Assembly: GCA_016783745.1 (NCBI GenBank)
Contig: JADHVZ010000018.1
Coordinates: forward strand, 1 to 38,554
Source: Candidatus Omnitrophota bacterium
Lineage (GTDB): Bacteria; Omnitrophota; Gorgyraeia; JAHIPI01
Reading direction: 5' to 3'
Length of the DNA: 38,554 bases
Shown here: in pieces, positions 1-38,554 of the stretch
Layout of the letters: each line of letters begins with the position of its first letter
How positions within the stretch are numbered: the first letter of the stretch is position 1
Notes under the pieces: generated by a model
Told to the model about the DNA's origin: nothing
What the model saw: only the letters and a program-made list of their open reading frames with translations
Databases searched by the model: none
Program-made: the position numbers and the translations under genes

Positions 1-1
1 G

Positions 2-559
2 AACGAAGTGGCGACGAAGCTTATAGTGTTTAAGAACGACAGGGTCTTTTTTTATCCGGGCAATTACCGGGAGTTCCTGGAGAGGATAGGCTGGGAAGAT
101 GACGAGAATATGCCTCAAATAGCTCCGGGCATTGAGCCTTCCGTTTCTAGGGCCCCATCCGGCCCGTCAGGCAAGCCAGCGGCTCAGCCCGAATCGGCTG
201 TTCCTGTCGTGCCGAGCACCGGGATCGGACGCGCGGCAAAAGGGCATGACAGGAAAATGACAAGAAAGGCCCGCGCGGAGTTTATTGCGATGAGATCGAA
301 ATGCTTAAAGCCTCTGAAAGCGAAGATCAAGAGCCTGGAGGATGAGATAATCTCTTCCGAGGACAGGGTGGCGGAGGTGAACGGGAAATTAATGAGAGAT
401 TCGCTAAAAGGAGGCCTCGGTGCGATCCGAAGAAGCGAGTTTTCGAGAGAGCTTGGGGCGTTGGCGAAGAAGATAGAATTCTGTTATGCCCAGCTCGACA
501 CGACGATGAAAGCGTACGATGCCGGGAAGCGGAAATTTAGTAACGAATACAAAAATTAA
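2..559 (+). CDS. ABC-F family ATP-binding protein, C-terminal part (truncated by window start)
   Basis: The reading frame is already open at base 2 (N-E-V-A-T-K-L), so the GTG listed at base 8 is an internal valine codon and the gene begins upstream of the window. The pattern K-L-I-V-F followed by F-Y-P-G-N-Y matches the end of the second nucleotide-binding domain of ABC-F proteins (Uup/EttA type). It is followed by a low-complexity Pro/Ala/Ser linker (about residues 35-75) and a charged, probably coiled-coil C-terminal domain (about 80-180) with many Lys/Glu and few helix breakers. ABC-F proteins are soluble ATPases acting at the ribosome or, for Uup, linked to DNA and RNA structure. The subfamily cannot be fixed because both ATPase cores are outside the window. 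The stop codon directly abuts a palindromic repeat. Confidence 0.85.
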   Translation, partial: NEVATKLIVFKNDRVFFYPGNYREFLERIGWEDDENMPQIAPGIEPSVSRAPSGPSGKPAAQPESAVPVVPSTGIGRAAKGHDRKMTRKARAEFIAMRSKCLKPLKAKIKSLEDEIISSEDRVAEVNGKLMRDSLKGGLGAIRRSEFSRELGALAKKIEFCYAQLDTTMKAYDAGKRKFSNEYKN

Positions 560-612
560 TCAGACGCTTTGAGCAAGTTATCGTAAATGCTATACTTTCG
601 CAAAGCGTCTGA
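560..612. repeat. 53-bp palindromic repeat, copy 1
   Basis: Perfect 12-bp arms (TCAGACGCTTTG and CAAAGCGTCTGA) enclose a 29-nt centre, starting at the base after the ABC-F stop codon. A second copy at 8269-8321 has the same length and matches at 42 of 53 positions by eye. No T-tract follows, so a simple intrinsic terminator is unlikely. The centre of this copy also contains TTGAGC, 16 bases, TATACT (569-596), which could be a promoter for yajQ, but the -10 is not kept in copy 2. Confidence 0.75.
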
Positions 613-658
613 CAGGGCGTCCAAGATGACTTGCATAAATCAAAATAGGAGATAAAAA

Positions 659-1159
659 ATGGCCCAGGAAAATTCATCGTTTGATATTGTCGCGGAAGCG
701 AACCTTCAGGAGGTGGACAACGCTGTTAACCAGACAAGGAAGGAGCTTTCGCAGAGATTCGATTTTAAGGGAAGTAAAGCCTCGATAGAATATAATCGCA
801 CTGAAAAAAAGGTAACGCTGATCGGTGATGATGATTATAAATTGCGCTCCCTTAAAGACATTTTTGCCACTAGGCTTGCCAAGAGGGGGGTTTCTATAAA
901 GCTCCTGATATTTAAAGAACCGCAGAAAGTTTTCGGGGGCTGTTTTCAGCAGGTAGCCGATCTCGTATCAGGAATACCCCACGAAAAAGCAAAGGAGATC
1001 ACAGGAATAATAAAAAAACTGGGACTCAAAGTCCAGGTCCAGATAGAGGGAGAGAAGATAAGGGTATTTTCTCCAAAAAAAGATAACCTCCAACTTGTAA
1101 TAGCACACCTGCGAAAAATAAACTTTCCGATAGCACTTACTTTTTGTAATTACAGGTAG
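659..1159 (+). CDS. yajQ: YajQ family nucleotide-binding protein
   Basis: The 166-aa product matches the YajQ/UPF0234 family over its length: S-F-D-I-V near the N-terminus, the R-F-D-F-K-G-S segment, K-R-G after the first third, the L-K-V-Q-V-Q-I-E-G-E stretch and a hydrophobic-aromatic C-terminus. YajQ proteins are small cytoplasmic proteins with two RNA-recognition-like folds. Some members bind cyclic di-GMP and others nucleic acid or nucleotides; which applies here cannot be read from sequence, although an EAL-domain protein elsewhere in the window shows the cell handles c-di-GMP. The ATG at 659 has a strong ribosome binding site (AGGAG, spacing about 7). An IS element begins directly after the stop codon, but the length and normal C-terminus show the gene is intact. 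Confidence 0.93.
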   Translation: MAQENSSFDIVAEANLQEVDNAVNQTRKELSQRFDFKGSKASIEYNRTEKKVTLIGDDDYKLRSLKDIFATRLAKRGVSIKLLIFKEPQKVFGGCFQQVADLVSGIPHEKAKEITGIIKKLGLKVQVQIEGEKIRVFSPKKDNLQLVIAHLRKINFPIALTFCNYR

Positions 1160-1170
1160 AATTGACAACT

Positions 1171-1191
1171 CCCCATGCCTGAAGGCAGGGG
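1171..1191 (-). other. Right-end subterminal hairpin of the IS element
   Basis: CCCC-A-TGCC-TGAA-GGCA-GGGG forms an 8-bp stem with one bulged A and a 4-nt loop. It is 29 bases downstream of the tnpB stop codon in the gene's own direction. IS200/IS605 transposases recognise such hairpins. In this family the 3' end of tnpB plus this region also supplies the guide RNA scaffold (omega RNA), with the guide read from flanking DNA, here the end of yajQ. Confidence 0.75.
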
Positions 1192-1219
1192 ATTCTCCGA
1201 TTTATACCATTTCTGGTTT

Positions 1220-2383
1220 TCATACTAGGAGTTCCTGCTTCGCTGTGGAAGCCAACGCCTCCACTCCACAGGCGATGACCGCGTGTCCCGCGGCTAAGAC
1301 CCCTCCTTTAAAGGAATTAGGAGGGTCTATCCCTCTGGATAAGATGTTTATACTTGCGTTTAGGTCTGCGTTTTCTGTGTGCCCGCAGCTCCGGCACTGA
1401 AATACTTCCTGGTTTATCCTGTTCTCTTTTGAGATATGGTGGCATTTTCTACATTCAAGGCTCGTATTCTTTGGAGATACAAGTATTAGTCTTCCGCCTT
1501 TCCAGCTCAGTTTATAGGAGAGGTGGTTCTGGAATGTATACCAGCCCTGGTCAAGAATGGAACGATTTAGGAGGGATTTGGCTTTAACGTTTGTTCCGGG
1601 ATTTTCCTTTGTTCCTTTGGCTGATTTCGCCATATCCTTTGTCTTTAGGTCTTCCATCACAATTAAGCCGTGGCTTTTAGTTAATTGTGTGGAGGTCTTG
1701 TGCAGGAAGTCATTACGTATATTTGCTATATGGTTGTGGAGTTTCTGTATTTTTTGTTTGGTTTTTCTCCAGTTTGAGGAGAACTTCTTCTTTTTTGAGA
1801 GTTGTCTCTGTAGTTTAGCAAGTCTTTTTAGATTCTTCTTTAATGGTGATATTGTAGGTATAGCTAATCTATTTGAACATTGGGCAAATGTCTTTATGCC
1901 TCTGTCTATTCCTATGTGAGATTGGGGTATTTCTTTGGGTTCGGGGATATCTACTTCACAGTTAAATGAGATGAACCAGTTCCTGCATATTTTTGATACG
2001 GTTACATGCTTTATTTTTCCATTAATTTCTCTTGTCTTGGTGAAGCGGACTGTGCCGAGTTTGGGGATTTGTGCCTGGCCGACTTTCTTTGATAGCTGAT
2101 TTAGTAGTGTTATGCCTTGAGGAAGACGGAATGAGTCATGGATTCCTTTCTTTTTGAACTTTGGATAGCCTCTGCCTCTGAAGAAGTTCTTAAAGGCTTG
2201 GTCAAGGTCTTTGTTGACTTGTTGTAGAGATTGTGAAGGCGGAATGGATAGCCAGTCAAGCTCCTTCTTTAGAGCTAAGGCCTTATTCCATACATAACGG
2301 CAGGAACCTGCTGTCTGGTTGCAGAGAGATTCCTGCTCGGGTGTTAATCTGAGTCTATATTTGAAGCTCTTTTTGATTGTCAT
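1220..2383 (-). CDS. tnpB: TnpB, RNA-guided transposon nuclease (IS605 OrfB)
   Basis: The 387-aa product is of normal TnpB length. It starts with the helix-turn-helix region (K-Y-R-L-R-L-T-P-E-Q, residues 8-17) and carries the three RuvC-like catalytic acids in family motifs: D160 in G-I-D-R-G, E244 in V-M-E-D-L and D340 in N-A-D-L-N-A. A four-cysteine zinc ribbon (C311, C314, C330, C333) lies between the last two. All expected residues are present, so it should be able to cleave DNA. TnpB uses an omega RNA made from the element's 3' end and favours retention of the transposon at its donor site. Its ATG overlaps the end of tnpA by 4 bases, indicating coupled translation. Long antisense ORFs on the + strand are shadows of this gene. 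Confidence 0.93.
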   Translation of the reverse strand: MTIKKSFKYRLRLTPEQESLCNQTAGSCRYVWNKALALKKELDWLSIPPSQSLQQVNKDLDQAFKNFFRGRGYPKFKKKGIHDSFRLPQGITLLNQLSKKVGQAQIPKLGTVRFTKTREINGKIKHVTVSKICRNWFISFNCEVDIPEPKEIPQSHIGIDRGIKTFAQCSNRLAIPTISPLKKNLKRLAKLQRQLSKKKKFSSNWRKTKQKIQKLHNHIANIRNDFLHKTSTQLTKSHGLIVMEDLKTKDMAKSAKGTKENPGTNVKAKSLLNRSILDQGWYTFQNHLSYKLSWKGGRLILVSPKNTSLECRKCHHISKENRINQEVFQCRSCGHTENADLNASINILSRGIDPPNSFKGGVLAAGHAVIACGVEALASTAKQELLV

Positions 2384-2781
2384 TGTCTCTGGGATGTCTT
2401 TTGGCTTTCTATGTACTGTTTAATTACTGAAAGAGGTGCTCCTCCGACTGTTGAGACAAAATATGAGTTTGTCCAGAGTGTGGGGAGCCTTGTGGTTAGG
2501 TGCTTGAATTCTCTCCTTAATATGTGAGATGAGGTACCTTTAACATTCTTGATGAACCTATGAATGCCGTACTGGGGGTCGACTTCCACGAGTAGATGAA
2601 CATGGTCTGGCATAATTTCCATCTCAATTATTTCGGCATTCTGTTTCCTGGTTTGTTTGATGATTATTTCCTTTAATCTCCTCTCTACTTTATCGATCAA
2701 GACCTTGCGCCTATACTTTGGGCACCAGACAACATGATACTTACAGGAATAGACGATATTTCTGTTTGATTTTACTTCCAT
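2380..2781 (-). CDS. tnpA: TnpA, IS200-type Y1 HUH transposase
   Basis: The 133-aa product has the IS200 transposase hallmarks. It has the H-V-V-W-C-P-K-Y-R-R segment near the N-terminus, the metal-binding H-V-H pair (H60, H62) in M-P-D-H-V-H-L-L, and the catalytic tyrosine (Y123) in V-I-K-Q-Y-I-E-S-Q. These enzymes work as dimers and move single-stranded transposon DNA by recognising hairpins at the ends. Length and motifs are complete, so it looks functional. The gene precedes and overlaps tnpB on the same strand, the standard IS605-group order. The only other DNA in the window resembling this element is the short tnpB-tail copy at 2849-2921. Confidence 0.94.
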   Translation of the reverse strand: MEVKSNRNIVYSCKYHVVWCPKYRRKVLIDKVERRLKEIIIKQTRKQNAEIIEMEIMPDHVHLLVEVDPQYGIHRFIKNVKGTSSHILRREFKHLTTRLPTLWTNSYFVSTVGGAPLSVIKQYIESQKTSQRQ

Positions 2782-2848
2782 ATACTATATTATACACTAT
2801 GCTGCTATATAATACAAGACTCATTTATTGCCGCTTCGCAGCAAGCGC

Positions 2849-2921
2849 CTTATCCACAGGGATAGACCCTCCTAATTCCTCTAAAGGAGGGGTCTTATAT
2901 CCCCATGGATAAATCCAGGGG
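2849..2921 (+). repeat. Orphan inverted copy of the tnpB 3' end plus end-type hairpin
   Basis: Bases 2849-2897 are the inverted counterpart of 1295-1343 inside tnpB: 47 of 49 bases match. Read on the + strand they encode the same G-I-D-P-P-N-S-x-K-G-G-V-L segment as the TnpB C-terminus. A hairpin with CCCC/GGGG arms follows (2901-2921), analogous to the right-end hairpin of the IS but with different sequence between the arms. The roughly 120 bp that follow this segment in the intact tnpB are absent. It may be the relic of a second, opposite-facing tnpB element, a short non-autonomous derivative, or the left boundary of the present element. The 64-aa ORF through it is not a gene. Confidence 0.6.
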
Positions 2922-2956
2922 CTTTACGGCGCCTTCCTGGTAAATGGACGATTAGC

Positions 2957-2984
2957 CAGACCTTAGGTTCAAGCTACTATTGCA
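2957..2984 (+). repeat. 28-bp direct repeat, copy 1 (upstream of rsmE)
   Basis: The 28-base block beginning CAGACCTTAGGTTCAAGC is repeated without mismatch at 3765-3792, so the two copies lie on either side of rsmE. A GC-rich imperfect hairpin of the form GGG..TCC..GGA..GCCC follows within about 25 bases. It sits between the tnpB relic and the rsmE ribosome binding site. Its function is unknown. Confidence 0.7.
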
Positions 2985-3035
2985 GGGTGTCCTCTTGGTG
3001 GATAGCCCCAGGATACTTTTTCCGGAGGGTCATAC

Positions 3036-3746
3036 GTGAACCTTATCCTTTTATTAAAAGAAGATTTTATCGCAGGTCATGACCGAGTCCGTCTCTCAGG
3101 CAGGAGGCATAAGCATATCCGCGATATCCTGAAATCCTCTGTCGGCGATGAGCTGTGTGTCGGCGTAGAAGGCAGCCGGATCGGCAGGGGCCGGGTCCTG
3201 GCAATTGATAATAAGACGATCGAGATGAATGTCACGTTAGAGAAAAACCCGCCATTACCGCTGCCGCTTACCCTGATACTGGCCCTGCCGCGGCCGCTCG
3301 TCCTGAGAAGGGTGCTGATCCACTCGACAGTCCTCGGCGTAAAAAAGATCATATTGCTGCATACCAAAAGGGTCCAGAAAAGTTATTGGCAGAGCCCCGC
3401 CCTCACAGAGGAAAAGATAAGAGAACAGTTCATACTGGGGCTCGAACAGGCAAAGGATACTGTTATGCCTGAGATCCAATTCCGCAAGAGGTTTAAGCCT
3501 TTCGTAGAGGACGAGCTCCCCGGCATGATCAAAGGGATCCAGGCATTTGTTGCCCATTCCGAAGGAGACGCGGCACATCCGGTCAAAGGCGCCAGGCCGG
3601 TCATACTTGTGATAGGGCCGGAGGGCGGGTTTATTCCTTACGAGATCGAGAAGCTTAAAGAAAGCGGATGCAGAGTTGTCAACTTCGGCGAGCGCATCAT
3701 GAACCTGGAAACGGCTGTCGTTGCCTGTATCTCGAGGCTTATGTAA
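3036..3746 (+). CDS. rsmE: 16S rRNA (uracil1498-N3)-methyltransferase, RsmE family
   Basis: The 236-aa product has the RsmE layout. An N-terminal PUA-like RNA-binding part (about 1-70, with H-I-R-D-I-L-K near residue 27) is followed by a SPOUT methyltransferase domain. That domain carries the SAM-knot motif G-P-E-G-G-F (194-199) and a C-terminal G-E-R-I-M-N-L-E-T-A segment matching the usual L-G-x-R-I-L-R-x-E-T-A. RsmE methylates U1498 in the decoding region of 16S rRNA. The replacement of R-T/R-V by N-L before E-T-A is a mild deviation, so the exact target is not certain. The start is GTG at 3036 with GGAGGG about 7 bases upstream. The gene lies between two identical 28-bp repeats and near an IS relic. 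Confidence 0.9.
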   Translation: MNLILLLKEDFIAGHDRVRLSGRRHKHIRDILKSSVGDELCVGVEGSRIGRGRVLAIDNKTIEMNVTLEKNPPLPLPLTLILALPRPLVLRRVLIHSTVLGVKKIILLHTKRVQKSYWQSPALTEEKIREQFILGLEQAKDTVMPEIQFRKRFKPFVEDELPGMIKGIQAFVAHSEGDAAHPVKGARPVILVIGPEGGFIPYEIEKLKESGCRVVNFGERIMNLETAVVACISRLM

Positions 3747-3764
3747 TCAATTCCAGGAAAAAAT

Positions 3765-3792
3765 CAGACCTTAGGTTCAAGCTACTATTGCA
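3765..3792 (+). repeat. 28-bp direct repeat, copy 2 (downstream of rsmE)
   Basis: Identical to 2957-2984. It starts 18 bases after the rsmE stop and is about 65 bases upstream of the guaA promoter candidate. A hairpin-like GGG..ATC..GAT..GCCC segment follows, resembling the one after copy 1 in position and shape but not in exact bases. Confidence 0.7.
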
Positions 3793-3855
3793 ACAATGCG
3801 GGGAGCCATCTTGAATGATCAGCCCGGCAGATATGTGTAAGGTTAATTTTTTGCT

Positions 3856-3883
3856 TTGTGATTATGGTTTCATGTAGTATAAT
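3856..3883 (+). promoter_or_regulatory. Probable sigma70-type promoter for guaA
   Basis: TTGTGA, 16 bases, TATAAT, with the -10 box 58 bases upstream of the guaA start codon. The -10 is a perfect consensus; the -35 matches at four of six positions. Confidence 0.45.
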
Positions 3884-3904
3884 CAAAGTCAACATAATGC
3901 GTGT

Positions 3905-3914
3905 CTGGCGCCAG
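3905..3914. promoter_or_regulatory. Perfect 10-bp palindrome between guaA promoter and start (possible operator)
   Basis: CTGGCGCCAG is a perfect dyad about 21 bases downstream of the -10 box, in the expected 5' untranslated region. Its position would suit a repressor site, but no regulator is identified and a chance palindrome is possible. Confidence 0.25.
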
Positions 3915-3941
3915 TGACAAATAACAAAAAGGAGGGATGAA

Positions 3942-4910
3942 GTGCCGTCCATCCAGGAAATTAAGAAAAACGAATTAAACACAGATCGGTTTATAGAAGA
4001 AAAAGTCCGGGAAATATCAGGTCTCGTAGGAGATGGTGTCGCGATTAACGCGCTTTCCGGTGGTGTTGACTCCTCAGCCGTTACGATTTTAGGGCACAGG
4101 GCTTTGGGCGACAGGCTCAAAGCATATTTCATAAATAACGGCATAATGAGAGAAGGTGAACCGCAGGCGATTGCCAGGATATTTGAGAAGTTGGGGGTAA
4201 AAATAGAGATCATTGATGCCCAGGATGAGTTTTTTAACGCTTTAAAGGAAATAACAGATCCGGAAGAAAAAAGAGAGGCCATAACCCAGACATTCTATAA
4301 GGATGTTTTCGGCAGGCTTGTGCGAAAAAGTGACGCGAAATATCTTCTGCAGGGCACCATTCTAACGGATGTAGATGAAACCATTGCCGGTATTAAAAGG
4401 CAGCATAACGTTTTTGAACAATTAGGCATTGATCCTGAAAAGGCTTTTGGATATAAGATCATTGAACCATTGATCCAGTTGCGCAAAGACGGTGTAAGAA
4501 AAGCCGCGGCGGCCCTGGGCTTGCCGGAATCTATATATAACCGCCCTCCTTTCCCGGGCCCGGCGCTGGCAGCGAGAGTGATCGGCGCGGTGACAAGGGA
4601 AAAGATAGGTATAGTAAGAAAAGCGACCACTGTTGTCGAGGAGGAATTGCGTAATACAGGCGCTTTTCAGTATATGGCGATCCTGCACGAGGACAAGGTT
4701 ACCGGCATGCGTGAGAACAAACGGGATTTTGGCCTGCAGATCGAAGTAAGATGCTGGGAGAGTGTTGATGCAAGGAAAGCAACGCCCACAAAATTGCCTT
4801 ATGAGACTCTAACTAAACTGGCAGATAGAATAGTTAATGAAGTTCCGGGTGTAGTAAGCGTAACATACAATATTGCGTCAAAACCACCATCAACTATGGA
4901 GGTTGTCTGA
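3942..4910 (+). CDS. guaA: GMP synthase, ATP-pyrophosphatase subunit only (no glutamine amidotransferase domain)
   Basis: The 322-aa product covers the ATP-pyrophosphatase and dimerisation domains of GMP synthase, which converts XMP to GMP. It has the PP-loop S-G-G-V-D-S-S (39-45), the R-P-P-F-P-G-P-A-L-A-A-R-V substrate loop (canonical R-H-P-F-P-G-P-G-L) and a C-terminus close to the family's K-P-P-A-T-I-E-W-E. Common bacterial GuaA is about 510-525 aa, with an N-terminal class I amidotransferase of about 190 aa. That domain is absent and the upstream DNA shows no relic of it. Archaea have such a split enzyme, so a separate GuaAa-like subunit elsewhere, or direct use of ammonia, is expected. 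The GTG start at 3942 follows an AAGGAGGG site. The last residues (S-T-M-E-V-V) diverge from the usual end. Confidence 0.88.
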   Translation: MPSIQEIKKNELNTDRFIEEKVREISGLVGDGVAINALSGGVDSSAVTILGHRALGDRLKAYFINNGIMREGEPQAIARIFEKLGVKIEIIDAQDEFFNALKEITDPEEKREAITQTFYKDVFGRLVRKSDAKYLLQGTILTDVDETIAGIKRQHNVFEQLGIDPEKAFGYKIIEPLIQLRKDGVRKAAAALGLPESIYNRPPFPGPALAARVIGAVTREKIGIVRKATTVVEEELRNTGAFQYMAILHEDKVTGMRENKRDFGLQIEVRCWESVDARKATPTKLPYETLTKLADRIVNEVPGVVSVTYNIASKPPSTMEVV

Positions 4911-4982
4911 GAACCCCAAAAAAAGTGATCTTAATAGTAACCGAAACTAAAAAGCCTGCTTACCGGCAGGCAAGGAGGCAAC

Positions 4983-5147
4983 ATGGCATTTGGTCAAGGT
5001 AGTGGATATGGCGGGGGTCCGCGAGAGATGCACAAGGCGACATGCGCGGACTGCAATAAAGAATGCGAAGTTCCTTTCAAGCCCAGCGGTGATCGTCCGG
5101 TATACTGCAAGGAATGCTTCTCAAAGCGCAAAGATAGCGGCCGTTAA
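4983..5147 (+). CDS. Small CxxC-x17-CxxC zinc-binding protein (54 aa, not in ORF track)
   Basis: ATG at 4983 follows an excellent ribosome binding site (AAGGAGG, 3-4 bases upstream) and gives a 54-aa protein ending at TAA 5145-5147. It has a Gly-rich N-terminus (G-Q-G-S-G-Y-G-G-G) and two cysteine pairs, C21-A-D-C24 and C42-K-E-C45, separated by exactly 17 residues. This is the CxxC-x17-CxxC zinc-ribbon signature of a small bacterial family of unknown function. The segment between is Phe/Pro-rich (V-P-F-K-P-S-G-D-R-P-V-Y), as in that family. It was below the ORF track's length limit; the listed 4990..5172 ORF is an out-of-frame shadow. A strong hairpin terminator follows, so the gene is probably transcribed alone or as the end of a guaA unit. 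Confidence 0.88.
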   Translation: MAFGQGSGYGGGPREMHKATCADCNKECEVPFKPSGDRPVYCKECFSKRKDSGR

Positions 5148-5175
5148 AAGGCAGCGTCTTAAAGTTGTTTAATAT

Positions 5176-5208
5176 ATATATCCCAGGCATCATCTGCCTG
5201 GGATATAT
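5176..5208 (+). terminator. Hairpin terminator after the small zinc-ribbon gene
   Basis: A perfect 14-bp stem (ATATATCCCAGGCA / TGCCTGGGATATAT) encloses a 5-nt loop, about 28 bases after the stop codon. The T-run behind it is weak (GTCATTTTG). The AT ends make it partly symmetric, so it could act on both strands. Confidence 0.65.
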
Positions 5209-5234
5209 GTCATTTTGACAGGTATGATCGTACC

Positions 5235-6386
5235 ATGGACATGCACAAAAATGAGACGTTAGTTATTACGTGTGCCCGGGGGGTAGCTGAATATTTACGC
5301 CAGGAGGTAGAACAGTTGGGGTATACAGTGCAGTCTGCTTCCGAAACCAGGATAGATATAGCCGCATCGTTACATGACGCGATGAGGCTTAATCTTATGC
5401 TGCGCACCGGCGTTAACGTACTTTGCCTGCTCAAGCAATTTTCCTGTGAAGGCCCTGATAAACTGTACCGGGAGGTCGTATCATTTCCGTGGGAAGACTA
5501 TATCGCGCCCACGGAATACCTCAGCGTCGTCTCCCGCGTGAATACCCCCACTATCGATAATTCAGTTTTTGCGAGCCAGAAGGTGAAAGACGCGATCGTT
5601 GACCGGATTTCCGAGAAATGCGGCAGCCGGCCGGATTCCGGCCCGGGCAGAGACAACGTGGTGATCAACTTTTATTGGAACGATGACAGATGCTGGATAT
5701 ATCTCAATACTTCAGGAAAGAAGCTTTCAGACCGAAGCTATCGGAAAATTCCCCATACGGCCCCCCTGCAGGAGACCTTGGCAGCCGCTCTGCTCGGTGC
5801 CGCAGGTTTTGACGGTTCGCAACCTTTGGTGAATCCCATGTGCGGAAGCGGTACGCTTGCGATAGAAGCGGCGCTCATCGCCTCCAACCGCGCGCCCGGC
5901 CTCTTGCGGAGCAATTTTGGGTTGAAGCACGTAATGGGATTCGATTCAGAGGCATGGAGCGTTTTACGAAAAGAGGTGCGCGCCCGGTCAAAGAAAGAGC
6001 CGCCTTTCCGGATCATCGCAACGGACATTGATAAAAAGGCGGTTGAGGCCGCGAAGAAAAATGCCCAAACTGCCGGGGTCGATCACATGATCGAATTTCA
6101 TGTCTGCGATTTTAACGATACCCCGATCCCTGAAGAGAAAGGGATCGTCATCCTTAACCCTGAATACGGCTATAGGCTCGGAATAGAGCGTGAGCTGGAA
6201 GGGACCTATAAACGGATAGGGGATTTCTTTAAGAATAAATGCACGGGGTATGCCGGGTATATTTTTACCGGGAATATGGCCCTGTCAAAGAAGGTGGGGT
6301 TGAAGACCAGCCGCAGACTCGTTTTCTTTAATGCCAGGATAGAATGTAGGCTCCTGGAATACCACATGTATGTCGGCAGCAAGTGA
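5235..6386 (+). CDS. THUMP-domain SAM-dependent RNA methyltransferase, RlmL/YpsC type
   Basis: The 383-aa product has the arrangement of bacterial RlmL-N/YpsC proteins. An N-terminal ferredoxin-like plus THUMP RNA-binding region (about 1-165, L-R-Q-E-V-E-Q-L-G-Y) is followed by a Rossmann methyltransferase with SAM motif I around N200-P-M-C-G-S-G-T and motif IV N308-P-E-Y-G. These enzymes make N2-methylguanosine in rRNA. Motif IV is normally N-P-P-Y-G; proline is replaced here by E310, and the next residues are Y-R rather than E-R. The rest of the core is conserved, so it is probably an enzyme, with some doubt on target or activity. The ATG at 5235 has no clear Shine-Dalgarno sequence. Confidence 0.82.
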   Translation: MDMHKNETLVITCARGVAEYLRQEVEQLGYTVQSASETRIDIAASLHDAMRLNLMLRTGVNVLCLLKQFSCEGPDKLYREVVSFPWEDYIAPTEYLSVVSRVNTPTIDNSVFASQKVKDAIVDRISEKCGSRPDSGPGRDNVVINFYWNDDRCWIYLNTSGKKLSDRSYRKIPHTAPLQETLAAALLGAAGFDGSQPLVNPMCGSGTLAIEAALIASNRAPGLLRSNFGLKHVMGFDSEAWSVLRKEVRARSKKEPPFRIIATDIDKKAVEAAKKNAQTAGVDHMIEFHVCDFNDTPIPEEKGIVILNPEYGYRLGIERELEGTYKRIGDFFKNKCTGYAGYIFTGNMALSKKVGLKTSRRLVFFNARIECRLLEYHMYVGSK

Positions 6387-6416
6387 AACTAACGCCTTTT
6401 TATTTTGAGAAAGAAT

Positions 6417-8252
6417 ATGCCAAATCAAAAAAGAAGAAAAGATGTAAGGAACCTCGCGATCATAGCGCACGTTGACCATGGGAAGACCACCCTTGTAGAC
6501 GCCCTTCTTAAATATACCGGCGCCTATGAGTTTAAAGATGGCGAGGTCGCCATAATGGACTCAAATCCTCTTGAGAAAGAGAGAGGCATTACCATCCTGT
6601 CTAAAAACGCTTCTCTCCAATATAAAGGGGTACAATTGAATCTTGTTGATACGCCCGGGCATGCTGATTTTGGCAGTGAGGTCGAACGTATTCTTAAGAT
6701 GGTCGATGGTGTGCTTCTTCTTGTTGACGCCTTTGAAGGGCCCATGCCGCAGACTAAATTTGTTTTAAAGAAGTCACTCGAGCTGCATTTAAAACCGATA
6801 CTTGTGATAAATAAGCTTGATCGTGCCCATGCCCGCCCGGATGAAGTGGCGGATATGACATTCGATCTTTTTTGTGAGCTGCACGCTTCTGATGAACAGC
6901 TTGATTTCCCGATCGTTTACGCTTCGGGAAAGGACGGTTACGCGACTCTTGATCTTGATGAGCCGAGAGACTCTATGAAACCTCTTTTAGAAACTATCCT
7001 GCATAGGGTATTGCCGCCGATAGCCAACCCTGATCTGCCTTTTCAGATGCTGGTTACAATGCTTGATTATAACTCTTATGCTGGGCGAATCGCTATAGGG
7101 CGGATTTTTCACGGGGTTGTCCGTGTCGGGGACCCTGTGGCGCTTGTGAAACGTGATGGGACTGTTGCCAGAGGCAAGGCAGCTAAGATCATGAAGTATC
7201 GTGGACTGATCCGTATCGAGGTCAATGAGGCTATGGCAGGAGATATTATATCGATCTCCGGGATAGAGGACGTAGAAGTCGGAGAGACACTCACGTGTAT
7301 TGATAAGCCAAAAGGATTGCCTACTATTAAAATAGATGAGCCTACGATCTCTATGAACTTTTCTCATAATACAAGCCCTCTTTCAGGCAAGGATGGAGGC
7401 AGATTTTTAACATCACGGCATATACGGGAGCGTCTTGAGCATGAGGCTATGATAAATGTCGGCATCAAGGTCGAGGAGGTTCTAGGGACTGACCGGTTAA
7501 AGGTCTCAGGCCGCGGTGAGCTGCATCTTGCCATCCTTATTGAAACAATGCGCCGTGAAGGGTATGAGATGGAAGTCTCCAGGCCGCAGGTTATTTTGAA
7601 GAAAATGGGCAGTCAAACGCTCGAGCCGGTTGAAGAGGTGGTAATCGAGGTGGAAAATGAGTATCAGGGTGTTGTTATGCAGGCGATCGGAGCTCGCAAG
7701 GCTCAGATGCGCGACATGAAGACAACATCTTCCGGCACTATCCGTATGGAATTTGTTGTTGCCTCAAGGGCATTGATCGGGTTTAGAAGCGATTTTCTTA
7801 TGATGACCCGGGGTAATGGCGTCATGTACCAGAATTTTTTTGAATATCAGACCCATAAAGGAGATATGCCTACCCGTCAAAGCGGTGTTCTCATCGCACA
7901 TGGATCCGGTGACGCGGTGGCATACGCGCTTTATAATTTACAGCCACGCGGTGATATCTTTGTTAAACCGGGAGAAAGGCTATATGAGGGGATGATCGTC
8001 GGTGTAAACAACAAGGGGGCCGATATTGTTGTAAACGCCTTACGCGGAAAGAAATTAACTAATATGCGCGCTTCAGGAAGTGATGACGCGATCATGCTTA
8101 TACCTCCGCGGCAGATGACCATTGAGTTCGCTCTTGAGTTTATTGAGGATGATGAATTAGTTGAGATAACTCCCAAATATGTAAGGCTCCGGAAATTGCA
8201 TTTAACAGAAGTAGCGCGCAAGCGGTTGAGCCGTAGCGCAAAATCAAAATAA
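6417..8252 (+). CDS. typA: Ribosome-associated translational GTPase TypA/BipA
   Basis: The protein (611 aa from ATG 6417; the track's TTG at 6405 adds four residues) shows the translational GTPase signatures. G1 is A-H-V-D-H-G-K-T, G2 has the R-G-I-T-I-L segment, G3 is D-T-P-G-H-A-D-F and G4 is N-K-L-D. After these come domain II, EF-G-like domains III and V (G-R-G-E-L-H-L-A-I-L-I-E-T-M-R-R) and the TypA-specific C-terminal domain. TypA/BipA binds the 70S ribosome and helps large-subunit assembly and growth under stress such as cold. Length and motifs are normal. I prefer ATG 6417 because a purine-rich GAGAAAG lies just upstream at workable spacing, while the TTG lacks one. A palindromic repeat follows 16 bases after the stop. 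Confidence 0.95.
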   Translation: MPNQKRRKDVRNLAIIAHVDHGKTTLVDALLKYTGAYEFKDGEVAIMDSNPLEKERGITILSKNASLQYKGVQLNLVDTPGHADFGSEVERILKMVDGVLLLVDAFEGPMPQTKFVLKKSLELHLKPILVINKLDRAHARPDEVADMTFDLFCELHASDEQLDFPIVYASGKDGYATLDLDEPRDSMKPLLETILHRVLPPIANPDLPFQMLVTMLDYNSYAGRIAIGRIFHGVVRVGDPVALVKRDGTVARGKAAKIMKYRGLIRIEVNEAMAGDIISISGIEDVEVGETLTCIDKPKGLPTIKIDEPTISMNFSHNTSPLSGKDGGRFLTSRHIRERLEHEAMINVGIKVEEVLGTDRLKVSGRGELHLAILIETMRREGYEMEVSRPQVILKKMGSQTLEPVEEVVIEVENEYQGVVMQAIGARKAQMRDMKTTSSGTIRMEFVVASRALIGFRSDFLMMTRGNGVMYQNFFEYQTHKGDMPTRQSGVLIAHGSGDAVAYALYNLQPRGDIFVKPGERLYEGMIVGVNNKGADIVVNALRGKKLTNMRASGSDDAIMLIPPRQMTIEFALEFIEDDELVEITPKYVRLRKLHLTEVARKRLSRSAKSK

Positions 8253-8268
8253 TATAGTGAAAGATCGA

Positions 8269-8321
8269 TCAGGCGCTTTGAGCAACTGATCATAAGTGCC
8301 GCACTTCTGCAAAACGTCTGA
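8269..8321. repeat. 53-bp palindromic repeat, copy 2
   Basis: Same length and design as the element at 560-612. The 12-bp arms (TCAGGCGCTTTG / CAAAACGTCTGA) pair with two mismatches, and 42 of 53 bases are shared with copy 1. It lies between typA and the arsenite exporter, and the ORF-track start (GTG 8296) of the exporter falls inside it. Confidence 0.75.
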
Positions 8322-8337
8322 GAAACTACGAGATATC

Positions 8338-9417
8338 ATGGAAAAAGTGATACGCGAGGAACGAACCTTAAGTTTTTTTGAGAGGTATCTGACACTTTGG
8401 GTCATCGGATGCATCGGATCGGGTATATTTCTCGGTAAATCATTTCCGCAGATAGCCCGGACACTGGATGGCATATCGATCTATCAGGTATCTATACCGA
8501 TAGCGATATGCCTCTTTTTTATGATGTATCCGATCATGGTCAAGATCGATTTCGCGGAAGTGATCAAGGCGGGGAAGACACCGAAACCTGTTGCGCTTAC
8601 ACTATTTGTCAATTGGTGCATCAAGCCCTTTACCATGCTGGCGATATCGACGCTATTTTTGGGGGTCCTGTTCAAAGGCTGGTTGCCGGGAGTAGAATTT
8701 GTCAAAGATGGATCGCAGGTCGAACTTTACAGGTCCTATATTTCCGGGTGTATTCTTCTGGGTATCGCGCCATGCACGGCAATGGTCCTCATATGGGGGC
8801 ATTTATCTAAGGGGAATGACGGACACACGCTTGTGATGGTCGCCATCAATTCTCTTACTATGTTATTTTTGTATGCCCCTTTAGGCGGATGGCTCTTGGG
8901 AGTCAACAGGATGCCTATCCCATGGCAGACGATCGCGCTGTCCGTTATCATATATGTGGGATTACCGCTTTTTCTGGGATACCATTCCCGTAAGTGGGCC
9001 ATTAAAAAAATGGGTTTTAAGTGGTTTAAGGAAACCTTTCTTCATCGTTTGACTCCGGTCTCGATCTCCGCTCTCCTTGTTACTTTAGTACTTTTATTCT
9101 CTTTTAAAGGCGAGCTGATAATAAATCAGCCGCAGGTCATTTTCTTGATCGCTATCCCGCTCCTTATACAGACGTGCCTGATATTTATAATCGCCTATGC
9201 GTTAGCAAGGTGGCTCAAATTATCATATAGAGACGCGGCGCCGTCAGCCCTGATAGGGGCGAGTAATCACTTTGAAGTCGCGATCGCCACATCAGCCATG
9301 CTTTTTGGGCTCTCCTCGGGAGCGTCATTAGCGACTGTTGTGGGAGTCTTGATAGAGGTGCCTGTTATGCTGTTACTCGTAAAGGTATGCCTTAAAACCC
9401 GCCATTTATTCAAGTGA
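8338..9417 (+). CDS. ACR3 family arsenite efflux permease
   Basis: The protein (359 aa from ATG 8338) is highly hydrophobic with about ten predicted membrane segments. It carries the ACR3 signature [12 protein letters not shown], whose cysteine is required for As(III) transport in characterised members, and a late helix with I-E-V-P-V-M. ACR3 proteins of the bile/arsenite/riboflavin transporter superfamily export arsenite with the proton gradient. The track's GTG start at 8296 lies inside a palindromic repeat, so the first 14 residues there are not genuine; ATG 8338 fits the family's usual beginning. No arsR, arsC, arsA or arsM is nearby, so the gene appears as a lone resistance gene. A REP-like element follows 9 bases after the stop. 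Confidence 0.9.
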
Positions 9418-9426
9418 TAAACAAAA

Positions 9427-9530
9427 GGGGGCAGACACTTTTTTAAAGCATAGGGACAGACACTTTTTGAGGCTATTTACATAACTACAAAAAGTGTCTG
9501 TCCCTGACAACGCTAAAAAAACTGTCCCAT
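9427..9530. repeat. GGGACAGACAC REP-like element, copy 1
   Basis: A perfect inner palindrome has 18-bp arms (AGGGACAGACACTTTTTG at 9452-9469 and its complement at 9488-9505) around an 18-nt loop. It is enclosed by outer partial copies, G-GGGGCAGACACTTTTTT on the left and AAAAAAACTGTCCC on the right. A second copy lies at 20015-20120. Such palindromes resemble REP/BIME elements moved by REP-associated Y1 transposases in other bacteria. No such transposase gene is in this window other than the IS200 tnpA. Confidence 0.85.
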
Positions 9531-9544
9531 TTTTTTGTTTTCTT

Positions 9545-9574
9545 TTGCCTCCTTATGTATTATAATAGTATAAT
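9545..9574 (+). promoter_or_regulatory. Candidate sigma70 promoter for the trehalose genes
   Basis: TTGCCT, 18 bases, TATAAT upstream of the TTG start at 9634. A second TATAAT at 9561 lacks a well-spaced -35. The region directly follows the REP-like element. Confidence 0.4.
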
Positions 9575-9633
9575 TACCCTACAATAGAGGTGGACTTTTT
9601 TCGGCTATTTCGCGCGATAGAAAGGAGAGCATA

Positions 9634-11250
9634 TTGGCCGCATATTCTTTTCGCTCGGTGATCTTTGACCTGGACGGTGTCGTGACCAGGACCGCAAGCG
9701 TTCACGGAAAGGCATGGAAGACGGTTTTTGACGATTACATGAAGATGAGAGAGAAGAGGGACGCGGAGCCTTTCCGCGAGTTTACCCATGAAAGTGATTA
9801 CCTTCCCTATGTAGACGGCAAGCCCAGATATCAGGGCGTTAAGAGTTTTCTTGAATCCCGCAATATACATATTCCTTTCGGAGACGCATCGGACCCCGCC
9901 GGTAAAGAAACTGTCTGCGGCGTGGGAAACAAAAAGAACGATCACTTCCGCGAGATCCTGAAAAGGGACGGGGCAGAGGTCTTTTCATCGACCATCGATC
10001 TTATAAAACAGCTTAAAGAGGTGGGAGTAAAGGTGGGCGTAGCATCATCCTCGAAGAATTGTAAGATCATTCTTGAATCCGTAGGGCATGGGAATCTTTT
10101 TGAAACACGTATTGACGGTGTTGTTTCCGCGGAACTCGGCCTTCATGGCAAACCGGAGGGCGATATATTCGTTGTAGCCGCGGAGAAACTTGGCACCGAA
10201 CCGCGCGAATCTATAGTTGTAGAAGACGCTACTTCAGGCGTTCAGGCCGGACGTAACGGCGGATTTGGATTGGTGTTAGGAGTCGCGCGCGAGAATAATG
10301 AAAGTGATCTACTTGAGCACGGCGCTGATGTTGTAGTGCGTGACATATCCGAGATCAATATAGAGTGGATAGAGAAGTGGTTCCGGCGCAAACCAAAACC
10401 TTTACCGGGGGAACAGGCCGATAGGGAAACAGGTTTTGAGCCTGATCCCGAAAAAGACGGCCTGAAGTTCAAGATCAATCCGGCTTACCTCAGAAGCGGC
10501 AAAGACTTGATCTCAGATAAGCGTAAATTCGTATTTTTTCTGGATTATGACGGCACGTTGACCCCTATTGTCTCACGTCCGGATCTGGCAGTGATCTCTA
10601 AAGAGATGAAAAGTACCGTAGAAAAATTATCCGGCAAGCATATGGTCGCCATAGTCAGCGGCAGGATGAGAGAAGATGTAGAAGGCCTTGCCGAGATAAA
10701 AGATATTTTTTACGCGGGCAGCCACGGCTTTGATATATTGGGACCGGGTTTTTCCATGATCCACCCGAAGGCAAAAGAGGCGATCTCCGTAGTAGCTGAG
10801 GTCATTGAGAAACTTTCTAAAAAACTGAGTAATATAGAAGGGCTCATCATTGAGAAGAAGAAGTTCAGCGTTGCTGTACACTACCGCCTTGTTGATGAGG
10901 CAAAGCATCTTCCCCAGATAAAGGCATTTGTAGAGAATATCGCAAAGGAATATGGCTCGCTGTGCCTTATGAAAGGCAAGAAGGTCTTTGAGCTTTTGCC
11001 GAATATCAGCTGGGATAAAGGGCAGGCCATACGGTGGATCATGAAGGCGCTCAAGCTTTCATGGAAGGAGAGTTCCTGCGTTTACATAGGAGATGATGTT
11101 ACTGATGAATACGCGTTCAGGTCCATGCGCACCAGAGGAACGGGTATTCTCGTATCAAAAGACCTAAGGCCATCCGCGGCGGATTTCTGGCTTTCGTCTC
11201 CGGATGAGGTAAGGAGCTTGTTTGAAAAGATCATCGCGTTACCCTCTTAG
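9634..11250 (+). CDS. Beta-phosphoglucomutase-like HAD / trehalose-6-phosphate phosphatase fusion
   Basis: The 538-aa product has two HAD domains. The N-terminal half (about 1-245) is beta-phosphoglucomutase-like: D-L-D-G-V-V (nucleophile D12, acid D14), an alpha-helical cap, S-S-S-K-N and E-D-A-T-S-G-V-Q-A-G. The C-terminal half (about 290-535) is an OtsB-type trehalose-6-phosphate phosphatase, with D-Y-D-G-T-L-T-P (D304, D306), S-G-R, G-S-H-G and G-D-D-V-T-D-E (486-492). A coherent route is dephosphorylation of trehalose-6-P, phosphorolysis by the downstream GH65 enzyme, and conversion of beta-glucose-1-P to glucose-6-P by the mutase domain. The order mutase-OtsB-GH65 matches mycobacterial OtsB1 (Rv2006), here split into two genes overlapping by 29 bases. 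The TTG start has AAAGGAGAG at ideal spacing. No otsA is in the window. Confidence 0.9.
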   Translation: MAAYSFRSVIFDLDGVVTRTASVHGKAWKTVFDDYMKMREKRDAEPFREFTHESDYLPYVDGKPRYQGVKSFLESRNIHIPFGDASDPAGKETVCGVGNKKNDHFREILKRDGAEVFSSTIDLIKQLKEVGVKVGVASSSKNCKIILESVGHGNLFETRIDGVVSAELGLHGKPEGDIFVVAAEKLGTEPRESIVVEDATSGVQAGRNGGFGLVLGVARENNESDLLEHGADVVVRDISEINIEWIEKWFRRKPKPLPGEQADRETGFEPDPEKDGLKFKINPAYLRSGKDLISDKRKFVFFLDYDGTLTPIVSRPDLAVISKEMKSTVEKLSGKHMVAIVSGRMREDVEGLAEIKDIFYAGSHGFDILGPGFSMIHPKAKEAISVVAEVIEKLSKKLSNIEGLIIEKKKFSVAVHYRLVDEAKHLPQIKAFVENIAKEYGSLCLMKGKKVFELLPNISWDKGQAIRWIMKALKLSWKESSCVYIGDDVTDEYAFRSMRTRGTGILVSKDLRPSAADFWLSSPDEVRSLFEKIIALPS

Positions 11251-14089
11251 AAGGACAAGAAAAGAGAAGCGGGACCTGTCGTGGAAACTCACATACGAGA
11301 ACTTTATGCCCGCCAAAGAGGGCTTGCGTGAGGTATTATGCACGCTCGGTAACGGATACCTTGGAACACGGGGTGCCTCACCCGAGTCAAGGGCTTCAAG
11401 GATCCATTATCCGGGAACGTATATTGCCGGTGTGTATAATAAATTATCCACGGACATAGCCGGCAAGACAGTATCAAACGAAGCGTTTATAAACTGCACT
11501 AACTGGCTGCCCCTGACATTCAGGATCGAAAACGACGACTGGATAGTGCCTTCCTCATGCAAAATACTTTTCTATTATCAGGAGCTTGACATGCGCAGTG
11601 GAGTATTAAGCCGCAAGGTCCGTTTCCGGGAACGGAAAGGCTATACCTTTACCGTGGAGACGGCACGTATCGTACATATAGTCAAACCACATCTCGCCGC
11701 TATAAAATATGTGATCACGCCTGAGGATTATGAAGGCCCTATTACTATCCGCTCCGGACTTGATGGATCAGTTGAAAATAAGGGCGTCGCGAGGTATAGG
11801 CAGCTCAATTCAAGGCATCTCAAGGCGCATGCCGCAAGAAAAATAGATAAAAACACGATTCACCTTTCTGTCGTGACTTCTCAGTCAAAGATCGTGATAT
11901 CGCAAAGCGCAAGAACGCGTATATTCCGCTCCGGAGAAGAACTTCACGCGAAAAGCACTATGCAATTGAAGCATGAAAAGGCAATATACCAGGATTTCAC
12001 ATTGCGCGTTTGTAAGAACAATAGTTATGAAGTGGAAAAAATCGTTTCAATATATACTTCAAAAGATAAGGGAGTTAAAGACCCCGGCGTAGAATCCGTA
12101 CGCGCTCTAAAACGGCCGCTAAGATTTGACGGTTTAATAGAAAGCCATAGAAAGCGATGGGGATTATTGTGGAAGACCTTTGATATTAATATAAGCGGAG
12201 ACGCGACATTCCGGAAGATTTTAAGGCTTCACACATTCCATCTGATCCAGAGCGCTTCTTTTCATAATATCAATATAGACGCGGGCCTTCCGGCGCGCGG
12301 CCTGCATGGCGAGGCATACAGGGGCCATATATTCTGGGACCAGCTATTCGTTATGCCGTTTTATCTGCTAAGGGCTCCGCAAATAGCCAGGGCGCTGATC
12401 ATGTACAGATACAGGCGCCTTAAACAAGCCAGAAAGAATGCCAGGGAGGCCGGGTATAAGGGCGCGATGTTTCCGTGGCAAAGCGGCGCGGATGGTGACG
12501 AACAGACACAGTCGATACATCTCAATCCTATGTCAGGTAAATGGGATCCGGATTACAGCTTTCGTCAACGGCACGTATCGTTCGCGGTAGCCCATAACGT
12601 ATGGGAATACTGGTATAGTACGCGTGACACCGATTTCCTGTTTAAGTACGGAGCGGAAATACTACTTTCTATTTCTCAGTTCGCCTCCAGCCTTACCCGT
12701 TATAGTCACAGGGACGGCAGATATCACACAGAAGGCCTGATGGGACCGGATGAATTTCACGAAAAATTGCAGAGTTCCTCGGGAGCGGGCTTCAGAGATA
12801 ACGCATATACGAACGTATTTATCGTCGCAACACTGCTAAACACCTTTAAAGTGCTCCGTATATTGCCCGTGAGAATAAAGAGAAGGCTGCTCGAGAGGTT
12901 AGGCATAGATGATGAGGAGCTTATGCGGTGGGAGGATATAACGCGGAAGATGAATATTATCTTCAATAACGAAGGTATCATCGCTCAATTCGAAGATTAC
13001 TTTAGATTAAGAGAGATAGATCTTGACGCATATAGGGAGAAATACGGTAATGTCCACAGGATGGACAGGATACTTAAAGCAGAGGGCAAATCACCGAATG
13101 ACTACAAGGTAGCCAAGCAGGCGGACGTTCTCATGATGTTTTATATCTTCGAGATGTCCGAAATACGGCATATCCTTAACAGGTTGGGATACTATTTTGA
13201 CAGGGGACTTTTCAGCAAAAACTACGATTATTACATAAAAAAGACCTCCCACGGGTCAACGTTGAGTAAAGTAGTCCATTGTTATTTATCGCACCTGCTT
13301 CATAGGGACAGTGAGACATGGCAGTGGTACCTTGATGTGCTTAAGTCTGATATATATGATACGCAGGGAGGCACTACTCCCGAAGGTATACATACCGGTG
13401 TTATGGGCGGCTCCATTAACATCGCGATAAAAAGCTTTTGCGGAATAAACTTTCCTGACGACCGCATTAGAATAAGCCCCAGCCTGCCGAAAAACTGGCG
13501 GCGGATCAAGCTGAGATTTCTTTATAAAGGCAGATGGGTCTTTGTAAATATTACAAGGCGTTTGATAAGTATTTTTATAAGGGGACCCAAAAGTAGACAA
13601 GCGACTGTGGCTGTCGAGATATACGGCAAAAAGTATAAACTATCAATGGGCAGATTGCATAAGCTGCCCATTGATCGGGAAATTACCATGGCAGCGGCAG
13701 ACGGAGTCAAGAAAGTGGTCCAGGAAAAAGTGCTTATAGCAGACGGGGATATTTTACAAGCTGTCATGCTCAGAACAAGAATGGAAGCGCTCGGCTATCT
13801 GGCAGATTGTGTATATAGCGGACATGAGGCGCTGGATATATTAAAGACAGGATGGGTAGACCTTATTATCCTGGCGGTGTCGCTTCAGGGTAACATGAAT
13901 GGCTATCAATTACTGAAGGATATAAAAAAGCGCAAGAGATTTTCAAATATACCTATAATCATGCAGACAAAAAAGGCGGGCATGAAAAAGGTGTTTGAGC
14001 GCAGGGGCATTGACGCGTATTTCGTAAAACCTTATCCGGTGGAATTACTTTTAGATAAAGCTCAGAAAATAATTGGAACGAGAGGCTAA
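11222..14089 (+). CDS. GH65 glycoside phosphorylase/hydrolase (trehalose/maltose type) with C-terminal pseudo-receiver domain
   Basis: The 955-aa product contains a GH65 enzyme (about 20-800). It has the N-terminal beta-sandwich G-N-G-Y-L-G-T-R-G, the catalytic barrel motif R-G-H-I-F-W-D, the general acid E511 in G-P-D-E-F-H-E, K-Q-A-D near 630, and S-H-G-S-T-L-S of the phosphate or water site. GH65 members phosphorolyse or hydrolyse trehalose, maltose, kojibiose and similar disaccharides; trehalose is inferred from the upstream T6P phosphatase. The last 120 residues are receiver-like: V-L-I-A-D-G-D, I-I-L-A-V-S-L-Q-G, F-V-K-P-Y. The phospho-acceptor aspartate is replaced by A885, while the conserved lysine remains. 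I know of no such GH65-receiver fusion. The start TTG 11222 lies inside the preceding gene with AAGGAG five bases upstream, so translation is coupled. Confidence 0.88.
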   Translation: MKRSSRYPLRRTRKEKRDLSWKLTYENFMPAKEGLREVLCTLGNGYLGTRGASPESRASRIHYPGTYIAGVYNKLSTDIAGKTVSNEAFINCTNWLPLTFRIENDDWIVPSSCKILFYYQELDMRSGVLSRKVRFRERKGYTFTVETARIVHIVKPHLAAIKYVITPEDYEGPITIRSGLDGSVENKGVARYRQLNSRHLKAHAARKIDKNTIHLSVVTSQSKIVISQSARTRIFRSGEELHAKSTMQLKHEKAIYQDFTLRVCKNNSYEVEKIVSIYTSKDKGVKDPGVESVRALKRPLRFDGLIESHRKRWGLLWKTFDINISGDATFRKILRLHTFHLIQSASFHNINIDAGLPARGLHGEAYRGHIFWDQLFVMPFYLLRAPQIARALIMYRYRRLKQARKNAREAGYKGAMFPWQSGADGDEQTQSIHLNPMSGKWDPDYSFRQRHVSFAVAHNVWEYWYSTRDTDFLFKYGAEILLSISQFASSLTRYSHRDGRYHTEGLMGPDEFHEKLQSSSGAGFRDNAYTNVFIVATLLNTFKVLRILPVRIKRRLLERLGIDDEELMRWEDITRKMNIIFNNEGIIAQFEDYFRLREIDLDAYREKYGNVHRMDRILKAEGKSPNDYKVAKQADVLMMFYIFEMSEIRHILNRLGYYFDRGLFSKNYDYYIKKTSHGSTLSKVVHCYLSHLLHRDSETWQWYLDVLKSDIYDTQGGTTPEGIHTGVMGGSINIAIKSFCGINFPDDRIRISPSLPKNWRRIKLRFLYKGRWVFVNITRRLISIFIRGPKSRQATVAVEIYGKKYKLSMGRLHKLPIDREITMAAADGVKKVVQEKVLIADGDILQAVMLRTRMEALGYLADCVYSGHEALDILKTGWVDLIILAVSLQGNMNGYQLLKDIKKRKRFSNIPIIMQTKKAGMKKVFERRGIDAYFVKPYPVELLLDKAQKIIGTRG

Positions 14090-14136
14090 AAGATTTCAGT
14101 CGGGGTCCGGCTTGTTTAAAATAAGAAAGTGAGGTC

Positions 14137-14610
14137 ATGATGACTGCTCATAAGAAATCGAGGACAGAGGAGCTAGCGTTAAAGCTTAAGGCAATAAAAG
14201 CGAAGGATATAATGACCAGGCATGTCATAACTACCGAAGAGAATGCTACTCTTTCAGAGGTTGCGGAGATCATGGTGAAGGAGAGGATCAGCGGCATACC
14301 GGTGATCACAAAAAAGGATACAGTGGCGGGCATCATTACTATGTCAGACCTTTTCATCGTAATGGACATGATAGAGTCGGGAGATGTACTGGAAAGCGGC
14401 GCGGGGAGCTTCAATCCTACGGTCAAGTTCGGCATGTCTACTGATATAGTGAAGGTAAAGCAGAATACATCTATTCACGAGATAATAGGACTGGTAAAGT
14501 ACAAAAATGTTCACACGATCCCTGTTTTTGAAGGTAGGCAGATGGTGGGGATCATAGGAAGACGCGATATCTTCAATACCTTCTACGAGGCGGTTCGAAG
14601 CGTACAGTAG
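14137..14610 (+). CDS. Tandem CBS-domain protein
   Basis: The 157-aa protein is essentially a CBS pair (Bateman module). The first CBS spans about 20-80 (I-M-T-R-H-V-I-T, R-I-S-G-I-P-V-I, A-G-I-I-T-M-S-D-L). The second spans about 95-155 (V-K-Q-N-T-S-I-H-E-I, V-H-T-I-P-V-F, V-G-I-I-G-R-R-D-I). Each ends in the usual G-I-I-x-x-x-D, which binds adenine nucleotide phosphates in many homologues. There is no catalytic or DNA-binding domain, so it is probably a nucleotide-sensing partner or regulator. It follows the GH65-receiver gene by 47 bases and might belong to the same unit. Two ATGs are adjacent (14137, 14140); the second has better spacing to GTGAGG. Confidence 0.88.
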   Translation: MMTAHKKSRTEELALKLKAIKAKDIMTRHVITTEENATLSEVAEIMVKERISGIPVITKKDTVAGIITMSDLFIVMDMIESGDVLESGAGSFNPTVKFGMSTDIVKVKQNTSIHEIIGLVKYKNVHTIPVFEGRQMVGIIGRRDIFNTFYEAVRSVQ

Positions 14611-14641
14611 TGACTTATTTTGTCTGAAATCACGGAACAAG

Positions 14642-14845
14642 ATGAATAATCCGGATAAACTGTCGGATCCCGTAAAAAAGGAATATTTCAGCGATCTATA
14701 CTGGAAATTCGGGTATTTATCAAAGGGCCTATATGCCGATGAGTTGCAAAAATGGTTTGACATTTTTCCCAGAAAGCAATTTTGCGTGATCAAAAGCGAA
14801 GATCTTTATTCGGATCCTGATCATATATATAAATGGGATCGATGA
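14642..14845 (+). pseudogene. Sulfotransferase remnant
   Basis: The 67-aa ORF contains Y-L-S-K-G-L-Y-A-D-E-L-Q-K-W and F-P-R-K-Q-F-C-V-I-K-S-E-D-L-Y. This is the internal segment of P-loop sulfotransferases that precedes the final third of the domain (normal proteins are about 250-300 aa). The N-terminal PAPS-binding loop and the C-terminus are missing. In the same frame after the TGA the codons read F-L-K-Q-L and then stop again at 14886, which suggests decay. There is no ribosome binding site before the ATG. The stretch 14611-14958 otherwise holds only the promoter candidate for the kinase operon. Confidence 0.7.
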
Positions 14846-14902
14846 TTTTTAAAGCAGCTGGATGATGATCTAAGAATAAATTCCTAAATTCGCTTGAATA
14901 TC

Positions 14903-14931
14903 TTGAATATACAGTTTTTTTGTGGTAATAT
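14903..14931 (+). promoter_or_regulatory. Probable sigma70 promoter of the kinase/EAL operon
   Basis: TTGAAT, 17 bases, TAATAT, with the -10 box 27 bases before the kinase ATG at 14959. Spacing is ideal and both boxes match consensus at four or more positions. Confidence 0.5.
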
Positions 14932-14958
14932 TCTTAAAAGCGTACAAAAAAGGGTGAA

Positions 14959-16134
14959 ATGTCTTTATCATTGGAAGTCATATATATAATAACGGCCTTT
15001 ATAGGCATCGTGATAGCTATATCATTGATCAACATATCAAGATCATCGGGCCATGCCAGGATAAAAAAGGTGCTCTCGACCAAAAAAGAGACAGAAGCGA
15101 TCATACGCAGTATTGCCGCCGGCCTGGTAGTGGTAGACGCTAAAGGCAAGGTAGTGATGATGAACCCGGCCGCTGAAAAACTCCTTGGCACTTCCAAAAA
15201 AGACAAGATAGGACAGCCTGTCGAGGACAATCTCAAACAAGGGCAGCTGGTTTCTCTGGCAAAAGGCTCTCCGGATAAGGATGATAGGAAAATTGAGGTA
15301 GTCAGTAAAGAAGATGAGACAAGGAAAATACTCTGTCAGAGCAGCGCAGTCATAGAAGATGAGGACGGGCAGATAGTAGGTATGGTTTCCGCATTAAGCG
15401 ATGTAACCAAGCAAAGGGAACTGGACCAGCTGAAGGCTGATTTTGTGTCCAATATCTCCCATGAGTTTCGCACTCCGATCGTAACTATACAAAATTCGCT
15501 TTTTTTGCTTTTGAACAAAAAGGTCGGCCCTGTTACTCAAGAACAAGAGAAATTTCTTTCGCTTGCTCAGCGTAATCTGAAAAGACTGGGCGATCTAATC
15601 GATGATTTTCTCGATCTCTCTAAGCTCGAAGCCGCTAAGATGGAGATGAAGTACGAATCTCATTCCATTGAGAAAGTCATCAATAAGGCCTGTGACAGCG
15701 TGATGAGCCGGGCCCGGAGTAAAAATATCAGGATAGAAAAAAGGGTGCAGGAAGGTATACCGAACGTAAGCCTTGATTTTGACAGGATGGCGCAAGTACT
15801 TGATAATATTATAGGCAATGCTATTAAATTTACGCCCAAGGAAGGCAGGATAATAGTGGAAGGCTGGACGGGTGAGTATAAAAAGAATGTTTTTACCGCG
15901 GTCACGGATACGGGACTGGGAATTTCTCCGGAATATCTGGAAAAGTTTTTTGACAAGTTCCAGCAGATGGGAGAGAGAGCAGTTACGTATATAGGCGGGA
16001 CAGGCCTGGGACTTTCTATCGCGAAAGAAATAGTGGAACTGCACGGCGGAAAGATATGGGTGGAAAGTGGGCAGGGGCAAGGCGCGAAATTCGTATTCAC
16101 TTTACCCATAAAGAAGCCTCAAGAGGCCTCATAA
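14959..16134 (+). CDS. Membrane-anchored PAS sensor histidine kinase
   Basis: The 391-aa protein begins with one membrane segment (about 6-27), then a PAS domain (about 45-150; G-L-V-V-V-D-A-K-G-K-V and N-P-A-A-E), a HisKA dimerisation helix with phospho-acceptor H168 in N-I-S-H-E-F-R-T-P-I, and a HATPase_c domain. The ATPase domain has the N box (N-A-I-K-F-T-P), G1 D-T-G-L-G-I and G2 G-G-T-G-L-G-L-S-I-A. All residues needed for autophosphorylation are present. With only a single N-terminal helix there is no extracytoplasmic sensor, so the signal is likely cytoplasmic, via PAS. The next two genes are its probable partners: REC-EAL 5 bases downstream, then a stand-alone receiver. AGGGTG precedes the ATG. 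Confidence 0.94.
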   Translation: MSLSLEVIYIITAFIGIVIAISLINISRSSGHARIKKVLSTKKETEAIIRSIAAGLVVVDAKGKVVMMNPAAEKLLGTSKKDKIGQPVEDNLKQGQLVSLAKGSPDKDDRKIEVVSKEDETRKILCQSSAVIEDEDGQIVGMVSALSDVTKQRELDQLKADFVSNISHEFRTPIVTIQNSLFLLLNKKVGPVTQEQEKFLSLAQRNLKRLGDLIDDFLDLSKLEAAKMEMKYESHSIEKVINKACDSVMSRARSKNIRIEKRVQEGIPNVSLDFDRMAQVLDNIIGNAIKFTPKEGRIIVEGWTGEYKKNVFTAVTDTGLGISPEYLEKFFDKFQQMGERAVTYIGGTGLGLSIAKEIVELHGGKIWVESGQGQGAKFVFTLPIKKPQEAS

Positions 16135-16139
16135 GAACT

Positions 16140-17258
16140 ATGCCTAAAAATCATATTTTACTGGTTGATGACGAAGTTGATTATGTGGAAACCCTTTCAA
16201 TGATCCTTCAGACGCGGGGTTATACCGTGAGCAAGGCCTATAGTAGCGAAGAGGGATTAAAGAAAGCCAAGGAGAAACCGAATCTTATTCTACTAGATGT
16301 AAACATACCGACGGTAAGCGGATACGAAGTCTGTAATAAGCTAAGGCAGGACGACGCGACAAAACATATACCCATAATTATTCTGACAGGAAAAAATATG
16401 CCTAAGGATAAAGTGGAAGGCCTAAAGATAGGTGCCGATGACTATATCACAAAATCTTATAATCTTGAAGAATTATTCGCCCGTATTGAGGCATTACTCC
16501 GCCGGAGCGGTTTCGTAGAGGAGATTAATAAAGATCAGGCGGTGTTATTTGAAGAGCTGAAGGGCATTATCAAGGACGAAGCAGTTAAGATGTTGTTCCA
16601 GCCGCTGTTTGAGTTGAATCCGCGGAAGTTATTCGGCTATGAAGTGCTCACCCGCGGCCCGAAAGACAGCAAACTGGAAAGGCCGGATAAATTATTTCAG
16701 TATGCGCTTAGCTGCGGGCTGCTACCGGACCTGGAACTGGTATGCCGCAAAAAAGCCCTGGCTAAACTGGGGGATGATATCGAGAAGAATCTGATATTTT
16801 TTAACACAAACCCTTTTCTTATAGAAACGGAGAGTTTTAAGGATATCCTGGATCTTTACAACATGCCGCAGCAAGTCGTTCTTGAGATAACCGAGCGCTC
16901 TGAGATCAAGAATTTTCCCGCCTTCTGCAAGATCATCAAAACGTTCAAGGAAAAAGGTTTCAGGATTTCTATTGATGATGTTGGAAGCGGGTATTCCAGC
17001 CTTGACTCTATTGCTGAATTAAAACCCGATTTTGTAAAAATAGATATGGGCCTGATCAGGGATATCGGAAATAACACAGTAAAGCAAAATCTGGTCAAGG
17101 CGATCGCCTCACTTTGTAAAGAAAGCAGGATCATTTCTATCGGCGAGGGGATCGAGACCGAGGATGAATTAAAAATGCTTATAGACCTTAAAGTCGAAGC
17201 CGGGCAGGGCTATTTATTAGGCAAGCCCGGCCCGGAACTTGTTGTAGAAAAAAAATAA
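16140..17258 (+). CDS. Response regulator with EAL (c-di-GMP phosphodiesterase) output
   Basis: Start at ATG 16140 gives 372 aa. The track start at 16056 lies inside the kinase gene and its first 28 residues are spurious. The receiver (1-120) has the acidic pair D10/D11, phospho-acceptor D53 and K105. The EAL domain (about 145-370) keeps the residues linked to catalysis: E168 in Y-E-V-L-T-R-G (an EVL variant of EAL), N223, E249 in L-E-I-T-E-R, D279/D280 in D-D-V-G-S-G, K300, E336 in G-E-G-I-E-T and Q356. It is therefore probably an active phosphodiesterase hydrolysing c-di-GMP to pGpG under control of receiver phosphorylation. There is no GGDEF domain in the window. Tight spacing to the kinase supports a cognate pair. 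Confidence 0.92.
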   Translation: MPKNHILLVDDEVDYVETLSMILQTRGYTVSKAYSSEEGLKKAKEKPNLILLDVNIPTVSGYEVCNKLRQDDATKHIPIIILTGKNMPKDKVEGLKIGADDYITKSYNLEELFARIEALLRRSGFVEEINKDQAVLFEELKGIIKDEAVKMLFQPLFELNPRKLFGYEVLTRGPKDSKLERPDKLFQYALSCGLLPDLELVCRKKALAKLGDDIEKNLIFFNTNPFLIETESFKDILDLYNMPQQVVLEITERSEIKNFPAFCKIIKTFKEKGFRISIDDVGSGYSSLDSIAELKPDFVKIDMGLIRDIGNNTVKQNLVKAIASLCKESRIISIGEGIETEDELKMLIDLKVEAGQGYLLGKPGPELVVEKK

Positions 17259-17275
17259 AAAACTGGGGGTAGATC

Positions 17276-17659
17276 ATGGAAAGAAAGATCCAGGTGCTTG
17301 TAGTTGACGATGAAGTTGATTTTAAACAACTTTTGACATTTTGGCTTGAGTCAAAAGGTTATTCGGCGATTACAGCCTCCAACGGACAGGACGCCCTCAA
17401 GCTGATGGAAAAAACTACGCCGGACATCGTGCTTCTGGATATACGCATGCCGGTCATGGATGGTATAGAGACTCTCAAGAGAATAAGAAAAACCAATAAA
17501 GACCTGCCCGTTATTCTCATCAGCGCGTATATAAATGACCCCAAAGCTAAAGATGTTTTGTCTTACGGGATCTCCGGCATATTTTACAAGGGCAAAAATT
17601 TTGAAGAGGTATTGCCTCTGCTGGAATCCGCATTAAGGACACATAAAAGACTTAAATAA
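17276..17659 (+). CDS. Single-domain response regulator (CheY-like)
   Basis: The 127-aa protein is one receiver domain with nothing attached: acidic pair D11/D12 in V-V-D-D-E, phospho-acceptor D55 in L-L-D-I-R-M-P, S-A-Y in the Thr/Ser position, and Y-K-G-K near the end where the conserved lysine is expected. Stand-alone receivers act by protein interaction or as phosphate sinks or relays. It follows the REC-EAL gene by 17 bases with a GGGGGT-type ribosome binding site. It is likely the third member of the kinase operon, either competing with the EAL regulator for phosphate or carrying the signal elsewhere. Confidence 0.92.
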   Translation: MERKIQVLVVDDEVDFKQLLTFWLESKGYSAITASNGQDALKLMEKTTPDIVLLDIRMPVMDGIETLKRIRKTNKDLPVILISAYINDPKAKDVLSYGISGIFYKGKNFEEVLPLLESALRTHKRLK

Positions 17660-17771
17660 GAAGCCGAATTCACGCAACCTTCAGAGTGGTTTTAGAAGGT
17701 GGTATCCGCATCACCGCATCCCTCATTTTTTAAACATTATAACGCCGCTCCGGCTAAGATAGGGGAAAAAC

Positions 17772-18404
17772 ATGGACATGATGCTTTTATTTCTTACCGG
17801 AGTGACAATAGGTATCTCCGGAGCGATGATTCCCGGGCCTCTTACTTTATTCGCCGCATCCGAGGTCTTAAGAACAAACCGGTTCGCGGGGCTTAAAATA
17901 GTGGCAGGACATATAGCCATTGAATTCATATTTATTATTATTATCCTTCTGGGGCTTCAGGAATTTCTCAGTTCCAATGTTTTTTTAACGATGGCATCCG
18001 TTGTCGGAGGATCGGCCCTTATAGTTATGGGCGTTATCCTTATTGTGAAAGCGCCTAAAATGACATTTTTAAGCAAGAAAACAGACACCGGCTTTAATAA
18101 GGGTCTGTTCATCGGCGGTATTGTCTTCAGCGCTATCAGTCCCGGTTTCCTCGTCTGGTGGGCTACCATAGGCGTATCCACGCTTATAAGGTCTTTGGTT
18201 TTCGGCGTGACCGGAGTTATCATCCTGACATTGGGGCACTGGATAGCCGATGTGGGATGGTACTGGTCTATGTCTTATGCTCTGGATAAGGGGAAAACAC
18301 GCTTAAACAACGGAATGTGCCGGAATATCATCAGATTTTTCTCTGTACTTCTTATCATACTGGGTATCCATTTTTTTGTGAACGGAATAAGGGCGGATTT
18401 TTGA
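17772..18404 (+). CDS. LysE/RhtB family amino acid exporter
   Basis: The 210-aa membrane protein has about six hydrophobic segments and the family's N-terminal G-x-x-x-x-x-x-P-G-P motif (G-A-M-I-P-G-P-L-T-L-F). A second conserved pattern, S-P-G-F-L-V-W-W, lies in the middle. LysE/RhtB proteins export amino acids or their derivatives through the inner membrane. The substrate cannot be told from sequence, and the two downstream aldolase genes give no clear hint. The ATG at 17772 has GGGGA upstream. About 110 bases without a recognisable element separate it from the signalling operon. Confidence 0.85.
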   Translation: MDMMLLFLTGVTIGISGAMIPGPLTLFAASEVLRTNRFAGLKIVAGHIAIEFIFIIIILLGLQEFLSSNVFLTMASVVGGSALIVMGVILIVKAPKMTFLSKKTDTGFNKGLFIGGIVFSAISPGFLVWWATIGVSTLIRSLVFGVTGVIILTLGHWIADVGWYWSMSYALDKGKTRLNNGMCRNIIRFFSVLLIILGIHFFVNGIRADF

Positions 18405-18439
18405 TATAGAGAAAAGGGCTAAACGGCAAAGGAGAAAAA

Positions 18440-19390
18440 ATGTTCAGAGAAAAGATAAAGGTGTTGGATTGCACTGTGCGCGACGGCGGGCTGATAAACA
18501 ACCATGACTTTGACCGCCGGTTTGTGAGGGCGGTATATAAGGGGCTTTCAGAGGCCGGTGTCGATTACATGGAGATAGGATACAAGAATTCCAAAGAACT
18601 GTTTTCGCCCAAGGAATACGGATTATGGAAATTTTGCGATGACGATGAGATAAATAAGATCATAGACGGGATAGAGAGCAGGACAAAACTTTCCGTGATG
18701 GTGGATGTGGGGCGCGTGAAGCTTGAAGATATCGTGCCCGCCGCTGAAAGCCCCATCACCATGATACGCACGGCTTCGTATGTAAAGGATATTGATAAAG
18801 CTATATATATGGCTAACCATTTTCATGAGAAAGGGTATGAAGCCACCATAAATATAATGGCAATCTCAAAGGATATGGGCCCGGAATTAGACGAGGCCGT
18901 ACATCAGATAGAGGAAGAAAGTAAGGCCATGGTGGTCTATATAGTCGATTCATTCGGCGCGCTCTATCAGGAACCCGTTGAGCATCTGGTGAAGAGGTTC
19001 AGGACCATATTAAAGACAAAAGAGGTGGGATTCCATGGCCACAATCACCAGCAGCTTGCTTTTGGCAACACTATTGAGTCCATCATCCATGACGCGAATT
19101 ATCTGGACGCCACTGTTTACGGTATCGGCCGCGCTGCGGGCAATTGTCCTCTGGAACTTTTAGTCGGTTTCCTGAAAAACCCGAAATTCGATATACGTCC
19201 AATATTGGATCTCATCTCCCACGAGTTTATTCCGCTTCGGGAAAAGATGGAATGGGGTTATATCATACCCTATGCTATTGCCGGCATAATGAATGAACAT
19301 CCGAGGGCCGCAATGGCGCTTCGCAAAAGCGACAAGAAGGAAAATTACCGGGAATTTTACGAAAGCCTCCTCAACACCGGCTTAGAATAG
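18440..19390 (+). CDS. HMG-CoA lyase-like aldolase (4-hydroxy-2-oxovalerate aldolase type)
   Basis: The 316-aa protein has a DRE-TIM metallolyase barrel. D10-C-T-V-R-D-G-G near the N-terminus is the divalent-metal and enolate site, and H-G-H-N-H (H199, H201, H203) provides the second metal ligands. The family includes HMG-CoA lyase, isopropylmalate/homocitrate synthases and DmpG-type aldolases. It lacks the C-terminal extension and aldehyde-dehydrogenase partner of true DmpG. Stand-alone versions like this are often annotated only as aldolase catalytic domain proteins. The substrate is unknown. It is followed after 9 bases by a KDPG-type aldolase gene, so the two may act in one pathway producing or splitting a 2-keto acid. 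The start has a good AAAGGAG site. Confidence 0.8.
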   Translation: MFREKIKVLDCTVRDGGLINNHDFDRRFVRAVYKGLSEAGVDYMEIGYKNSKELFSPKEYGLWKFCDDDEINKIIDGIESRTKLSVMVDVGRVKLEDIVPAAESPITMIRTASYVKDIDKAIYMANHFHEKGYEATINIMAISKDMGPELDEAVHQIEEESKAMVVYIVDSFGALYQEPVEHLVKRFRTILKTKEVGFHGHNHQQLAFGNTIESIIHDANYLDATVYGIGRAAGNCPLELLVGFLKNPKFDIRPILDLISHEFIPLREKMEWGYIIPYAIAGIMNEHPRAAMALRKSDKKENYREFYESLLNTGLE

Positions 19391-19399
19391 ATCAAAGTC

Positions 19400-20041
19400 A
19401 TGGATGTAGAGAGATTTAAAAAACTTCCGGTCATGGGAATAATACGCGGCGTAGGACTCGATGTAATAGAGCCGCTCGTCAAGACGATCATATCCTCAGG
19501 CCTCAAGACAGTCGAGATCACCATGAATACTTCCGGAGCGCCGAAATTGATCAAGCAGATGGTAGAATCGGCGAAGAATGACCTTACTATTGGCGCCGGA
19601 ACTGTATTGACTATGGATGAGCTCTTATCGGCCTTTGATTCCGGAGCCAGTTTTATAGTCCTGCCGACACTCGTAAAAGATGTCGTAAAATACTGCGTAA
19701 AAAATAAAATACCTGTTTTCCCTGGGGCGCTTACACCTCAAGAAATATATACTGCATGGAGCGAGGGCGCTACAATGGTGAAGGTATTCCCCGCCAAGTT
19801 TTTCGGCCCTGAATATATAAAAGAGGTAAAGGCGCCGTTTCAAGACATACAGATACTCGCCTGCGGCGGTGTTAAGCCGGAAAACATACGGTCATATTTT
19901 TCGTGCGGAGCTTCTGCTGTCGCATTTGGCGCGAGTATATTTAAAAAGGAATGGCTGGCCGGGGGTGATTTCTCGAAAATAGAGGAACAGATAAGATCAT
20001 TACTCTCGGAAATAGGGGACAGACACTTTTTTGAAGAGTAG
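19400..20041 (+). CDS. KDPG/KHG-type 2-keto-4-hydroxyglutarate aldolase
   Basis: The 213-aa product matches the Eda family: M-G-I-I-R-G at the start, catalytic E39 in V-E-I-T, G-A-G-T-V-L, P-G-A-L-T-P-Q-E, Schiff-base K128 in M-V-K-V-F-P-A and G-G-V-K-P-E-N. These class I aldolases split 2-keto-3-deoxy-6-phosphogluconate or related 2-keto-4-hydroxy acids to pyruvate and an aldehyde. No edd or sugar-acid dehydratase is nearby, so the Entner-Doudoroff pathway is not implied; a keto-deoxy sugar step with the upstream aldolase is possible. The last nine residues and the stop codon are encoded by the left part of a REP-like element, so the native C-terminus has been replaced. There is no clear ribosome binding site; translation is probably coupled. 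Confidence 0.85.
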   Translation: MDVERFKKLPVMGIIRGVGLDVIEPLVKTIISSGLKTVEITMNTSGAPKLIKQMVESAKNDLTIGAGTVLTMDELLSAFDSGASFIVLPTLVKDVVKYCVKNKIPVFPGALTPQEIYTAWSEGATMVKVFPAKFFGPEYIKEVKAPFQDIQILACGGVKPENIRSYFSCGASAVAFGASIFKKEWLAGGDFSKIEEQIRSLLSEIGDRHFFEE

Positions 20042-20120
20042 GGACAGACACTTTTTGTAGCTATATAAGTAGCCTCAAAAAGTGTCTGTCCCTGACAACG
20101 CCGCAAAAAAACTGTCCCCT
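20015..20120. repeat. GGGACAGACAC REP-like element, copy 2
   Basis: Same architecture as 9427-9530: an 18-bp perfect inner palindrome (20040-20057 and 20076-20093), an 18-nt loop, and outer half-copies GGGGACAGACAC on the left and ACTGTCCCC on the right. The flanks align in the same orientation as copy 1. The loop matches the reverse complement of the copy 1 loop at 15 of 18 positions, against about 10 of 18 in direct orientation. It begins inside the aldolase gene and supplies its stop codon. Confidence 0.85.
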
Positions 20121-20134
20121 TTTCATGTAAAGGT

Positions 20135-20158
20135 AAACCTTTTGGCCTTTTCTTCGTC
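20135..20158 (+). promoter_or_regulatory. Possible ECF-sigma autoregulatory promoter
   Basis: AAACC and CGTC are separated by 15 bases, 35 bases before the first gene of an operon that encodes an ECF sigma factor. Many ECF factors read AAC-type -35 and CGTC-type -10 boxes at about this spacing and drive their own operon. The match is suggestive only; a TAATAC at 20159 could also be read as a sigma70 -10. Confidence 0.35.
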
Positions 20159-20192
20159 TAATACAGTGAACAGACGGAAGGAGGGTAAAGAA

Positions 20193-20903
20193 ATGAAAAA
20201 AGTCAGATTTGGAATAGCAGTTTTAATGTTGATCTTAAGTTTGAGTATCGCCGCACCTCATGCCGCATTGGCTCAGCCGGAGGATGTGGATCACGCGCAG
20301 GCTCCGGTTGATGCCGGTGGCCAAGTCCCGCCCGGCATCGAGGGTAGAGATATACCCGGAGAGGGGCAACATCGAGGTTGGACGCAGGGCAAACACCGGG
20401 GATGGAACAAGGAAAAGCTGGAGAAGATCAAGGAAGAAAATCCCGAAAAATTCCAGGAGATGGTGGGTAAACGTCGGGAGCAGATCAAGGACAGGCTTGC
20501 GGATCTCAAGGAAAACGATCCTGAAAGATATAGGAAGCTCCGGCAGCAGATCCAATCCCGGAAGCAGAACAGGATGCAAGATTTAAAGGAAAAAAATCCT
20601 GAGAAATTCCGGGAGATGGTCGGAAGAAAAAAAGAACGCATGCAGAACCGCCTTGAGGATTTGAAAGAGAAAAACCCGGAAAAGTATGACGAGATCAATG
20701 CCCGCAAAAGTGAGATGCGGGAGTTCAAGCGTTTGAGAAAAGAAGACCCTCGGCAAGCAAAAGATTATTTATCCGACCACCCCGGCTTAAGAGACAGATG
20801 GGAGAATTTTCGTGATAGGCGTGAAGATAGGCGTGATCGAAGGACTAACGGGGGCGGGCAACACCAAGGCCAGGGCGGCCCCGGCCGGGGAAGAAGTCGA
20901 TGA
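20193..20903 (+). CDS. Secreted charged repeat protein (26-residue repeats), ECF-operon member
   Basis: The correct start is ATG 20193 (AGGAGGG upstream), giving 236 aa; the track start at 20082 lies in the REP-like element. A signal peptide (about 1-28, hydrophobic core then A-L-A-Q) predicts export. After a Gly/Pro-rich linker come four repeats of about 26 residues, each with a D-L-K-E-K-N-P-E-K-F-R-E-M-like core, rich in Lys, Arg and Glu and probably long helices. A basic Arg/Gly tail ends the protein (G-R-G-R-S-R). It overlaps the sigma factor gene by 4 bases (ATGA). By position it could be a periplasmic sensor, chaperone or envelope-binding protein whose state feeds into the sigma/anti-sigma pair. 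CpxP/Spy and CnrX-type proteins offer a functional analogy, not a demonstrated homology. Confidence 0.75.
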   Translation: MKKVRFGIAVLMLILSLSIAAPHAALAQPEDVDHAQAPVDAGGQVPPGIEGRDIPGEGQHRGWTQGKHRGWNKEKLEKIKEENPEKFQEMVGKRREQIKDRLADLKENDPERYRKLRQQIQSRKQNRMQDLKEKNPEKFREMVGRKKERMQNRLEDLKEKNPEKYDEINARKSEMREFKRLRKEDPRQAKDYLSDHPGLRDRWENFRDRREDRRDRRTNGGGQHQGQGGPGRGRSR

Positions 20904-21448
20904 TAGAGATCGCCGAAGGGTTGCTTATAGATAAGGTAAAAACGGGCGATGATGACGCCTTTCAGCAGTTGGTCTCCCTTCACAGAGAAAAAGCGTTTGG
21001 CCTCTGTTATAGTATTGTCGGAAATGTCGAGGACGCGAAAGATGTTTTGCAGATGGCCTTAGTCAAGGCATATAAGGGAATGGGGAATTTTAAAAAGAAC
21101 GCCTCATTTTACACCTGGCTCTACAGGATCCTGGTAAATACAGCGCGTGATTTTTTACGTAAAAAGGCCAGGGAAAAAACAGAAGTTTTTGAATTTGCCG
21201 CCGATGTCAGTTTAAGCCCGGAAAAGAGAATAATAAACGCGGAATTAAAGCAGTTACTGGATCAGGCAATATGCACCTTATCGGAAAACCAGCGCATAAG
21301 CTTTATAATGAGGCATGTTAACGGCATGAAAGTAAATGACATCGCTCAGATCATTCATTGCCGCCCTGCTACGGTAAAAGTACATATATACAGAGCGGTT
21401 AAAAATTTAAAAAAACAATTGACGCCGTATTTAACAGCCACTGGATAG
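20900..21448 (+). CDS. ECF-subfamily RNA polymerase sigma factor (RpoE-like)
   Basis: The 182-aa product has the two ECF regions. Region 2 spans about 22-95 (D-A-F-Q-Q-L-V, N-V-E-D-A-K-D-V-L-Q, F-Y-T-W-L-Y-R-I-L-V-N). Region 4 spans about 122-175 (L-S-E-N-Q-R-I-S-F, V-N-D-I-A-Q-I, T-V-K-V-H-I-Y-R-A). Regions 1 and 3 are absent, as is normal for ECF factors. It should direct RNA polymerase to a stress regulon, and the following gene encodes its likely membrane anti-sigma factor. The ATG overlaps the stop of the repeat-protein gene, so the three genes form one operon. A candidate ECF-type promoter lies upstream of the first gene. Confidence 0.93.
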   Translation: MIEIAEGLLIDKVKTGDDDAFQQLVSLHREKAFGLCYSIVGNVEDAKDVLQMALVKAYKGMGNFKKNASFYTWLYRILVNTARDFLRKKAREKTEVFEFAADVSLSPEKRIINAELKQLLDQAICTLSENQRISFIMRHVNGMKVNDIAQIIHCRPATVKVHIYRAVKNLKKQLTPYLTATG

Positions 21449-21459
21449 GGGTGATTAAA

Positions 21460-21981
21460 ATGCTGTGTTTTAACGCCAGAAAGAAGTTATACGCTTTAAC
21501 CGAAGGCGATCTAAGCGGTTCCTCAGCTGAAGAGCTCAAGGTTCACCTGGATTCGTGCGCAAAGTGCGCTGAGGAATATGGAAGGATCAAGCAGGTTCTT
21601 GAGCTGGCTTCAAAAAAAGAAGCTCCTAAGATGCCTCCCGAATTTTGGGCAGAGTTTGACCGGGATTTAAGAGAAAAATTAGTCCGGGAGAAAGAGACGC
21701 CCGATACATTCACCATCCGTCCGGAACGCACAAAGATAAACCTCAAGCCGGTATACGCGCTTGCCGCTATGGCGATGTTTTTGATATCGGTTAGTTTTTA
21801 CTTATTCGGTGGTGTGCCGACTAAAAGCCGCCTGAATGCCGCATCCGACGAGCGCCTTGTAAACGATCTTCTCGCTATTGAAGAATTGACGGAAGAAGCC
21901 ATGATTTTTGATGATCAGGATATTCTTCTGGATGAGATATTTTTGCTTGAGGAGGTCAACGGCAGTAACGGTTCAGCGTAA
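21460..21981 (+). CDS. Anti-sigma factor with zf-HC2 domain and one membrane helix
   Basis: The protein has an N-terminal zinc-binding anti-sigma domain with H-L-D-S-C-A-K-C (HxxxCxxC) and an additional Cys at residue 3. One transmembrane helix follows (about 93-113, A-L-A-A-M-A-M-F-L-I-S-V), then a short, strongly acidic extracytoplasmic tail (E-E-L-T-E-E, D-D-Q-D-I-L-L-D-E). This is the classical layout of a membrane anti-sigma factor holding the ECF sigma factor at the membrane. The acidic tail could contact the very basic secreted repeat protein encoded first in the operon; this is inference from charge. The track start GTG 21451 is possible, but ATG 21460 has a better placed AGGGGTG. Confidence 0.85.
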   Translation: MLCFNARKKLYALTEGDLSGSSAEELKVHLDSCAKCAEEYGRIKQVLELASKKEAPKMPPEFWAEFDRDLREKLVREKETPDTFTIRPERTKINLKPVYALAAMAMFLISVSFYLFGGVPTKSRLNAASDERLVNDLLAIEELTEEAMIFDDQDILLDEIFLLEEVNGSNGSA

Positions 21982-22111
21982 AAGAAGCCGCATCCCGCGT
22001 ACAATTCCCATAATATAAAAAACCGAAAGTAGCTAGCCCTTGCGTTTTTCAGGTATTTCATGTATATTTTATTGAAGATATAGTATAATCAGCATAATAG
22101 AGGGGAGCGTT

Positions 22112-22816
22112 ATGTTTAAGAGGTTCTCAGGCGTTATTATAGTAGTTTCTTGTATATTTTTTGCGATAGGAGCTTATGCGGAGACAGAAGGTGCCTCCGC
22201 ATCCAAAAGCATCCCGGCCGGCATGGGGGATAAATTACGAAGAGGCCTTATCAATACTTTTACGGGATGGTACGAGCTCCCGCACCAGATAGTAAAAGGA
22301 TTTAATGACGGTTTTATGGGAGAAGAAGAGAACAAGCTTTTCGGCATACTTTTGGGCAGCCTGAAAGGTATATCTTGCGGTATAGGCAGGACCGCATCAG
22401 GTGTTGCGGACCTGGTTTTTTTCTGGGCAGCTGACCCTAAAGATAATATTTACGTGGGCATGCCCCTTGACGCTGAATACGCATGGGAGGAAGGCGTATC
22501 GTATGATATTTTCGATCCCAATATTACAGAAGCGGCTATAAGGCCTATGGTCAATAAACTTTTCAGGGGAGCCGGCAATACGTTGTTCGCCTTCATGGAA
22601 GTCCCCATGCAGGTCAAAAAAGGTTTTTCAAAAGGCGCATGGGATCTCGGCATTTCCAAGGGGCTATGGTTTTGGGCCAGCCGCGAAGTCTCGGGCGTTG
22701 TGGATCTATTCACGATCCCGTGCGCGAACCCGGAATACACCGCAGGAGTGACCCTTGACGATGATATGCCATGGGAAATATATCTTGAAAGAAAAAATCC
22801 GGCGCTGATGCAATAA
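22112..22816 (+). CDS. Exported TIGR04073-type (exosortase-associated) protein, duplicated
   Basis: The 234-aa protein starts with a signal peptide (about 1-23, ending A-Y-A). Two similar modules follow. Module 1 (about 41-127) has K-L-R-R-G-L-I-N-T-F-T-G, E-L-P-H-Q-I-V-K-G-F and G-V-A-D-L-V-F-F. Module 2 (about 149-226) has K-L-F-R-G-A-G-N-T-L-F-A, E-V-P-M-Q-V-K-K-G-F and G-V-V-D-L-F-T-I-P. The pattern matches the exosortase system-associated TIGR04073 family, which usually has a single module of about 100-130 aa. No exosortase or PEP-CTERM target is in this window. The family's function is not known; an envelope or export role is suggested by phylogenetic association only. The ATG has GAGGGGAG upstream. 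Confidence 0.75.
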   Translation: MFKRFSGVIIVVSCIFFAIGAYAETEGASASKSIPAGMGDKLRRGLINTFTGWYELPHQIVKGFNDGFMGEEENKLFGILLGSLKGISCGIGRTASGVADLVFFWAADPKDNIYVGMPLDAEYAWEEGVSYDIFDPNITEAAIRPMVNKLFRGAGNTLFAFMEVPMQVKKGFSKGAWDLGISKGLWFWASREVSGVVDLFTIPCANPEYTAGVTLDDDMPWEIYLERKNPALMQ

Positions 22817-22865
22817 TCCGGATCTTATTCGAACTTCGCTTATTGCCGGAATAGGGGGGAACATT

Positions 22866-23948
22866 ATGAAAAATGTAAAAGTGTTGATCGGTATACTTAT
22901 CCTGATCTTACTCACTCGGCCCGCGGTCATGATCGCGCAGGAACCCACGCAGATAAATTCTAAAGAGCTGAGTGAGACCGATGTGACGGCTTTTATGCAG
23001 CAGGAGATCTCCGAAGGCAGAAATCTGCTTTTTTGTTCGGCATTCCAGATCGCCTGGGATAGATTATGCGATGATATTCTTACTGAGCCTCTAAGGCTGA
23101 GCGGTGATCCCATAGCCGCAAAAATGCTCAATGAACGGCTTACCGGCGAGGAAGATGTGTCCGGAGATTACTATCTGGCGATGGCAGGTTATAAAAGAGA
23201 CAATATTACCGGGAAGATAGTAGAGGCCATGAAGGAGAGATTCAATGAAAGCCCCGGCATCGATCTTTCATTAAATAATCCGGATGATATCCTGGCCTAC
23301 GCCTTTTTGCTCAAAGACCTGAAATTCGATAAGGAATTTGAATCACTTGAAAGGCCGATTAATTTTACAGGTAAAACCCCTGTTCGGGCATTCGGAATAA
23401 CAAAATTCGCCTTTTCCCCGGCCCATAGAAGCTTAAGCAAACAGCTTGATATCCTGGACTATCAAAGCGATAACGATTTTGTGATCGCTCTTAAATCTGT
23501 CTTGCCCGAGGATGAGATAATTCTTGCTAAGATAGCGCAGGAAGATACACTTCTGGCAAGTGTCGAATCCGTTCTGTCAAGAATAAGCGGACCATCCGGG
23601 TCGAAGATCAGAAGTGATGAGACATTGAAAATACCGAAGTTAGATTTTGATATACTTCACTTTTATTCAGATATTGAGGGAGCGCAATTCCTGAACGAGG
23701 GTTTTGAGAAGCATTTTATAGCGAAAGCCCTTCAGTCTATAAGATTCAGGCTGGATGAAAAAGGGGCGCTATTAAAATCAGAGGCAGCTATCATGGCACC
23801 GACGATGATGCCTCCAAGCAGTCCGCCAAAAATCAGACAGTTCATTTTTGACAAACCATTCCTGATCATGCTTAAGGAAAAAGACGCGAAGTATCCGTAC
23901 TTTGCCATGTGGGTCAGCAACTCCGAGCTTTTAGTCAAATACAAGTAG
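22866..23948 (+). CDS. Secreted serpin-like protein
   Basis: The 360-aa product begins with a signal peptide (about 1-24). The last 60 residues fit the serpin C-terminal pattern: D-E-K-G-A-L-L-K-S-E-A-A-I resembles the reactive-loop hinge (E-E-G-T-E-A-A-A-A-T), then a Pro-rich segment M-M-P-P-S-S-P-P, then F-D-K-P-F-L-I-M-L as the F-x-x-x-x-P-F serpin signature, and an A-M-W-V-S-N strand. The middle also follows serpin order (N-L-L-F-C-S-A-F-Q-I-A near residue 53 for N-x-x-x-S-P-x-S-I). Similarity is remote, so serpin fold is a reasoned guess. Whether it inhibits proteases is uncertain, because the hinge has L, K and E where inhibitory serpins have small residues. It lies 50 bases after the TIGR04073 gene. 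Confidence 0.55.
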   Translation: MKNVKVLIGILILILLTRPAVMIAQEPTQINSKELSETDVTAFMQQEISEGRNLLFCSAFQIAWDRLCDDILTEPLRLSGDPIAAKMLNERLTGEEDVSGDYYLAMAGYKRDNITGKIVEAMKERFNESPGIDLSLNNPDDILAYAFLLKDLKFDKEFESLERPINFTGKTPVRAFGITKFAFSPAHRSLSKQLDILDYQSDNDFVIALKSVLPEDEIILAKIAQEDTLLASVESVLSRISGPSGSKIRSDETLKIPKLDFDILHFYSDIEGAQFLNEGFEKHFIAKALQSIRFRLDEKGALLKSEAAIMAPTMMPPSSPPKIRQFIFDKPFLIMLKEKDAKYPYFAMWVSNSELLVKYK

Positions 23949-23983
23949 TTTTAACCCCTCACACAACACTTCTTTTTTGCTAA

Positions 23984-24012
23984 TTGACTTTTCTATCCAT
24001 TAATGTTATATT
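23984..24012 (+). promoter_or_regulatory. Sigma70-type promoter for the GT9/radical SAM genes
   Basis: TTGACT, 17 bases, TATATT in an AT-rich gap, 62 bases before the GT9 start codon. Both boxes match consensus at five of six positions. Confidence 0.6.
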
Positions 24013-24073
24013 CTAATTACACTATTATATGTGCTAAAATATGTTTTCTTAACGATAAAACAGGAGTGTAGGT

Positions 24074-25045
24074 ATGGGAAAAGTGCTGATCATAAAACTT
24101 GGTTACTCAGAGACGCTTGACAAGGAGATCTCGCGGACCACTTCGTTGGGTGATGTCCTGAGGACAACATTTATATTAAATTTCTTTAAGCGTGACGATG
24201 TGAGCTGGTTTGTTGATGAAAAAGCCGCGCCGCTCTTGGAGAATAACCCTTATATAAGCCGCGTACTGATCCATAATCTTGAGACTGTGCTTCAGCTTCA
24301 GCATGAGCGCTTTGATACGGTCATCAATCTGGAAAAAGTCCCCGGTATATGCGCCCTTGCGGATTCGATCAGTGCATGGAGGAGGTTCGGGTTCAGATTT
24401 GATGAATATAGGGGAACTGCCCAGAGTTATGACGGCGCGGAAAAAGTTCTGGCGCTTTCTTCAAGCGACGATGAGAAGAGGGAGAACAAAAGATACTGGC
24501 AGGAGGCGCTTGCAGAGATGATAGGGAAAAACTGGAAAGGCGAAGGGTATGTATTGGGGCATAAGCCAAAAACAAAGCTTGTCCGCGATATCGGCTTTAA
24601 CTGGCAGACCGGCCAAAAATGGAGGAACAAGGCCTGGCCCAGGGAAAACTGGGAAGCGCTGGAGGGGCTCCTCAAAAATAATTATTCTATAGACTGGCAG
24701 CAGGGGCTGAACGATCTCCGCGAATATATGGACTGGATAAACACCTGCAAACTTATAGTGACCAATGACTCACTCGGTATGCACCTGGCGGTCGCGTTAA
24801 AAAGAAAGGTTATAGCCCTTTTTGGGCCCAGCTCTTCCAAGGAAGTCTATCTTTATGAAAAAGGAAAGATACTGCTCCCGAAGACAAGTTATAACTGCGT
24901 ACCGTGCCTTCAGAGAGAATGTTTTCAAAAAGAGCATTGCATGCATTTTATCAAGCCAAAGGATGTAGCAAAAGAGGCGGAAAAGATATTGAAGCAAGGT
25001 AAGCAAGCCGGGCACGCCAGATCCGCTATGGTAGGGGCAAAATAG
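24074..25045 (+). CDS. GT9 (heptosyltransferase-type) glycosyltransferase
   Basis: The 323-aa protein has the ADP-heptose:LPS heptosyltransferase fold markers: an N-terminal K-V-L-I-I-K-L-G-Y, S-L-G-D-V-L-R-T-T-F followed by a Rossmann domain, and a C-terminal donor-binding segment T-N-D-S-L-G-M-H-L-A-V-A-L with A-L-F-G-P-S-S. GT9 enzymes add heptose or related sugars to lipopolysaccharide-type acceptors on the cytoplasmic face. A late cysteine cluster (C-V-P-C-L-Q-R-E-C) is commonly present in heptosyltransferases of this type. It leads a unit with a radical SAM gene 5 bases downstream and has its own promoter. The acceptor and exact donor are unknown. Confidence 0.85.
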   Translation: MGKVLIIKLGYSETLDKEISRTTSLGDVLRTTFILNFFKRDDVSWFVDEKAAPLLENNPYISRVLIHNLETVLQLQHERFDTVINLEKVPGICALADSISAWRRFGFRFDEYRGTAQSYDGAEKVLALSSSDDEKRENKRYWQEALAEMIGKNWKGEGYVLGHKPKTKLVRDIGFNWQTGQKWRNKAWPRENWEALEGLLKNNYSIDWQQGLNDLREYMDWINTCKLIVTNDSLGMHLAVALKRKVIALFGPSSSKEVYLYEKGKILLPKTSYNCVPCLQRECFQKEHCMHFIKPKDVAKEAEKILKQGKQAGHARSAMVGAK

Positions 25046-25050
25046 CTTTA

Positions 25051-26115
25051 ATGGATGATTTCAGGATAGATTCACACAAGCTGATATATCATGTAGACAG
25101 GGTACGTGATTGGACTGTAGGCAAAAATATATACCCTCTTTACGCGGAAATATCTCCCTACGGCGGCTGTAATCACCGCTGCATTTTCTGCGCCCTTGAT
25201 TATCTGGAATATAAACCGCAGATGCTGGAGACGAATGTCCTGAAGCGTTTTCTAAAGGATATTACCCGGAAAGGCGTAAAGAGTATTATGTTCGCCGGAG
25301 AAGGGGAACCGCTCCTTCATAAGGATATGGCGGAGTTGATAAAATACGCGAAGGATCAGGGGTTAGATATAGCGATCACCACTAACGGCACACTATTGTC
25401 TAAGGCGCTTCTTGAAAGCATCCTCCCGCGCCTCAGCTGGCTTAGAATAAGCCTGAACGCGGGGACCGCGAAAAACTACGCCTCCATCCATAAAACACGC
25501 CCCGAAGATTTTAATAAGGTCATAGCGAATATAAAAGAAGCCGTGAAATTGAAAAAGAAGAAGCGGCTTTCATGCACCATAGGGGCCCAATTCCTGCTTT
25601 TAAACGAAAATTACAGGGACGCCGGGAAGCTGGCGGGCATATTAAAGGATAAAAAGGCGGATTATCTTATAATAAAACCCTATTCCCAGCACCCGCAAAG
25701 CCGTAATCGCCTCGGCGCGGGACTTCATTATGATAAGTTGCTGTATACGGAGAGAAGGCTTAGCGATTATAACAGCGGCAGTTTCCGGGTGGTCTTCAGG
25801 AAGCAGACAATGCTTAATCTCCGGGATGAGAAGCCATATGGTAAATGCCTGGGGCTGCCGTTCTGGACATATCTTGCTTCGTGGGGGGATCTATATGCGT
25901 GCAGCGCCTTTTTGGGCGATAAGCGCTTCTGCTACGGGAATATCTACAAAGAGTCTTTTGAAAAGGCATGGAATAGCCCGAAGAGAAAAAGTATAATGAA
26001 AATGATGGAGCGGGAGTGGGATATCAGTGATTGCAGGGAGGCCTGCAGGCTGGACGCGGTAAACAGGTATCTCTGGGAATTAAAGAATCCACCGGCACAT
26101 GTTAACTTTATATGA
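25051..26115 (+). CDS. Radical SAM protein with SPASM-like C-terminal region (type A)
   Basis: The 354-aa protein has the [4Fe-4S]-SAM motif C40-N-H-R-C44-I-F-C47, a G-E-G-E-P glycine motif and a C-terminal cysteine region (G-K-C, C-S-A-F, D-C-R-E-A-C) compatible with an auxiliary cluster. The N-terminus (K-L-I-Y-H-V-D-R-V-R-D-W) and C-terminus (W-E-L-K-N-P-P-A-H-V-N-F-I) are shared with the radical SAM protein at 28398, showing the two are paralogues of one subgroup. Radical SAM proteins of this layout turn up in surface-polysaccharide gene clusters, where their substrates are mostly unknown. A 5-base gap after the GT9 gene suggests co-translation. The following 250 bases hold a repeat tract and no gene. 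Confidence 0.88.
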   Translation: MDDFRIDSHKLIYHVDRVRDWTVGKNIYPLYAEISPYGGCNHRCIFCALDYLEYKPQMLETNVLKRFLKDITRKGVKSIMFAGEGEPLLHKDMAELIKYAKDQGLDIAITTNGTLLSKALLESILPRLSWLRISLNAGTAKNYASIHKTRPEDFNKVIANIKEAVKLKKKKRLSCTIGAQFLLLNENYRDAGKLAGILKDKKADYLIIKPYSQHPQSRNRLGAGLHYDKLLYTERRLSDYNSGSFRVVFRKQTMLNLRDEKPYGKCLGLPFWTYLASWGDLYACSAFLGDKRFCYGNIYKESFEKAWNSPKRKSIMKMMEREWDISDCREACRLDAVNRYLWELKNPPAHVNFI

Positions 26116-26124
26116 TGATAAGTA

Positions 26125-26252
26125 AACGTGGGTTAGCACGTCACCACGTCACCAGGTCACACGTCACCAGGTCACACGTCACCAGGTCACACGTCACCAG
26201 TATAAGAAAACCCCTGGTGACCTTGTGACGTGGTGACGTTGTAACCCATGTT
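26125..26252. repeat. Tandem 15-bp repeats inside a long imperfect palindrome
   Basis: Three exact units of ACGTCACCAGGTCAC (26146-26190) with partial units at both ends form a tandem array. The array's left flank (26125-26160) pairs with 26217-26252 at 32 of 36 positions, so the transcript could fold into a long hairpin. No spacers exist between units, so this is not a CRISPR. The gap 26116-26367 contains this tract and the neighbouring direct repeat and no recognisable gene. Confidence 0.75.
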
Positions 26253-26322
26253 TCTTTACACTGGCATTCTGGTGACGTTGTGTCGTGTAACCCATGTTTC
26301 TTTACACTGGCATTCTGGTGAC
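26241..26322. repeat. 36-bp perfect direct repeat (two copies)
   Basis: The block GTAACCCATGTTTCTTTACA.. of 36 bases occurs at 26241-26276 and again, without mismatch, at 26287-26322, separated by 10 bases. The first copy overlaps the right arm of the adjoining palindrome. It looks like a recent local duplication in a region of variable repeats, directly upstream of the transketolase genes. Confidence 0.75.
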
Positions 26323-26367
26323 CCAGGTTTTACGTAAACCGTAAACCGACTATGTATTATCACGATT

Positions 26368-27183
26368 ATGACAGACATTAAATTTCTGCGACAAAAGGCG
26401 AACGAGATACGGAGCGAAGTTTTAAGAGTAGCCGTTCCCCACGGGGCCGGACATATAGCGCCCTCACTATCATGCCTGGATATACTCGTAGCGCTTTATT
26501 ATGAGTGCATGGCGTATGATCCTAAAAAACCGGCCTGGGAGGACCGCGACAGGCTTGTTTTTTCAAAAGGCCACGGCTGTTACGCCCTTTACGCGATCCT
26601 GAATGATCTGGGAGTCCTGCCGAAAGAAAAATGGGAAGGTTTTTATACTGAAAAAAGCGATCTTGCCGGCTGTATAGAAAGGCATTCGGAGTACGGGCTT
26701 GAAGCGGGCTGCGGTTCTCTGGGGCACGGTCTTCCTATAGCTACGGGGATCGCTTTCGGAGCTAAAATACAGAATAAGGGTTACCATACATTTTGCATAG
26801 CCGGAGACGGTGAATTACAGGAAGGATCCACCTGGGAGGCTCTGCAGTTTGCCGTTAAGCACGAAGTGGGTAACCTCATTATCATAGTCGACCACAATCG
26901 GTTACAGGCTATGGATTTTATCGTGAATATCCTCGATAGAGAAAAGACCGATCTCATCAAAAGATTACGTGGATTCGGCCTGTCTCCGGTTACATGCCCG
27001 GGACACAATATGCCCAAACTTGTCGATACAATAAAAACGGCGAAGGCAGCGTTTTCTAAAGTACCCAAAGTCATTGTCGCGGACACGATAAAAGGCCGTG
27101 GCTTGAAATGCATGGAAAACGTACCGAAATTTCATTTCAGGATCCCCACAAAGGAAGAGCTTTCGACGGGGAAAGACATATGA
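26368..27183 (+). CDS. Transketolase N-terminal (TPP pyrophosphate-binding) subunit
   Basis: The 271-aa product is the first half of a split transketolase. It has G-A-G-H-I-A-P-S-L-S near the start, H-S-E-Y-G-L-E-A-G-C-G-S-L-G-H-G-L in the active-site region, and the thiamine-diphosphate motif G-D-G-E-L-Q-E-G-S followed by V-D-H-N (the G-D-G-x(n)-N signature). Split transketolases are common in archaea and in bacterial sugar-biosynthesis clusters, where they transfer two-carbon units to unusual acceptors. Here the ATGA overlap with the next gene gives coupled synthesis of the Pyr-domain partner. Its setting among a GT2, radical SAM genes and a GT9 argues for specialised sugar metabolism rather than the pentose phosphate pathway. 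No strong ribosome binding site is visible before the ATG. Confidence 0.88.
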   Translation: MTDIKFLRQKANEIRSEVLRVAVPHGAGHIAPSLSCLDILVALYYECMAYDPKKPAWEDRDRLVFSKGHGCYALYAILNDLGVLPKEKWEGFYTEKSDLAGCIERHSEYGLEAGCGSLGHGLPIATGIAFGAKIQNKGYHTFCIAGDGELQEGSTWEALQFAVKHEVGNLIIIVDHNRLQAMDFIVNILDREKTDLIKRLRGFGLSPVTCPGHNMPKLVDTIKTAKAAFSKVPKVIVADTIKGRGLKCMENVPKFHFRIPTKEELSTGKDI

Positions 27184-27671
27184 GCAATACTAATGACTAT
27201 AGAAAAGAGATCATAGACACGCTTTTGCCTTATTTTAAAAAGGATGAACGCCTGCGCCTTTTAGTCTGTGATATGGGCTTCGGCGTTACGGATAAGTTAA
27301 AAGAAGTTATGCCGGAAAGTATGATGAACTGCGGCATCATGGAGCAGGGGACTGTGGGCGTAGCCGCGGGGATGGCCCTGAGCGGCCTCAGGCCGGTGGT
27401 CTATTCAATAGTAAATTTTCTGGTGTATAGAGCATTAGAGCAAATACGCAATGACCTGGTTTTGCAGAAGCTGAACGTCAAGCTTATCGGCACCGGATGT
27501 GACGACTATTTCAGTTTTTTAGGGCCTTCCCACTGTTGCGGTAAAGACGATATAGCTTTGATGAAATTGATCGATGTAAAAGTCTATGACCCTTATACGG
27601 ATAAAAGGCCGTTCAGCAAGTTAGTGGATGACTGGATAAATAGCGACGGCCCAGCCTATATCCGCGTATAG
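27180..27671 (+). CDS. Transketolase Pyr-domain subunit (C-terminal domain missing)
   Basis: The true start is ATG 27180, overlapping the stop of the first subunit by 4 bases (the track start at 27108 is inside that gene). It gives 163 aa. The product is the pyrimidine-binding domain, with the catalytic glutamate in G-I-M-E-Q-G and following A-G-M-A-L-S-G-L-R-P. Normal transketolase C-terminal subunits are about 300 aa and continue with a third domain, but this one stops after P-A-Y-I-R-V, the end of the Pyr domain. The gene ends cleanly and the next begins 15 bases later, with no relic of the missing domain, so it seems a genuine short form. The catalytic TPP site needs only the PP and Pyr domains. 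Confidence 0.85.
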   Translation: MSNTNDYRKEIIDTLLPYFKKDERLRLLVCDMGFGVTDKLKEVMPESMMNCGIMEQGTVGVAAGMALSGLRPVVYSIVNFLVYRALEQIRNDLVLQKLNVKLIGTGCDDYFSFLGPSHCCGKDDIALMKLIDVKVYDPYTDKRPFSKLVDDWINSDGPAYIRV

Positions 27672-27685
27672 ACAGGAATCACTCT

Positions 27686-28438
27686 ATGCTACTGACAATC
27701 ATAATGCCCGCCCTCAACGAGGAGAATAACATCAATGCCGCTATTGATGATACTTTGTCCTCCTTCAGAGAATATAGTATTGACGGAGAAGTGCTGGTTA
27801 TAAACGACGGCAGTACGGATTCCACGCCTGATCTGATCAAACGTAAGGTAGAGGAGAATCCCGGGAAAGTAAGAACGCTTGACCATCCAAAGCCGCAGGG
27901 TATAGGTTCTTCATTCTGGGACGGTGCGGATAACGCTAAGGGCGATATAGTCTGCCTGCTGCCGGGCGATAATGAGAATATACCTGGTGAGATCTTACGC
28001 TACGTGGGGCTTATGGAAGACGTGGATCTGGTCATACCGTTTGTATTGAACAGAGAAGTGCGTTCGACTTTCCGAAGGTTCCTTTCAGCGAATTATGTCC
28101 GGTTTATAAATTGCAGCTTCAGGACCTCTCTTACTTACACGACGGGGACAGTCATCTACAGAAAATCTCTCCTTAAAGAATTAAAAACCAGGAGAATGGG
28201 CTTCTTTTTTCAGACAGATATACTGATCAGGCTGGTAAAGCGCGGATACCTCTTAGCCGAAGTCCCTTATAAATTACGGGAAAGGGGAGGCGGCAAGTCT
28301 AAAGCTGTCAGATTGCGCTCTCTCGGAGATATCGTAAGAGGCTATTTTAAGCTTTTAGCCGATATCTATTTCAAAAAAGAAAGCATAAAAAAGGCATATG
28401 CCCAGGACTCAGTTACGGCAAAGCGAAAAAGTGGTTAA
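27686..28438 (+). CDS. GT2 family glycosyltransferase (DPM1/ArnC-like)
   Basis: The 250-aa GT-A protein begins I-I-M-P-A-L-N-E-E-N-N and has the nucleotide-binding N-D-G-S-T-D-S-T, then L-P-G-D-N-E-N at the DXD position and a G-x-F-F-Q-T-D-I-L-I-R-L acceptor segment. It is closest in layout to dolichyl/polyprenyl-phosphate sugar transferases, but has no C-terminal membrane helices, so it is probably a soluble or peripheral enzyme. The product could be a lipid-linked sugar for cell-surface assembly. Its end overlaps the following radical SAM gene by 41 bases, which suggests coupling with that gene. Confidence 0.87.
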   Translation: MLLTIIMPALNEENNINAAIDDTLSSFREYSIDGEVLVINDGSTDSTPDLIKRKVEENPGKVRTLDHPKPQGIGSSFWDGADNAKGDIVCLLPGDNENIPGEILRYVGLMEDVDLVIPFVLNREVRSTFRRFLSANYVRFINCSFRTSLTYTTGTVIYRKSLLKELKTRRMGFFFQTDILIRLVKRGYLLAEVPYKLRERGGGKSKAVRLRSLGDIVRGYFKLLADIYFKKESIKKAYAQDSVTAKRKSG

Positions 28439-29558
28439 GCATATAGAAGAGGTGAAACACCTCGTGCTTGACGGCCACAAGATGCTTTGGCACAAAGACA
28501 GGGTAGAGGCGTGGCTTGACGGCAAGAGGATAGCGCCGGTAACTATAGATTGTTCTCTGACCAGAAGGTGCAGTTATAGATGTGTATACTGTTACGGCCA
28601 GCTTCAGGCTAACGATGAGAAGAGGATGACCAGAGACGTGATCTTCCGTTTTCTCGATGATGCCGCGGAGATCGGTGTCAAGGGCGTAAGTTTTGTCAGT
28701 GACGGGGAAAGCACCTGTTCACCGCATATTTATGACGCTATAGTAAAGGGCAAAGCAAACGGCCTGGATATGGCGCTCGGTACCAACGGTTATCTGCTCA
28801 AGAACGAACGCCTGGAAGAGATCCTGCCCTGCCTTACTTATTTAAGATTCAACATTTCCGCCGCCCAGACCCGATCCTATGCCGAGATCATGGGCTGCAG
28901 CGAAAAGTGCTTCCATAAAGTGATCAATACAATAAAAAAGAGCGTTGAGATAAAACGGAAAAAGAAACTTTCCGTTACCATAGGCATGCAAATGGTCCTG
29001 ATGCCGCGATTCGCGGATCAGATCATACCGTTCGCTAATCTGGGTAAATCGCTCGGAGTCGACTACGCCATAATCAAGCACTGTAGCGATGACGAGAAAG
29101 GGAGCCTGGGTGTCGACTATTCGCAGTATTTTGAACTGGTGGATCTATTGAAGCAGGCAGAAGCGCTATCGACTAAAGACTATCTGGTCAAGGCGAAATG
29201 GTCCAAGATCTTAAGTGACGGAAAAAGAAAATACACCAAATGCTACGGCCCTGCCTTCATTATGCAGTTTTCAGGTTCGGGCCTGGTCGCGCCGTGCGGC
29301 ATGCTATTTAACAGCAGGTTCAAGAAAAACTTTCATATAGGCAATATAGCGGATACATCGTTCAAAAATATATGGAAGAGCAAAAGATATCGGGATGTCC
29401 TTGATCATATACATTCGGATAAATTCAATCCACAGACAGACTGTGGGACTCTTTGTCTGCAGCATAAGGTCAATGAGTTTCTCTGGGACTTGAAAAATGG
29501 GAAGGCAGACCTTAAGAAGCCGCCGGGCAAACCGCCGCAGCATATAAATTTCGTTTAA
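28398..29558 (+). CDS. Radical SAM protein with SPASM-like C-terminal region (type A paralogue)
   Basis: The 386-aa protein has the cluster motif C58-S-Y-R-C62-V-Y-C65, a D-G-E-S glycine-like motif, and late cysteines (T-K-C-Y-G-P-A, P-C-G-M, D-C-G-T-L-C) suitable for an auxiliary Fe-S cluster. Its N-terminal K-M-L-W-H-K-D-R-V-E-A-W and C-terminal F-L-W-D-L-K-N ... P-P-Q-H-I-N-F-V ends mirror the protein at 25051, so both probably act on related substrates. The ATG 28398 lies within the GT2 gene, preceded by AAAAAAGG. A later start is possible, but the shared N-terminal motif begins around residue 28, so it cannot be far inside. A 147-base gap without clear signals follows. Confidence 0.88.
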   Translation: MPRTQLRQSEKVVKHIEEVKHLVLDGHKMLWHKDRVEAWLDGKRIAPVTIDCSLTRRCSYRCVYCYGQLQANDEKRMTRDVIFRFLDDAAEIGVKGVSFVSDGESTCSPHIYDAIVKGKANGLDMALGTNGYLLKNERLEEILPCLTYLRFNISAAQTRSYAEIMGCSEKCFHKVINTIKKSVEIKRKKKLSVTIGMQMVLMPRFADQIIPFANLGKSLGVDYAIIKHCSDDEKGSLGVDYSQYFELVDLLKQAEALSTKDYLVKAKWSKILSDGKRKYTKCYGPAFIMQFSGSGLVAPCGMLFNSRFKKNFHIGNIADTSFKNIWKSKRYRDVLDHIHSDKFNPQTDCGTLCLQHKVNEFLWDLKNGKADLKKPPGKPPQHINFV

Positions 29559-29705
29559 ACTTATTTTAAAAGACTTGATGAATAGAAGAACACTCCTAAA
29601 AGTCCTTCCGGGGCTGATATTTATTTTCATTCCTCATAATTTTGATGGCGCTTTTTGCGGGATATTACATATTTTTGCCCCGGAAACCGGAGATGCGTGA
29701 GTTTT

Positions 29706-30461
29706 ATGAAAAGTCAGGATAAAGTCTCTGAAGCCGCGTTCTTTGACGGGATTGCGGAAGCGGGAGAATACGATGCCCTGACTCAGCGGGCATATGACAG
29801 GCTGGTACTCTTTTTTGAAAGGTTTATCAAACCTGAACCTGGAGAAAAGCTGATAGATCTGGGGTGCGGAACAGGCGCTTTTACAAAAGAACTTAAAAAA
29901 TTCAGTCTGAATATAACAGCAGTCGATCTCTCTCAGAACGCGGTCAGTTCCGCAAAAAAGGATAATCCGGGATATTCCGCGATTTGCTCTGATATAGAAA
30001 AGCTGAGTTTTGCTGATGAAAGCTTTGATGTCGTGGTCTTCAGCGCGGTTTTACATCACTTTAAAGATTTTTCGAGATGCGCCTCTGAAGCTTACAGGGT
30101 GCTTAAGAAGGGGGGAAGGTTTTACGCCTTTGATCCTAATATGAGAAACCCTTTCATGAGGATCTACAGAAGCGCGCGTTCCGGCAAGGGTCGGAGAGCT
30201 CTACGGCCCGTAGGGCCGGAGGCCTCGCCATACACCGTCAATGAAAGGCTTTTATCAAAAGAGGAGCTGGAAAAGGCTTTTAAGGAAGCCGGTTTTTCCG
30301 CGTCTGTTCTGGCCGTATCCGGAATAGAGTTAAGGCAGGCAAATAGAGGAATATTTGACAGATTCCTCACTTTTTATAATCTGCTTGAAAGGGGCATGGC
30401 ATCATTGCCTCTCGCGCGATACTACGGATCGCATTTGATAACCTACGGCGTAAAGACGTAG
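29706..30461 (+). CDS. Class I SAM-dependent methyltransferase
   Basis: The product (251 aa from ATG 29706) has motif I L-I-D-L-G-C-G-T-G-A-F-T, an acidic residue after strand 2 (A-V-D-L-S), C-S-D-I-E and the post-II segment F-D-V-V-V-F-S-A-V-L-H-H-F. This is a UbiE/type-11-like small-molecule methyltransferase. The target is unknown; lipid, sugar or radical-SAM product methylation would all fit the neighbourhood. GTG 29697 is an alternative start with GGAG four bases upstream; the track's 29655 start is too far up. It is followed after 18 bases by the dual radical SAM gene and begins the very compact block that runs to the end of the window. Confidence 0.88.
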   Translation: MKSQDKVSEAAFFDGIAEAGEYDALTQRAYDRLVLFFERFIKPEPGEKLIDLGCGTGAFTKELKKFSLNITAVDLSQNAVSSAKKDNPGYSAICSDIEKLSFADESFDVVVFSAVLHHFKDFSRCASEAYRVLKKGGRFYAFDPNMRNPFMRIYRSARSGKGRRALRPVGPEASPYTVNERLLSKEELEKAFKEAGFSASVLAVSGIELRQANRGIFDRFLTFYNLLERGMASLPLARYYGSHLITYGVKT

Positions 30462-30479
30462 CATTCTTCAGGTACAAAA

Positions 30480-32969
30480 ATGGGTATGATATATTGTCTG
30501 AGCAAATGGTTGAAGCGTTTTCGCATATTAGTCCGCTTCATGCTATATAACCTGAGTATTGATAAGAGGCCTGTCTTTTCGGTGCTGACTGTTACCAGCC
30601 ACTGCAATTTCCGCTGTAAATACTGTTTCGGGGATTATCATAAGAGCCAGGAGAAGGACTTGTCCACGGAAAAGCTGCTGGAAACAGTCGATGAACTCGC
30701 GGACTTAGGCATTATTTACATAAATGTTCACGGCGGGGAAGCCCTTCTCCATAAAGACATGGGTAAGATCCTCACCAGAGCCCAAAAGCGGCATATGTTC
30801 GTCAATCTCATCACTAACGGGACCTTCCTTAAAAAATTCTGGGATGATGTTAAAGTAGTCGATACATTCTGCATCAGTCTGGACGGCCGTGAAGAAAATA
30901 ATGATCTCAATCGAGGGCCAGGTACATTCAAGATCGCCTCAGAAGCCATCGATTTTATTCTATCCAGGGGCCATACGCCGAGGATAGGCATGACGATAAG
31001 CAAACATACGATTGATGATATAGAGTGGCTGGCTGAGTGGGCAAAGGAAAGGCATATCTATATCCAGCCGTTCCTGCTTTTTGACCAGGAGCACCTTCCC
31101 AGAGAACTCTGGCTTACAAGGGAAGAAAATCACATGGCCCTTAGAAAGTTGATAAAACTCAAGAAAAAAGGCTATCCGATCTTCTACAGCCTGAAGACAT
31201 TGAATTACGCTCTGGACTGGCCTTTTGATAAGCCGATCTTAAGGGCCGGGGACATGAAGGACGTAAAAGTACCGAAGGATTTCAAGTTCATACCGTGCCT
31301 TTACAAGATATTGAACATAATTGTTGAGGCTAACGGCACTATCAGAAGCTGTAACGCCAAAATAAGAGGGGAATATCATACTTCCATACTCAACAAGTCC
31401 TTGAAAGACGCGAAGCGGAAGCTGCTTCAGATGGACGATTGCCTGTATTGTTATCATCTGCCTATAGTGGAGTTCAGCAACCTTATGTCCGTAAACCTTG
31501 AACCCGTGTTCGGCCAGTTCATAAATCAGGCGAGAGAGGATCTAAAAAGGCTCAAAAATCAATTATTCGCGAAGTGTGTTGCCTCCGCCGGCAAACCGGC
31601 AGTATTATTTATAAACCCACCCGGCCCCGAAAAGCTCTACCGGGGTATGATATGTACTTATATTTCAAAAGCCAATTATATCTGGCAGCCGTTTGACTTT
31701 GTGATCTTGAGCGCTCATATTCCGGAGAAGTATGACGTAAAACTCATCGACTGTAATATAGATACTTTATCGGTGCAGGGTTGCATAGAGAAGATAAAAA
31801 AGGCGGATCCTGCCGCAGTGATCGTTTCCATATCTTCTATCGTGCTTGAGAAAGATATGGAGTTCCTGCGTCAGTTAAGAAGTGCTTTTCCCGGTCTTAA
31901 GATATCGGTCTTAGGCGACGTAATGCTGGAGGACTCTTTTTGCCGTAAAGTGCGGGAATGCGGCGTAGACCTTATACTTGACCCTATGGATATCGATCTG
32001 TGTCAATATATTGAGACGGGCCGGGCTTCGTCACCGAATATAGTGATGTTCCGGGATATGAGGCCTGAGATCCACAGGAAAAAAGAAGACAAGGCAAAGA
32101 AGGTCTTGATAGGTATCCCCAGACATAAAGCATTCATAAACAGTAAGTACCGCGTCCCGTTCATGAGGCATTCTTTATACACTACAGTCTCGACTCAGTT
32201 TAGCTGTCCTTATAAGTGCCATTACTGTTCCTGCGCCAAGCTGCCTGTCACATATAGGGGGTATGATGAAGTCTTAAAAGAACTGGATTTTGTAAAAGAG
32301 CTTGGTATCCGAGAAATATATTTCAGCGATCCAAGCTTTGGCTATCCAAAAAATAATGTAAAACATCTTTTGCATTCTATGATCGATAAAAAATACTCCT
32401 TCAGCTGGTCTTGTTATTTTAATCCGGCCATGGGTACGGATGAGATGCTGAAGCTTATGAAAACGGCAGGATGCCACACAGTTATCATCGGTGTCGAGGA
32501 CGAAGATTTTGATATGCTTGGCTCGCGATTTGAAAGAAGGCTCAGCAAGGAGAAACTGTTCGAATTCACACAAAATTGTAAAAAACTGGGCATCAGGATC
32601 TGCGGAGATTTTATAATCGGCCTCAATGACAAGGAAGAGGCGTTTGAAAGAATAGTCGATCTGTCCATGAGGCTTGATCTGGATTACGCCTCTTTCAATA
32701 TATATACGCCTCTTATGGGCTCTATCGTGAGAGACGATATGATAAGAGACGGAAGCATATCTCCCGACGCTACAGGGTTTGATACTACCGGTGCCTCGAG
32801 AATGCCGGATAAGAAGTTAATAGAGCTTAGAGATAAGGCGGTAAGAAGCTTTTATCTCAGGCCGTCTTATATAGCGCGAAGGATATTGAGCTTAAAAAGG
32901 CCCGAAGAATTTTTTATTCAGTTCGCTGAGATGGTAGAGCTTTTTAAGCGATCATTCGCGAAAAGGTAG
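30480..32969 (+). CDS. Dual radical SAM fusion: SPASM-type radical SAM + B12-binding-type radical SAM
   Basis: The 829-aa protein contains two complete radical SAM modules. Module 1 (about 30-360) has C42-N-F-R-C46-K-Y-C49, H-G-G-E-A and late cysteines (F-I-P-C, S-C-N-A, C-L-Y-C). It resembles the protein at 34118 throughout. Module 2 (about 375-829) starts with a cobalamin-binding-type Rossmann region (F-I-N-P-P-G-P, V-K-L-I-D-C-N) and then C576-P-Y-K-C580-H-Y-C583, D-P-S-F-G, V-I-I-G-V-E and G-D-F-I-I-G. The usual D-x-H-x-x-G cobalamin motif is not visible, so B12 binding is uncertain. The frame is continuous across the junction and sequence quality looks normal. A two-step radical reaction on one substrate is a plausible reading. 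No homologue is known to me with this order. Confidence 0.85.
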   Translation: MGMIYCLSKWLKRFRILVRFMLYNLSIDKRPVFSVLTVTSHCNFRCKYCFGDYHKSQEKDLSTEKLLETVDELADLGIIYINVHGGEALLHKDMGKILTRAQKRHMFVNLITNGTFLKKFWDDVKVVDTFCISLDGREENNDLNRGPGTFKIASEAIDFILSRGHTPRIGMTISKHTIDDIEWLAEWAKERHIYIQPFLLFDQEHLPRELWLTREENHMALRKLIKLKKKGYPIFYSLKTLNYALDWPFDKPILRAGDMKDVKVPKDFKFIPCLYKILNIIVEANGTIRSCNAKIRGEYHTSILNKSLKDAKRKLLQMDDCLYCYHLPIVEFSNLMSVNLEPVFGQFINQAREDLKRLKNQLFAKCVASAGKPAVLFINPPGPEKLYRGMICTYISKANYIWQPFDFVILSAHIPEKYDVKLIDCNIDTLSVQGCIEKIKKADPAAVIVSISSIVLEKDMEFLRQLRSAFPGLKISVLGDVMLEDSFCRKVRECGVDLILDPMDIDLCQYIETGRASSPNIVMFRDMRPEIHRKKEDKAKKVLIGIPRHKAFINSKYRVPFMRHSLYTTVSTQFSCPYKCHYCSCAKLPVTYRGYDEVLKELDFVKELGIREIYFSDPSFGYPKNNVKHLLHSMIDKKYSFSWSCYFNPAMGTDEMLKLMKTAGCHTVIIGVEDEDFDMLGSRFERRLSKEKLFEFTQNCKKLGIRICGDFIIGLNDKEEAFERIVDLSMRLDLDYASFNIYTPLMGSIVRDDMIRDGSISPDATGFDTTGASRMPDKKLIELRDKAVRSFYLRPSYIARRILSLKRPEEFFIQFAEMVELFKRSFAKR

Positions 32970-32973
32970 GTAT

Positions 32974-34125
32974 ATGTTGAATAAACCCGTCGTATTTATA
33001 CAAAATGCCGGCTACGATTCCATGAAACAGGCCGTTGATAACATATTTGCCGCCTTTCCGCTTGATGTAAAAGATAAACTTGTTTGGGTCAAACCTAACA
33101 TGTTGGGAGATTATGTCCCTGAAAGGCACGCCACCACACATCCCGCGGTCGTATCGGCTATAGTGAAAAAGCTTGAATCTTTAGGCGCGAATGTGGTTGT
33201 TGGAGATAATTCCGGCATACAGATCATGGTCTCTGATATGGTAGTAGCCTCCAAGACAGGTTTGCTAGGGGCATCACAGGACAGATTTAAAAATATAAGT
33301 GATGAAGTGGTCTTTAAAAAAATAGGCCCGAATTCGCGGGAAGATGTAGCGGTCTCAAAAATAATAGAAGATTGCGATATATTTATATCCGTTCCTAAGA
33401 TGAAGACTCATCTACAGACTTATATCACGGGAGCGGTAAAGAATTCATATGGTTTTGTGGTGGGAAATCAAAAGCCCAGATTGCACATGAAGTACCCGGG
33501 TTTCAGGGAATTTGCCGGGATAGTGGCCGATATCTATAATATCAGAAAACCTGACCTTGTTATCGTAGACGCGGTCTACGCCATGGAGGGTGACGGCCCG
33601 AATTCCCCGAAGGTCAGGCGGCTCGATAAGGTATTCGCCTCTACGGATGGTGTGGCCCTGGATCACTATATGGCAAAGATCATGGGTATGGATGTAAGTA
33701 AAATAGCGCTTTTAAAATATTGCGTAGAAAATGACATGGGTTCGCCGGTATATGAGCTCAGGGGCGGAGATGAGGAGGCTATCAATGATTTCAAGCTACC
33801 TAGGACTTATTATAATATAAACGCGAGCAATTCTCTCGTTGATACATTGATATACCGTTTTATAATGGCGAAGAAGATCGCTATAAACAAAAAAAGCTGT
33901 ACGTTGTGCAAAAAATGCTACAACGTGTGCCCTGCCGTAGCGATAAGCTGGAAGGACGGCCCCATCATCGACAATGAAAGATGCATTCTTTGCTTCTGCT
34001 GCAAAGAGATGTGCGATCAGGATGCTATTTCTTTTGCTAAGAGATACGTTTACGTCCAGAAGATGCTCGGCCTCCTGAATACGATGAAGGATAAGATCTC
34101 CATGAAAAGGAGAAATAATGGCTGA
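32974..34125 (+). CDS. DUF362 protein with C-terminal 2[4Fe-4S] ferredoxin domain
   Basis: The 383-aa protein has an N-terminal DUF362 domain (about 5-260; V-W-V-K-P-N-M-L-G-D, T-H-P-A-V-V, V-P-K-M-K-T-H, V-V-D-A-V-Y-A-M-E-G-D-G-P) and two ferredoxin clusters near the C-terminus: C309-x2-C312-x2-C315-x3-C319-P and C337-x2-C340-x2-C343-x3-C347. The second lacks the Pro after the last Cys. DUF362 proteins are of unknown biochemical role and often carry ferredoxin domains. Beside four radical SAM genes it may supply electrons for cluster reduction. It starts 4 bases after the dual radical SAM gene and overlaps the next radical SAM gene by 8 bases, a strong sign of joint expression. Confidence 0.88.
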   Translation: MLNKPVVFIQNAGYDSMKQAVDNIFAAFPLDVKDKLVWVKPNMLGDYVPERHATTHPAVVSAIVKKLESLGANVVVGDNSGIQIMVSDMVVASKTGLLGASQDRFKNISDEVVFKKIGPNSREDVAVSKIIEDCDIFISVPKMKTHLQTYITGAVKNSYGFVVGNQKPRLHMKYPGFREFAGIVADIYNIRKPDLVIVDAVYAMEGDGPNSPKVRRLDKVFASTDGVALDHYMAKIMGMDVSKIALLKYCVENDMGSPVYELRGGDEEAINDFKLPRTYYNINASNSLVDTLIYRFIMAKKIAINKKSCTLCKKCYNVCPAVAISWKDGPIIDNERCILCFCCKEMCDQDAISFAKRYVYVQKMLGLLNTMKDKISMKRRNNG

Positions 34126-35188
34126 TATAGCCCGTAGATTCAAGTACCGCTACTTTCCTACCCTCAAAGCTGCTGCCAAAGTCACTCAGGGTTATGTCAC
34201 AAAAAAACGTATGCCTTTATATACCAGTTTATTCATTACTCAACGGTGCAATTTAAAATGTGTTTACTGTTTTCCAAAATCACAGGAGAGGAGAGAATCT
34301 GATATTCCGCTGGATAAGTTATTTAAAATAGTCGACGAGCTTTATGAAGCGGGATGCCGTTTTATCACAATACTGGGCGGAGAGCCGATGCTTCGGAGCG
34401 ATTTCGGTGAAATCGTAGATTATATAACGAAAAAAGGAATACTCGCCGAGGTGTCGACCAACGGCTATTTCATAAAAAAATGGCCCGAGGCGATCAGGAA
34501 GCTTTTTCTTGTATGCAACAGCATCGACGGAGATGAGGAGACGCACGATGCCAATCGGGGTAAAGGGTCGTTTAGAAAAGTAATGGAAAGTATAGAATTC
34601 TGCCGAGAACATAATGTGCCCGTTCAGCTCCGGTCGGTGATCACCTCTAATAACGTTGATAAACTCCAGTTTATGCTGGATCTGGCAAAGAAGGTTGGGA
34701 CGACATTGAGTTTAGGGGAGCAATGTGTGGATGCCGACCGAAATCCTTATGAAGCCAGCCCTGAGGAATACCGCGAGTTTTGGAAGTTTATAGAAAAAAA
34801 GAAGAAAGAAGGGTACCTCATTGATAAATCACATACATGCCTCAAGAATATAATAAGATACCCTTTAGATGCCCCGCTCAATAAGATTTTCATGGACGGT
34901 GAGGAATTGCCGCCTTCCATGCCGCAGGATATGCCGAAATGCACTATACGTAACGGATTTTGTCTTTTAGATAACAACGGTATGCTTTATCCCTGTATCC
35001 CACTTTTTGGAAAGTGGGGAAAGAATGTCTTTGAACTGGGAGTCAAGGGCGCATGGGAAGGCCTGATGGAGCATAAATGCAGGTTTTGCAGGTCAAGCGT
35101 TTATGATATGAAGAGTTTTTTCTTTGGCACCGACCGCTATTCTATGATCGATATGGCCCGTTATATGTTGAATAAGAATTGTCAGTGA
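34118..35188 (+). CDS. Radical SAM protein with SPASM-like C-terminal region (type B)
   Basis: The 356-aa protein has C44-N-L-K-C48-V-Y-C51, L-G-G-E-P-M-L, S-T-N-G-Y and S-I-D-G-D-E-E-T-H, then late cysteines (K-C-T-I-R-N-G-F-C, Y-P-C, H-K-C-R-F-C) for one or two auxiliary clusters. It aligns with module 1 of the 829-aa fusion along its length (L-G-G-E/H-G-G-E, N-R-G-K-G-S-F/N-R-G-P-G-T-F, a Pro-Leu/Phe-Asp-x-Pro segment), so it is a stand-alone paralogue. SPASM/twitch proteins modify peptides, sugars or cofactors; no precursor peptide gene is seen nearby. AAAAGGAGAAATA precedes its ATG, inside the DUF362 gene. Confidence 0.88.
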   Translation: MADIARRFKYRYFPTLKAAAKVTQGYVTKKRMPLYTSLFITQRCNLKCVYCFPKSQERRESDIPLDKLFKIVDELYEAGCRFITILGGEPMLRSDFGEIVDYITKKGILAEVSTNGYFIKKWPEAIRKLFLVCNSIDGDEETHDANRGKGSFRKVMESIEFCREHNVPVQLRSVITSNNVDKLQFMLDLAKKVGTTLSLGEQCVDADRNPYEASPEEYREFWKFIEKKKKEGYLIDKSHTCLKNIIRYPLDAPLNKIFMDGEELPPSMPQDMPKCTIRNGFCLLDNNGMLYPCIPLFGKWGKNVFELGVKGAWEGLMEHKCRFCRSSVYDMKSFFFGTDRYSMIDMARYMLNKNCQ

Positions 35189-35201
35189 CGCCGAGGAGTT
35201 T

Positions 35202-36230
35202 ATGAAAGATTATTTATCGGATTTTAAGGCGGATATAGCTCAGATTACCCCTAATGGACTATGCCCGTTACTGTACCATACTTTAATACCTTATATAGTG
35301 ACGCTCTTGGACGGGGGCTGGTTCGGCTGGATAGAAAAAAAGAAAGATACAAACTATCGTAAAAAGATAGATCCGAAAGACTTTAATAAATCAAGCGTGG
35401 ATAGATTATATCCAAATGAAGTATTGGTCCAGTGCCCGAATATCAATGCTTCTATAATCGTAGGAGTAGGCCCGTATATAAATTCCCGCGGAGAACGGGA
35501 AGTCCTCTTAAGGATTTTGAATAAGAAGGGTGAGTGCCCCAACAATCTTGAAATAGGCAATGAAATTATCCTGAATAAAAATGATTTTAAGATCTCTCCC
35601 ACCGAATACAATGCCGGATTTCCCTCGCTTTTGCTTAGTCGATTGAGCGGCAAGGAATCACTATCCGATCATTTCTGCAATAATCCTCTGAAAAATCGAT
35701 CTGTCAGTGTTGAGGATATAGAGGCGAGGTGCCGCTATCATAAGAAGAAATCGAGCTATGCGGATTCATTGCTGCCCGGCGATTTTTGTATGGATATCTT
35801 CCATCTGATCTATCCCCAGGTGTTGGCGTTATTATACAGTAGCGATAAAAAAATGAATAATTTTACGTATTCGTGCCCTATATCCGGAGAAAGGGTGACG
35901 ATAAAAGCGGAAAAAGTACCTCGTTTTAATACGATATTAGGGGGATTCAGGAAAATTTTAATAAAAATATTTAAAGCCGTATTCTTTCCCTATGATTTTA
36001 TAGACGACAACATAGTCTTTACCGTAGAAAAAAGCAGAGATGTCAAAGATTGTGCGCTAGACGAGAAAAAGAAATATTATTTCAATATGTTTGACGAGCG
36101 ATATCCCTGCCCTTCTTCTCTGCATGCATTGTATCCGTATATGTTGCTTAGAGCTCATAATATGGAATTGCCGTGGTCGGATGTTGTACATTGTCCCGGC
36201 TGCAAAGGTATAACTTACAGCATAAAATGA
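35202..36230 (+). CDS. Uncharacterised protein built of three CP/H/P cysteine modules (TIGR04076-like)
   Basis: I do not recognise the 342-aa protein as a whole, but it contains one motif three times. C21-P-L-L-Y-H-T-L-I-P, C196-M-D-I-F-H-L-I-Y-P and C303-P-S-S-L-H-A-L-Y-P each fit C-x3-x-H-x-[LI]-x-P. Each is followed some 25-60 residues later by a Cys-Pro strand: Q-C78-P-N, S-C225-P-I and H-C331-P-G-C334, with a beta-like V/I-T-x-I ending. The last unit looks like a complete TIGR04076-type domain, as recalled from family consensus. Cys and His in each unit could bind metal. There are no membrane segments or signal peptide. It follows the type B radical SAM gene by 13 bases (GAGGAG site) and overlaps the next gene by 4, so it is an integral member of the operon. 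Confidence 0.75.
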   Translation: MKDYLSDFKADIAQITPNGLCPLLYHTLIPYIVTLLDGGWFGWIEKKKDTNYRKKIDPKDFNKSSVDRLYPNEVLVQCPNINASIIVGVGPYINSRGEREVLLRILNKKGECPNNLEIGNEIILNKNDFKISPTEYNAGFPSLLLSRLSGKESLSDHFCNNPLKNRSVSVEDIEARCRYHKKKSSYADSLLPGDFCMDIFHLIYPQVLALLYSSDKKMNNFTYSCPISGERVTIKAEKVPRFNTILGGFRKILIKIFKAVFFPYDFIDDNIVFTVEKSRDVKDCALDEKKKYYFNMFDERYPCPSSLHALYPYMLLRAHNMELPWSDVVHCPGCKGITYSIK

Positions 36231-37264
36231 AAAAGCAAATGACAGGCAAGCCGGTTTTAAGACTCTCAGGCGGTGAGAATCCTTATCAGGCACCGGGGGA
36301 CCTATTCGCTTCCGATAGTAAAGACCGCCTTTCACTGCGGCGGCTGCAATCGCAGAATGCCGGCGTTCCCTGTTTCACCAATTTAGCGGATGCGGACTCT
36401 ATTTTACATACGCTTTGCCTGGCAGCGGAAGCTTTCCGCCTGCGATATAAAAAGGCCCCTTTTATATCTATTGCGGCCAAGCATGGCAATCCTTGCGGAA
36501 TGGCAGCTGAGTGGGGCTCGACTGAGAAAACGGTTCTTTCGTCGCTTTTGGGAAACCCACTGGCTGTCTGGGGAGGCGAATTTATCGCCAACTTTAAAAT
36601 TGATGAAAGAATAGCCCACTTATTATTAAAAAGTGTGAGCCGAAAAAAGAGATTCGGGAATGCCTATTGGATGCTTGATGTAATCATTGCGCCGGATTTT
36701 GACGAAAAGGCCGTTGATGTCCTTAGTAAGCGCTCTTCGAGGAAGTTATATAAGAATCCACAGCTTTATAACCCCCGATTACCGGCGTCATCCTGGCGAT
36801 ATCGCCAGGTTAGAGGCGGTTTCCTACGCCAACCGTCTCCCGATTATATTTTGGATTTTACTAAGGTGGAATGTGATGGCGCACGATTGAGCGGTCAGAT
36901 AGCCGATAGTATAATCCTCGCCTGGAGCGTTGCGTATAGTTCATTTCACGGAGGCAATGAGATAGCGATAGTGAAAGAAAATCAACTTTTAGGAGTGGGT
37001 GGCGGGCCTTCTACCCTTGATGCGGCTAAAACTGCATTATTAAGAGCACAAGCAAGCGGACATGATACTACTAATTCAGTATTTGCGGCAGACGCCTTTT
37101 TTCCGTTTACCGATGCTCCCGCCGTATTAAAGGAAGCCGGCTGCTGCCTGGGTGTTGTCCCCTCCGGAGGCAAAAATGAGTTATCAGTGAGGCATTTTTT
37201 TAAAGAAAACAACATCAATATGATATTTATTCCGCCTCAATACAGAGGATTCTGCCGTCATTAG
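36227..37264 (+). CDS. Stand-alone AICAR-formyltransferase-like protein (PurH C-terminal domain homologue)
   Basis: The start at ATG 36227 (ATGA overlap) gives 345 aa; the track's 36173 start is inside the previous gene. Motifs of the PurH AICAR transformylase domain appear in order: R-L-S-G-G-E-N-P-Y-Q, A-K85-H86-G-N-P-C-G, G-G-E-F-I-A-N, V-I-I-A-P-D-F, A-A-D-A-F-F-P-F and a final Y-R-G-F-C-R-H. The N-terminal IMP cyclohydrolase domain (about 200 aa) is absent. The catalytic Lys-His pair is kept, but S-N-A-I-V, G-x-G-x-Q and Q-P-G-G-S are altered to G-N-E-I-A, G-V-G-G-G and V-P-S-G-G. It may transfer a formyl group from 10-formyl-tetrahydrofolate to a non-purine amine made by this cluster, or be a divergent split PurH. 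Both are inference. Confidence 0.8.
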   Translation: MKKQMTGKPVLRLSGGENPYQAPGDLFASDSKDRLSLRRLQSQNAGVPCFTNLADADSILHTLCLAAEAFRLRYKKAPFISIAAKHGNPCGMAAEWGSTEKTVLSSLLGNPLAVWGGEFIANFKIDERIAHLLLKSVSRKKRFGNAYWMLDVIIAPDFDEKAVDVLSKRSSRKLYKNPQLYNPRLPASSWRYRQVRGGFLRQPSPDYILDFTKVECDGARLSGQIADSIILAWSVAYSSFHGGNEIAIVKENQLLGVGGGPSTLDAAKTALLRAQASGHDTTNSVFAADAFFPFTDAPAVLKEAGCCLGVVPSGGKNELSVRHFFKENNINMIFIPPQYRGFCRH

Positions 37265-37266
37265 CC

Positions 37267-38554
37267 ATGAAGATAAGAAAGATAGTATTATGTAATTTGC
37301 CGTTGGATGGCGAACTTCAGTACTATATATCGCCGCCATATTTTCTGAAGGATGCCGTCAGTTATCCGCCCTTAGGCCTGCTTTATATAGCCGCGCAGAT
37401 TTACGACGCCGAAGTTAAGCTTATCGATACATCCTGCAATGTGAAGCTGACCATAGATGATACGGCCCGGAGGATCATAGATGAGAAGCCGGATATTCTC
37501 GGAATTACCGGTTACAGCATAAGGGCCTACGCGTTAAAGACGATATGCGAAAAGGTCAGCAGGGAGCTCGGGGACGCTGCGCGCATAGTAGTCGGAGGCA
37601 ACCATACGGAACTTTATCCTATTGAGACCCTTCGATATCCGGGTGTCAATTATGTTCTGAAAGGCGAGGCCGATTATACATTCCCGCAACTCGTAAAGGC
37701 TATAGATGACGGGGAGAAGGAAGGGGATCTTTCCGCGATTAACGGCCTCTACTTTTGTGGCGCCTCCGGTCAGATTCAGGCAAACGACTACAAGGAGGCG
37801 TCTTTTAATCTTGATGGAATCCCCTTTCCGAGGAGGGACCTGGTCGATTTCAGCCTTTACTCCACACTCGCGCAGGATACGACGACCATGACATCACTCG
37901 TCTCAAGCAGGGGCTGTTCCTTCAAGTGCATCTTCTGTGATGTGCCGATAAAGAAGATCCGCTTCCGCTCTCCGGAAAATGTAGTCGAGGAGATCGAAGA
38001 GATGATGAAGATGGGAGTGAACGAATTCAGCTTCTTTGATGACTGTTTCAATGTCGATCCGAATCGGGTAGTCAGGATATGCAGGCTTATCATCGAGCGA
38101 AAACTGAATATTAAATGGTGCTGCCGCCTGCGGCCTGCCCCTTTTACCGAGGAGATGGCCGAGGCGATGGCCGCATCGGGATGCAACCGGCTTCATTTCG
38201 GCGTCGAATCGACCAACAATGATATTCTTCGGTACATGCGAAAAGGGATCACCTACGAACAGTCGAAGAGGACACTCGATCTCTGCAAAAAGTATAAGCT
38301 GAAGCCGCTCATATACCTCATGTTCGGTTTTCCGGGGGAGGATATGAAGATGCTGAAGGAGGGCGAAAAGCTGATTTTGAATGAGTTGAGGCCCGACTAT
38401 ATCTTTCCGAGTATACTATTCCCGCTGGGCGGAACGGTCTTTTACCGCCAACTCCTTACGAGCGGAAAGCTGAAATATGACTTTTGGGCAGATTATATCA
38501 ATAATCCTACGCGTGATTATAAAGTGCCAAAATTCCGTACGCCGGAAGAAGATG
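37267..38554 (+). CDS. B12-binding-domain-type radical SAM protein (cut by window end, not in ORF track)
   Basis: An open frame runs from ATG 37267 to the last base with no stop (429 codons); the track missed it because it is unclosed. The N-terminal 180 residues form a cobalamin-binding-type Rossmann domain (Y-P-P-L-G-L-L-Y-I-A, V-K-L-I-D, I-L-G-I-T-G-Y, V-V-G-G-N-H, L-K-G-E-A-D). Next comes the radical SAM motif C217-S-F-K-C221-I-F-C224, F-F-D-D-C-F, H-F-G-V-E-S and L-M-F-G-F-P-G-E. This is the BchE/MiaB-like class of radical SAM enzymes, many acting as methyltransferases or cyclases. It starts 2 bases after the formyltransferase-like gene and extends the operon beyond the window. Cobalamin use cannot be confirmed from motifs alone. 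Confidence 0.87.
   Translation, partial: MKIRKIVLCNLPLDGELQYYISPPYFLKDAVSYPPLGLLYIAAQIYDAEVKLIDTSCNVKLTIDDTARRIIDEKPDILGITGYSIRAYALKTICEKVSRELGDAARIVVGGNHTELYPIETLRYPGVNYVLKGEADYTFPQLVKAIDDGEKEGDLSAINGLYFCGASGQIQANDYKEASFNLDGIPFPRRDLVDFSLYSTLAQDTTTMTSLVSSRGCSFKCIFCDVPIKKIRFRSPENVVEEIEEMMKMGVNEFSFFDDCFNVDPNRVVRICRLIIERKLNIKWCCRLRPAPFTEEMAEAMAASGCNRLHFGVESTNNDILRYMRKGITYEQSKRTLDLCKKYKLKPLIYLMFGFPGEDMKMLKEGEKLILNELRPDYIFPSILFPLGGTVFYRQLLTSGKLKYDFWADYINNPTRDYKVPKFRTPEED

Follow-up and report, generated by a model that had tools for sequence, protein, structure and literature searches.

The window analyzed here is a stretch of 38,554 nucleotides from an Omnitrophota contig, and it contains a cluster of radical SAM genes. 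Within this cluster, the frame at 30480-32969 on the + strand runs uninterrupted from an ATG at 30480 to a stop codon that ends at 32969. It encodes a protein of 829 amino acids with two radical SAM modules, referred to below as the N and C modules. The genes and features of the locus are as follows.

24074-29558, +: upstream cassette of GT9, radical SAM/SPASM, split (two-subunit) TPP enzyme, GT2 and radical SAM/SPASM genes (Pfam)
29655-30461, +: SAM-dependent methyltransferase, directly upstream of the fusion (Pfam Methyltransf_11, 2.6e-28)
30480-32969, +: double radical SAM fusion protein, complete open reading frame including the stop codon (Pfam Radical_SAM twice)
30480-31586, +: N module, residues 1-369, twitch-like radical SAM, with a long helix (residues 340-369) at its end (stand-alone homologues; AlphaFold)
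30603-30626, +: CX3CX2C motif of the N module, C42/C46/C49 (invariant in a 22-row family alignment)
31296-31451, +: predicted auxiliary cluster cysteines C273, C291, C321 and C324, twitch-like (invariant in the 22-row alignment)
31575-31601, +: junction or linker, residues ~366-374, without an in-frame start or usable SD-like motif
31599-32018, +: B12-type Rossmann domain of the C module, residues ~374-513 (AlphaFold secondary structure, pLDDT mostly >90)
32178-32966, +: radical SAM barrel and C-terminal helices of the C module, residues ~567-829 (Pfam, AlphaFold and Foldseek, with AprD4 6fd2 as the best match)
32205-32228, +: CX3CX2C motif of the C module, C576/C580/C583 (invariant in a 46-row family alignment)
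32974-34125, +: DUF362 and ferredoxin-domain protein, directly downstream of the fusion with a 4 nt gap (Pfam DUF362, 7e-46; Fer4, 2.7e-06)
34118-35188, +: stand-alone distant paralogue of the N module (28% identity, E=1.2e-34; in a different clade of the tree)
37267-38553, +: stand-alone B12-binding radical SAM gene, a distant relative of the C module (Pfam B12-binding, 3.8e-18; outside the C-module clade), running off the contig end

Genomic setting

A close match to the second (last) radical SAM/SPASM gene of the upstream cassette was found in 35 of the 384 genomes of the class, with different neighbours downstream. In most of the 20 such regions that were read, the cassette recurs around this gene. 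The fusion itself belongs to the variable part of the cluster, beside the conserved core at 24074-29558. In three genomes (G013, G478 and G556) an N-type gene adjoins the core cassette, and in G701 a C-type gene lies within it. The neighbours of other homologues include GT-C membrane transferases, short-chain dehydrogenases, polysaccharide deacetylases, an amine oxidase and DegT aminotransferases. The glycosyltransferases, the split TPP enzyme and the other radical SAM genes near the fusion point to a surface-glycan or glycolipid pathway. The DUF362-ferredoxin protein encoded directly downstream is a possible electron carrier and could supply electrons.

Other features were noted in the window. 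Tandem repeats, consisting of four copies of GTCACACGTCACCAG and two copies of a 46-bp unit, are located at 26137-26322, between the radical SAM/SPASM and split TPP genes. Inside the radical SAM cluster, the gene at 36173-37264 encodes a stand-alone protein that resembles only the AICAR transformylase part of PurH, and its product probably transfers a formyl group to another amine. Near the contig end, a TnpB/OrfB-type IS605 protein is encoded at 1220-2383 on the - strand.

Architecture of the two modules

Pfam Radical_SAM (PF04055) matches the fusion protein in two separate stretches, with a whole-protein E value of 9.9e-36, and each half contains a CX3CX2C motif in a radical SAM barrel according to Pfam and the structural models. 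An earlier sequence-only reading of this DNA had proposed one continuous 829-residue frame with two radical SAM modules and had placed their motifs at C42/C46/C49 and C576/C580/C583. The frame, both modules, each of them complete, and both positions were confirmed by our analysis. The two halves were predicted separately by AlphaFold, with mean pLDDT values of 91.6 for the N half and 93.4 for the C half; a mixed alignment had put N homologues onto the C half, with identities of 11-16%.

The N module had been described as SPASM-type. The fusion protein has no match to Pfam SPASM (PF13186), and the neighbouring genes at 25051 and 28398 do match it. Past the barrel, the N module contains four conserved cysteines for one auxiliary cluster, the arrangement of twitch-type enzymes. 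On the basis of these invariant cysteines, the site is predicted to be a single-cluster, twitch-like one. G86-E87 of the GGE motif are also invariant in the 22 rows of the N-family alignment. The top Foldseek matches of the N half are SkfB, BlsE, MoaA and SuiB, with AbmM and SpeY lower down. BlsE, AbmM and SpeY are sugar-acting enzymes of antibiotic pathways. The proposed paralogy between the N module and the gene at 34118 is real but distant.

The C half contains a Rossmann-type domain ahead of the barrel in its AlphaFold model, with Foldseek matches to AprD4, TsrM and OxsB. Pfam B12-binding (PF02310) has no match in the C half even at E<=0.1; among 46 homologues of this half, 22 do have a match. 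The label "B12-binding-type" given to this module needs correcting: the fold is present in a confident model, the Pfam signature is not. The nearest solved relative of the C half by Foldseek is AprD4 (6fd2), which aligns over the full length with a TM score of 0.72 and an E value of 2.4e-23, and a sequence-profile match to AprD4 also covers the whole length (E=1.1e-47). Further structural matches are TsrM, TokK, OxsB and MgmA. The best NCBIfam models over the C half are HpnJ, PhpK and AprD4, all scoring far under their cut-offs. HpnJ (TIGR03471) is the best of these and matches over nearly the full length, with 109.2 bits against a cut-off of 577.6; the PhpK P-methyltransferase family scores 102 bits, and the AprD4 family (NF033070) scores 81.3 bits against a curated cut-off of 500. 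By analogy with AprD4 and HpnJ, the C module may act on a sugar or cyclitol and remove or rearrange one of its carbons or ring substituents. Neither BtuR- nor CobS-type genes were detected in the genome, which is 93% complete, and this result is not decisive on cobalamin use by the C half. The proposed likeness to the class of the gene at 37267 was also recovered, with 24% identity and an E value of 2.6e-18, and is more distant than that between the N module and the gene at 34118.

Several relatives of the C module were observed in other contexts. Members of its family occur on contigs titled Woesearchaeota and Micrarchaeota (L085, L097 and L105), indicating a wide spread of an undescribed family. 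In two Planctomycetes loci (L119:2762-5365 and L128:2714-5368), C-module homologues with 30-31% identity are fused behind ~410-430 other residues. These leading residues have no Pfam match in either protein, and those of L119 also have no PDB match. At L048:6121-8301, a methyltransferase resembling that encoded at 29655 is fused to a radical SAM enzyme of the B12 type, in a protein of 727 aa.

The module boundary is located at residue ~366-374 (31575-31601), in agreement with the junction region of 31,550-31,620 that had been proposed. Stand-alone N homologues end at residue ~358-365, and C homologues start at 370-375, give or take a few residues. The fusion frame contains no ATG, GTG or TTG from residue 343 to residue 390, and the only SD-like motif at the junction, at 31536, is not followed by a start codon at a suitable spacing. 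Internal re-initiation of the C half is thus ruled out. Third-position GC is 0.57 in the N half and 0.49 in the C half, both inside the range of the neighbouring genes (0.48-0.57). The DNA sequence of the junction occurs once in the genome. A terminator-like hairpin (GCCGG-CAAA-CCGGC) is located at 31587-31600, exactly on the junction, and is possibly a remnant of a lost intergenic region; such hairpins are not in excess over chance, with 6 matches found and 3.9 expected. Taken together, these data support the view that radical SAM enzymes of two different classes are truly fused here.

Origin and distribution of the fusion

In Nitrospirae bacterium NC_groundwater_1506 (L070/L166), both modules are present as adjacent separate genes. 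This pair was found by a contig scan with the C-module alignment; a whole-protein scan gave nothing. It encodes proteins of 366 aa (62% identity to the N half) and 461 aa (51% identity to the C half). Their order, strand and reading frame are the same as in the fusion; a single TAA and a gap of 24 nt separate the two frames. In maximum-likelihood trees, the N half and the NC_groundwater_1506 gene are grouped as a pair with support of 100/100, away from the gene at 34118. The C half forms a three-row clade with the Nitrospirae gene and an Omnitrophica UBA6253 gene (93/83), far from the gene at 37267. It had been suggested that the fusion combines two activities available in the same operon. Assembly of the fusion from the local genes at 34118 and 37267 is ruled out by the trees of both halves, which group with the Nitrospirae pair instead. 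Since the tree neighbours of both halves form this adjacent pair, the fusion most likely descends from a pre-existing gene pair through in-frame loss of the stop, spacer and start. The occurrence of two separate genes in relatives had been named as an observation that would count against the fusion. Such a pair does exist; it explains the origin of the fusion and does not refute it, because the stop, spacer and start are all gone in this genome. The Nitrospirae pair also provides two unfused enzymes for comparison with the fusion.

No orthologous fusion was found in ~700 genomes, mostly Omnitrophota. The search sets, drawn from outside its genus, were three overlapping sets of Omnitrophota genomes (147, 384 of the class and 384 of the phylum) and 250 genomes related to the Nitrospirae one. 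Apart from the Nitrospirae pair, the nearest homologues of the N and C halves are usually in different places, and therefore the two activities are separable. The two gene types are adjacent for 10 of 16 N-type genes, in a biased sample whose loci had been selected for such genes.

Two more double radical SAM frames came from genomes of the same class. In genome G112, L177:711-3179 (+) is a frame of 823 aa with a B12-binding radical SAM module followed by a SPASM-like radical SAM module, the reverse of the order at 30480-32969; its end is possibly truncated. In genome G126, L179:3294-5999 (+) is a frame of 902 aa with two radical SAM/SPASM-type cores, whose CX3CX2C motifs are located at residues 32 and 670. 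Neither frame is orthologous to the fusion. The frame that follows the one in G112 (3145-4998) begins with a SPASM segment, and a frameshift or a longer fusion is possible there. Candidate long frames in G139 and G047 proved to be genes of ordinary length.

Proposed function and relation to known systems

With moderate confidence, we propose that the protein is a bifunctional radical SAM enzyme that arose from a fused gene pair and carries out two consecutive radical steps on one surface-glycan intermediate. In this proposal, an existing two-gene unit would have encoded a twitch-like enzyme followed immediately by an AprD4/HpnJ-like enzyme, and the stop codon of the first gene, the start codon of the second and the short spacer between them would have been lost in frame, leaving a single chain. 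Judging from sequence and models, each half is predicted to retain a separate [4Fe-4S] site for SAM cleavage, with an additional four-cysteine auxiliary cluster site in the N half. The helix and about five residues that join the modules would keep both halves close together. The first type of step could be, for example, a dehydrogenation or carbon rearrangement, followed by a dehydration/deoxygenation or C-modification. Both steps may act on one intermediate of a surface-glycan pathway, either sugar-like or a glycosyl-lipid, and the neighbouring DUF362-ferredoxin protein is a possible electron donor. Sequential reactions on a shared substrate had already been suggested for this protein. Such consecutive action is plausible to likely and gains support from the adjacency of the same two genes in Nitrospirae, a gene pair of the ancestral type. 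The structural neighbours, including the sugar-acting AprD4 for the C half and BlsE, AbmM and SpeY for the N half, count toward a sugar pathway.

The single chain may also have no catalytic meaning, if the fusion was fixed by chance and each enzyme works on its own, with a different substrate or in a non-consecutive step. The occurrence of the fusion in only one of the genomes searched is consistent with this explanation, as are the presence of close relatives of each half singly in many clusters and the ease of small in-frame deletions between co-directional neighbours in the same frame. However, the halves are also immediate neighbours in another phylum, and in the biased sample described above genes of both types are often adjacent. 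We consider chance fixation rather unlikely. Non-catalytic function of one half, as a scaffold, substrate-binding or electron-relay module, is improbable: a class of pseudo-radical-SAM domains is known (NCBIfam TIGR04347, for example), but neither half has lost its CX3CX2C motif, and the GGE motif, the auxiliary cysteines and every other position invariant in the two families are likewise intact. An assembly or base-calling artefact, with two genes in the living cell, is conceivable in a metagenome-type assembly in 54 contigs, given that relatives carry two genes. Against this, the adjacency, order and frame are seen independently in another phylum, and the uniqueness of the junction sequence makes a repeat-mediated join unlikely. 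Because the correct frame offers a second gene no start codon, an artefact would also require at least two errors within a few codons. The Nitrospirae gene pair and the junction uniqueness thus make an assembly chimera unlikely, and we regard an artefact of any kind as very improbable.

A different question is the type of chemistry in the C half, which might be a cobalamin-dependent radical SAM methyltransferase and not an AprD4-like dehydratase/deoxygenase or an HpnJ-like ring-modifying enzyme. The B12-type Rossmann domain in the AlphaFold model, the structural matches to TsrM, TokK, OxsB and MgmA, and the score of the PhpK family are all consistent with a methyltransferase. On the other hand, the best profile and fold matches are to AprD4 over the full length, and Pfam B12-binding does not match the C half of the fusion. 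The lack of detectable BtuR and CobS genes points in the same direction, though methylcobalamin enzymes do not need BtuR. A methyltransferase is therefore possible and the less probable assignment.

The bifunctional enzyme proposed here has implications for the surrounding genes. Fused enzymes are functional partners, and in this case the partners belong to two families, each with stand-alone members in many of the class's genomes and, for the C family, also in several other phyla, including archaea. The location of the fusion inside a recognisable surface-glycan cluster provides a testable pathway order for unassigned Omnitrophota radical SAM genes. Searches of the open-licence literature returned no paper that describes this fusion or examines these Omnitrophota clusters.

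The individual modules can be compared with characterized enzymes. AprD4, a radical SAM 1,2-diol dehydratase that acts on paromamine, resembles the C half in its full-length fold and profile match, but the identity is only ~19% and a second radical SAM module is absent from AprD4. Its partner is a separate reductase, AprD3 (PMC5461906). HpnJ makes bacteriohopanetetrol cyclitol ether from the glucosamine form; its substrate is a glycosyl-lipid on which a glycosyltransferase and a deacetylase have acted before (PMC12583986). Genes similar to the glycosyltransferase and deacetylase of the HpnJ pathway adjoin some C-type genes. However, the C half scores far under the HpnJ cut-off, and HpnJ is not a fusion. 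The Nitrospirae pair is alike in its modules, order, strand and frame and differs in consisting of two polypeptides. The two further double frames share with the fusion the presence of two radical SAM cores in a single frame; that in G112 joins a B12 type and a SPASM-like type, and that in G126 contains two SPASM-type modules.

The closest parallel in organization is the FO synthase FbiC, which carries two radical SAM modules in one chain, the halves being CofG and CofH in archaea, and uses two deoxyadenosyl radicals in one pathway step (PMC11917521). The fusion likewise carries, in one chain, two radical SAM cores for which other organisms have separate genes. FbiC and the two further double frames in the same class show that double radical SAM proteins are a known and recurrent kind; the particular pair of modules in this order is new here. 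CofG and CofH are absent from the best 25 of 86 NCBIfam matches to the fusion protein. In contrast to FbiC, the fusion probably belongs to another pathway, and its modules match other families and represent two structurally different classes, twitch-like and B12-fold. We tentatively suggest, as a possibility of lower probability than the bifunctional enzyme itself, that these two mechanistically different modules pass a radical-modified glycan intermediate between their active sites, so that the protein would be a surface-glycan counterpart of FbiC with a chemistry not yet described.
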